In this document: piece after piece, positions 1-45,886 of the stretch
Numbering within the stretch: the first letter of the stretch is position 1
Layout: every line of letters begins with the position of its first letter
DNA from: Verrucomicrobiota bacterium
Lineage (GTDB): Bacteria; Verrucomicrobiota; Verrucomicrobiia; Verrucomicrobiales; DEV007
Direction of reading: 5' to 3'
NCBI GenBank assembly: GCA_020630975.1
Contig: JAHDID010000047.1
Span: 1 to 45,886, forward strand
DNA length: 45,886 nt
The notes under the pieces: model-generated
The model's database searches: none
Told to the model about the DNA's origin: nothing
What the model saw: only the letters and a program-made list of their open reading frames with translations
Translations under genes and position numbers: made by a program

Positions 1-290
1 GGGGCTTAGTCAGTGCTGTTGAGGGCAGATTGGGATCTGCCTCTACTATTTTGCTCTTGCGGTAGCGGAACTCCCCAGAGTTCCCGTGTTGTGTTTATTG
101 CGGGGGCTTAGTCAGTGCTGTTGAGGGCAGATTGGGATCTGCCTCTACTATTTTGCTCTTGCGGTAGCGGAACTCCCCAGAGTTCCCGTGTTGTGTTTAT
201 TGCGGGGGCTTAGTCAGTGCTGTTGAGGGCAGATTGGGATCTGCCTCTACTATTTTGCTTTTGTAGTAGCGGGAACTCCCCAGAGTTCCT
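1..290. repeat. 102-bp tandem repeat, three copies, with paired hairpins
   Basis: Three head-to-tail copies start at about 1, 103 and 205 with a period of exactly 102 bp. The first two are essentially identical. The third matches until about 290 and then decays. Each copy holds two perfect 7-bp stems with 4-nt loops: GGCAGAT-TGGG-ATCTGCC and GGAACTC-CCCA-GAGTTCC. Both stems are kept in the third copy even though bases between them change (for example around 258-270). The window begins inside the array, so the true copy number is unknown. No convincing reading frame crosses it. The paired hairpins resemble REP/BIME-type intergenic elements; that is an inference, since no associated transposase is present in the window. 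Confidence 0.9.
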
Positions 291-411
291 TGGTTGGAGC
301 GGTTCCTGTCCGAAAATTGATGAAAAAGGAATGGTTTTTCCCCCGATTTTAAGGGATGGAAGACGCGTCTTTGGATTTTATTTTTTCGTAAGCTAGCCAA
401 CTACCACCACC
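291..411 (+). promoter_or_regulatory. Leader of the oxidoreductase gene with 12-bp palindrome
   Basis: This non-coding stretch links the repeat array to the ATG at 412. It contains a perfect 12-bp palindrome, AAGACGCGTCTT, at 360-371, and the string CCCCCGATTTTAAG at 340-353, which recurs with one change at 10933-10946 upstream of another plus-strand gene. No Shine-Dalgarno sequence is visible before the ATG. A role as operator or promoter is inference from position and symmetry only. Confidence 0.3.
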
Positions 412-1338
412 ATGGAGAAACCAAAAGTAAAAGCAGGAGTCGCAGGTGTCGGCTCGATCGGCCAAAACCACGCGCGCATCTACTCAGAGCTGGATACGGC
501 TGATCTCGTGGCCATCTACGATACCGATATCGCTCGGGCAGAGGAGATCGCTGGCAAGTATGGTGGACAGCCGACTCAGTCGCTCGACGAGTTTGCCAGT
601 ATGGTGGATGCCGCCTCGGTAGCGGTGCCTACGATCTATCACCGCGAGGTGGGATCGACGCTGCTCAATGCGGATTGCGATATCCTGGTGGAAAAGCCAA
701 TCGCAGACTCCATCGACGATGCCAAGGCTCTGATCGATCTCGCTCAACAGAAGGAGAAGATCCTACAGGTGGGGCATATCGAGCGTTTCAATCCGGTGAT
801 GAGCCAGCTGGAGGCGCGTCTGGATTCACCAAAGTTTATCGAATCGCATCGCCTGTCACCATTCCCACAGCGCAGTCTGGACATCGGTGTGGTGCTGGAT
901 CTGATGATCCATGATCTAGAGATCATCCTACATCTGGTCGACGATAAGGTGGAGTCGATCGATGCAGTCGGCATACCCGTGCTGACCAAGCGCGAGGATA
1001 TCGCCAATGCACGGATTCGCTTTGAGAATGGCTGTGTGGCGAATATCACTGCCAGCCGGATCAGTCCCGAGCGGATGCGCAAGATTCGTGTCTTTCAGAG
1101 CGATGCCTATCTGTCTCTAGATTATCAGGATCAGGGAGGCTGGATCTACCGAAAGGATGGCATGTCCATCGATCGAGAGGAAGTCGAGATCGAGAGAGAC
1201 GAGCCTCTCAAGCTCGAGCTGGCCTCGTTCATCGACTGCGCGGCTCTGGGAGAGTCGCCCAAAGTCACCGGACACCATGGGGCCGCAGCGCTGGATATCG
1301 CGCTATCGATCACGAAACTGATCGAAGACAGTTGGTAA
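412..1338 (+). CDS. Gfo/Idh/MocA family NAD(P)-dependent oxidoreductase
   Basis: This 308-residue cytoplasmic protein has an N-terminal Rossmann fold with the dinucleotide-binding motif G12-V-G14-S-I-G17 and the family hallmark E94-K95-P96. It continues with the HIERFNP segment found in a sugar-nucleotide-type subgroup, then a C-terminal alpha/beta domain. Family members oxidise or reduce sugars, inositols or UDP-sugars using NAD(P). The HIERFNP subgroup includes proteins encoded beside lipid A genes and GnnA-like UDP-GlcNAc 3-dehydrogenases, so a cell-envelope sugar role is possible, but no lpx or gnnB gene is in view. Length is usual for the family. The start at 412 gives the complete Rossmann fold. 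The following TPR gene lies about 100 bp downstream across an AT-rich gap, so co-transcription is uncertain. Confidence 0.88.
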   Translation: MEKPKVKAGVAGVGSIGQNHARIYSELDTADLVAIYDTDIARAEEIAGKYGGQPTQSLDEFASMVDAASVAVPTIYHREVGSTLLNADCDILVEKPIADSIDDAKALIDLAQQKEKILQVGHIERFNPVMSQLEARLDSPKFIESHRLSPFPQRSLDIGVVLDLMIHDLEIILHLVDDKVESIDAVGIPVLTKREDIANARIRFENGCVANITASRISPERMRKIRVFQSDAYLSLDYQDQGGWIYRKDGMSIDREEVEIERDEPLKLELASFIDCAALGESPKVTGHHGAAALDIALSITKLIEDSW

Positions 1339-1441
1339 TATTTTTTATAATTTTATCAACAATGAGACCTTATTATTAAAAGTTTTTAAATATTTTATTG
1401 AACGAATATCTTTGTGTCGTAAGTTTTAAAAAATACGCGAC

Positions 1442-2479
1442 ATGAAGTCTCACTTTTCGATAATTCTCTGGTCTTTGCCGGCACTGCTCCTCGCAGTCAT
1501 CGTGGTTGGTATGGGATCTTTTCTCCAGCCGATCATCCCACAGTCTGTGGCAGATCGGATCGGTCTGAAGCAAGGCGAGGTGGAGTATCAGACTGTGGCT
1601 GGGGAGCAGCGACGTCGTGTGTTTCGCCGTATCGAGGCGCCACACGCTCCACAAGTGACGAGAGCGAGAGTGGCTGTGGCTCCGGTGCCCATCGAGCCGG
1701 TCTTTGCGGAGCCGCCAGTGCCCAGCAGTATGGAGGAGAATGTGGTGGCCGAAGAGCCGATCGCGGTCTCTGCCGAGACTGGGGAGACCGAGCGCGAGCG
1801 CGATGCCCGAAAGGCACTGGGCCTAGCGGAGACGTATTATCGCCGAGGCGCATGGGAGTCTGCCGGAGAGTGGTATCTGAATGCGCTGGAGTGGGATCCT
1901 AGCAACCAGACTGCTGCCGAGGGCTTCGTGCTGAGTGCCTTTAATGCGGGGCAATACCAGCATGCCTACCGCATCAGTGGTGAGCTAGGGCAGAGTATAC
2001 CTGGTGTGCGTGAGCTGCTCCTAGAGGCGGCCAATCACGAGGCGCATCAGTTGCTAAAAGACAACCGTATCGAGCAGGCAGCAGAGCTGCTGGAGCAGTT
2101 TCCCCTACAGGAGCGTGGTCTAGACGATGTGCGCCGCCTACAGCGTTCTATGGCAGCAGGGCAGTCCTACCCAGAGCAGGTATCGCTGGACCGCGACCAT
2201 GGTATGCAGCTCATGCAGGGCTGGATGCTGTATCATCACGGACAGTATGAGGCATCGGCCCAGACCTTTGCTCAGATCTTTAAAACACAAACAGACAGAG
2301 AGTCCGCCCGTGGGCTGATAGCTAGCATGCAGAGTGCGGGTCGCAGCGACCAACTGCTAGAGCTGGCGCAGCGCATGGGCGGAATCTTCGCCGAAGAACT
2401 AGAGGCACAAACAGGAACGACAGCCGTAGGGCTGACCGCCGAAGTGTCGCTACCGGTGACGGTCACCGAGTTTTACTAG
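1442..2479 (+). CDS. Membrane-anchored TPR-repeat protein, function unknown
   Basis: A protein of 345 residues with one N-terminal hydrophobic segment (about residues 7-28), then a Val/Pro/Glu-rich linker (about 60-120), and helical TPR-like repeats from about residue 120. One of these is the unit ARKALGLAETYYRRGAWESA, followed by WYLNALEWDPSN, a typical TPR pair. The topology suggests an inner-membrane anchor with a periplasmic or cytoplasmic TPR scaffold for protein contacts. I do not recognise a named family. It is preceded by a 103-bp strongly AT-rich gap (1339-1441) that includes a TATAAT at 1346-1351, and followed by a strong terminator, so it is probably the last gene of its unit. Confidence 0.75.
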   Translation: MKSHFSIILWSLPALLLAVIVVGMGSFLQPIIPQSVADRIGLKQGEVEYQTVAGEQRRRVFRRIEAPHAPQVTRARVAVAPVPIEPVFAEPPVPSSMEENVVAEEPIAVSAETGETERERDARKALGLAETYYRRGAWESAGEWYLNALEWDPSNQTAAEGFVLSAFNAGQYQHAYRISGELGQSIPGVRELLLEAANHEAHQLLKDNRIEQAAELLEQFPLQERGLDDVRRLQRSMAAGQSYPEQVSLDRDHGMQLMQGWMLYHHGQYEASAQTFAQIFKTQTDRESARGLIASMQSAGRSDQLLELAQRMGGIFAEELEAQTGTTAVGLTAEVSLPVTVTEFY

Positions 2480-2578
2480 GTGGTAGTGTCGGCTGAGTGG
2501 TGTCAGCCGCGCTTCTATACATAAAAATGGAAGTGGGATCTCCGTGGTAAGAGGTTTCGCCTTCTAAACAACAAGCTG

Positions 2579-2612
2579 AAAAGGGGCAGTCTGTGGTGGG
2601 CTGCCCCTTTTT
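2579..2612. terminator. Bidirectional intrinsic terminator
   Basis: An 11-bp perfect stem, AAAAGGGGCAG (2579-2589) pairing with CTGCCCCTTTT (2601-2611), encloses an 11-nt loop. It ends in a T-run on the plus strand and, because of the A-run on the left arm, also on the minus strand. It lies between the convergent ends of the TPR gene (2479) and the lipoprotein gene (2639), where it can stop transcription from both sides. Confidence 0.88.
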
Positions 2613-2638
2613 CAGAGACTGGTATCAGTGTACACGGG

Positions 2639-3781
2639 CTAGCGGCCCTTTTTTCCAGTGAATTTGGGAATATTATCGTAGCTTTCCGAGGCCTGAGGCA
2701 GGGTCACATTCTCGATCCGCAGTTGCGCTCGCAGAGACTTCACATCGCTCACCGAGCCTGGCACTAGGATACTGGCGGAATTCCACCGAAAGGGATCTAG
2801 CTTCGTGTCGATCTGGGCATTGAAAGGCTTGAGCTGAGCCGTCCACTCACTGATCCGCCCGAGGTATTCTGGCTGACCTTCGCCGACTCTACGCTGTGGG
2901 ATAGGAGGCCCAAATTCACCGACCAATCGACATTGATTGATGGAGAATCCATAGGGATTGCCGATCTCGAGATCGATTTTAGTCCCCGAGCCGCGAGACT
3001 CGCTGCCAGATACGACGATCAAAAACGCGCCGTAATCGGTCTTGGCGACCGATGCAGCGTCTGAGCCCACGGTGAGTAGTGTCGGGCCGCCTGCACTGCT
3101 GCTAGAGCTTTGGGTGCCTTCCAGCTGGGCATTCTCGATGACCATGGAGAAGCGCATGAGAGCCAGGTCTTCTCGCGAAGTCGTATCGAGCACGACATCG
3201 ACAGGCGTCCAGGTCATAGGTGTCAGAGGTTTGGTGACTCTCAGGTCAAAAGGCTTCAGCTGTTGCTGCCACTCAGCGATCTTATGGTTGGCGATGGTGG
3301 GATCCTCATCGGGAGAGAGTTGAGGTGGGTTGCCGCCAAAATCGCCTTTCAGCACGAACTGATTGATCATCAGCGGATTGAGATTGCCGATCTCGAGGTG
3401 CACGGTGAAGCCCTGGCCGCCGACATTCAGATCGATCCCCTCTAGGCGAATCAGGAAGATACCGTGATCGGTCTCCATCGGGGCATGGCCTCTCACACCC
3501 GGGCGTAGGTAGGCGGTATCGCTGCCGACACCTTGGGCCTCCATGACCTCTGCCAAGCGGGACTCTAGGCTATTCATGCGCGCGCCGATCTCACCTCCGC
3601 TGGAGCCTCCGCCACCGTCCATGGCATCGACACGAGTGCGGATACTATCGACCTCGTCGCGGGTGTCGGCTTTGATGGCGCGGATATCGGCCTCGAGTCG
3701 GTCGAGTCGCTCGGTATCGCTGCAACTGCTCGATAGAAAGGCTAGAGCGATGGAGAAAAATGGGATGGTTACGGCACGCAT
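2639..3781 (-). CDS. Outer-membrane-type lipoprotein with duplicated beta domain
   Basis: A 380-residue protein with a signal peptide and lipobox ending LSSSC at Cys20. Serine at +2 would direct sorting to the outer membrane by the E. coli rule. A heptad-like charged segment (about 22-52) suggests a coiled coil, followed by a Gly/Ser linker. Two homologous halves follow, about residues 103-220 and 245-365. They share the order TD-GxFLI, then LEIGN, then IxxWxxQLKPF, then W and a final RxxIEN element, which indicates an internal duplication of a beta-sandwich-like unit. The unit has some resemblance to DUF3251/YajI lipoproteins, but I would not assign it. Upstream of the ATG the minus strand carries a strong GGAGGAG ribosome-binding site. 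It is divergent from the DUF2293 gene with 92 bp between starts. Confidence 0.8.
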   Translation of the reverse strand: MRAVTIPFFSIALAFLSSSCSDTERLDRLEADIRAIKADTRDEVDSIRTRVDAMDGGGGSSGGEIGARMNSLESRLAEVMEAQGVGSDTAYLRPGVRGHAPMETDHGIFLIRLEGIDLNVGGQGFTVHLEIGNLNPLMINQFVLKGDFGGNPPQLSPDEDPTIANHKIAEWQQQLKPFDLRVTKPLTPMTWTPVDVVLDTTSREDLALMRFSMVIENAQLEGTQSSSSSAGGPTLLTVGSDAASVAKTDYGAFLIVVSGSESRGSGTKIDLEIGNPYGFSINQCRLVGEFGPPIPQRRVGEGQPEYLGRISEWTAQLKPFNAQIDTKLDPFRWNSASILVPGSVSDVKSLRAQLRIENVTLPQASESYDNIPKFTGKKGR

Positions 3782-3873
3782 GTCTGAACTCCTCCACTAA
3801 TACCCAAAAATGGCCAAAAGCGGGAGATTTTCATCGATTTTTACACACTCCTCAGTATGTGAGAGCCAGCGCT

Positions 3874-4542
3874 ATGGAAAGTATCGAAGTCAGACCATCC
3901 ACCAAGCCAGGTTTCGTCGTCAGTCTGGAGGGCGAGGAGCTGCGAGTGCCAGAGGGCTGGGCGCTGCTACCGCCAGGCGATGCGGCACTGAGTCGGCGCA
4001 TCAAGAAGGATGGTCCGAGCTGGACGGTGAAGGAGCAGAAACGAAACAAATTTTTCTCACGTGGGATCTATGCCCCAGCCGATCGGATCGAGGCGCTGCG
4101 GGCGGAGCTCGAGGTCGAGCGGCAGGACCCTAAGTATCAGAAAAAGCTCGAAGCGGGGCGACAGCGCCGGGCCAAGGAGCAGGCTGAGTATGCGGTGGAC
4201 TTCGAGCAAGCAGTGCGAGATTTTCTCTCTTTCGCACCTCAGTATCAATCGCTAGCCACTCAGCTGGCCAGTGCGATAGCGGCCCATGCGGTGCCTGTCG
4301 GCAGTGGCACAGTGGCGCGTACCCAGCGGATACCGATCGAGCGGCGGGCAGAGGCGGCCACCATCGCCTGGATGCGCCACCAGACCACTGGCTATGATGA
4401 TATGGTGATCCCGAGAGTGAAGGGCAAGCGCCGCGAGGTGCGTCAGCAGCTGGCCAAGCGCTCTAGGCAACTGCTACAAGTCTACCGACAGGGTGGCGAG
4501 AGGGCAGACAATTGCCCTCTGGCCAAAGCGCTGGCAGACTGA
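3874..4542 (+). CDS. DUF2293 domain-containing protein
   Basis: A protein of 222 residues if started at the ATG at 3874. The same frame is open back to 3760, but that extension would overlap the 5' end and ribosome-binding site of the divergent lipoprotein gene and encodes low-complexity, unlikely sequence. The first 70 residues form a small basic beta-rich segment (W-A-L-L-P-P-G-D-A-A). A charged helical region follows, and the C-terminal third (RRAEAATIAWMRHQTTGYDD, then basic KGKRREVRQQ and LLQVYRQG) matches the DUF2293 pattern of a conserved helix with an H/R-rich centre and a YD motif. DUF2293 has no established function. The basic character would permit nucleic-acid binding, which is speculation. 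It lies 12 bp upstream of the DUF2834 gene and is probably co-transcribed with it. Confidence 0.72.
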   Translation: MESIEVRPSTKPGFVVSLEGEELRVPEGWALLPPGDAALSRRIKKDGPSWTVKEQKRNKFFSRGIYAPADRIEALRAELEVERQDPKYQKKLEAGRQRRAKEQAEYAVDFEQAVRDFLSFAPQYQSLATQLASAIAAHAVPVGSGTVARTQRIPIERRAEAATIAWMRHQTTGYDDMVIPRVKGKRREVRQQLAKRSRQLLQVYRQGGERADNCPLAKALAD

Positions 4543-4554
4543 TAGTCTGGTAGC

Positions 4555-4881
4555 ATGACCAAGGTGCAGATTTTTTACCTAGTCGCTGCCATCGTCGGCA
4601 CTGTCCTGCCATGGATGGACTTCTTGCCTTTTTGCCAGGGTGTGGGTTTTTCGCCACCGGAGATACTCCGTGCGCTCTACACCAATGGAGCGACTTCAGG
4701 CCTGAGTAACGATTTCTTTATCACCTGTGTGGTGCTCTGGGTGTTTGCCTACATCGACTCCAGACAGAGCGGAGTGAAGAGGTGGTGGTTTGTCATACCA
4801 GCGGCACCTTTGATCGGGCTGTCCATGGCTTTGCCTGCGTATTTGTTTCTGCGGGAGCGAAGTCGACTCGCTAAATGCTGA
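4555..4881 (+). CDS. DUF2834 small membrane protein
   Basis: A protein of 108 residues with three hydrophobic segments (about 5-22, 52-68 and 76-96). The arrangement PWMDFLPF, a central FFITCVVLWVFAYIDSRQSG, and the RRWWF-like KRWWFVIPAAPLIGLSMALP ending with LFLRER matches DUF2834, a family of short integral membrane proteins of unknown role. The start codon is 12 bp after the DUF2293 stop, so the two genes look translationally close and are probably one transcript. No enzymatic residues are apparent. Confidence 0.78.
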   Translation: MTKVQIFYLVAAIVGTVLPWMDFLPFCQGVGFSPPEILRALYTNGATSGLSNDFFITCVVLWVFAYIDSRQSGVKRWWFVIPAAPLIGLSMALPAYLFLRERSRLAKC

Positions 4882-4891
4882 TTCTAGGTAC

Positions 4892-4910
4892 GGTCAGCCT
4901 TTAGCTGACC
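4892..4910. promoter_or_regulatory. Perfect inverted repeat upstream of ECF sigma gene
   Basis: GGTCAGC (4892-4898) pairs with GCTGACC (4904-4910) across a 5-nt loop. It lies just after the DUF2834 stop and 68 bp before the sigma factor ATG. No T-run follows, so it is a weak candidate terminator or an operator-like site. Its role cannot be decided from sequence. Confidence 0.4.
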
Positions 4911-4978
4911 CAAACTGGCTAACAAGTTGTGTTACAAAAAATGTCCCCATCCGAGATTCTGACTGGATATGGTACCTA

Positions 4979-5536
4979 ATGGCAGACTCCTCACATAATA
5001 AAAAACGCACGCGTGTGGTTAACGAGGCATTCCAGTGTCGTCGTGCGCTGGAGGTATACGCCTATAGCATGCTGCGCGACCGAGTCGAGGCAGAGGATCT
5101 GGTGCAGGAGACTTTCCTCGTGGTGATGGAGAAGTATGATGACTTCGAGGAGGGCACATCGATGCTGGCGTGGACTCGGGCGATCGTGCGGCTAAAGGTG
5201 CTACAGATGCTGGATAAGCGAAAGCGTCGGGCCAAGGTGCTAGATCGTCTGCTCTATGATGCTATCGATGCCGCCTACGAGGGTGTCGATAGCGATGAGT
5301 ACACCGACGAGATGCGGGCTCGTTACTTGAGCCTGGAGTATTGTTTGGGCAAGCTGGCTGACAAGCCGCGTCGACTGCTGGACTGTGTCTATACCGAAAA
5401 ACTGAGCTACGAGCAGACCGCTACTGCAGTAGGTATGAAGTACGAAGCGGTGAAAAAGAGTCTGCAGCGTGCTAAGGCGCAGCTGCGCGAGTGTATCCAG
5501 CGGAATGCTGGCAACCCAAACCCAAAGACTGCGTAA
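4979..5536 (+). CDS. ECF-type RNA polymerase sigma factor
   Basis: A protein of 185 residues containing sigma-70 region 2 (about 24-85: YAYSMLRDRVEAEDLVQETF, then TRAIVRLKVLQMLDKRKRR) and region 4 (about 120-175: LADKPRRLLDCVYTEKLSYE, then helix-turn-helix VGMKYEAVKKSLQRAKAQL). Regions 1 and 3 are absent, as in ECF factors. It directs RNA polymerase to a dedicated promoter set, normally held inactive by a membrane anti-sigma partner. The next gene starts 5 bp downstream and encodes a FecR-like membrane protein with an N-terminal cytoplasmic segment, a pairing that recurs in Verrucomicrobiota and Planctomycetota. Direct regulation of that pair is inference. Confidence 0.9.
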   Translation: MADSSHNKKRTRVVNEAFQCRRALEVYAYSMLRDRVEAEDLVQETFLVVMEKYDDFEEGTSMLAWTRAIVRLKVLQMLDKRKRRAKVLDRLLYDAIDAAYEGVDSDEYTDEMRARYLSLEYCLGKLADKPRRLLDCVYTEKLSYEQTATAVGMKYEAVKKSLQRAKAQLRECIQRNAGNPNPKTA

Positions 5537-5541
5537 TAGCC

Positions 5542-7023
5542 ATGGCAGACGAGTCGATCCCAGACCTAATAGAAGACTACCTCGCCGATCAGCTGTCGGA
5601 CGAGGGAAAGGCAGCCCTGGCACAGTGGCTCGATGAGGATAGTGCTCATCAGCAGGAGTTTCGTCGCGTGGTCGAGCTGGAGTGTTTTCTCGATGAGCAG
5701 CTCAATAACGATGAGGACAAACTGCTGACTCCCATGCCGTCGAAGACAGGGCGGGTGCCGCAGTATCTAGGTCTGGCAGCGATGCTGGTGCTGTCGTTCA
5801 CGCTGGCGGGTTTGCTATGGATGAGTGTCAATAGCCCCACGGCGGACGATGCTGAGGGAGGCGCTTTCCTCGCTAGGCTCAGCCACGTCGGAGCCGATGC
5901 TGTGTTCAGCGGTCGGCACGATCTGGCTAGGACCACTGGCAGTCCTCTGGGAAAAGGCTGGGTGCAGCTCGATCAGGGATCGGTAGAGATCGAGTTTGGC
6001 AGTGGCGCCACAGTGATGCTGACGGGGCCTGCAGTCTTTGGTATCGACCATGAGAACCGCGGCTTTCTCGACTCGGGCCAGGCCGAGGTGTACGCTCCGG
6101 ATCAGGTGCAGGACTTTGTGCTCGGGACGGCGCAGATGGAGGTGGTCGACCTGGGCACGCGATTTCACATCGATCTACGTGAGTCGGAGGCCGCAGTCAC
6201 GGTTAAGGAAGGGCTAGTCGATTTGCATACCGGTGGAGAGGGCATGCCTAGGCAGATCCGATCGCTGTCCGCAGGTCTGCAGGCGAGTGTCAGCTCCAGT
6301 GGTGAGATACGATGGGTCGATGGGCAGCCGACCGACCCCGACATCGCTAAGACGACCGGGCTACTGGCGCACTGGCATATGGATAGCCTAGCAGCTGGCC
6401 AGCCGGTCATCGATGCCAGTGGGAATGGTCGGGATGGGACTCTGGTGCATGCCGTTGGAGTTGCTCACATAGCGGGAGTTAGCGGTGGCGCTGCGGATCT
6501 AAAAGAGGGGGGCTATATCGATATCAGCGATCATGCCGAGCTATTTACGGGTGGCCGCACTTTTACTTTTTCCGCCTGGGTGAAAAACGCCAATAACATG
6601 TTTTTCTCGATCTCCGATGGTACCCAGAAAAATCGAGTACAGTTCGAGAGATGGGGCGGGCGGCTGATCTATGGCTGGCAGCAGGGTGCGATGTTCGATG
6701 CGGTGCAGGGAAATGTCTCCGACTGGCAGGACGATCGCTGGCACCATGTGGTAGTGACCGCATCGGGGCCGCAGATATCTTTATACTTCGATGGTGTACC
6801 GCTGGTATCGCGCTCGACTGGGCAGCGCATCAATTCCGACTCAGTGATACCTGCCGATATGCCCGCCGCCGATCGATCCTACATCGGCTACCTGCCTGCC
6901 AATCACCACGACGGCCCGCAAAAACTAGAGGGCATGATCGATGATGTGCAGCTATACGGGCGTGCGCTAGATGAGGAGTCGATTCGGTATCTGTTTGAGA
7001 ATCCGGGTGAGACGATATTGTAA
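5542..7023 (+). CDS. FecR-domain transmembrane regulator with C-terminal LamG domain
   Basis: A protein of 493 residues from the ATG at 5542. An in-frame GTG at 5491 would overlap the sigma gene and adds an implausible leader. The first 70 residues are an acidic helical cytoplasmic region (IPDLIEDYLADQLSDEGKAA) typical of anti-sigma segments. A transmembrane helix lies at about 72-95, and a FecR beta-domain at about 110-260 (GWVQLDQGSVEIEFGSGATV, then VVDLGTRFHIDLRESEAAVTV). A LamG/concanavalin-like lectin domain at about 280-485 begins HWHMDSLAAGQPVIDASGNG and ends DDVQLYGRALDEESI. The likely role is sensing an extracytoplasmic, perhaps glycan, ligand through the LamG domain and controlling the upstream ECF factor. 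FecR function is known from iron-citrate signalling; the lectin-ligand idea is inference. Confidence 0.85.
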   Translation: MADESIPDLIEDYLADQLSDEGKAALAQWLDEDSAHQQEFRRVVELECFLDEQLNNDEDKLLTPMPSKTGRVPQYLGLAAMLVLSFTLAGLLWMSVNSPTADDAEGGAFLARLSHVGADAVFSGRHDLARTTGSPLGKGWVQLDQGSVEIEFGSGATVMLTGPAVFGIDHENRGFLDSGQAEVYAPDQVQDFVLGTAQMEVVDLGTRFHIDLRESEAAVTVKEGLVDLHTGGEGMPRQIRSLSAGLQASVSSSGEIRWVDGQPTDPDIAKTTGLLAHWHMDSLAAGQPVIDASGNGRDGTLVHAVGVAHIAGVSGGAADLKEGGYIDISDHAELFTGGRTFTFSAWVKNANNMFFSISDGTQKNRVQFERWGGRLIYGWQQGAMFDAVQGNVSDWQDDRWHHVVVTASGPQISLYFDGVPLVSRSTGQRINSDSVIPADMPAADRSYIGYLPANHHDGPQKLEGMIDDVQLYGRALDEESIRYLFENPGETIL

Positions 7024-7048
7024 TAAAGGGGGCAGTAGAAATTGGTCG

Positions 7049-7879
7049 TCAGCCGTTTACAGCCACTTTCTCCCATACCTGTTTCATATAGCGGATACTC
7101 TCCTCGCAGATTGTTTCTATCCCCGGAGTGTAGTCAAATACCTCCACTGATACCCAGCCATCATAGTCGGTTTCGTCTAGTGCGGCGAAAATGGGTTCGA
7201 ATGCCACATCGCCCATTCCTGGTCCCTTCAGATTGGGATCATTGGCATGGAAGTGGGCGGTCCAGTCTTTGCTAGCGCGGATGACATCGGCTACCGGCTT
7301 TTGCTCTGATGACATCGCTTTCACATCTAGATGCAGTCGGACGTGGGGCGAGTCGATCCGCTGGGCGAGCTCGATGCCGGATGCCGCTGTATTGAGAAAA
7401 TCGCCCTCCGATGGTCCGAGGGGCTCTAGGGCTAGCGTCACTCCACGATCTTCCAGCACCGGTACGGCGCGGGTGATGGCTTTGGCTGCTAGTTCCATGG
7501 CGTGCTCGTGGCTGATGCCTTTCAGTAGATTGCGCTGCTGAGGCGAGCCTAACACCATGATCGTACCGCCCAGATCGGCGCATAGCCGCGCCAGCTCGGC
7601 TAGGTAGTCGCCGGTAGCATCGCGCACGGTATCATCGGGATCAGTCAGATAGTAACCTTCGGTTTTGGCGAGGAGCCAGTGTAGTCCCACACACTCTAGG
7701 CCAGCATCGGCGATCTGGCCTTTGATCTCCTGGCGTTTGTCATGGGGAATATCGTAGGCAGAGGGCCCGATCGTGAATGGTGCGATCTCGATGCCGGTGT
7801 AGCCACAGTCTTGAGCATAGGCGAAGGCTCTATCAAAAGGCCAATCTTGGAATGTCTCGTTGCAAATGGCGAATTTCAT
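7049..7879 (-). CDS. Sugar phosphate isomerase/epimerase-type TIM barrel
   Basis: A 276-residue AP-endonuclease-2-fold TIM barrel. The four acidic/His metal positions of the D-tagatose/D-psicose 3-epimerase group appear in the expected order: E152 (LALEPLG), D185 (LHLDVKAM), H211 (HFHANDPN) and E246 (VSVEVFDY). Such enzymes interconvert ketoses or related sugars using a divalent metal, in the cytoplasm. There is no signal peptide. Substrate cannot be called: the same fold serves hydroxypyruvate isomerase, inosose dehydratase and many uncharacterised sugar epimerases. It is transcribed divergently from the nagA-nagB-transporter run with 61 bp between starts, suggesting shared control and a role in the same sugar route. 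Confidence 0.85.
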   Translation of the reverse strand: MKFAICNETFQDWPFDRAFAYAQDCGYTGIEIAPFTIGPSAYDIPHDKRQEIKGQIADAGLECVGLHWLLAKTEGYYLTDPDDTVRDATGDYLAELARLCADLGGTIMVLGSPQQRNLLKGISHEHAMELAAKAITRAVPVLEDRGVTLALEPLGPSEGDFLNTAASGIELAQRIDSPHVRLHLDVKAMSSEQKPVADVIRASKDWTAHFHANDPNLKGPGMGDVAFEPIFAALDETDYDGWVSVEVFDYTPGIETICEESIRYMKQVWEKVAVNG

Positions 7880-7940
7880 GGACAGCTATCTTGGCTCGGT
7901 GAATTCGGCTGGGCAACTGTAAATGGGGGAGTAGAAAGAG

Positions 7941-8855
7941 ATGAAGCCATTCGATATACAGGTAAACGGCTACGCTGGCGTCGATTTTTGTAGCTCTGAT
8001 CTGACCGACGAGCAGCTCCATAGGGCCTGTCGAGAGCTGCGCTCCGATGGTGTGGATCGCATACTAGCCACGGTGATCACCGACACTGTGGATCGTCTGG
8101 CGGAGAAGCTAGCGAACCTGGCTCGCCTGCGCAGTCTGGATCCGCTGGCTCGGGAAGTGATCGCGGGTTTTCATATCGAGGGTCCATTCCTACAGCCTCG
8201 CCCGGGCTACGCTGGTGCTCACGATGCAGCGGTGATGCTGCCTGCCACTGTCGCCGATGCTCAGCGATTGATCGATGCTAGCCAGGGACTGGCCAGGCTG
8301 GTGACCCTCGCGCCAGAGTGTGATCCCGGAGGCGAGACCACTCGCTATTTGGTAGAGCAGGGGATCGTGGTATCGGCTGGGCACTGCGATCCTACCCTAG
8401 ATGAGCTGCATGGTGCGATCGATAGTGGGCTATCGATGGTGACGCATTTCGGCAATGGCTGCCCAGTGGAGCTCGATCGGCACGACAATGTGTTGCAGCG
8501 TTTTCTGCATTTTCGCGACCGGCTGTGGTTTGGCTTGATTCCCGATGGCTGGCACATCGATTTCGTAGCGCTCAAGAACTACATCGATTTCGTCGGTGTG
8601 GAGCGATCGATCATAGTGACCGATGCGATCGCCGCAGCTCGCCTCGGCCCCGGTAGGTACCAACTATCTGGGCAGGAGGTCGAGGTCGATGCGCAGGGTG
8701 TGGCTCGTCGGCCAGGTAGTGCCAATCTCGCAGGATCGACCATCACCATGCCTACGGCGATCGAGAATTTGCGTGAGACGCTAGGATTTTCCGATCGAGA
8801 AGTCAGTCGCATGGTCGATGAGAATCCGAGATCAGCTCTTGATTTACCTGAGTGA
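7941..8855 (+). CDS. nagA: N-acetylglucosamine-6-phosphate deacetylase, N-terminally short
   Basis: An amidohydrolase-fold protein of 304 residues. It opens at the [11 protein letters not shown] strand that normally lies about 50-60 residues into NagA. It keeps the metal/catalytic positions: HIEGPF (E80), SAGH (H148), THFGNG (H169), DGWH (H205) and VTDA (D228, catalytic aspartate position). The reaction would be GlcNAc-6-P to GlcN-6-P plus acetate. An in-frame TAG nine bases before the ATG (GAG TAG AAA GAG ATG) excludes an upstream extension, so the usual N-terminal beta-sandwich part is really missing, although the C-terminal strand part (about 240-285) is retained. A GGGGGAG ribosome-binding site precedes the ATG. 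The nagB-like gene follows after 22 bp, supporting the assignment. Confidence 0.85.
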
Positions 8856-8877
8856 AAACTGCCACACTCGACCCCGC

Positions 8878-9612
8878 ATGATGGAGATATCGATATCGAA
8901 AGATCGCGAAGCTATGGGCCGCGCCGCTGCTGAGATGGGGGCTGCCAAGCTGAGGGCTGCGGCCGATGCGTCTTCGCCTTCCTTTATCGTCGCTACTGGG
9001 GCGTCGCAGTTTGAGATGCTCAGCCATTTGGGCCAGGCCGATCTGCCTTGGCATCGGATGACAGGTTTTCACTTGGATGAATACGTGGGGCTGGACATCA
9101 CGCACCCGGCTTCGTTTCGGAAGTATTTGTGGGAGCGCTTTGTTAGCCAGCTGCCGTTGCCGTTGGTGGATTTTCATTTTCTAAATGCCGAGAACGATCC
9201 CGCAGCCGAGTGCCAGAGAGTCGGTGCGCGGATCGCGCAGTCGCCGATCGATGTGGCCTTCGTCGGTATTGGCGAGAATGGCCATCTGGCCTTCAATGAT
9301 CCTCCCGCAGATTTCGAGACCGAGGCTCCCTACATCGTCGTCGATTTGGATGAAGTCTGCCGTCAGCAGCAGGTGGGTGAGGGATGGTTTCCGGATATCG
9401 CTGCCGTACCGCAGCAGGCAGTATCGATGTCGATCAGGCAGATCATGCGATCGCAGACCATCATATGTACCGTGCCCGACGAGCGCAAAGCCGAGGCGGT
9501 GAAAAACAGTCTGACGGGCCCTATCGATCCCACTGTGCCGGCCTCTATCTTACAGCAGCATCCGGATTGTTATATCTATCTCGATGAAGCAGCGGCTTCA
9601 TTACTCGATTAA
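8878..9612 (+). CDS. nagB: Glucosamine-6-phosphate deaminase/isomerase family protein
   Basis: A protein of 244 residues from the ATG at 8878 (the adjacent ATG at 8881 is equally possible; an upstream ATG at 8818 overlaps nagA by 38 bp and adds non-conserved residues). NagB hallmarks are FHLDEYVGL (D67, the enolising aspartate position) and [13 protein letters not shown] with H136. Relative to E. coli NagB, the D141 equivalent is Asn134 and the E148 equivalent is Asp141; such replacements also occur in other NagB-like proteins. It would convert GlcN-6-P to fructose-6-P and ammonia, feeding glycolysis with the product of the preceding deacetylase. The transporter gene follows after 21 bp, so the three look like one operon. 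Confidence 0.85.
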
Positions 9613-9633
9613 CGTTATCCCTGCAGAACAGAA

Positions 9634-10908
9634 ATGAACCGTGTGTTACGCTCTATCGGCCCAGCTATCATCGTCGCTGCGGTGGTATTGGGACCAGGCT
9701 CGATCCTCACCAGCTCAAAGGTAGGTGCCAATATCGGACTATTGGCGCTGCCTTTTGTAGCATTGGCCAGCGTGCTGATGATTGCCATGGTGGCGCTCTC
9801 GGCTCAGGTCGGGGTATCTTTAGCAAAAAGCCCTTGTGAAGAGCTCGCTTGCCGACTGGGCCGCTGGGCATCCGTTACGATAGGAGTGGTGTTGTTCATT
9901 ATCGCCGCATTTTTCCAGAGCTCGAATAATCTATCAGTCATCGGCGGGCTGGAGGCACTGACGGCATCTGGTGGCCCTGGCTTTAGCTTTCCCTTATCGG
10001 TAGTGATCATGGTGGTGGGCAATGCGGTTTTGATTGCCATTCTGTATCTGATGCGCGGTCTCTACGGAAAAGTCGAGACGATCATGAAGGCGCTGGTCGG
10101 CGTGATGATGCTCGCTTTTGTCATCAATTTCATAGCTGTCATGCTGTTACCAAAAGGAGCGCCAACGAAACAGCCTGCTAGTGTCGATATCCTGCCTTTG
10201 CTAGCCCTGATGGGCACGACTTATGTCACGGCTGGCGCTTTCTATCAGGCCTATCTGGTCCGCGAAAAAAACTGGGGTATCGATGATGTGCAGCGTAGCC
10301 GCATCGACTCGATAGTGAGTATCACCCTGCTAGGTGGCATGACCATGTTGATACTAATTTCCTCGTGGCGGGTTTTCTACGGTACCGACCAGGCTGGGCA
10401 ACTCGGTAGCATAGCGGATGTGGCGCGGCAGCTGGAGCCGATATTTGGTAGCTGGGCTAGGGTTATCTTTAGCTTAGGGATCTTGGCTGGGGCGATGAGT
10501 TCATTTTTGGTGAATTCTATGATCGGTGGCACGGTGCTGGCAGACGGGCTTGGCAAGGGCAACCGCTTAGCCGATCGTTGGCCGATCCATGGTACGGCAT
10601 TGGCCCTAGTGGTCGGCATGGGCATTGCTATATTATCAAAAATCGACGGCGGAAGCACCGTACACCTGATCACTTTGGCTCAAGCTCTGACCGTAGTCGG
10701 GGCACCAGCCCTAGCTATAGCGATTGTCTACCTAGCGACTCGCCCGGAGGTAAAGGCGAGCCGAGTGTGGGTGACTCTGGGTATCATCGGCATTGTGGTC
10801 TCGCTAGTACTGTCTGCACTGACGGTGCGGAAGATCAGTGCGAAGTTTGCGGGGATGGAGCTAAAAAGGGGCGGGGTGGTTGCTGTAGCTGGTGGTTTGC
10901 GAGATTGA
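9634..10908 (+). CDS. NRAMP-fold transporter lacking canonical metal motifs
   Basis: An integral membrane protein of 424 residues with about 10-11 hydrophobic helices. The overall layout is that of NRAMP/SLC11 (IGPAIIVAA at helix 1, a later TTYVTAGAFYQAYLVREKNW segment at helix 6). The two signature metal sites are changed. The helix-1 DPGN is LGPGS (residues 19-23), losing the metal-binding Asp and Asn. The helix-6 MPHN position reads TAGA followed by FYQ. Known NRAMP proteins use these residues to bind Mn, Fe or other divalent ions, so this protein probably does not carry the classical substrate. Its position 21 bp after nagB hints at uptake of an amino sugar, ammonium-related or organic substrate; that is inference from gene order. 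A few basic residues and a Gly-rich tail close the protein. Confidence 0.75.
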   Translation: MNRVLRSIGPAIIVAAVVLGPGSILTSSKVGANIGLLALPFVALASVLMIAMVALSAQVGVSLAKSPCEELACRLGRWASVTIGVVLFIIAAFFQSSNNLSVIGGLEALTASGGPGFSFPLSVVIMVVGNAVLIAILYLMRGLYGKVETIMKALVGVMMLAFVINFIAVMLLPKGAPTKQPASVDILPLLALMGTTYVTAGAFYQAYLVREKNWGIDDVQRSRIDSIVSITLLGGMTMLILISSWRVFYGTDQAGQLGSIADVARQLEPIFGSWARVIFSLGILAGAMSSFLVNSMIGGTVLADGLGKGNRLADRWPIHGTALALVVGMGIAILSKIDGGSTVHLITLAQALTVVGAPALAIAIVYLATRPEVKASRVWVTLGIIGIVVSLVLSALTVRKISAKFAGMELKRGGVVAVAGGLRD

Positions 10909-10932
10909 GCGCAAGAAGTGGAAAATAGTTGT

Positions 10933-10946
10933 CCCCCAATTTTAAG
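10933..10946 (+). promoter_or_regulatory. Motif shared with leader at 340-353
   Basis: CCCCCAATTTTAAG at 10933-10946 lies 38 bp before the ATG at 10985. It matches CCCCCGATTTTAAG at 340-353 in 13 of 14 bases. Both sit 40-60 bp upstream of plus-strand start codons, so the string may be part of a promoter class. Two occurrences are weak evidence. Confidence 0.2.
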
Positions 10947-10984
10947 CTGGCCGGATTAGTCTATGGATCAAGCCATTCACCATT

Positions 10985-13900
10985 ATGAAAATTCCGTCCT
11001 GGACTCCAACAGTCGCCATCTACCTAACCGTCTGCACACTTGGTCTATCGACTGAGGAGCCGAATTTCTTTAATGGCAAAGACCTGACCGGCTGGAAGGG
11101 TGAGATGGAGTTTTGGTCGGTGCGGGACGGAGCGATCGTCGGGCATAGCGATGAGACCCTGCACAGCAACAAATTCCTCTGGTCGGATGTGGAGGTGGGC
11201 GATTTCTACCTCTCTGTCGATGTGCGGATGCCGGTCGATGAGCGCAATGCGGGGATTCAGTTTCGGTCGCAGTCTACTGAGAGCAAAAACTTTCAGGCAC
11301 AGGGCTATCAGGCTGATATGGGAAAGGGCGTGTGGGCGCGGCTGTATCACGAGCATGGGCGGGGTATCCTAGACTGGCGGGACCGGGGTGAAAAGAAGGT
11401 GAAGCCGGGGGAGTGGAATCACTACGAAATCATGGCCGTGGGCAATCGAGTCTGGTCGGCGATGAATGGCCAAATATCGGTAGCGATTAATGATCAGGCG
11501 GGTGGTGAGCTGCGGGGCTACATCGCTCTGCAGATCCACAGTGGTCCGGCGCAGACGGTGGAGTATCGGATCAATAAACTGGTGCACAATCCTAAACTCG
11601 CGGAAATCGGTCTAGCAGGCATGACCGAGGCGGAGCTAATTGAAGAGGCCGATGCGAAGACCCTCAAGCCGCCTCCGCCTCAGGCAGCTGCTACCATTAC
11701 CTTCGACGATGTGGATGCCATACCTGCTGGTCAGGCCGCACATAGGGTGGCTTCGCCGGTGGGTGGACAGGCGCTGCGAGGACGCGTGGAGTACACGGCG
11801 GATGAGCATTGGCAAAAGGACAAGAAGCCCTTCACCATAGCAGCTTGGGTGAAGCCCGCTGGACTGCGCCAGGCGGGTATCCTGTGTTGTGGCGGATACG
11901 GTTGGCGGCACGGCTGGCTGCTCGATTTGCATGGCGATGGCTCGGTCCGATTTGAGACATCGAACCGGAAGAATCAAGGCAATGGCACTGTCAAAACTAA
12001 GGGCGGTTTATTGAAGCCAGGTGTGTGGACTCATGTCGCTGTCGCTGTGCATGGAGATCATTGGGCCGATGTGTTGGTGAATGGCGAAATCGTCGCTAGA
12101 GAACAGCTCGAAGGTATCGATCTGGCCAATCCTAAAGCTCGATTGGTCATCGGTGGTATAGAGAATTCGGCCAATAACAATTTCCCCGGTCTGATTGATC
12201 AGGTGCAGGTCTTCGATGGTGCTCATTCGCCTGGTCAGGTGGCCGACTATTACCAGCCGATCCGAGCGAAGCTAGATAGCCTAGCCAGCGCTCACCAGGA
12301 GGAAAGGGATGCTTGGGAGCGTTTCGGCGGTGATAGCAAAAGCAAACCTATAGCCGAGCCCTTTGCCGATGGCAAATTCACCGTCGGTCCTGACGAGACG
12401 ATTGTCTTCATGGGCCAGACCGATATGGTGCGCTCTCGTCTCGATGGTACGCTAGAGGCCTATATCGCCAGTCAGTATGCTGAGCAAAAGCCACGCCTGC
12501 GTAACATGGCCTGGGAGGCCGACACGGTATATGACCAGTGGCGAGATATTGATTTCGGTAGTTGGCACGATCAGCTAGCTGCGGTGGGGGCGACCATGGT
12601 AGTAGCCCAGTTTGGGCAGATGGAGGCCATGGATGGCCCGGGCAGACTGCCTGCTTTTATCGATGCTTATGAAAAGCTTCTCGACCAGGTAGGTAAACAA
12701 ACCAAGCGATTGGTATTGATTTCGCCCCGTCCATTCGAGAAACCAAGCTTGGAACTAATGCCTGATCACACGGAAAAGAATAAGGTCGTGCTCCAATATA
12801 CCGAGGCGATTGGAGAATTGGCAAAACGCCAAGGGGCTGTGTTTGTTGATCTGACCATCCCGTTGCTAACTGGACGACCAGTAAAAGTCACGACTAATGG
12901 AATCCATATCACGGATGATCAGCAGCAGACCGTCGCCCGGCAAATCGCTACAGCACTAGGACTAGAAGCTGCGCCGCCGAGTTTCCTGAAAGCAGCAGTG
13001 ATCGAGAAGAACCGCCTCTGGTACGACAACTGGCGACCGATGAACTGGTCTTTTGCCTATGGCGATCGGACCAAGCAGATGTTTTCTCAAGCAGGCGGTC
13101 AACGCCAGCCGCTGAAGGTGGAGCTGGAGGACTTTAAACCGATCCTGGCCGAGGCCGACGATCGCGTGCATCGCCTAGCCCTGGGCGAGAGTGTCGAGCT
13201 GGTGCCTGCTCCAGTCATGCAGCCTGCTCCCGCTCCACCGGGCGAGCACAGCGTCGAGTCGCAGATGGCTAGCTTCAAAATGCGCGACGGCTACGAGATT
13301 AATCTATTCGCTAGCGAGGCCGATGGTATCGTAAAGCCGGTACAAATGCGCTGGGACGATCGCGGGCGCCTGTGGGTGATCTGTACGCCTACCTACCCAC
13401 ATATCGAGCCAGGTCTGCGCCCCGGCGACTACATCATGGTCTGCGAAGATACCGATGGCGATGGCAAAGCCGACCGATTCGATCGATTCGCCGAGGGACT
13501 GTTTATACCGATGGGCTTGGAGTTTGGCAATGGCGGTCTATACATTTGCGAGGCGACTGAGCTAGTGCACCTAAAGGATACCGATGGCGATGGCAAGGCC
13601 GATCAGCGCACTGTTCTATTATCGGGATTTGGCACTGCCGACTCGCATCAGATGATCAATGGTCTCGAGCGTGGGCCGCTAGGTGATCTATGGTTTACCC
13701 AGGGGCATCACGCTTTTTCTCGGGTCGAGACACCATGGGGCATATCGCGCCTCAATCGTGCTGGAGTGTGGCGCTATCGCCCTGCTACTGGGAAACTGGA
13801 GGGTTATTTCAATGACTCTAGATCAGGCCTGAACTGCCAGGGCGTCACCCACGATGACTGGGGCCAAACCTTTCACAACTCCGGTGCCTACAGTGGTGGT

Positions 13901-16081
13901 TTCTATACTTCACCGGGTGCTATCGATACCATGCGTACGCGGAATCTAGCCGCCATCACACTCAATCCGAGCCGCAATACTGGTATCGAGTTCATCGGTA
14001 GTGGCCATCTGCCAGAGGAGTTACAGGGCCAGATCGTGTGGGGCGCTTTTATGTCGAACTCCATCGAGCTGCGCAAGCTGAGCGACGATGGTGCTGGCTA
14101 CAAAGCCGAGAAGATGCCCGATCTGGTGCAGTCGAGTCGCCAGGAGTTTCGCCCAGTGAATGTACGTATCGGTCCCGATGGAGCTATCTACCTAGCAGAC
14201 TGGTACAATCTAACTATCGGCCACTACCAAGCCAGCTACGCCGACCCGATGCGCGACCGCACCCATGGCCGCATCTGGCGAGTCACGGCCAAAGATCGTC
14301 CACTACTAGAGGCACCCGATCTCGATCGTCTCGATGTGCAGGGATTGATCGCACTTCTCAGCTCTGCCGATCGGCTGACTCGGACCAATGCCAAGAAACG
14401 CCTATTCGATCTGCCGACTGACCAGGTGGTGCCGGTAGTGGATGCTGCATTGGCCGAGGCATCAGACACCGCTCTCATCTATGAGCTAGCCGGCGTGATA
14501 GCGGCACACGAGCAGGTGCGTCCAGCACTGATCGATACCATGATCACCTCTACCGAGCCACGTCTGCGCGCTATCGGAGTGCGGCTAGTCGGGCGCTGGC
14601 AGGAGCGACTAGAGTACCCGCTGTCGATACTAGAAAAAGCGGCAAGCGATGACCACCCTCGTGTGCGCATGGAGAGCATCGTCGCAGCTACGAAGGTGCA
14701 GTCTCCACAATCCATCAAGATCGTCACACAGACTCTCGATCACCCGCGCGACCGCTTCATCGATCATGCCTTTTACCTAGCTGTGCATGCCCTGCGCGAT
14801 CAATGGCTAGGTGGGCTGGAGCGAGGCGAACTGAACTTCGACGCTCATCCCCACCACCTCAGTGCGATACTTGATGTTGACTCGAAAGGCACGCTCGACG
14901 TCGTGCGCAAACTCGCACAAAGCAAGCAGGCTCACCATCTAGCGTTGCTAGCCAAAGTCGGTCAGCCAAAGGATCTAAGTTCTGCCCTAGAGCACGGCGG
15001 GGATAGTGCGCAGGTATTGAATGCACTCTTAGACGCCGCGCTCATTCACCAAAAGCGACCGAGTAGCGATGTGAAACCGCTGCTGGAGGAGATATTAGCC
15101 AAGAAGAATCCTGCAACCTTACCAGCTGCTATCTCTCTAGCCGGAGCGTGGCAGGTGCGCAGTACGGCGGGTGCGATAAAAGCCGAGCTAACCGATCCTG
15201 ACAACTCGAACTGCGCTAGCTGTCAGGCTGCACTAGCGAATCTACTACTAGTTCAGGACAATGCGGCCAATCGCGATTTGGTAGCTAGCTTCGTATCGGC
15301 TAGTGAGACGACTGCAATGCAGCAGACGGCCCTACAGAGTCTAGTGAAACTCGATCCCGAAAAGGCAGCTCGACTCGCCTACGATCTATTGCCATCGATC
15401 GCCGAACCCAAAGACATGACGCCGCTAGTCGCCATCCTGCTGCAGGGGCCGGGTAGAGGCGACAAACTAGCCGCTATACTCGAAGCTCAACCGCTAGATA
15501 AGGATGCAACCAACCGACTACATCAGGCTCTAGGGCTAGCTGGCCAGACTTCCGAATCTCTATCCACCGCGATCGCGAAAGCCCAGGGTGCGACGGACTC
15601 TGTGCCCGCCGACTACGACGCTGCCTATGTGAGTGCTCTGAAAAAAGAGGTCGAAACAAAAGGGGATTTCGAGCGAGGCAAGATTGCCTACCAGAAAGCA
15701 GGCACCTGCATGGGCTGCCACCAGATAGATGGAGTCGGTGGCCTAGTCGGTCCCGACCTATCCGAAGTAGGCGCAGGCCGTAGCCTAGAGCTACTCATCG
15801 AGTCGGTCCTGTGGCCCAATCGCCAGATCCGAGAAGGCTACATGACCACCCAGATCACGACTAAGGACAATCAACTGCACGTAGGCTACAAGATAGGTAC
15901 TAAAGATGGCGCTGTAAGCCTAAGAGATATCGCGACTCCTAATGAGAAAAAAATATCGAAAGCCGATATCCTGAAGGAGGAAGAGGCTGGTAGCGCCATG
16001 GTAGCAGGGCTGACTGCAGCTCTGAGCCGCCAGGAGCTGGCTGACATGATTACCTATTTGGCAGGCCTGACGAAGCAATAG
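10985..16081 (+). CDS. Multidomain secreted PVC protein: DUF1080, LamG, SGNH-like, dehydrogenase, HEAT, heme
   Basis: A 1,698-residue exported protein. Order: signal peptide (1-23); DUF1080/3-keto-disaccharide-hydrolase-type domain (about 25-205, starting FFNGKDLTGWKG); LamG lectin fold (about 260-415); degenerate SGNH-hydrolase-like domain (about 462-660); PVC-type membrane-bound dehydrogenase beta-propeller (about 763-1115, starting FKMRDGYEINLFASEADGIV and containing DTDGDGKAD twice); HEAT repeats (about 1125-1560); and a C-terminal heme domain with C1575-M-G-C-H (GTCMGCHQIDGVGGLVGPDL). The last three parts match the Planctomycete/Verrucomicrobial architecture TIGR02604 plus TIGR02603. In the SGNH part the usual GDS nucleophile block reads MGQTD and the GxND block reads FGQMEAMD, so that module is probably non-catalytic. 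The likely role is periplasmic sugar oxidation or cleavage with electron transfer to the heme. The frame is intact throughout. Confidence 0.88.
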   Translation: MKIPSWTPTVAIYLTVCTLGLSTEEPNFFNGKDLTGWKGEMEFWSVRDGAIVGHSDETLHSNKFLWSDVEVGDFYLSVDVRMPVDERNAGIQFRSQSTESKNFQAQGYQADMGKGVWARLYHEHGRGILDWRDRGEKKVKPGEWNHYEIMAVGNRVWSAMNGQISVAINDQAGGELRGYIALQIHSGPAQTVEYRINKLVHNPKLAEIGLAGMTEAELIEEADAKTLKPPPPQAAATITFDDVDAIPAGQAAHRVASPVGGQALRGRVEYTADEHWQKDKKPFTIAAWVKPAGLRQAGILCCGGYGWRHGWLLDLHGDGSVRFETSNRKNQGNGTVKTKGGLLKPGVWTHVAVAVHGDHWADVLVNGEIVAREQLEGIDLANPKARLVIGGIENSANNNFPGLIDQVQVFDGAHSPGQVADYYQPIRAKLDSLASAHQEERDAWERFGGDSKSKPIAEPFADGKFTVGPDETIVFMGQTDMVRSRLDGTLEAYIASQYAEQKPRLRNMAWEADTVYDQWRDIDFGSWHDQLAAVGATMVVAQFGQMEAMDGPGRLPAFIDAYEKLLDQVGKQTKRLVLISPRPFEKPSLELMPDHTEKNKVVLQYTEAIGELAKRQGAVFVDLTIPLLTGRPVKVTTNGIHITDDQQQTVARQIATALGLEAAPPSFLKAAVIEKNRLWYDNWRPMNWSFAYGDRTKQMFSQAGGQRQPLKVELEDFKPILAEADDRVHRLALGESVELVPAPVMQPAPAPPGEHSVESQMASFKMRDGYEINLFASEADGIVKPVQMRWDDRGRLWVICTPTYPHIEPGLRPGDYIMVCEDTDGDGKADRFDRFAEGLFIPMGLEFGNGGLYICEATELVHLKDTDGDGKADQRTVLLSGFGTADSHQMINGLERGPLGDLWFTQGHHAFSRVETPWGISRLNRAGVWRYRPATGKLEGYFNDSRSGLNCQGVTHDDWGQTFHNSGAYSGGFYTSPGAIDTMRTRNLAAITLNPSRNTGIEFIGSGHLPEELQGQIVWGAFMSNSIELRKLSDDGAGYKAEKMPDLVQSSRQEFRPVNVRIGPDGAIYLADWYNLTIGHYQASYADPMRDRTHGRIWRVTAKDRPLLEAPDLDRLDVQGLIALLSSADRLTRTNAKKRLFDLPTDQVVPVVDAALAEASDTALIYELAGVIAAHEQVRPALIDTMITSTEPRLRAIGVRLVGRWQERLEYPLSILEKAASDDHPRVRMESIVAATKVQSPQSIKIVTQTLDHPRDRFIDHAFYLAVHALRDQWLGGLERGELNFDAHPHHLSAILDVDSKGTLDVVRKLAQSKQAHHLALLAKVGQPKDLSSALEHGGDSAQVLNALLDAALIHQKRPSSDVKPLLEEILAKKNPATLPAAISLAGAWQVRSTAGAIKAELTDPDNSNCASCQAALANLLLVQDNAANRDLVASFVSASETTAMQQTALQSLVKLDPEKAARLAYDLLPSIAEPKDMTPLVAILLQGPGRGDKLAAILEAQPLDKDATNRLHQALGLAGQTSESLSTAIAKAQGATDSVPADYDAAYVSALKKEVETKGDFERGKIAYQKAGTCMGCHQIDGVGGLVGPDLSEVGAGRSLELLIESVLWPNRQIREGYMTTQITTKDNQLHVGYKIGTKDGAVSLRDIATPNEKKISKADILKEEEAGSAMVAGLTAALSRQELADMITYLAGLTKQ

Positions 16082-16097
16082 CAGGCTAATGGTTAAG

Positions 16098-16445
16098 CTA
16101 GTTGCTTCTTAATTTAGTGTTAGTGAGTTTACGGATCTTTTTATGTAGCTCTTGCCCTCTATTCATAGCGCGCTCTGAGTGGAGAGAAAAGTGAGAGCCT
16201 GTTTCTACCGCTTCTTTGTTTTCGTTAACTAGGTCTGTAGTAGTTACCAATAAAATCTTCTGAAGTGAGATGAGTAATTTAGCGATTTGTGGGTCAGAAA
16301 ATTCGGAATTCTGATCTAGCTCGACGATCGTTTCGAACATCTCTTCCATTGCCTGCACACTTTTCTCCTCAGCAGAGAGAGGACGGTGATCATCGGCGGG
16401 AAGAGAGAGACAGGTGAAAAAGTTGAGTAGTATTAGCAGTCTCAT
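16098..16445 (-). CDS. Small secreted protein, unknown function
   Basis: A protein of 115 residues from the ATG at 16445, beginning MRLLILLNFFTCLSLPADDH, a clear signal peptide with likely cleavage near residue 17. The mature part is acidic then basic, rich in helical residues (EEKSVQAMEEMFETIVELDQ, later basic HKKIRKLTNTKLRSN) with no Cys. The same frame continues upstream to 16541, but that part would overlap the hrpB 3' end and lacks a signal peptide at its start. It follows hrpB after 19 bp on the same strand and converges on the multidomain gene with a 16-bp gap. No family recognised. Confidence 0.65.
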   Translation of the reverse strand: MRLLILLNFFTCLSLPADDHRPLSAEEKSVQAMEEMFETIVELDQNSEFSDPQIAKLLISLQKILLVTTTDLVNENKEAVETGSHFSLHSERAMNRGQELHKKIRKLTNTKLRSN

Positions 16446-16464
16446 TACAAGCGTGTTTAGTTGT

Positions 16465-19014
16465 TTAAGCCTTCGGCTCTGGCCAGTCGTGTTTGGGATA
16501 CCTGCCGCGCAACTGAGCTCGTACTCCGGCATAGCTGCCACTCCAGAAACCAGCTAGATCTTCGGTGACTTGGACTGGCCTTTGGTTTGGCGCGAGGATC
16601 TCGATGACTAGGGGGATGCGTCCATCTCCAATCCGAGGTGTTTCTTCGATACCGAATAGGTGCTGGATCATCACCGATATCTTGGGCTTTTCTCCAGGGT
16701 TGTAAAATATGTGGGCACTCCGGCCGCCCTTTTTCAGCTCGATGCGCTCGGGGACGAGGCGATCCAGTAGACCGTAGTGATGGGCGGGTACCCAGTCTTT
16801 CAGTGCAGCCATCACGGGGCGGTCCTTGATGTCTTTGTAGTTGCGCGCGCCTTCGCAGATCTGCTCGATCAATAGCTGTCGGGCATCGTCGTCGATCTCG
16901 GGCACCTCATACTCTGGGCAGGTGGTGGCGACTAGATTGACACGGGCGATGTAGTTTTCGACTTTCTGATCCCACTTTTTGAGCAAGAGATCGCCGGCTA
17001 TGACTCGCTCGGCTAGTAGGCGTGCTGCTTCGGCATCGGGCACTTCGCCGCCCGCTTTGGAGATGATCACGAGGTCGCGAAAGTGTTTTTCGATACGGCC
17101 CTCTACCCGGCGGCTACTGCTATCGTAGACGCCGCCATTGTGCTCTGAGAAGTCGTGAGGAAAGGCATCGAGTAGGGCGAGGTGGCTGACCTCGGTGCAG
17201 AAATCTAACTTCACCTGTACATCGCGGCCCTCCACTTCGATGATCTCGGCGGCTATGAAGGGTAGCTCGCTTTTCGCTACGGTGGAGCCTTTCTCCAGCT
17301 GTCCGCGTCGCCCCTCGATGACTCGGCAGGCGAGCGAGGCTTTGCTATTGCGCATGGCGAGGCGGTCAGAGAATCCAGTCAGCAGGATAGCGGCGATCTC
17401 CTCGCTAGAGGGCTCTCGGTCCTGAGACTTTTTGCTGGAAAACATACGGGCCGTGGCATCGCGCAGCTGCTGGGCGACGCGGCCGATATCGCGGGCGGCT
17501 CCGCCATGTACACCTAGGCTATCGCAGGCGTGGCGATCGTACCGGTTCTGCTGGGCGCGGCGCCAGGCGCGGACGAGTGCCTGCAGATCTGAGGTGTCTC
17601 CTGGCTCCAAGTAGTCGCTACGCTCGGGTTGCTTGTTTTTCAAAAACAGCGGTCGCGACTGCATAGCGGCAGAAACGATGGCGAAGTAATCGAGGCAACC
17701 GCAGGTGGCGGCTTCTATGAGGACACGCCCGTATCGTGGGGCTACCGGCAGGCGTGAGATCTCTAGACCGAGCTGGGTCAGCTTTTCATGCTCATCGAGG
17801 GCACCGAGTGGCTGCAGCCAGCGGATGGCACGATCGAGAGCGGTAGCATCTGGACTGTCGAACCAGCGGAAGCCGCGGACATCATCGACACCGCTGGCTT
17901 TTAGCAAAAGCACAGCCTCAGCCAGATCCATACGATGGATCTCGGCTGGTGTCGCCTCGGCTCGCTGCTGGTGATCTGGCTCGCTCCACAGGCGGATGGC
18001 ATGCCCTGCTGTGGTCCGGCCTGCTCGGCCAGCTCGCTGGTCGGCAGAGGCGCGTGAGATTTTTTCGATATGTAGGGTGGTGATGCCCCGACGCGAGTCA
18101 AACGCGGCGCGTCGCTCGAGGCCAGAGTCGACGACTAGCTGTACCCCGTCGATGGTGATCGAGGTCTCGGCGACATTGGTAGCGACGACGATCTTTGGCC
18201 GCTGAGAGCTGGCGGTGGCGGCATCTTGCTGCTCGGGAGAAAGCTCGCCGTACAGCTCGCAGATCTCGAAGTCTTTGGTCCAGGGAGCGCGGCGCAGGCA
18301 TTCGACTGTCTTGCGGATCTCGTGCCTGCCGGGCATGAAGACGAGGGCGTGCCCCTCGGTGCCGACTTTGCGATAGTGGTCGCGCATGGCTCGGGTGGCG
18401 TGGTCCCAGAGCTGGTCTTTGTGCCTTTCTTTGCTCGGGCTGTAGGCTATGTCGACAGGGTAGGTCCGCCCCTGGCTGCACAGGTGGTGGCAGTCGGCAC
18501 CTAGATACTCTCGCAGAGGCGCAATTTCTAGGGTAGCAGACATGACTACGAGTTTTAAGTCAGGGCGTAGGGTCTCTTGCACATCGAGACAGCGGGCTAG
18601 TGAGACATCGCCGTAAAAGTGGCGCTCGTGAAACTCGTCGAAAACGATGGCTGCTACGCCTATTAGCTCTGGATCCTCGAGCAGACGACGGATCAGGATA
18701 CCCTCGGTGACGTAGCGGATGCGGGTGTCGCGCGACACGATATTTTCAAATCGGACTTGGTAGCCCACCTCGCCGCCGAGCTTCTGGTTTCTCTCCTGAG
18801 CGACTCGTCGGGCCAGCATCCGTGCCGCGATACGGCGTGGCTGGAGCACGTAGATCTCGCCAGTAGGCAGAGCGCCAGAGTCTAGCAGGATCTGTGGGAC
18901 CTGGGTCGACTTACCCGAGCCTGTCGGTGCCTCGATGACGATGCGGCACTGATCGGCTGTATCAGCTACGGCCGACTGCAGATCGGCCTCGATTTCGAAG
19001 ATGGGTAGCGACAT
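16465..19014 (-). CDS. hrpB: ATP-dependent helicase HrpB
   Basis: A DEAH-box superfamily 2 helicase of 849 residues, the usual HrpB length. Visible motifs: Walker A APTGSGKST (about 29-37), DEFH at about 126-129, MSATLE, and QRAGRAGR of motif VI. The HrpB-specific C-terminal region is also present: RPVQVTEDLAGFWSGSYAGV followed by LRGRYPKHDWPE. HrpB is a cytoplasmic nucleic-acid helicase found widely in bacteria whose exact substrate is still unsettled. The gene starts 18 bp after gcvT ends, and the small secreted protein gene follows after 19 bp, so the three form a probable operon without an obvious functional theme. Confidence 0.95.
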   Translation of the reverse strand: MSLPIFEIEADLQSAVADTADQCRIVIEAPTGSGKSTQVPQILLDSGALPTGEIYVLQPRRIAARMLARRVAQERNQKLGGEVGYQVRFENIVSRDTRIRYVTEGILIRRLLEDPELIGVAAIVFDEFHERHFYGDVSLARCLDVQETLRPDLKLVVMSATLEIAPLREYLGADCHHLCSQGRTYPVDIAYSPSKERHKDQLWDHATRAMRDHYRKVGTEGHALVFMPGRHEIRKTVECLRRAPWTKDFEICELYGELSPEQQDAATASSQRPKIVVATNVAETSITIDGVQLVVDSGLERRAAFDSRRGITTLHIEKISRASADQRAGRAGRTTAGHAIRLWSEPDHQQRAEATPAEIHRMDLAEAVLLLKASGVDDVRGFRWFDSPDATALDRAIRWLQPLGALDEHEKLTQLGLEISRLPVAPRYGRVLIEAATCGCLDYFAIVSAAMQSRPLFLKNKQPERSDYLEPGDTSDLQALVRAWRRAQQNRYDRHACDSLGVHGGAARDIGRVAQQLRDATARMFSSKKSQDREPSSEEIAAILLTGFSDRLAMRNSKASLACRVIEGRRGQLEKGSTVAKSELPFIAAEIIEVEGRDVQVKLDFCTEVSHLALLDAFPHDFSEHNGGVYDSSSRRVEGRIEKHFRDLVIISKAGGEVPDAEAARLLAERVIAGDLLLKKWDQKVENYIARVNLVATTCPEYEVPEIDDDARQLLIEQICEGARNYKDIKDRPVMAALKDWVPAHHYGLLDRLVPERIELKKGGRSAHIFYNPGEKPKISVMIQHLFGIEETPRIGDGRIPLVIEILAPNQRPVQVTEDLAGFWSGSYAGVRAQLRGRYPKHDWPEPKA

Positions 19015-19032
19015 ACGGAAACCTAGCCTAGC

Positions 19033-20100
19033 CTAAACAAACGGCTTTTTCACCACTTCTGCTTCGAAGGTTCTCTGGCGGATGCCGATCTGCACTTTGG
19101 TGCCGATTTTGGCGTAGTCGGCAGGTAGGTAGGCCATGCCGATACCTTTGCCCAGAGTGGGCGATAGGCTACCGCTGCTGAGTTGGCCGATCTTGGTCTT
19201 GCCATCGGCAGTCAGGACATCGTAGTCGTGCCGAGGAGGCGGAGCTTTGCCGAGTAGGCTGATGGCGACTAGGCGTTCTTTCAGGCCTGCTTCCTGCTGT
19301 GCCTCTAGGGCGCTGCGGCCGACGAAATCGACAGCGGATTTTTTGAGTTTGGTGAAAAAGCCCAAGCCCGCCTCTAGTGGCGTGTGAACGGAGTCGAGAT
19401 CGTTGCCATTCAGCGGGAAGCCTTTTTCCAGACGCAAGGTATCGCGAGCGCCAAGTCCGCAGGGCGCAGCTCCAGCATCGAGGATACGCTGCCACCAGGT
19501 GCCGATATCTGCCACGGGGGCAAATAGCTCGTAGCCATCCTCGCCGGTGTAGCCGGTGCGACAGACGATGAAATCTGTGTCACGGGCGATGCCATTGCGC
19601 TCGGGTAGAGGGCAGCCGGTATCGAGTTTTTCCCACAGGGCGACCGCCTCTGGCCCTTGGACTGCGAGTCCACCATATGCCTCGCTCAGGTTCTGCAGCG
19701 CCATTCCATCTGGTAGGTGAGAGGTGAGCCACTGGTGGTCTTCAGCGATTTTTGATGCATTGATGACGAGAAAAAAACGGTCTGCGGCTTCGCGGTAGAT
19801 GATCAGATCGTCGATCACGCCCCCTGCTTCATTGAGCATGAGTGTGTATTGGCCTTGCCCATCCTCGGTAAGCTGCTGGATGTCATTGGTCAGCATACTA
19901 TCGAGCCAACTGGGGGCATTTGCTCCGGCTACGATTAGCTGGCCCATGTGCGAGATGTCGAAGACTCCGACTGCACTGCGCACGGCTTGATGCTCGGCTA
20001 CGATACCTTGGTAAAAAATCGGCATCTCCCAGCCGGCGAATTCGGCCATCTTGGCATTGAGAGACTGGTGGGCTGTGGATAGGGGTGAAGACTGGGCCAT
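19033..20100 (-). CDS. gcvT: Glycine cleavage system aminomethyltransferase (T protein)
   Basis: A protein of 355 residues, full length for GcvT. Diagnostic segments include FAGWEMPIFYQGIVAEHQAV near the N-terminus, GVFDISHMGQ, the TNDI segment, the folate-site region RTGYTGEDGYELF and ARDTLRLEKGFPLNGNDLD, and the C-terminal domain (GQLSSGSLSPTLGKGIGMAY). It transfers the methylene from the aminomethyl-lipoyl H protein to tetrahydrofolate, releasing ammonia. gcvH and gcvP are not adjacent in this window, so the system is split or lies beyond the edges. It is divergent from the rhomboid-like gene and heads the gcvT-hrpB unit. Confidence 0.96.
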   Translation of the reverse strand: MAQSSPLSTAHQSLNAKMAEFAGWEMPIFYQGIVAEHQAVRSAVGVFDISHMGQLIVAGANAPSWLDSMLTNDIQQLTEDGQGQYTLMLNEAGGVIDDLIIYREAADRFFLVINASKIAEDHQWLTSHLPDGMALQNLSEAYGGLAVQGPEAVALWEKLDTGCPLPERNGIARDTDFIVCRTGYTGEDGYELFAPVADIGTWWQRILDAGAAPCGLGARDTLRLEKGFPLNGNDLDSVHTPLEAGLGFFTKLKKSAVDFVGRSALEAQQEAGLKERLVAISLLGKAPPPRHDYDVLTADGKTKIGQLSSGSLSPTLGKGIGMAYLPADYAKIGTKVQIGIRQRTFEAEVVKKPFV

Positions 20101-20193
20101 GGATGCTAAACAGTGTCGGCGATAAGCGAGTGGCTGTCGATCTGGAAATGTCGATTGATAAATGAGGCTATCTGCCGTTTGATAGCCGCACTT

Positions 20194-21009
20194 ATGCGAC
20201 GTGGAGAACGCCTACTCAATAGCCTGGAGCGCCGCTTCGGAGGACTTGCCCTACCAGGAATTATCAAATGGTTGGCGGGATTTGAAGTGCTCGGCTTTCT
20301 GTTGGCACTCATCAGTCCGGGATTGGGAGAGATACTGGCATTTGATAGCCAGTTGATTATGTCTGGCCAAGTCTGGCGCCTGCTTAGCTGGATTGCTTGT
20401 TCTTTTGTCGGAGGCTTCTCTGCGGGGCTACTGATCTCTGTGCTGTTCATGTATTTCTTCATGCACATCATGTGGATGTTTAGCGATATTATCGAGGGAG
20501 AGCTGGGAGTCTTTCGGTGTTCGTTTTATATCGGAGCGACGATTTTCTGCATTATTCTGGTTGGATTTCTCGTGCCATCGACCGGTCTGATGCAGGGCTT
20601 GTTAGGCGCAGCTATTTTGTTTGCTGCAGCGACCTACGCGCCCAATCATGTCATTTATATTTTTCTAATCATCCCAGTAAAGTTGAAGTGGCTGGCTTGG
20701 TTGACGGCGGGTTTATTTGTTTTGCAGTGTATTCCCGCGCCGCTTTTGGCCGTGATTATCATTTTGGGGCTGGTTCCTTATTTGTTTGGTATTTTCCCTC
20801 GAGTGATCTCGGACTTTCGGAATCGAAACTGGGCGGCACAGCGGCGAGCAAGATTTAACCGACAGAGATCGGAAGGCCAGTCAGATGCCTTCCACACTTG
20901 CCACAACTGTGGCATCACAGACGCCAAGGACCCAAATATGGAGTTCCGAGTCTCTGCGGACGATGGCGAGGAGTACTGCCTGCCATGCCGTGAGCGTCGC
21001 CAAGGCTAA
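20194..21009 (+). CDS. Rhomboid-like polytopic membrane protein with C-terminal zinc ribbon
   Basis: A protein of 271 residues from the ATG at 20194. An in-frame GTG at 20113 sits 12 bp from the divergent gcvT start and would leave no promoter room. It has an N-terminal LERRFGGLALPGIIKWL amphipathic start, then six or so hydrophobic helices, including a GQVWRLLSW element that resembles the rhomboid-fold entry. The catalytic GxSG serine motif and helix-6 His are not evident, so it is probably an inactive rhomboid-like protein. The C-terminal cytoplasmic tail carries CHNC and CLPC pairs spaced for a zinc ribbon. Such proteins occur in Verrucomicrobiota and Bacteroidota without assigned function. 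Confidence 0.72.
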   Translation: MRRGERLLNSLERRFGGLALPGIIKWLAGFEVLGFLLALISPGLGEILAFDSQLIMSGQVWRLLSWIACSFVGGFSAGLLISVLFMYFFMHIMWMFSDIIEGELGVFRCSFYIGATIFCIILVGFLVPSTGLMQGLLGAAILFAAATYAPNHVIYIFLIIPVKLKWLAWLTAGLFVLQCIPAPLLAVIIILGLVPYLFGIFPRVISDFRNRNWAAQRRARFNRQRSEGQSDAFHTCHNCGITDAKDPNMEFRVSADDGEEYCLPCRERRQG

Positions 21010-21048
21010 ATTACGCCTACCTTTACTCGATAAAAATCAGGTGGTTTC

Positions 21049-21078
21049 TTGAAATTTAAAATTTACAAAATTCATAAT
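21049..21078 (+). promoter_or_regulatory. Candidate sigma-70 promoter of the hybrid kinase gene
   Basis: TTGAAA (21049-21054) and CATAAT (21073-21078) are separated by 18 bp in an AT-rich 112-bp gap. Each hexamer matches consensus in 5 of 6 bases. Initiation about 7 bp downstream would leave a leader of roughly 35 nt before the ATG at 21122. Confidence 0.4.
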
Positions 21079-21121
21079 TATCATAATGTAAGACTGTAGT
21101 AATCCATTAAACCTCGAATAT

Positions 21122-24019
21122 ATGTCGCTCAGACGGAAAATGTTCTTGGCCATGCTGCTCCCTGTGGGAGTGGCCGTAGCCGTTGCGTTTTTCTTCTCCC
21201 TTCATCAAGCGGAGAAGTCTGAGCGTTTGGAGGTGGAACTCCAAGAAATTGCTGTCGCCTGGCGACTGAGCCAAGTTTACCCCTATGTTTTGGTGGATGC
21301 AGCTCTAGCTAAATCTATCATCAAAGGTGCTAGTTATGATACCTACAAGAGTTGGCACGAGCCTTTGCTTCAAGAGCGGAGCCATTTTTTGAGCTCGATT
21401 GAGCAAGAAGTCATTCAGTTAGGTGAGGGCTCAGATCTACGTGAGATCGGCGATGAACTGTGCAAAAACTATCGCAAACTGCTCTCCAGTCTTTCTCCAG
21501 CCCAGATTGAGTCGTTGAATCTCGCTGAGTTTTCGACTTCCGCTAAGAACATCGCCAATGCGACTCTCAAATTATCTAACTGGTTTGAGTCATCACAGAA
21601 CAATATCGATTTCCAAGTGTTATTCGCGGAGAAGTCTGTGCGCCAGTTTAACGCTCGCCTAAAAGCATCGATCGAAATCCGTAAGGCAGGTGAGGTGAAT
21701 CATAAGGAGCTATTCAAGATCATGGGATCTGCGCCGTCTCCTGCGGCCAAGGGGCTACAGTCTGCTCAAGCTTTGCTTTCAGATAATCAAGAGTTGATCC
21801 AATTGATCGAAGACATCAAGGAATCGAAAAAACGGCTAGTACCAAACATGCCGACCACATCGTTCGATTATTTTTCGTACAGTCATGAGTCGGAATGGCT
21901 AGGCGATGCGATGGCGATTTCGCAATCGGCAACCAATATCGTTAACTCGCTGCAGCAGCAAATGAGCGGCAACAAAGCAGCAGAGGCCGCCAGAGCGCGA
22001 CAGTTATTGGTGAACAGTATATGGCAGTCAGCTTTGTTCATCTTGATCACCGTCAGTATGACGACGTGGATCTCCCTGTCGGTGACCAAGCCGATGGCTA
22101 GGATCGCTAAAGCGGCAGAGGCTATGTCTGAAGGGCGGATGAGCGATGTCGAGATCGGAAAAGACATCAAACGCAAAGACGAGATCGGTGAAGTGTCTCG
22201 TGCTTTTGATCAATTGCGCTCGAACATGGATGCCTTTGGTGAAGAGATCGAAGGGGTGCAGGCATCGATCTTGAAGGGCTCGCCGCACGTCGAAGCGCGT
22301 AAAGAGAGATTCCAGGGCCGCTGGGGGACTCTGGTAGGCGACATGAATCGTGCGCTAGATCAGTTCAAATCGGTGAACACATCGAAGCTCGAGGCGGAGC
22401 GTGTCGCTCAGGAGTCGCAGCGCCGTAGCTTGGTCGGTAAGATGGCCGGTGGTATGGCGCACGACTTTAACAATCTGTTGGCGGTTATCATAGGTTTTGC
22501 CGAGATCGCGGAGTCGGATGCGGTGGGTGAAAACAAAAAGCCACTGCGTGAGATCCTGACTGCAGGACAGAAGGCTCGCGATCTGGTCTCGCGGATCATG
22601 GCGATCGGGCGCCAGAGTGAGCTCAACATCCAGACCCACCGATTGCATGGGATGATCACGGCTGATGAGGAATCTCTGCGCAGTATCCTGCCTAGCAATA
22701 TAGACCTGAGTTATCGGATCGATGAGCGGGCATGCATCATGACTGACTCGACGTCATTCTCCCAGATCATCCTAAATCTAGTGGTGAACGCTCGCGATGC
22801 GATGCCTGACGGCGGTCAACTGACTCTGATGTCTAAAGGAGTGGAGGTGACTGAGGTATGCAAAACGATACTCGAAGATGATGTGAACCCTGGGCAATAC
22901 TGGTGTCTGGCGGTGATGGATCAGGGAACGGGTATCCCAGAGGAGCAGCATGCCAAGATTTTTGAGCCATTCTATACGACCAAGCAGGTGACCGAAGGGA
23001 CCGGTCTCGGCTTGGCGATGGTTTATTCGATCATGCTGGAGCTAGGCGGCTGGGTCGATGTGCACTCCGAGATGGGCCAGGGCAGCTCATTCCTGCTGTA
23101 CTTCCCAGTGGGCGACGCCGAAAATATTGCCGAGAAAAAGCAGGTCGTGCACCACACTACCAAGGAAGCGGATGAGGATAATGACAAGGCTTCCCTACGG
23201 ATTCTTTTGGTCGATGATGAGCATCAGGTGCGCCAGTTCACCAAAGCCGCGCTACGCAAGCTAGGCCACGAGGTGATCGAATCCGACGACGGAGTCAATG
23301 GATTCAATACCTTCAAAGGTATCATGGATAGAGGCGAGCGCCTCGATGCTGTGGTGACCGATGTGATGATGCCGAATGCTACCGGCCCTGAAATGGTCGA
23401 TGAAATCCGTAAACTGAATGCATCTATCCCAGTTCTGTTTATCTCTGGTTTTTCTGCTGATAAATTGAAAGATCTGGATGCGAAATACTCGGGGGTATCT
23501 AGCTTGAAGAAGCCATTTCAGGTATCCGACCTGCAGGGTGGTATCGATGCGGCTTTTGAAAAAGCTCTCAAATCTGTAGTCGATTCCGAGGCGATTCCCG
23601 TGAATGGAGAGCATGCAGCCGATACCATGAAGGTCCTGCTCGTCGATGATGATGTGCAGGTGCGTACTTTCACTAAAGCCGCATTGCAGAAGCTGGGTCA
23701 CGAGGTAATCGAGGCCGAGGATGGTGTCGAGGGCTACGATTCATTCAAGAATATGATGGATGGCCAAAGCGATCCTGATGTGATCGTGACCGATGTGATG
23801 ATGCCCAAGGCTACGGGGCCCGAGATGGTAGACAAGATCCAAGAGGTCGACTCGTCGATACCTGTGGTGTTTATTTCTGGATTCTCAGCCGATAAGCTCA
23901 AAGATCTGGATGACAAATACGTCGGTGCCTCGAGTCTGAAAAAGCCATTTATGGTATCGGATCTACAGGGCGGTATCGATGCTGCTATGGAGAAGTCGAA
24001 AAAAGCGGCAATTGAATAG
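21122..24019 (+). CDS. Hybrid sensor histidine kinase with two receiver domains
   Basis: A protein of 965 residues. TM1 (about 9-27) and TM2 (about 298-318) bracket a helical extracytoplasmic sensor of about 270 residues. A HAMP domain follows (about 319-375), then a linker. The dimerisation/phosphoacceptor segment is MAGGMAHDFNNLLAVIIGFA with phosphoacceptor His447. The ATPase domain shows the N box (NLVVNARDAMPDGG), G1 (DQGTGIP) and G2 (GTGLGLAM). Two C-terminal receiver domains follow, with phospho-acceptor Asp747 and Asp891, both in TDVMMP. The receivers are near-duplicates of each other. The HDFNNLL H-box subtype is common in kinases that signal by internal phosphorelay. No DNA-binding output is present, and no Hpt or response regulator lies next to it, so the partner is elsewhere. 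The stimulus is unknown. Confidence 0.93.
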   Translation: MSLRRKMFLAMLLPVGVAVAVAFFFSLHQAEKSERLEVELQEIAVAWRLSQVYPYVLVDAALAKSIIKGASYDTYKSWHEPLLQERSHFLSSIEQEVIQLGEGSDLREIGDELCKNYRKLLSSLSPAQIESLNLAEFSTSAKNIANATLKLSNWFESSQNNIDFQVLFAEKSVRQFNARLKASIEIRKAGEVNHKELFKIMGSAPSPAAKGLQSAQALLSDNQELIQLIEDIKESKKRLVPNMPTTSFDYFSYSHESEWLGDAMAISQSATNIVNSLQQQMSGNKAAEAARARQLLVNSIWQSALFILITVSMTTWISLSVTKPMARIAKAAEAMSEGRMSDVEIGKDIKRKDEIGEVSRAFDQLRSNMDAFGEEIEGVQASILKGSPHVEARKERFQGRWGTLVGDMNRALDQFKSVNTSKLEAERVAQESQRRSLVGKMAGGMAHDFNNLLAVIIGFAEIAESDAVGENKKPLREILTAGQKARDLVSRIMAIGRQSELNIQTHRLHGMITADEESLRSILPSNIDLSYRIDERACIMTDSTSFSQIILNLVVNARDAMPDGGQLTLMSKGVEVTEVCKTILEDDVNPGQYWCLAVMDQGTGIPEEQHAKIFEPFYTTKQVTEGTGLGLAMVYSIMLELGGWVDVHSEMGQGSSFLLYFPVGDAENIAEKKQVVHHTTKEADEDNDKASLRILLVDDEHQVRQFTKAALRKLGHEVIESDDGVNGFNTFKGIMDRGERLDAVVTDVMMPNATGPEMVDEIRKLNASIPVLFISGFSADKLKDLDAKYSGVSSLKKPFQVSDLQGGIDAAFEKALKSVVDSEAIPVNGEHAADTMKVLLVDDDVQVRTFTKAALQKLGHEVIEAEDGVEGYDSFKNMMDGQSDPDVIVTDVMMPKATGPEMVDKIQEVDSSIPVVFISGFSADKLKDLDDKYVGASSLKKPFMVSDLQGGIDAAMEKSKKAAIE

Positions 24020-24048
24020 GGTACAATTTTTATTCAATAGGGTACAAT
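24015..24048. repeat. Short direct repeat at convergent gene ends
   Basis: AATAGGGTACAAT occurs at 24015-24027 and again at 24036-24048, a 21-bp period. The first copy includes the stop codon of the kinase gene. It fills most of the 39-bp gap to the convergent sulfatase end. It is probably a local slippage duplication; no terminator hairpin is seen. Confidence 0.6.
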
Positions 24049-24058
24049 CGAAAATTCA

Positions 24059-26083
24059 TTAATTTACCTTCAGGCTGCGGACTCTGCCATCTAGGTGTTG
24101 CTCGTCTTTCCATTCGCCCACGATAGATTGTGGCGAATTTTCGATGTGGTCGTAGCCGATTGAGAGGCCTTCGCTGGGTTGTTTTGATAATAATCCTCCT
24201 GTGGAGCTAGAGCCCACTTCGATACCATCGATCTTCATCGTCCAGCTGGCTTTGGCTATAGATAGGGTGATCTCGCTCTTGCCGTAGGGGAGTGCGGTCT
24301 GAGCCTTTATGACTTGTCCTTTTTCGGCATTGTTTAGCCGGAAGTACGGAACTCCCTTCTCCAAGTAGAGCGCATATCCAGAGCGCCTGCCGCCGTGGGC
24401 ACAGATCACGCCACTGCAGTGGTAATCGATATCGACCGTCGCCGAGATGGTGAACGCTCGCTCTACCACTTTGGGATGGGTGAGCTTCTTTGTCTTGGTA
24501 GTGGTACTTCGCTTTGGTTTAGGCACGCCTTTGTTGGTGCATGGTCCTGGCATCTGCCCATCCCACTGGGCATAGAGAGCTTTGAGCTCGGCGGCTTTTT
24601 CTGGGTGTTGCTCGATCAGGTTCGTCGTCTCGCCGATGTCAGCTCTGAGGTTGAATAGCTGTGGATCGCCCGAGTAGTGGTAGGTCTCGGCAGCTTCGGA
24701 CACATCGCCATTCTCAGCTACCTGAAAGTCGCGATGACTCCAGCCAACTTTGTTGGTGAGTTTCCAGTCGCCTTGGCGGATCACCCAGCTATCGCGATTT
24801 TTTGCCCACACCAAGTGGTCGTGGTGTGTGTCGTGGTCGCCATTTAAGACGGGTAGCAGGCTCTTGCCATCCAGATTTTGAGGCCGCTCGATGCCTGCTA
24901 GCTCTAGGGCAGTGGGATAGATGTCCATAGTCGATACGAGCGCTTCGTGGTCGATCTCTCCCTCGGGCAGAGTACCGGGCATGCTCACCAGGTAGGGGAT
25001 GCGTATACCACCCTCGCCAAACATGTATTTCCACCCGTTTAGCGGTGTGTTGTCTGAGTAGGTATTGATGGTGCCGCCATTGTCCGATACAAACACGACT
25101 AAAGTATCTCTGCGCAGATCGGTCTCCTCCAGTGCGTCGAGGATGCGTGATATGCTGTGATCTAGAGCCAGTAGATTGGCGAGGTAGCAGCGCCGACCTT
25201 CGATATCGATCTCGCCCATGTGGCCCCATTTTTTATGAAAGACTTGGTGGGTCTCGGTATCTGGATCCCAATAGGGGAAAGTCCATTTATCGGCAGTCCG
25301 GTCCCACTCCACATACCTAGCTCCGGTGCGAGCTGCCCAGCTACGCTCTACGATGTAGGTCGGCATATGCACGGCATTGTGCGAGACGTGGAGGTAGAAA
25401 GGCTGCTGCTTGTCGGCCTCGTGGATGTAGCTGACGGCTTCGTCGGTAAAAATACGGGTGGTGAAACTATCCTCATAGGAGGTGGGTGTAGCCTCCTCTT
25501 GACTCATGTCCGGCTTACTGGCGCGCAGTAAGGGACCTTGGATCTGGCAGCCAAAGTCACCTGTGAAGCCCTCGCGTGCCTGGTGGGCAGCCACATCTTT
25601 TTCGCTCAGCCGGATGTAGTCCCATGTGTGGTGCATGAAACCGAGGAATTCATCGAATCCATGCTGGGTGGGGAATTCTTTTGGGCCGCCGTTCAGGTGG
25701 GTTTTGCCGTATTTGGCGGTGCGATAGCCGGCTTTCTTTAAGGTTTCAGGCAGGGTCACTTCGTCAGCAGGGAGTCCGCCTTCGCCGTACCAATAGTTGC
25801 CCCAGCGCTGTTGGTAGCGCCCCGTGATCAATCCGGCTCGCGAGGGGCTGCAGATCGGTGAAGCGCCATAGGCATTGGCAAAGTAGGTGCCGGTGGCTGC
25901 CAGACGATCGAATCCTGGGGTGCCGAGATGCTTCACATCATCGGGGGCGTGGTCGAGGAAGGCTAGGTCGGCGTAGCCTAGGTCATCTGCGATGATGACG
26001 ATTATATTGGGCTGATCGGCTGCTCGACCGAGAGAGTGGACTAGTCCGACGACTGCGAGTAGGAAAAGATAGAGTGGTTTCAC
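24059..26083 (-). CDS. Secreted sulfatase with C-terminal LamG-like domain
   Basis: A protein of 674 residues starting with GTG at 26083, which gives a clean signal peptide (MKPLYLFLLAVVGLVHSLGRA). The alkaline-phosphatase-fold sulfatase domain (about 24-495) shows ADDLGYAD metal ligands (D33, D34) and the formylglycine motif C78-S-P-S-R82, the substrate of sulfatase-maturating enzymes. FVSDNGGT supplies the second metal pair. A Lys/Thr-rich linker (about 505-530) leads to a C-terminal beta-sandwich of about 140 residues (TISATVDIDYHCSGVICAHG to the end) resembling a LamG-like sugar-binding module. It hydrolyses sulfate esters, most likely of a polysaccharide, outside the cytoplasm. No maturase gene is in the window. 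It follows the 3D-domain gene after 25 bp on the same strand. Confidence 0.93.
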   Translation of the reverse strand: MKPLYLFLLAVVGLVHSLGRAADQPNIIVIIADDLGYADLAFLDHAPDDVKHLGTPGFDRLAATGTYFANAYGASPICSPSRAGLITGRYQQRWGNYWYGEGGLPADEVTLPETLKKAGYRTAKYGKTHLNGGPKEFPTQHGFDEFLGFMHHTWDYIRLSEKDVAAHQAREGFTGDFGCQIQGPLLRASKPDMSQEEATPTSYEDSFTTRIFTDEAVSYIHEADKQQPFYLHVSHNAVHMPTYIVERSWAARTGARYVEWDRTADKWTFPYWDPDTETHQVFHKKWGHMGEIDIEGRRCYLANLLALDHSISRILDALEETDLRRDTLVVFVSDNGGTINTYSDNTPLNGWKYMFGEGGIRIPYLVSMPGTLPEGEIDHEALVSTMDIYPTALELAGIERPQNLDGKSLLPVLNGDHDTHHDHLVWAKNRDSWVIRQGDWKLTNKVGWSHRDFQVAENGDVSEAAETYHYSGDPQLFNLRADIGETTNLIEQHPEKAAELKALYAQWDGQMPGPCTNKGVPKPKRSTTTKTKKLTHPKVVERAFTISATVDIDYHCSGVICAHGGRRSGYALYLEKGVPYFRLNNAEKGQVIKAQTALPYGKSEITLSIAKASWTMKIDGIEVGSSSTGGLLSKQPSEGLSIGYDHIENSPQSIVGEWKDEQHLDGRVRSLKVN

Positions 26084-26084
26084 G

Positions 26085-26104
26085 ACTCTGCATCGAAGCA
26101 GAGT
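26085..26104 (-). promoter_or_regulatory. Hairpin just upstream of the GTG start of the sulfatase
   Basis: ACTCTGC (26085-26091) and GCAGAGT (26098-26104) pair perfectly across a 6-nt loop, filling most of the 25-bp gap to the upstream gene and ending one base from the GTG start. No Shine-Dalgarno sequence is visible there. It could limit ribosome access or act as a weak processing signal; both are inferences. Confidence 0.45.
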
Positions 26105-26108
26105 TTAG

Positions 26109-26819
26109 CTAGTTTTGATAGGACGGGAATAGGGCATTGCTCGCCGCTACAGATCCCGTCTCCCAGTCGGGGAGATCCTGCAAACGCACGGCTGCTGTGG
26201 TAGCGGTGATCAGCTGGCTGTTCAGGATGGAGCGCATGTTGCGGAGTTTGGCCAGCTCGGCGGCGACCTCTTCTGCCGATGCTGGCTCTGCAGTAGAGGC
26301 TGCACCACTGAGCATGGCGAGGCGCTCGAAGCGTGCGTAGATCCGCTGAGCCATGGTGTAGGAGTGATCGCCCGACTTCGCGTGCTGGCGCAGCTTTTCA
26401 TAGCTGGCACGGTAGTCGCCGACTCGGATGATGGAGATCGTCTCGCCGAATTCGCCAAACTTCGCTGCGGCAGTGGCATCATCAAAATACAGCTCGACAG
26501 CGCCGACCCCTGCGACGGTAGCACTGTAGTCATCGACTACGAAGTTTCGCTCTTCCCAGCCTGGGAGTCGAAACACAGTGCCCATCGGGAGAAAGGACCA
26601 GTCAGCTGCTACTGAGTGGTAGCGATGGGTGGCTTTCAGTTGGTTGCCATAGCCACTTATGGCTCTGCCGCCCCGCTGCGCGGCGCTGTAACCCATCAGC
26701 ATGACATCCACCTCTAGCGGTGATGCGAGAGGCGTGAATTGAAACTCCGAATCATCAGCTAATGATAGCTGTGCTCCGACGAGACAAATGAGGATGGAAA
26801 AGAGGAAAATACGGATCAT
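26109..26819 (-). CDS. Secreted 3D-domain protein
   Basis: A protein of 236 residues from the ATG at 26819 (a GTG one codon upstream is also possible). It has a signal peptide (MIRIFLFSILICLVGAQLSLA). Residues about 40-130 resemble the 3D (Asp-Asp-Asp) double-psi beta-barrel of MltA-type lytic enzymes: GYSAAQRGGRA, then VAADWSFLPMGTVFRLPGW, then NFVVDDYSATVAGVGAVELY and a final FG. The aspartates after VAA, in VVDDYS and in ELYFDD sit where the family's three Asp occur. The C-terminal half is an Ala-rich helical region of unknown role. MltA-like domains cut or bind peptidoglycan, but the rest of MltA is absent. It is sandwiched between two sulfatase genes on the same strand, an unusual neighbourhood. 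Confidence 0.6.
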   Translation of the reverse strand: MIRIFLFSILICLVGAQLSLADDSEFQFTPLASPLEVDVMLMGYSAAQRGGRAISGYGNQLKATHRYHSVAADWSFLPMGTVFRLPGWEERNFVVDDYSATVAGVGAVELYFDDATAAAKFGEFGETISIIRVGDYRASYEKLRQHAKSGDHSYTMAQRIYARFERLAMLSGAASTAEPASAEEVAAELAKLRNMRSILNSQLITATTAAVRLQDLPDWETGSVAASNALFPSYQN

Positions 26820-26913
26820 CACTGAGGCGGGAAGAGGTCAGGACCCGTATTTTCATATCTTTTATAGCAGCTATTGTCAATCCTGCTTTAGGAGAGGTAG
26901 GCTGTGAGAGCCG

Positions 26914-28407
26914 CTATTTTTTGTTTTTTGCCGGCATTTTAGCTTTCGGTGCCGGTGGTGTGTAGAGGTGGCGCACGCGGTCGTATTCGGGATTCACGCA
27001 CTTCTCTCCCCAGCGTTTCAGGGCGCACAGTAGACCGATATCTGATTCTGGGGCCTGGCCTTTGTCTCCTGATACCTCAATCCATTCTGCGAGGTAGGCG
27101 CGGTGCTGCTCGAGAGCTACCTGATGGGCGGGATCTGCTGCTAGATTGTGGATCTCGTGGGGGTCATTCTCCAGGTCGTAGAGCTCCTCAGGTGCCTTGC
27201 CATCTGGGGCGAAGAAGATCATCTGAGTCTCGTTCATCTTGCCCTCAGCCATTAGTTTGCGAAAAGCTTTGGTGACTTCCCAGCCGTCTTTGTAGGTGGG
27301 CTGCATGAATGGGCGGTCATCGGTGTAGTTGCGCAGGTACTTGTATTTTGGCGAGATCACAGCACGGATCTTTTCGATGGTGAAGTCGCAGCGGTCGCGT
27401 GCCGAGATGGTGTAGGCTTTGTCCTGATAATCGGCGGCGAAGATATTCTGGCCCTCCATCTTCTCTGGGATCGGTAGTCCGGCCATGGCTAGGGAGGTAG
27501 GGGCTATGTCGATACTGTTTACGAGATCGTCTCGTACCTCGCCTTTGGGGATGGTCGGGCCGGTCACGATGAAGGGCATATTGATGCCGCCTTCGTAGAG
27601 CATCTGCTTGTGGCGGTGTAGCTTGTAACCGTGGTCGCTGATCAGGAAAATGTAGGTGTTATCATAGAGCCCGTCTGCTTTCAGAGCGGATACGATTTGG
27701 CCGACCTGCTTGTCGGTGAAAAGCAGGCAATCATAGTGATGAGCGATCTCTTCGCGCACCTCTGGGATGTCGGGGTAGTACGGGGGCACCGGCACGGCGG
27801 AGCGAGCTACGGTTTTCGTAGCCCGGTTTCCGGACTTTCCTCCTGTGATGTGGACTTGCCCAAACCAGTGTTGCCCCTTTGGACAGCTGCGCCATTCAGA
27901 GGACTCGGTGCCCTTATAGTTAAGCGGACCAGCTGAGTAATCATACATAGCAGTGGGATCGAACTCGAAGTTAAAGTCGTCTTTGCCAGTTCCTTCATTC
28001 CAGCTGTAGTAGCCCTGTTCTTTGAACCATTGCGGTGCGGGCTTCACCCCGTCGGGTAGGATGTTTTTGTCGTATTCATCAAAGGTCATCCCGCGGAATC
28101 TGGCCCGGCAGCTGCGGTGCTGGTGGGCGCCAATGGATGTCTGCATCATGCCTGTGACGAATCCGGATCGCATCGCAGAGCAAACTCCGGCAGAGGTGTA
28201 TGCGCGGTCGAATCGCACGCCATCGGCCGCCAAGGCATCGATGTGTGGGGTCTCGATGATTTTGTCGCCATAGCAACTAAACCAGCCACTCACATCTTCG
28301 AGCACGATCCAGAGGACGTTGGGTTTTTCTGCCGCCGTCGTCGGTGATATGAAGCAAAATATGGCCTGCACAATGGCCATGGTGAAGAAGACGTGAATAG
28401 ATCTCAT
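26914..28407 (-). CDS. Secreted sulfatase, N-sulfoglucosamine sulfohydrolase-like, variant CSAMR motif
   Basis: A protein of 497 residues with a signal peptide (about 1-26). The start NVLWIVLEDVSGWFSCYGD, then TPHIDALAADGVRF, and later TSIGAHQHRS follow the pattern of heparan N-sulfatase/SGSH-like sulfatases (S1_8-type). The formylglycine site reads C76-S-A-M-R80 rather than C-x-P-S-R; [CS]-x-[AP] variants are known maturation substrates, but Met in the fourth position is unusual. The first metal pair is E37-D38 rather than D-D. LISDHGY supplies later metal ligands. The C-terminus is Lys-rich. It likely removes sulfate from an amino-sugar glycan, a good fit with nagA/nagB in the same window. 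It probably heads the operon with the 3D protein (91 bp downstream) and the second sulfatase. Confidence 0.88.
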   Translation of the reverse strand: MRSIHVFFTMAIVQAIFCFISPTTAAEKPNVLWIVLEDVSGWFSCYGDKIIETPHIDALAADGVRFDRAYTSAGVCSAMRSGFVTGMMQTSIGAHQHRSCRARFRGMTFDEYDKNILPDGVKPAPQWFKEQGYYSWNEGTGKDDFNFEFDPTAMYDYSAGPLNYKGTESSEWRSCPKGQHWFGQVHITGGKSGNRATKTVARSAVPVPPYYPDIPEVREEIAHHYDCLLFTDKQVGQIVSALKADGLYDNTYIFLISDHGYKLHRHKQMLYEGGINMPFIVTGPTIPKGEVRDDLVNSIDIAPTSLAMAGLPIPEKMEGQNIFAADYQDKAYTISARDRCDFTIEKIRAVISPKYKYLRNYTDDRPFMQPTYKDGWEVTKAFRKLMAEGKMNETQMIFFAPDGKAPEELYDLENDPHEIHNLAADPAHQVALEQHRAYLAEWIEVSGDKGQAPESDIGLLCALKRWGEKCVNPEYDRVRHLYTPPAPKAKMPAKNKK

Positions 28408-28689
28408 AGTGGAGGAGAATGGCGGTGGCGTAGCCCGCAGTCAATCTATGTGAATGAGCCATATGAGGATGAGTGAACGGCTTAGAGCATCCTAATATTC
28501 TAGGAGGACAGAATCTATTCATTAGTCCGTAAAAAAATCACAATCGGGTTGACGATTATGCGTTGTTTTGGCTAAAACCGACATGTCTTTACCGAATATG
28601 GGCGTATTTTAGCTACGCTGATTTTGTAAAAACCATAAAAAAATTATAAAACCATATAATTTTGCCCCGAAAGGCATCTCTCCTCGATT
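28408..28689. promoter_or_regulatory. Divergent intergenic region with perfect -10 before the giant gene
   Basis: This 282-bp region separates the sulfatase and giant-gene starts. On the plus strand a perfect TATAAT sits at 28655-28660, 30 bp before the ATG, giving a predicted leader of about 23 nt. No good -35 hexamer is found at the standard distance. A second candidate, TTGACG (28549-28554) with TAAAAC 18 bp downstream, lies further up. The region from about 28625 is very AT-rich. Only a poorly spaced AAGG (28671-28674) could serve as Shine-Dalgarno sequence. Confidence 0.35.
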
Positions 28690-31600
28690 ATGAAAAAACG
28701 CCGAAATCGCTCGAAAATCGTCGATCTATTCACACGGAAAGGTCGAAAGGATGAGGAACGTCGCCAGATGCAGGCGGAGCAGTTGGAGGAGAGAGTGCTC
28801 TTATCCGCGACTCCCGTGGCAGTCGAGCCGGTCGAGGCCGAGGCTGAGCCGCCAGCCGCGCAAGAGCAGGATAGTAGTAACAGAGAGTCTTCTGTATCTC
28901 GCGAGGAGTTGGAAGCAATCGTGGATGCGGCGATCGAGCGCTGGAAAGAGTCCGGCATCAGCGATGAGCAGCTGCAGGCACTAGAGGAGGCGCAGTATGT
29001 GTTTGCCGATCTATCCGTGCTGCATGTGGCCCAGGCCGAAGGCCAGCTGGTAACGCTGGATGTGGATGCCAATGGACGTGGCTGGTATGTCGATGAAACT
29101 CCAGAGGACGATGCCGAATTTTCTAAGATCGAGGAAGTCCTGCGTGCCGAGGGCGATGAAGCTCGGGGCATGGATCTGCTCTCGGTGATCATGCACGAGC
29201 AGGGGCACATGCTCGGTCTGGCTGATGACTATGATCAAGCTCAGGAGGGCAATGTGATGTACGGTGGCTTTGAGGCGGGCTCCCGACGTGTCATCCTAGA
29301 CGCACAGGCACAGGGCGCAGAGCTGCTGAGTCTGGCAGGTGTGCACTATGCCACTCACACCGTGGATACCACGGCTGACGTGGTAGATGCTGGCGATGGG
29401 CTGCTGAGTCTGCGCGAGGCGATCATCGCAGTGAATGCCTCTAGCGATACCACGCACACGATCATCCTGCAGAGTGGTGCGACTTATAATCTGACGATCA
29501 CGCCCAATGCTGGTGTGAGTGAGGCTGAGAAAGGCGATCTAGATATCGAAGTGCAGGCAGGCGAGAAGCTGACGATCGTCGGTAACGGTGCCACGGTGGA
29601 TGCGGATTTTGATCTGATCTCGCGAAACGACCGTGTGTTTGAGATCGTCGACGATGGTGAGGTGGAATTTCAGAATCTGACAATCACTGGTGGTAATGCC
29701 GTGCAGGGTGCGGGAGTGCGAGTGTCGAATGGTAATGCCACTACAACTTTCACCAATGTCACAATAGAGGGCAACTATGCGACCGGCACCGATGGCAATG
29801 CTCACGGTGGTGGTGCAGCGGATCTATCAGGTACCGTGGTGTTCACCGATTCTACGATTCAAAATAATGCCGCCAATCAAGATGGCGGAGGTCTGATGAT
29901 TCGTGGTGGCAATGTCTCGTTTATCAATACCGACGTGATCAATAACAATGCCGGATTTGATTCGGCAGGGCCAGCAGGCAGTCAGATCCGTTCTGGCGCT
30001 ACCGGTGGTGGTATCTGGTTGCGCGGCGGGGGAACTGCGACCTTCGATGCCGATAGTAGTCTGTCTGACAACACGTCTGGTGGGGCTGGAGGTGGTATCC
30101 ATATCACAGGCGAAGGGACTAGCTTGTATATGGATGGGACCGCGATGAACAATAACGAATCGCTCAACAGCGGTGGCGGGGCAATCCGGTTTGACGGGAA
30201 TCAACTGACCTCGGTCGTGTCGCTATCGAACATGACTATCTCAGGTAACACTGCTACCGGCAACGGCGGCGTCATCCATACCGATGAGTACAATACCATC
30301 AATATCACTAACACGACTTTGTCGAACAATACAGCAAGCTCGAGTGGTGGGGCCATCTATGTCGGAGGTAGTGTGAATAATGTGATGACACTAGATGGTG
30401 TCGTTTTTGATGGCAATGTCGCTACGACGGCTAGTGGTGGTGGATTTCGAAGCGAAGCTCAGGTCATCTTTCGTAATGATGTGACCTTTACCAACAATGT
30501 GGCTGGAACTGAGGATGATGGGGGTGGGGGCTTTTACCTAACCGGCTCAAATGCGAGGGTATCACAAGACCCCGCAGCGGTCGGTAATATCACAATCACG
30601 GGGAATACAGGTGAGCGTGGTGGTGGCTTCCGTAACAATCTAGGCACGATCGATCTAGCAAATGTCACGCTGTCGAACAATATCTCGACCTTCGCTGATA
30701 GCAATGGCGATGGTCGCTTCGGTAATGGTGATACTGCTGGAGGTGGTGGATTCCACAGCGAAGGTCACGGTGCTTCGGTGACGCTGACCAATAGTATTAT
30801 CGATGGCAACACGACAGGTCGTTATGGTGGAGGTTTCCACAATCGCAACGGGGCGGTGACGCTTCAGGATACCTTTGTGACCAATAACATTTCTACCGGA
30901 ACGGGTGGAGGTGGCTTCCGCCAGACCGGCGACACTAGTTCGGTTACCTGGGATAACTCCGGCCTCACGGCAGCGCAGCAGGCGGTCAGTTTCACCGGGA
31001 ATGAGGCGACCATCCAGCACGGTGGTGGCTTTCGCAATACTAGCGGCGATGTGACACTGACTAGTATCGACATCCAGGGGAACAAGACAGGGCCAGAGGG
31101 CACCAGTAATAACAATGTAGGTGGTGGATTCTACCAGGATGGTGATGCGTCTAATACTACGCTGACCGATGTGAATATATACGAGAATACCGCTGGTGGT
31201 GATGGTGGTGGATTCTATGCCACGGATGGAACAGTGACGATCGACCGCACGAGCACGGGGGCGATCGAGATACGAGATAACAAGATCGAGGGTGTCGGTA
31301 CGACCACTCGAAATGGAGCAGGTTTTTATCTAGGCGGCGAGGCGCAGCTGACAATCGGCGGTATCGGTCATGCGATGATCACCGACAATGTGCATGAACT
31401 AGGTGGCGGCGGTGGTGCACGGGTCGGAGCTAACTCGACTGCTACCATCGTAGGTACAGCGACTAATCAGGGGGAGATATCGGGTAATACGGTGACGAAT
31501 AACGGCGGTGGTCTCCAAATCACCGGGCAAGCTACGGTGAATCTCGACTACATCGACATCAAGAATAACTCTACGGGTCTCGATGGAGGTGGTGTCTACC

Positions 31601-34600
31601 TAGAAGCCTCTCCCTCGAATTTCACAATGACCAATGGTACCATCGATGGTAACACTGCGGGATCAGAGGGGGGCGGTATCTACACATCTGGGCAGGTCTC
31701 GCTGACGGAGGTAGACATCAATGCCAACACTACAACTGGGCAGAGTGGAGCTGGTATGTTTATCAATGATGGATCATTCGTGACTATCGCAGACTCGAAT
31801 ATTACCAATAATTTATCTGACGAAGGTGGTGGTGGTATCTGGAACGAAGGTGATCTTACCCTTACCTCATCCGACGGATCGCACCATATCTCGGGCAATG
31901 TCGCTGGAGGAACCGACAATAATGTGGATGGCTACTACGATGGTGGCGGTCTTCGTACTACTGGTACATCAGTAACGACGATCACGGACTATGATATTCG
32001 AGATAATACCGCCTCCCAGCACGGTGGTGGAGCTATGTTCGAAGCCGGTGAGGTGTCGCTGACAGGAGTTGACTTTACGGGAAATCTCGCTCTTGAGGAG
32101 GGCGGCGGTTTCCGCTCGGGTGAGCAGGCGAGAGTGACCATGACCGGTGGCACGGTCGTCAATAACACGGTAGCGGATACGACACCTCGTGATGCCGCGC
32201 AGCTATGGCGCACCCGTGGCGGTGGCGTGGTGGCTCGAGGACAGCTGACGCTAGATAGCGTAGCGATAGAAAACAACGTCGCAGGCGAGGATGGTTCGAT
32301 AGGGCGTCAAGGTGGTGGTTTGTTTGTCGAGGGGCAGGGGGCCAGCGTGCTAATCAAAGATAGCTCCATCAAAGATAACCGCGTGTCAGGGAGTGGGGCT
32401 GGATTCTATCAAAATGGCGGTGCCGTCACCCTTGACAATACCGATGTCGATAGCAATGAAGTGACTTTAGGGCGCGGCCAGGCAGGAGGATTCCTGGTGA
32501 CCGGCGCAGGGCAGACGGCCTTGATCAATGGCTCCGATGTGATCAATAATAGGTCTACCTACCATGCTGGTGGTGTGCAGGTCTCTGGCGGTAGTACGCT
32601 CACGGCTACAGGTACGCTGATTACGGGTAACCAAGCGGTTCATTTAGCAAGCGATACCGATACCAATGCGGTAGGCGGCGGTATGTATGTATCCGATAAT
32701 GGAACGACTGTGACGCTTAATAGTGTGACGATCGATAACAATACCGCTGAGGGCCGTGGTGGTGGTGTGTATACCAGTGGGGAAAATAATTTTTCTGCGA
32801 CTGATAGTTCGATATCGAATAATGTGATTCAAGGGACATCTGCGGCTGGCAGTACGATCAATCGAGGTGCTGGTGGTATTTGGTTGAGTGGCAATAGCGT
32901 TGCTACCTTGGATAATGTCAATGTTGACAATAACACAGCTACCAACAACGAAGGGGGTGGCGGTGTCTATGTCGAAGACCGCACTGTTTTGACGATGACC
33001 GGTGGTTCGGTTTCGAATAACACGGCTGCAGGTGGCGATGGTGGTGGTGTACGCGTCGTCGATAATGCTAATGCTACTTTCGACGGTGTCACGATATCAG
33101 GTAATGATGCTTCCAATAACCGTGGTGGTGGTGTGTCGGTGCGCAATAATGCAGTGGCTAACATCACCAATGGAACGGTAATCAGTAATAACACCGCTAG
33201 GCAAGGTGGTGGAGGTGTGAATGTCTGGGATGCGAATGCCTCAATGGTTGTGACAGATTCTACGATTACTGGGAATACTGCCACGAATAATCATGGAGGT
33301 GGCGCATGGGTGAGGGATGGTTATTTGGAATTACAGAATTCGACTGTGTCTCTGAATGAGACTCAGGGCACTGATAATAACAATCGTGTCGGCGGTGGTA
33401 TTTTCTTTCAAGTCAGCGCTACTGGATTGATTAATGACAGTACGATCACGCAAAATACCTCTTATGGTCGCGGTGGCGGTATTTATGTGGATAACTCTCA
33501 GGTAGAGATCAATCGAAGTTCAATCACCTCTAACCAAACGGATGCAAACGCAGAAGGGCGTGGCCGAGGTGGTGGACTCTGGGTGAGCAATGCGAACTCG
33601 GTGGTCGATGTGAACGACTCGCTGATCGCCAATAATACGTCTGTCGGCCATGGTGGCGGTATCTGGCACGACCGTGGTACGCTGAATATTACCAACTCTA
33701 CCCTGAGCGGCAATATCGCTGGTCAGGATAAGGATGGTAACTTAATCAATAACCGCGATGGCGGTGCCATATGGGCGCAGAATAGTGATGCTATTCTCAA
33801 TATCAATCATTCGACAATTGCTGATAACTCATCGACCCGGAATGGCGGCGGTATTCGCAATAACGCGGCTGTAGTGACGATTACCAATTCAATTATTGCT
33901 GATAACCTTCGAAATATCGACGTCACACCCACGACTGGGAATGCCGATGTGTTTGGTAATCACAATGTCGAGGGTGTATCAATCATCGAGAATCAGGAGC
34001 GGGCTGCAGGCGGCGCTGGCACGGTGCTGAACGTCGATGCGGGACTCGGTGCTCTCGCCGATAATGGCGGTCCGACACTGACTCACGCCATCGACGATAC
34101 GAGTGCAGCCTACGATGCGGCTGCGGGGTCTAATCTTCTCAGTGACCAGAGAGGCCAGGCGCGTGCACAGGGGGCTGGCGCTGATATTGGTGCATTTGAG
34201 GTGACAGATCTCTTGCCTGTCATCGATACCTTTACGCTACCGACAGGCACTGCCGCTGGCCAGACGACAGCTACGGTGGCAGCGACTGCCTCAGGCGGCG
34301 ACGGGACCTTGGTTTACACCTGGGATATCACCGATCCTGTGGGAACGGTAATCACACTGTCGGGAGCCAATCCAACCCTGCCAGCCCTGATGGTCGGCCA
34401 GTACGCCGTGACTCTACGGGTGAGTGATGATGATGGCGATACTGCCATCCAGACTGGTGAGTTTGTGGTTCGTGACTCTACGGTGAATACCCTAGAGGAG
34501 TTGAGGAATTCCATTGTGGTAGCCAATACCGACTCGTCTACTGAGGATATTACGATCACCGTGTCGGCAGGCACTTACGCTTTTGGCTCAGCGACAGATC

Positions 34601-37600
34601 ACTCGAATGGCAATGGTTGTGATGCGGACGATGGAGTCGGTTCGGCAGATACCACAACTGGCGATTTGGATTTCACCCGCCAGAGCGGTCGTATCATCAT
34701 CGAAGGTGCGACCAGTAATGCTGCAGATACGGTAATCGATGCCGAGGATATCGACCGTATTCTACAGGTTCACAAAGGTGCTCAGGTGGTGTTGCGAAAT
34801 ATCACTCTGACGGATGGTACCTCTTGCGCGAATGACCGCCATGGCGGTGCGATCCGCAACAACGGCGACCTGCGCCTAGAAAATGTCATCATAACCGACA
34901 ATGAGACATTCGGCTACACCACCAACTCCAATGATGATGGTGGTGCGATCTTCATGGACGAGGGTAGTACGCTGACCATGATCGGCGGCGAGATCACTAA
35001 CAACCGTGCTGAGCGTGATGGTGGTGCGATTTCCGCAGAAACGGGAGCGACCATATCGTTAACCGATGTGACCATCGAAGATAATGACTCGGGTAGACGT
35101 GGTGGTGCGATCTATGCTCGGACTGCAGATTTATCAGTCGACGGTGGCGTCATCGCAAATAACACGGCGGGTGAGAGTGCTGGTGGTATTTGGATGCTCG
35201 ATGGGGGTAGCGCAGTATTCAATAATTCGGCGATCTCAGGGAATGATGCGGCGAACGGAGCTGGTGGCGGTCTGCGCGCGAATGGAGCTGCGACGATCAC
35301 TATCAATAACACAGATATCTCTGGTAATACTGCTAACACAGGTGGCGGTATCTATGCTCAAAACACCAATACGGTCGTTAATATTACCGACAGTGATATT
35401 AGCAACAACTCCGCTCGATCGAGTCATGGTGGAGGTTTTTATAACGTAGGTGGTACGGTTAGCCTAAATAATGTCGACATCGAGAATAACGTAACCGGAT
35501 CCAACGGAACGAGTAACGATGATGTAGGTGGCGGATTTTACAACGCAGTCGGTGGTACGGTAACTGCGGTCGATGTGAACCTGCGCGACAATGTGTCATC
35601 TGGCGATGGTGCTGGATTCCGCAACGATGAGGGAACAGTAACGTTCACCGTAGTAAACAATAGCTCCACAGAGATCACCAATAACCGAATCATTTCTTCT
35701 AACACTGGACGAGTTGGAGGAGGTTTTTACAACCGAGGCGGAGAGGTCAGTTTTGATCGCCTTACCCTAGAAGACAATGTTTCGGTAGGAGCGGGTGGCG
35801 GCTTCTACAATAACTATGATGGGACGGTAACTATCTCCACTAGCGGAACGATTGCTAATAATGAAGCCATCAATGGCGCGGGTGGAGGCTTTTACAGCAG
35901 CATGGACGGCGTCGTCGATATGACTGCTGTGCAGATCGATGCCAACACCGCTCGTACTCATGGTGGTGGTTTTGCCAGTTTTAATGAGAGTCAGGTCACG
36001 CTGATCGGTGGCCGAATCTCCGGAAACGAGGCGGAGAATGGTACGGGTGGTGGTTTCCGCTCAGATGGTGTAGCGACGATCACAGACGCAATAGTCGGAA
36101 ATAACACAGTCAACCGCGTAACGGCAACGGATGGTAACAACGCTCGTGGAGGTGGTATTTACGGCACCTCGGTTTACTCGGTGATTACTCTAAACAACAC
36201 TGCGGTACAAAACAACTATGCCGATAACGACGGTGGCGGAGTCTTTCTCTCGAGTGGGGCGACCTTCACATCGACTGGCGGAGATATTTCTTTTAACCTG
36301 ACTGGCGATACGCAGGATGACAACATGGGTGGCGGTATCTTCGCCGAGTCCAATGTCAATCTGACTCTCACAGACCTTGACGTATCTTTTAACACCGCAG
36401 GAGGGCATGCCGGTGGTATCTGGGCGACCAGTACGGATGTGGATCTGACTAATGTTTCGGTCGATAGCAATAGAACCCTAGGGACTACTGCCAGTGGTGG
36501 CGATGGCGACAACCATGGTGGTGGTATGTATCTGACCGGCGAAACAGGGTCGCTCGATCTAGCTGGCGATATCAGCTTCTCAAATAATGAAGCAACTGGC
36601 CACGGTGCAGGTATCTTTGCGTCGAATACTCGGATCACAGCCGCCGCAGGCACCTCGATCGACATTGATAACAACACGATCCAAAGTACTCATGCTGCGG
36701 GTGGAAATATATCGGACTTAGATGGCGGTGGTATTTTTGCGAGTGGACTGACTGTTATTGACTTTTCTCAAGTTGATCACGTAAGCATTGATGGTAATAC
36801 AGCTCTACGCTACGGCGGCGGCGTTTATCTGACCAATCAATCGCAGATGACGATCGGCCAGGCCGGAGGTAGCCCCGCATCGCTACACTCTATCTCTCAG
36901 AATACGACTTCGCTAGGTGGCGGCGGTGTGGCCATGTGGGCTGATACTCAGTTGAGCCTATTCGACACCAGAGTGGATCTAAACCGATCATCCAACACCA
37001 GCAATAATTCAGATGCTTGGGGTGGTGGTATCATGGCGCGTGATCGATCTGTGGTGAATCTAGAGCATGTATCGGTGAATCAAAACTTCGCTGGTCGCGG
37101 AGGCGGCGGTATCCGGGTGGATGGTGAGCTGAATGCAACTCGCGTGCAGATCAACGATAACCGGGCCTTCAATGACGGTGGTGGTGGTATCTATGTGGGC
37201 GAGACCCAAGATATCATGGGTATCGGCAATGGCGGCGTGACACTGGAGAATGTCGAGATAGCACGTAACACAGCCGATGGCTACGGTGGTGGTATAAGGC
37301 TACAGAGAAGTACTCTGGATGCGACTAATGTCACGATCGAATCCAATGTATCATCGGAGTATGGCGGTGGTATCTCGACCCAGGGTAACAATAGTGTTTT
37401 CAATCTAACCAACACGACCATCAGTGGTAACCAGGCTGGCGCTAACCATGGCGGTGGTGGTATCTGGACCGCCGATAACAATAGCGGGGTATTCGGCACT
37501 CTCACTCACGTGACAATCGCGTATAACCAGGCGGGCTATGTCGGAGGTGGTTTGCGACGGAATTCTGGTGATATCACCATTGAGAACTCGATTATCGCTC

Positions 37601-40600
37601 ACAATACCGCCCTAGATAATGGCAATACAGGCAATCCTCAGCACGATCTAGCAGGAACGGTGACTGGTGTGGGTGCTAATTTAACTCTAGATGCTGGGGG
37701 GACCATCAATGGTGGCACTCGCATCACTGGAATTGATCCGGTGCTAGGCGATCTTGCCTACAATAACCCAACCGATGTGGCTGCTACTGACATCTTCTCA
37801 GATGGGATCTATGGCAGGACCCACATGATCGATGCCAATGGCGCAGCGGCCAATGTCGCAGATGCCACTACCAGTACCGGCACCGATCAAAACGGTCTGA
37901 CTCGTCCACAGACAGCTGGCGAGCTCCATGATATAGGCGCGACTGAGAACCAGGCTCCACAAATCGATGGTGCGGGACAGATCATTCTCGATGTGAATCG
38001 CGATCCCAATACCGCTAGCCCTGATCACAGCTCCTTCACCGGTCTGCTGTGGGAGCTAGTCACGCCTCCTGGATCGACTCCTGCGGACGTCGATCCAGAA
38101 GCGGGGGATTTAAATCTCGATGGTAATTACTACGACGTGGACCAGTTGGTTTTCACTATCACCGGTGGACCTACTCTAGCCGCTGGTGGCACGGCCAGTG
38201 GTGCGACTGATGCCGGTGTGATCACGGGGTTTGATCCTGCGACAGGAGCTTTTACCTATACCCCGCCATTGAACTTCACTGGCGATGTGTTTGCACAGTT
38301 TACCTTCACGGTGACAGATGATCCGGGTAATCCGGCTCGAACCGCTACTGCCACTGTCGATATCATCATCACCGAAGGTGCGATACCTCCTAATATTATC
38401 GTGAATAATATTCTCGGTACTGAGGGTACCACGGTGCCGCTGGATATCTCTGTGGCACTAGTCGATGTCGATGGTTCAGAGACTTTCGAGGATATCGGTA
38501 CGGTTCATACCGGTGCTCCAGCCGAGGTAGAGATCGCTGGCATCCCGACCGGTTTCCAGCTTCTCGACGAGTTTGGCAACCCTGTCGGTATTCGTGCGTT
38601 CAATGGTAATTGGTATCTCGATGTCGCTGACCTCGATGGGCTGCAGGTGCAAATCGCGGACGACCCGAAAGGCTCGGAAGAATTTACCGTGACCGTGCGT
38701 GCGGTGAGCCGTGAATCCGTTGACAATTCGACTGCCGAAGCAACAGCGACATTCACAGCTATCGTTACCAATGAGGCACCGACCTATACAAATGTGACGT
38801 TCACTGAGGAAAGTGGCGCTGTGACAACAGTTGGCAATGGAGACGCAATCAACACGCTCGATGAAGGTGAGTCGGTATCGGTGTCTGTTACCTTTACGGA
38901 TCCAGGCTATGACCTGCCGTCTCAGGGCACAGAGGAGACCTTTATTGCTGAGATCGATTGGGGCGATGGCACGATCGAGATCGCTACAATTACTAGGACT
39001 CCGGGATCTGAAGGGGTATTAACGACAGGTACCTTTAGCGGCACCCATGTGTATCCCGACAATGGAACCTATGTGGTGAAGTTTAAAGTGCTCGATGACG
39101 ATGATGGTCTTGGGATCTTCCAGACCGTTATGCAGGTCAATAGTATTGACCCGACTATCACGGCACTGACAGCTAATGGCGCTGATATACCAGGCGGTGC
39201 TACGGTAGCCGATATCGACGAGTCAGGTACTCTGAATCTGACCGGATCGTTCTCAGATCCAGGTTTTGATAATCCTGGTGGTATTATTTCTCAGACAGTC
39301 GAGGACTTCACCATCGTGGTCGACTGGGGCGATGGCATCGTCGAAGAGTTCATAGGCGATTCATTTGTGAGTGAGACACCGGGTTCTGCGGGCGTCCTCA
39401 CCTTTGGTTCTTTCAACAACATCTCTCACCAGTATGCGGATAACAATACCTACACGGTAGAGGTGCGTGTGGTGGATGACGATGGCGCTCGTGGCATCGA
39501 GACATTCGACATCACGGTGAACAATGTGCCGCCTACGGCGACTACGCTAAACGCCGCAGGTGTGAGCCTGCCGACCACATCGATCGCCGATGGCGCTACG
39601 ACTGGTGGTACGGTGTCGATCTCCGAAGGTCAGTCGATCACACTGGACGGTATTGTAGCCGATATCGCGTTTGATCGTACACCGAGCCTATTCGATCATG
39701 TCGAGAATGATCCAGGTCTAGCGACTACTGAGCGAATCGTATCGGTAGAGGTAGATTGGGATATTAATGATGTGAACTTCACCGAGGGATTTGTTTCCGT
39801 AGCAAATGTCACCAACGATGATTCTGTCATTAATTCCACATCCGCTGCCTTCGATGCGATCACTAGTAATGCGTCGATCTACAATGCGCCGGGTATCTAT
39901 CAGGCTCATGTGCGCATCACAGATGACAATGGCGGTGTGACCATCGTTCCATTCCGAGTCGAGGTAGGTGATCTGTCGCTCAGTCAGCTCGATGTGAATG
40001 GTACATCTGTTCTCGGCGGTACCCCTGTGATCTTATCGCCTGGCGAGACGGCCGATATCGACGCCGGTTTCTTTGCTGTGGTGCCAGATGATCTCGACGA
40101 CTTTACCATGACGGTAGCGATCGATATGGGTGGTGGAGTGATCGATACGACCACGATCACCACATCCTCTAGTCCTGGACTGACGACGACCGATGCCGAT
40201 CCCGATGCGGTGAATAATGGTGAGTTCGATGACTTGTTGAAGACTCTTACTACACCGGGCACATATCCCGTAACAGTGACGGTAGAGAATAATGGAGCCT
40301 CTTCGACTCGTACCTTCGATATCATCATCGATGAGCTAGCACTGAATAGCATCACCGCAGAGGGCGCACCGATCCCGGTGGTAGATGACACCGTGCGTAT
40401 CGATACCGGCGAGACTCTGGATGTGAATGCGGTATTTGGTGACTCCGTGGTCGACCTGAGTGTACCTGGAGAGACCACCGTCACGATTGATTGGGGTGAG
40501 GGAGCAGGAGTGGAGACGATTAGTAATCCTGTCTTTACGACTAATACGGTAACAGTCAGCCCATCCGAGATCTACGAGACAGCTGGCACCTACACCGTGA

Positions 40601-43600
40601 CAGTGACCATGACTAATGATAACTTCGATGATCCGGTGGTCGAGACTTTCACCGTAGTCGTGACCGATGTCTTGGCAGATCTGGTAGTAACCACCGGTGG
40701 TGGCGATGGCCTACAGGCGACAGAAGGTGGTACGACCGATACGCTTACCTTTGCTTTGGATAAAGATGCTACTGACGATGTGGTAGTCGTCGTGACACCA
40801 GATGCTCAAGTCGATCTGGGTAATGGTGCCGGAAATGCCGTTACGCTTACCCTCACCGATACCACGGCTCAGTCGTTGACCGTCACTGCAGATGACGACT
40901 TCGTCACAGAGGCGAGTCCTCACCCTGGTATTCTCAGTATCGCCGTCACGAGCGGCAGTCCCACGGATCTATTGATCGATTCGGTTAGCACTGGTAGCCC
41001 GCTGACTGGCTCTATCACCACAGATATCACCGACAACGATGCACCGGGTATCACCGTCATCCAGACCGGTGCTTCGACGGATGTGATCGAGGGTACTACG
41101 AATGATACTTTTACCGTGCAGCTAGATTCGGTGCCTACCGAGACGGTGACTGTGACCATCGCTAACAGCGATCCACACATCAACCTAGGTAGTGGTTTTG
41201 GTGTCGATCACACGGTGGTGTTTGCTGCAAATACTACGGCGATGAATCCGGTAACGGTCAATGTGATCGCTACGGATGATAGCCTGCCTGGCGATCGTGT
41301 CTATGTGCTGAACTACAGCTCTTCATCATCAGATACCAACTATGATGGTGCGGGAGTCCCAGTCACCGTGGATGGAGTGGCGACCACTCAGCAGGATGTC
41401 AATATCATCACGCCGGTGCAGCTGCTGATCACCAATGCCGATCGCAGCCTAGATGTGACCGAGGGTGGCAATACGGATACTTTCGATATCGGTCTATCCA
41501 CATCGCCTCCAGCAGGACAGCCAGTCGAGGTAACATTGATTCCCGATGGCCAGATCGACCTCGGTAATGGGGCCGGTGTACCTCTAGTCATTACACTGAC
41601 AGATGCCAATCCTGTGACCGTCACGACCACTGCTTTTGATGATCTCGTTTTCGAGGGGGATCACACTGGATTGATCACAGTGGCGATCACTAGTGGAGAT
41701 GCGACAGCATTTCTCGTAGATGGAGCTCCACAAGCCGATCCTCTAGGCGGCACACTCACGGCCAACATTACTGACAACGACGTCCCTACCGTCACGGTGA
41801 ATGATGTGACAGTAAATGAAGGCGATGGAACTGCTACCATCACCGTCAATATGGACCGAGCAATCGGCCAGGATCTGTCCATCGATGTGGACTTTGACAA
41901 CGGGACTGGAGACTTTGATGACACGACTCAGACCGTGACGTGGACTGCCGGGCAGACTGGAGACAAAACGTTTACAGTCGCCATCACAGACGACAATATT
42001 TCTGAGCTTACTGAAACCTTTGGTATATCCCTAGCGGTCAATGCCGCAACGCCTCTGAACGGTCTCACTGTGTATACCGATGATACAGCTACCTTGACCA
42101 TCACTGATGACGACACTTCGACATTCTCGATCGCTGACGTAACAGTCGATGAGGGAGCTGGCACAGCGACTTTCTCAGTGACATTGGATAATGCAGTCGA
42201 TACCAATGTGGTAATCGACGTAAGCTATGCCGATGTGACTGCGACCGGTGGTGGAGCAGACTACGACTCGACCTCAGATCAAGTAACCTTCGTGGCTGGA
42301 AGTACCACTACGCAGACTGTGACCGTTGCAATCACCGATGACAACATTGGTGAATTGGCTGAAACATTTACAGCTAGCTTGAGCACCGCAACAGCGCTGG
42401 GTGGGCGTGATGTGGTCGTGAATGACACGGCAACCGGAACAATCACTGATAATGATAATGCATCGGTCAACGTTGCAGACGTGAGCGTCAATGAGGGAGA
42501 TGGCACGGCAACGATCACCGTCAATCTAGATACAGCTCTCGATCAGACTCTGAGTGTCGATGTCAGCTTTGGCGGAGACGGCACTGATTTCGATAACGCC
42601 TCTCAGACCGTTACTTGGAACACTGGCGAAACTGGCGACAAGACTTTCACAGTCGACATCACCGATGATGCACAGGTAGAAGCTCTGATCGAGCAGTTCG
42701 GTATCAGCCTAGCTGTGAATACCGGCACACCACTGAATGGTCGTTCAGTAGATGTCACTGACACGGCCACACTCAGCATCACCGACAATGATCAGACCAA
42801 TGTCACGATCGAAGATGTGTCTGTGTCTGAAGATGGCACGATGATCTTCACCGCTACTTCTTCTGCGGCAGTCGATGGAGGTTTCACTGTTGATGTGAGC
42901 TTTGCCGATGTCACAGCTACCGGTGGTGGCACCGACTACACATCCACCACTCAGACACTTACTTTTACTGGGACAGCTGGTGAGACTCAGCAGTTCACAG
43001 TTCCTCTGAATGACGATGGTATCATCGAAGCAACTGAGACATTCACAGTCAGCCAAGGTAATGTAACAGCCGGAACCGCAGCGGTGGGATCGATCACTGT
43101 AACAGACACTGCAACTGGAACGATCACTGATAATGATAGTGCAACGGTCACCGTAGCAGATGTGAGCGTCAACGAGGGCGACGGTACGGCAACGATAACC
43201 GTCAATCTAGATACAGCACTCGATCAAACCTTGAGCGTTGATGTCAGCTTTGGCGGAGACGGAACTGATTTCGATAACGCCACTCAGACAGTCACCTGGA
43301 ACACCAGTGAGACAGGTGATAAGACATTTACTGTCGATATCACTGACGATGCACAGGTAGAAGCTCTGATCGAGCAGTTCGGTATCAGCTTGGCTGTGAA
43401 TACGGGCACGCCACTGAATGGTCGTTCAGTCGATGTCACCGACACTGCCACACTCAGCATCACCGACAACGATCAGACCAATGTCACGATCGAAGATGTG
43501 TCCGTGTCTGAAGATGGCACGATGACATTCACCGCTACTTCTTCTGCGGCAGTCGATGGTGGGTTTACTGTTGATGTGAGCTTTGCCGATGTCACCGCTA

Positions 43601-45886
43601 CCGGAGGTGGCACCGACTACACATCCACCACCCAGACCCTGACCTTCACTGGCACAGCTGGTGAAGCTCAGCAGTTCACAGTTCCTCTGAATGACGATGG
43701 TATCATCGAAGCGACTGAGACTTTCACAGTCAGCCAAGGTAATGTAACAGCCGGAACCGCAGCGGTTGGCTCCATCACGGTTACCGATACAGCGACCGGA
43801 ACCATCACTGATAATGATAGCGCAACAGTCACCGTTGCAGATGTGAGCGTCAATGAAGGCGACGGTACAGCAACGATCACAGTCAATCTAGATACAGCAA
43901 TCGATCAAAACTTGAGCGTTGATGTCAGCTTTGGCGGAGACGGAACTGATTTCGATAACGCCACTCAGACGGTTACTTGGAATACTAATGAGACTGGCGA
44001 CAAAACCTTCACTGTCAATATCACCGATGATGCACAGGTGGAAGCCCTGATCGAGCAGTTCGGTATCAACCTAGCTGTGAATACGGGCACACCACTGAAT
44101 GGTCGCTCGGTCGATGTTACCGACACAGCCACACTCAGTATCACCGATAACGATCAGACCAATGTCACGATCGAAGATGTGTCCGTCTCCGAAGATGGCA
44201 CGATGACTTTCACTGCTACTTCTTCTGCGGCAGTCGATGGAGGGTTCACCGTTGATGTGAGCTTTGCCGACGTCACCGCTACAGGTGGTGGCACTGACTA
44301 CACATCCACCACTCAGACACTGACCTTTACTGGCACAGCTGGCGAGACTCAGCAGTTCACAGTCCCTCTGAATGACGATGGTATCATCGAAGCCACTGAG
44401 ACTTTCACTGTCAGCCAAGGTAATGTAACAGCTGGAACCGTAGCGGTGGGATCGATTACTGTAACAGACACCGCGACTGGAACCATCACTGATAATGACA
44501 GCGCAACAGTCACTGTGGCTGATGTGAGCATCAATGAAGGCGATGGCACGGCTACGATCACCGTCAATCTAGATACAGCTCTTGATCAAGCATTGAGCGT
44601 AGATGTCAGCTTTGGTGGAGACGGAACCGATTTCGATAAAGCCACTCAAACCGTTACTTGGAATACCAGTGAAACTGGTGACAAGACTTTCACGATCAAT
44701 ATCACCGATGATGCACAGGTGGAAGCTCTGAGCGAGCAGTTCGGTATCAGCCTAGCTGTGAATACGGGCACACCACTGAATGGTCGTTCAGTCGATGTCA
44801 CCGACGCAGCCACACTCAGCATCACGGATAATGATTCGACAGCGGTGACGATTGAGGATATCACCCGAAATGAAGATGGCACGTTCACCTTCACGGCGAC
44901 TAACAGTGTTGCCGTCGAAGGCGGTTTCACGGTCGATGTAAGCTTTGCGGATGTTACAGCGACTGGTAGTGGCACCGACTATACTTCTACGACCCAGACG
45001 CTGACCTTCATCGGAACAGCTGGTGAAACTCAAGAGTTCACCGTACCGGTCGTTGATGACACTTTGGTCGAGGGAACCGAAACCTTCACAATCACCCAAG
45101 GCAATGTGGTTTCCACTGTCGCTCCCGTCGGACAGATCGATGTGACCGATACAGCAACTGGTACGATCCTCGATAATGACGCAGCGATCGTTACGGTCGC
45201 AGACGTGACCGTTAATGAGGGAGATGGCACGGCTACGATCACTGTGGACTTGAGTAATGATCTAGACCAAGCACTGACCATCGATGTGAGTTTCTCTGGA
45301 GATGGCAGTGATTTTGCCAATGCGACTCAACAAGTCACTTGGAATACAGGGGAAACTGGAAGTAAAACATTCACTGTTGCCCTGACAGATGATTTACTAG
45401 TCGAGGCCGCTACCGAGGACTTCCTGATCAGCCTCGGCGTCAGCTCATCCACTCCGCTCAATGGACGCGATGTAACGACGACCGATACCGGAACTCTGAC
45501 AATCGTCGATAATGATACCACTAGTGTCACCATAGAAGACGTGAGCGTGGCAGAAGATGGTACTATGACATTTACAGCCACTTCCAGCCATGCGGTTGAG
45601 GGTGGTTTCACTGTAGATGTGAGCTTCGCCGATGTCACGGCTACTGGTGGCGGAACGGATTACACCTCTATCACACAGACACTGACTTTCACCGGCGCTG
45701 CGGGCGAGACTCAGCAATTCACCGTTCCTCTTAACGACGATAACATTAGTGAAAGCGCAGAAACATTCACTGTGACACAGGGTAATGTGGTAGCTGCTAT
45801 CGTTCCTCTATCAGTGATTAATGTAACGGACACCGCTACCGGCACGATTACCGATAATGACGGTGCCGATGTTACCGTTTCTGACG
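28690..45886 (+). CDS. Giant modular surface protein (5' part; runs off window)
   Basis: One uninterrupted frame from the ATG at 28690 to the window end gives at least 5,732 residues (well over 500 kDa) with no stop; the C-terminus is outside. Order: basic leader and LEERVLLSA (32-40); helical linker; metzincin-like site H169ExxHxxGxxD179 with a Met-turn candidate at M190; CSLREA-like segment (about 225-260); beta-helix array 1 (about 297-1815) ending SDQRGQARAQGAGADIGAFE (about 1818-1837); PKD-like domain (about 1838-1930); beta-helix array 2 (about 1958-3060) ending in a TDQNGLTRP and DIGATE cap; Ig/cadherin- and PKD-like domains (about 3090-3990); Calx-beta domains (about 3998 to end). Composition is Gly/Thr/Asp/Asn-rich with only two Cys found. 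The likely role is a Ca-binding extracellular adhesin or matrix-binding protein. Many short minus-strand frames overlap it and are shadows. Confidence 0.92.
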   Translation, partial: MKKRRNRSKIVDLFTRKGRKDEERRQMQAEQLEERVLLSATPVAVEPVEAEAEPPAAQEQDSSNRESSVSREELEAIVDAAIERWKESGISDEQLQALEEAQYVFADLSVLHVAQAEGQLVTLDVDANGRGWYVDETPEDDAEFSKIEEVLRAEGDEARGMDLLSVIMHEQGHMLGLADDYDQAQEGNVMYGGFEAGSRRVILDAQAQGAELLSLAGVHYATHTVDTTADVVDAGDGLLSLREAIIAVNASSDTTHTIILQSGATYNLTITPNAGVSEAEKGDLDIEVQAGEKLTIVGNGATVDADFDLISRNDRVFEIVDDGEVEFQNLTITGGNAVQGAGVRVSNGNATTTFTNVTIEGNYATGTDGNAHGGGAADLSGTVVFTDSTIQNNAANQDGGGLMIRGGNVSFINTDVINNNAGFDSAGPAGSQIRSGATGGGIWLRGGGTATFDADSSLSDNTSGGAGGGIHITGEGTSLYMDGTAMNNNESLNSGGGAIRFDGNQLTSVVSLSNMTISGNTATGNGGVIHTDEYNTINITNTTLSNNTASSSGGAIYVGGSVNNVMTLDGVVFDGNVATTASGGGFRSEAQVIFRNDVTFTNNVAGTEDDGGGGFYLTGSNARVSQDPAAVGNITITGNTGERGGGFRNNLGTIDLANVTLSNNISTFADSNGDGRFGNGDTAGGGGFHSEGHGASVTLTNSIIDGNTTGRYGGGFHNRNGAVTLQDTFVTNNISTGTGGGGFRQTGDTSSVTWDNSGLTAAQQAVSFTGNEATIQHGGGFRNTSGDVTLTSIDIQGNKTGPEGTSNNNVGGGFYQDGDASNTTLTDVNIYENTAGGDGGGFYATDGTVTIDRTSTGAIEIRDNKIEGVGTTTRNGAGFYLGGEAQLTIGGIGHAMITDNVHELGGGGGARVGANSTATIVGTATNQGEISGNTVTNNGGGLQITGQATVNLDYIDIKNNSTGLDGGGVYLEASPSNFTMTNGTIDGNTAGSEGGGIYTSGQVSLTEVDINANTTTGQSGAGMFINDGSFVTIADSNITNNLSDEGGGGIWNEGDLTLTSSDGSHHISGNVAGGTDNNVDGYYDGGGLRTTGTSVTTITDYDIRDNTASQHGGGAMFEAGEVSLTGVDFTGNLALEEGGGFRSGEQARVTMTGGTVVNNTVADTTPRDAAQLWRTRGGGVVARGQLTLDSVAIENNVAGEDGSIGRQGGGLFVEGQGASVLIKDSSIKDNRVSGSGAGFYQNGGAVTLDNTDVDSNEVTLGRGQAGGFLVTGAGQTALINGSDVINNRSTYHAGGVQVSGGSTLTATGTLITGNQAVHLASDTDTNAVGGGMYVSDNGTTVTLNSVTIDNNTAEGRGGGVYTSGENNFSATDSSISNNVIQGTSAAGSTINRGAGGIWLSGNSVATLDNVNVDNNTATNNEGGGGVYVEDRTVLTMTGGSVSNNTAAGGDGGGVRVVDNANATFDGVTISGNDASNNRGGGVSVRNNAVANITNGTVISNNTARQGGGGVNVWDANASMVVTDSTITGNTATNNHGGGAWVRDGYLELQNSTVSLNETQGTDNNNRVGGGIFFQVSATGLINDSTITQNTSYGRGGGIYVDNSQVEINRSSITSNQTDANAEGRGRGGGLWVSNANSVVDVNDSLIANNTSVGHGGGIWHDRGTLNITNSTLSGNIAGQDKDGNLINNRDGGAIWAQNSDAILNINHSTIADNSSTRNGGGIRNNAAVVTITNSIIADNLRNIDVTPTTGNADVFGNHNVEGVSIIENQERAAGGAGTVLNVDAGLGALADNGGPTLTHAIDDTSAAYDAAAGSNLLSDQRGQARAQGAGADIGAFEVTDLLPVIDTFTLPTGTAAGQTTATVAATASGGDGTLVYTWDITDPVGTVITLSGANPTLPALMVGQYAVTLRVSDDDGDTAIQTGEFVVRDSTVNTLEELRNSIVVANTDSSTEDITITVSAGTYAFGSATDHSNGNGCDADDGVGSADTTTGDLDFTRQSGRIIIEGATSNAADTVIDAEDIDRILQVHKGAQVVLRNITLTDGTSCANDRHGGAIRNNGDLRLENVIITDNETFGYTTNSNDDGGAIFMDEGSTLTMIGGEITNNRAERDGGAISAETGATISLTDVTIEDNDSGRRGGAIYARTADLSVDGGVIANNTAGESAGGIWMLDGGSAVFNNSAISGNDAANGAGGGLRANGAATITINNTDISGNTANTGGGIYAQNTNTVVNITDSDISNNSARSSHGGGFYNVGGTVSLNNVDIENNVTGSNGTSNDDVGGGFYNAVGGTVTAVDVNLRDNVSSGDGAGFRNDEGTVTFTVVNNSSTEITNNRIISSNTGRVGGGFYNRGGEVSFDRLTLEDNVSVGAGGGFYNNYDGTVTISTSGTIANNEAINGAGGGFYSSMDGVVDMTAVQIDANTARTHGGGFASFNESQVTLIGGRISGNEAENGTGGGFRSDGVATITDAIVGNNTVNRVTATDGNNARGGGIYGTSVYSVITLNNTAVQNNYADNDGGGVFLSSGATFTSTGGDISFNLTGDTQDDNMGGGIFAESNVNLTLTDLDVSFNTAGGHAGGIWATSTDVDLTNVSVDSNRTLGTTASGGDGDNHGGGMYLTGETGSLDLAGDISFSNNEATGHGAGIFASNTRITAAAGTSIDIDNNTIQSTHAAGGNISDLDGGGIFASGLTVIDFSQVDHVSIDGNTALRYGGGVYLTNQSQMTIGQAGGSPASLHSISQNTTSLGGGGVAMWADTQLSLFDTRVDLNRSSNTSNNSDAWGGGIMARDRSVVNLEHVSVNQNFAGRGGGGIRVDGELNATRVQINDNRAFNDGGGGIYVGETQDIMGIGNGGVTLENVEIARNTADGYGGGIRLQRSTLDATNVTIESNVSSEYGGGISTQGNNSVFNLTNTTISGNQAGANHGGGGIWTADNNSGVFGTLTHVTIAYNQAGYVGGGLRRNSGDITIENSIIAHNTALDNGNTGNPQHDLAGTVTGVGANLTLDAGGTINGGTRITGIDPVLGDLAYNNPTDVAATDIFSDGIYGRTHMIDANGAAANVADATTSTGTDQNGLTRPQTAGELHDIGATENQAPQIDGAGQIILDVNRDPNTASPDHSSFTGLLWELVTPPGSTPADVDPEAGDLNLDGNYYDVDQLVFTITGGPTLAAGGTASGATDAGVITGFDPATGAFTYTPPLNFTGDVFAQFTFTVTDDPGNPARTATATVDIIITEGAIPPNIIVNNILGTEGTTVPLDISVALVDVDGSETFEDIGTVHTGAPAEVEIAGIPTGFQLLDEFGNPVGIRAFNGNWYLDVADLDGLQVQIADDPKGSEEFTVTVRAVSRESVDNSTAEATATFTAIVTNEAPTYTNVTFTEESGAVTTVGNGDAINTLDEGESVSVSVTFTDPGYDLPSQGTEETFIAEIDWGDGTIEIATITRTPGSEGVLTTGTFSGTHVYPDNGTYVVKFKVLDDDDGLGIFQTVMQVNSIDPTITALTANGADIPGGATVADIDESGTLNLTGSFSDPGFDNPGGIISQTVEDFTIVVDWGDGIVEEFIGDSFVSETPGSAGVLTFGSFNNISHQYADNNTYTVEVRVVDDDGARGIETFDITVNNVPPTATTLNAAGVSLPTTSIADGATTGGTVSISEGQSITLDGIVADIAFDRTPSLFDHVENDPGLATTERIVSVEVDWDINDVNFTEGFVSVANVTNDDSVINSTSAAFDAITSNASIYNAPGIYQAHVRITDDNGGVTIVPFRVEVGDLSLSQLDVNGTSVLGGTPVILSPGETADIDAGFFAVVPDDLDDFTMTVAIDMGGGVIDTTTITTSSSPGLTTTDADPDAVNNGEFDDLLKTLTTPGTYPVTVTVENNGASSTRTFDIIIDELALNSITAEGAPIPVVDDTVRIDTGETLDVNAVFGDSVVDLSVPGETTVTIDWGEGAGVETISNPVFTTNTVTVSPSEIYETAGTYTVTVTMTNDNFDDPVVETFTVVVTDVLADLVVTTGGGDGLQATEGGTTDTLTFALDKDATDDVVVVVTPDAQVDLGNGAGNAVTLTLTDTTAQSLTVTADDDFVTEASPHPGILSIAVTSGSPTDLLIDSVSTGSPLTGSITTDITDNDAPGITVIQTGASTDVIEGTTNDTFTVQLDSVPTETVTVTIANSDPHINLGSGFGVDHTVVFAANTTAMNPVTVNVIATDDSLPGDRVYVLNYSSSSSDTNYDGAGVPVTVDGVATTQQDVNIITPVQLLITNADRSLDVTEGGNTDTFDIGLSTSPPAGQPVEVTLIPDGQIDLGNGAGVPLVITLTDANPVTVTTTAFDDLVFEGDHTGLITVAITSGDATAFLVDGAPQADPLGGTLTANITDNDVPTVTVNDVTVNEGDGTATITVNMDRAIGQDLSIDVDFDNGTGDFDDTTQTVTWTAGQTGDKTFTVAITDDNISELTETFGISLAVNAATPLNGLTVYTDDTATLTITDDDTSTFSIADVTVDEGAGTATFSVTLDNAVDTNVVIDVSYADVTATGGGADYDSTSDQVTFVAGSTTTQTVTVAITDDNIGELAETFTASLSTATALGGRDVVVNDTATGTITDNDNASVNVADVSVNEGDGTATITVNLDTALDQTLSVDVSFGGDGTDFDNASQTVTWNTGETGDKTFTVDITDDAQVEALIEQFGISLAVNTGTPLNGRSVDVTDTATLSITDNDQTNVTIEDVSVSEDGTMIFTATSSAAVDGGFTVDVSFADVTATGGGTDYTSTTQTLTFTGTAGETQQFTVPLNDDGIIEATETFTVSQGNVTAGTAAVGSITVTDTATGTITDNDSATVTVADVSVNEGDGTATITVNLDTALDQTLSVDVSFGGDGTDFDNATQTVTWNTSETGDKTFTVDITDDAQVEALIEQFGISLAVNTGTPLNGRSVDVTDTATLSITDNDQTNVTIEDVSVSEDGTMTFTATSSAAVDGGFTVDVSFADVTATGGGTDYTSTTQTLTFTGTAGEAQQFTVPLNDDGIIEATETFTVSQGNVTAGTAAVGSITVTDTATGTITDNDSATVTVADVSVNEGDGTATITVNLDTAIDQNLSVDVSFGGDGTDFDNATQTVTWNTNETGDKTFTVNITDDAQVEALIEQFGINLAVNTGTPLNGRSVDVTDTATLSITDNDQTNVTIEDVSVSEDGTMTFTATSSAAVDGGFTVDVSFADVTATGGGTDYTSTTQTLTFTGTAGETQQFTVPLNDDGIIEATETFTVSQGNVTAGTVAVGSITVTDTATGTITDNDSATVTVADVSINEGDGTATITVNLDTALDQALSVDVSFGGDGTDFDKATQTVTWNTSETGDKTFTINITDDAQVEALSEQFGISLAVNTGTPLNGRSVDVTDAATLSITDNDSTAVTIEDITRNEDGTFTFTATNSVAVEGGFTVDVSFADVTATGSGTDYTSTTQTLTFIGTAGETQEFTVPVVDDTLVEGTETFTITQGNVVSTVAPVGQIDVTDTATGTILDNDAAIVTVADVTVNEGDGTATITVDLSNDLDQALTIDVSFSGDGSDFANATQQVTWNTGETGSKTFTVALTDDLLVEAATEDFLISLGVSSSTPLNGRDVTTTDTGTLTIVDNDTTSVTIEDVSVAEDGTMTFTATSSHAVEGGFTVDVSFADVTATGGGTDYTSITQTLTFTGAAGETQQFTVPLNDDNISESAETFTVTQGNVVAAIVPLSVINVTDTATGTITDNDGADVTVSD
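28783..28809 (+). other. LEPRxLL-like N-terminal signature (LEERVLLSA)
   Basis: Residues 32-40 of the giant protein read LEERVLLSA, after a highly basic leader without a hydrophobic signal core. The motif resembles the LEPRxLL/LEPRVLLSA signature at the N-termini of very large surface proteins in Planctomycetota, Verrucomicrobiota and some others. Here the Pro is replaced by Glu. Its function (export or processing) is not established. Confidence 0.75.
28969..29340 (+). other. Metzincin-like metalloprotease-type segment
   Basis: Residues about 94-217 of the giant protein contain FADLSVLHVAQAEGQLVTLD, GRGWYVDETPEDDAEF, the zinc-site motif HEQGHMLGLAD (H169, E170, H173, third ligand position D179) and NVMYGG with M190 as Met-turn candidate. 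The HExxHxxGxxD form is known from some metzincins. Similar short matrixin-like segments occur near the N-terminus of other LEPRxLL proteins. Whether it is an active protease or acts on the protein itself is unknown. Confidence 0.7.
29365..29470 (+). other. CSLREA-like segment before beta-helix array 1
   Basis: The translated string TVDTTADVVDAGDGLLSLRE followed by AIIAVN has the CSLREA-domain layout (D-x-x-DG, then SLREAI and an A-N element). The usual Cys is replaced by Leu. The domain typically precedes right-handed parallel beta-helices in secreted bacterial proteins, as it does here. Confidence 0.75.
29581..34200 (+). repeat. Right-handed beta-helix array 1 with anchor-Q-like cap
   Basis: About 1,540 residues of degenerate short repeats with Asn-rich turns and GGG[FIV] elements (for example NVTLSNNIS, GGGFYQDGD, NGGGIRNNA), typical of parallel beta-helices of the polymorphic outer-membrane/pectate-lyase type. 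The last units read TITNSIIADN, then DNGGPTLTHAID, and the closing SDQRGQARAQGAGADIGAFE at 34141-34200 matches the end pattern of choice-of-anchor-Q proteins. Confidence 0.85.
34201..34480 (+). other. PKD/Ig-like linker domain
   Basis: Residues about 1838-1930 of the giant protein include TATASGGDGTLVYTWDITDP followed by VGQYAVTLRVSDDDGDTA, the pattern of a PKD-like beta-sandwich. It separates the two beta-helix arrays and probably acts as a spacer. Confidence 0.6.
34481..37950 (+). repeat. Right-handed beta-helix array 2 with anchor-Q-like cap
   Basis: A second beta-helix array of about 1,100 residues, entered through NTLEELRNSIVVANTDSS, a diverged CSLREA-like entry. Repeats again show GGG[FI] and N-N-T elements. 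The end has TIENSIIAHN, then TDQNGLTRPQTAGELHDIGA at about 37891-37950. The only two cysteines found in the giant protein, Cys1977 and Cys2046, flank the first coils of this array. Confidence 0.82.
37951..40679 (+). other. Ig/cadherin-like and PKD-like domain stretch
   Basis: Residues about 3088-3996 of the giant protein. The first part (LVFTITGGPTL, then FDPATGAFTYTPPLNFTGDV and FTFTVTDD) is a cadherin-like/Ig repeat as in large bacterial adhesins. It is followed by PKD-like units with IDWGDGT or VDWGDG and a DNGTY or DNNTY element (about 38950-39480), and by more diverged units. These are likely rigid spacers projecting the array from the surface. Confidence 0.65.
40680..42480 (+). repeat. 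Diverged Calx-beta domains
   Basis: Several Calx-beta-like domains, each ending in an ITDND-type string (for example ITDNDAPGITV, ITDNDVPTVTVNDVTVNEGD), with acidic loops expected to bind calcium. They are less alike than the units that follow. The last diverged pair (41806-42480) is 675 bp long, 6 bp shorter than the later repeat units. Confidence 0.75.
42481..45886 (+). repeat. 681-bp tandem repeat encoding paired Calx-beta domains
   Basis: Five units begin at 42481, 43162, 43843, 44524 and 45205, each exactly 681 bp (227 residues). The next would begin at the last base of the window. Each unit encodes two Calx-beta-type domains: one with VSVNEGDGTATITVNLDTAL, ending SITDNDQT, and one with VSVSEDGTMTFTATSSAAVD, ending GTITDNDSAT. 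The first three units are nearly identical in protein sequence, with mostly silent DNA differences. The fourth and fifth diverge in sequence but keep the length. Acidic loops suggest calcium-stiffened rods. Confidence 0.93.

What the first reader, a model, noticed from the sequence alone, without database searches (positions are those of the whole stretch)
28690..45886. Giant frame of at least 5,732 codons combining protease-like, beta-helix and Calx-beta modules
One open frame covers over a third of the window and continues beyond it. The combination of an LEPRxLL-type leader, a metzincin-like site, two capped beta-helix arrays and a long Calx-beta rod is an unusual architecture for a surface machine, possibly for adhesion or prey/particle contact.
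Basis: partly seen in the sequence, partly recalled or inferred. Interest (0 to 1): 0.7.

Follow-up and report, generated by a model that had tools for sequence, protein, structure and literature searches.

The report
Giant LEPR-leader protein with metzincin head
An uncultured Verrucomicrobiales bacterium carries a real, still incomplete gene for a surface-type protein of more than 5,700 residues, one of a family of giants that pair an N-terminal 'LEPR' leader with a small zinc-protease domain, and the same pairing, with the protease domain near the other end, turns up in giant proteins of unrelated bacteria.

Summary
Window 28690-45885 is one open frame of 5,732 codons running off the contig, under selection as protein. 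It reads: LEPR-xLL leader; HExxHxxGxxD metzincin; two beta-helix arrays capped by choice-of-anchor Q; PKD/Ig-like linker; Calx-beta rod with five 227-residue double-domain repeats. The C-terminus is probably on contig C14 (998 further residues); the join is unproven and some sequence is missing.

It is not a one-off. Its Verrucomicrobiales genome has 17 LEPR-leader giants, 13 with this metzincin directly after the leader. Relatives reach 18,540 residues. In Proteobacteria, Geomonas and Planctomycetota the metzincin mostly lies near the C-terminus: in 18 such genomes, 10 of 13 module-bearing frames of at least 5,000 aa begin with LEPR. Leader and protease thus go together in giants whatever the protease's position; my searches found no paper saying so.

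Best reading: an exported, acidic, calcium-stiffened surface fibre whose leader is matured or released by its own class of metzincin. Export route and proteolysis are inferred. Adhesion or prey contact is plausible but untested. New variant of a known kind.

The parts
28690..45885 (+). Giant open frame, 5,732 codons, open at the 3' contig end
   Evidence: coding selection
28690..28824 (+). Basic N-terminal leader with LEPR-xLL motif (LEERVLLSA at 28783-28809)
   Evidence: NF012209, 21.4 bits against cut-off 17; 16.4 bits
28894..29319 (+). Minimal metzincin module, residues 69-210; zinc motif HEQGHMLGLAD at 29194-29226, Met-turn Met190 at 29257-29259
   Evidence: Pfam M10; HMM of 45 rows including this one, E 7.6e-53; invariant HE.GH.LGL, Met and Arg columns in 19 rows
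29359..34200 (+). Right-handed beta-helix array 1 with C-terminal choice-of-anchor Q cap (DIGAFE at 34183-34200)
   Evidence: start position read by eye
34243..34446 (+). PKD-like domain between the two arrays
   Evidence: Pfam PKD 25 bits, cut-off 23.5
34453..37947 (+). Right-handed beta-helix array 2 with second choice-of-anchor Q cap (DIGATE at 37930-37947)
   Evidence: start position read by eye; second cap placed by motif
37948..40686 (+). PKD/Ig-like linker with DWGDG motifs at residues 3423 and 3545
   Evidence: Pfam PKD_4 below its cut-off; motifs; borders approximate
40687..45885 (+). Calx-beta rod, about 12 domains or more, cut by the contig end
   Evidence: Pfam Calx-beta E 6.4e-95, 12 stretches; start approximate
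42424..45828 (+). Five in-frame copies of a 681-nt (227-residue) double Calx-beta unit; the first three 95-97% identical as protein, the fifth 70-75%

Best explanation
The gene encodes an exported, surface-attached fibre. The LEPR leader marks the protein for an export or retention route that is not classical Sec; the beta-helices and calcium-binding Calx-beta/PKD domains form a long, acidic, cysteine-poor rod; a C-terminal 'GFR/Ig-like' domain over no curated cut-off in Pfam or NCBIfam, seen on the proposed end C14 and on many giants of this genome, forms the far end. The metzincin is an active zinc protease whose main job is to act on LEPR giants themselves, by trimming the leader or releasing the fibre: in cis here, and between the two ends or between molecules in the lineages where it lies near the opposite terminus. 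Shown: translation-like selection, domain order, conserved metal site, leader-protease coupling in giants of several phyla, a recurrent C-terminal domain. Inferred: export, attachment, proteolysis, self-processing, binding function.
For: Coding selection. HE.GH.LGL and the Met are invariant in 19 aligned family members and the third ligand is Asp in 18 of them; it is Asp in all 13 modules of this genome; HE.GH..G is invariant in 45 rows of wider origin. In 74 of 80 loci where my motif found the site, the third-ligand position is Asp or His, as expected of a true ligand. The profile matches 17 solved sequences at E up to 0.01, among them stromelysin 3, karilysin and the snapalysin-type zinc protease 1c7k, over some 30-45 of 146 positions around the metal site. 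Module and leader go together: 13 of 13 module proteins of this genome carry LEPR; in 18 genomes of other lineages, picked for a C-terminal module, 10 of 13 module-bearing frames of at least 5,000 aa carry LEPR at the N-terminus, and 10 of 15 LEPR frames of that size carry the module (my tally). In the 7 measured, the module ends 39-186 residues before the C-terminus. The module tree puts 35 of 36 N-terminal LEPR modules on one side of a supported branch. Giants are acidic, with Lys 0.2-1.3% and 0-6 Cys each.
Against: Four of the 17 LEPR giants of this genome lack the module (two of them are cut at contig edges), as do 5 of 15 LEPR frames of at least 5,000 aa elsewhere, so a cognate protease in every giant is not required. 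27 of 40 module rows are in frames under 5,000 aa without a LEPR hit, so the module also works elsewhere. One of 19 family rows (L029) has Glu at the third-ligand place, and 6 of 80 loci did not show my motif. The 18 genomes were picked because they have the module, which favours finding coupling from the LEPR side. The C-terminal domain profile found only 6 of 11 other giants.
Confidence: 0.4

Rival explanations
1. The metzincin is an effector head that digests proteins of prey, host or particulate matter, and the giant is a tethered digestive or predatory weapon; it does not act on its own leader.
For: Metal site conserved; solved relatives by sequence include secreted proteases; the flank in this window holds two sulfatases, which fits a polymer degrader; 13 diversified paralogues in one genome.
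Against: A single small protease per 2,000-18,000-residue rod, and its repeated coupling to LEPR with position free to change, is not predicted by this reading.
Confidence: 0.28
2. An ordinary giant adhesin of the LapA kind: secreted by a type I system, C-terminus first, with the N-terminal part retained; the protease is an accessory.
For: Two LapB-type ABC genes over the TIGR03375 cut-off, each beside a HlyD gene, in this genome; composition fits; Ca-binding repeats; matches below cut-off to NF045619 (BapA/Bap/LapF) and tandem-95 models just before the C-terminal domain of C14.
Against: LssB-type ABC (E up to 1e-100) in 5 of 7 genomes with the module against 7 of 29 without, or 3 of 7 against 5 of 29 over the curated cut-off; 7 of 18 against 5 of 18 by LEPR over the cut-off. 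Two genomes rated 93 and 94% complete with the module (G012, G015) have none. No HemolysinCabind (RTX) match in the window frame or C14 end and no RTX-like nonapeptide by pattern in either.
Confidence: 0.22
3. Assembly or annotation artefact, or a decayed gene held open by repeats.
For: The frame ends in a repeat array at the contig edge; no overlap joins it to C14.
Against: Third-codon-position bias and dN/dS about 0.03-0.05; complete homologues up to 18,540 aa that stop behind a conserved C-terminal domain.
Confidence: 0.03

Closest known systems
LEPR-XLL giant proteins (NCBIfam NF012209, LEPR-8K), e.g. the ~8,000-aa Vibrio protein mentioned in PMC10868602 (one passage read)
   Same: N-terminal LEPR motif, huge length; the Vibrio protein is described with C-terminal RTX and serralysin domains (serralysins are metzincins, recalled)
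   Different: Here the metzincin follows the leader at the N-terminus, the proposed C-terminus has another domain, and the rod is beta-helix plus Calx-beta
Snapalysin (M7) and matrixin/karilysin (M10) metzincins (MEROPS labels recalled)
   Same: About 130-140 residues, HExxHxxGxx[D/H] and Met-turn; sequence matches to 1c7k, 2xs3, 1hv5 around the metal site
   Different: Fused to giant proteins; own signature W[FY][VI]DxTxxxDxEF upstream of the site
LapA-type giant adhesins with N-terminal retention
   Same: Length, Ca-binding repeats, acidic composition; LapB-type transporters in the genome
   Different: No RTX match; LapG and a retention module were not tested; metzincin built in
Chlamydial Pmp / CSLREA / choice-of-anchor Q beta-helix proteins of PVC bacteria (CSLREA recalled, no call)
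   Same: GGG-type coil repeats (TIGR01376 over its cut-off) and choice-of-anchor Q caps
   Different: No autotransporter barrel found in the proposed C-terminus
PVC giant genes (Omnitrophota, Elusimicrobia, Planctomycetota; PMC12057145 and PMC11573180, passages)
   Same: Giant secreted-type proteins common in this superphylum
   Different: The passages read mention no LEPR leader or metzincin; 'LEPR' does not occur in PMC11573180

Membership tests
LEPR-XLL giant protein | LEPR-xLL motif near the N-terminus over the NF012209 cut-off | tested here: met
   21.4 bits, cut-off 17; 16.4 bits on a 1,200-aa piece
Metzincin (M10/M7-like) | HExxHxxGxx[H/D] plus Met-turn | tested here: met
   Residues 169-179 and Met190; Pfam M10 over cut-off
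Metzincin (M10/M7-like) | Metzincin fold | not tested
Metzincin (M10/M7-like) | Zinc-dependent proteolysis | not testable with these tools
   needs protein
LapA/RTX type I adhesin | RTX nonapeptides near the C-terminus | tested here: not met
   No HemolysinCabind match in the window frame or C14 end, 0 pattern matches; the C14 link is itself inferred
LapA/RTX type I adhesin | Cognate LapB-type transporter in the genome | tested here: inconclusive
   Two present here, but none in G012 and G015, which have the same family
LapA/RTX type I adhesin | N-terminal retention module and LapG site | not tested
   -
Autotransporter / Pmp (type V) | C-terminal Autotransporter barrel | tested here: not met
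   No barrel family in the C14 or L067 C-termini
Two-partner secretion exoprotein | N-terminal TPS (Haemagg_act) domain | tested here: not met
   Not among Pfam matches at E up to 0.01
Rickettsial PKMT (neighbour on C14, not the giant) | Near full-length match to PKMT1/PKMT2 and PKMT_2nd domain | tested here: met
   5dnk E 2.8e-49, 5doo E 2.3e-46; PF21782

The most novel reading that the evidence does not exclude
LEPR leader plus metzincin is a two-part export-and-release system of its own for giant fibres, spread over several phyla: the leader is a non-Sec targeting or retention element and the metzincin, free to sit near either end, cuts it. In some genomes a Rickettsia-type protein lysine methyltransferase encoded beside the giant modifies the fibre as well.
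Probability: 0.2. Interest if true: 0.75.

Novelty: new variant of a known kind. Interest (0 to 1): 0.5.

Why it matters
The LEPR-xLL leader heads some of the longest bacterial proteins and, as far as I know, has no assigned function; only 2 papers of the searched library hold the term LEPR-XLL. A protease domain that travels with it gives a concrete, testable partner, and the change of the protease from near the C-terminus to the N-terminus gives a natural experiment. It would matter for how bacteria export and anchor proteins of 5,000 to 18,000 residues.

Tried and rejected
Continuation of the frame: C14 (reverse) starts in frame with Calx-beta, 65% identical over 605 aa to the last 1,032 residues of the window frame, and ends in the class A C-terminal domain. 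Class A ends also close C158 and the JARGPH and JARGNI giants, whose metzincins group with the window's (92/88, not in the strongest support class); C40 also has a class A end but its metzincin groups elsewhere. C85 was rejected as continuation because it shares an exact 55-base end with C125. C133 (7,275 aa) and C95 (9,610 aa) are also open at contig edges, but end in another domain type by eye; C133's other edge holds a second orphan class A end of 192 aa (HMM E 4.7e-67), so C14 is the best, not the only, candidate. No exact overlap joins C52 to C14, and neither end occurs elsewhere in the assembly within 3 mismatches.

T1SS co-occurrence was tested and is weak. The ABC/HlyD-like/TolC-like set beside two giants on C126 was set aside: both models score below their cut-offs, and by eye its ABC has an intact DCGPTC motif, expected of C39 leader-peptide exporters (recalled; TolC named by eye).

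Lysine methylation by the neighbouring PKMT: of 9 PKMT_2nd rows in 8 of 189 genomes, 2 lie directly beside a giant (C14; C80 of the JARGPH genome), 1 has a module-bearing frame about 9 kb away, and 6 show no giant in the stretches fetched, three of those on contigs of only 25-31 kb. The window frame has only 28 Lys in 5,732 residues. Kept as a lead.

TRF missed the Calx superrepeat (its limit is 500 bases); the repeat finder found it.

Full report
What was checked. The window is the complete contig C52 (45,886 bases) of a 7.14-Mb, 158-contig assembly. A single + strand frame covers 28690-45885, 5,732 codons, with no stop before the contig end. One search shows that it is under selection as protein: in five in-frame copies of a 681-nt unit, differences pile up at third codon positions (6/3/60 between copies 1 and 2) and NG86 dN/dS is about 0.03-0.05 among the first three copies and about 0.11-0.14 between these and the fourth.

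Anatomy. Residues 1-45 are a basic leader with LEERVLLSA. Residues 69-210 are a metzincin-like module (Pfam M10 over its cut-off) with HEQGHMLGLAD and Met190. Two beta-helix arrays follow (about residues 224-1837 and 1922-3086; starts by eye), with choice-of-anchor Q caps (two stretches; motifs). A PKD/Ig-like stretch leads to a Calx-beta rod with 12 significant stretches. The rod has a 227-residue double-domain period. Composition: 540 Asp, 226 Glu, 28 Lys, 142 Arg, 2 Cys; computed pI is at the program's floor of 4.05. No classical hydrophobic signal segment was seen in the first 80 residues.

The missing end. C14, read backwards, begins in frame with a 998-residue frame, Calx-beta first, that closes with a domain of about 190 residues and a stop. 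That class A domain (GFR motif; Ig-like Big_13 match below cut-off; then APAI...G[RQ]R[LM]) is also the C-terminal end of C158, C40 and C144 (9480-24926) and of JARGPH and JARGNI giants, and of an orphan end on C133. A profile of it finds the ends of 6 of 11 other giants of this genome at E 8.4e-8 or better (best decoy 0.019); the ends of both C126 giants, C128, C88 and C129 were not found. The link C52-C14 rests on repeat similarity and on this family pairing; no overlap exists. If right, the protein has at least 6,730 residues plus an unassembled piece.

Whose genome. In 36 genomes, 7 including this one have the N-terminal module. This genome has 18 LEPR rows; one is in a 64-aa frame with a stop, leaving 17 giant frames of 2,159-9,610 aa (three of 4,271, 7,275 and 9,610 aa and the window's being cut at contig edges), about 80,000 residues together (summed), some 3.4% of the genome. 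Thirteen of 17 have the module right after the leader; C133, C95, C144 (9480) and C129 do not. Several lie in tandem (C126, C144; in JARGPH two adjacent giants of 9,780 and 8,736 aa behind the end of a third). JARGNI holds a complete frame of 18,540 aa.

The protease travels with the leader. In 74 of 80 my motif found the metal site: 24 have a LEPR-like motif (loose seven-letter pattern) upstream in the frame, 23 of them near the N-terminus and all 23 in Verrucomicrobiota records, and 40 have the module within 220 residues of a C-terminus. The third-ligand position is Asp or His in all 74; in the 19-row alignment one row, L029, has Glu. To see whether C-terminal modules also belong to LEPR proteins, I took 18 of the genomes with such modules. 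Among 40 module rows, 13 lie in frames of at least 5,000 aa, and 10 of these have LEPR at the start of the same frame (not G200:C58, G198:C101, G207:C264); none of the 27 in shorter frames do. Among 34 LEPR rows, 15 are in frames of at least 5,000 aa, 10 with the module (tally by matching contig, coordinates and frame length). Nine LEPR or module frames were read: seven have LEPR (in L120 IEPRLLLS, a family hit) at the N-terminus and the module ending 39-186 residues from the C-terminus; two (G209, cut at both ends, and G207) have LEPR only. By coordinates the module of the other three paired frames ends roughly 50, 1,140 and 1,310 residues from the C-terminus. The tree of 93 modules puts 35 of 36 N-terminal LEPR modules (with 2 N-terminal ones without LEPR) on one side of a branch with support 98/86; the other side holds all 43 C-terminal modules, 8 undetermined, 4 N-terminal without LEPR and the LEPR row L081. 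It rests on only 144 columns, and many forks are unresolved.

How it may work. Shown: selection, order of domains, conserved site, coupling in giants. Inferred: the leader targets or retains the protein at the envelope without Sec; the rod projects; the metzincin trims the leader or releases the fibre. The coupling with free position is the argument for self-processing over a digestive head, which remains the main rival. LapB-type T1SS genes are present twice here but do not consistently accompany the family (5 of 7 with the module against 7 of 29 without; 3 of 7 against 5 of 29 over the curated cut-off; by LEPR 7 of 18 against 5 of 18), so I do not claim the route.

A neighbour. Nineteen bases behind the C14 giant's stop begins a gene for a near full-length relative of rickettsial protein lysine methyltransferases (E 2.8e-49 to 5dnk), followed by a tryptophan-halogenase-like gene. 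PKMT_2nd occurs once in this genome. The JARGPH genome has a 42% identical copy, divergent to a giant of the family. Most other PKMT rows do not lie near giants in the stretches fetched. That rickettsial enzymes methylate the surface protein OmpB is taken from reference titles shown in PMC10863407 (reference-list passages only).

Literature seen. LEPR-XLL: 2 papers hold the term; one passage of PMC10868602 read, PMC9611531 in the listing only; a variant search found nothing relevant. Giant proteins: passages of PMC12057145 and PMC11573180. Lap-type adhesins: listing only. Snapalysin: listing only. PKMT papers: listing and the passages above. The statement that leader-metzincin coupling is not in print rests in this open-access library only.

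Noticed in passing
L017 (contig C14) 9969-11489 and 8442-9962, - strand: A rickettsial-PKMT-like lysine methyltransferase and a tryptophan-halogenase-like gene directly behind a giant's C-terminus; the PKMT has a relative beside a giant in the JARGPH genome.
   Followed up: partly
L058-L061 (G004 C57, 111561-167183): A complete 18,540-aa LEPR-metzincin frame, followed by a second (open frame 16,801 aa).
   Followed up: partly
L055-L057 and G007 C80 (L065, L066, L069): Tandem runs of giant genes of this family (three in a row on C52, the first seen only by its end; four N-terminal modules on C80).
   Followed up: partly
window 1-289: 2.8 copies of a 102-base tandem repeat (97% matches) at the very start of the contig.
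   Followed up: no
window 24059-28407, - strand: Two sulfatases and, between them, a 237-aa frame without a Pfam match, divergent to the giant.
   Followed up: no
L189/L046 (C126, 4637-10837): ABC exporter with C39-like start (by eye), HlyD-like and TolC-like (by eye) genes next to two tandem giants.
   Followed up: partly
L190 (C40, 167406-179997): TolC-like (by eye), HlyD and LapB-type ABC genes beside another giant-type frame (2,328 aa in the stretch fetched, start not seen).
   Followed up: no
L182-L185 (C133, C95): Two further LEPR giants (7,275 and 9,610 aa, both cut) without the metzincin module in the part seen.
   Followed up: partly
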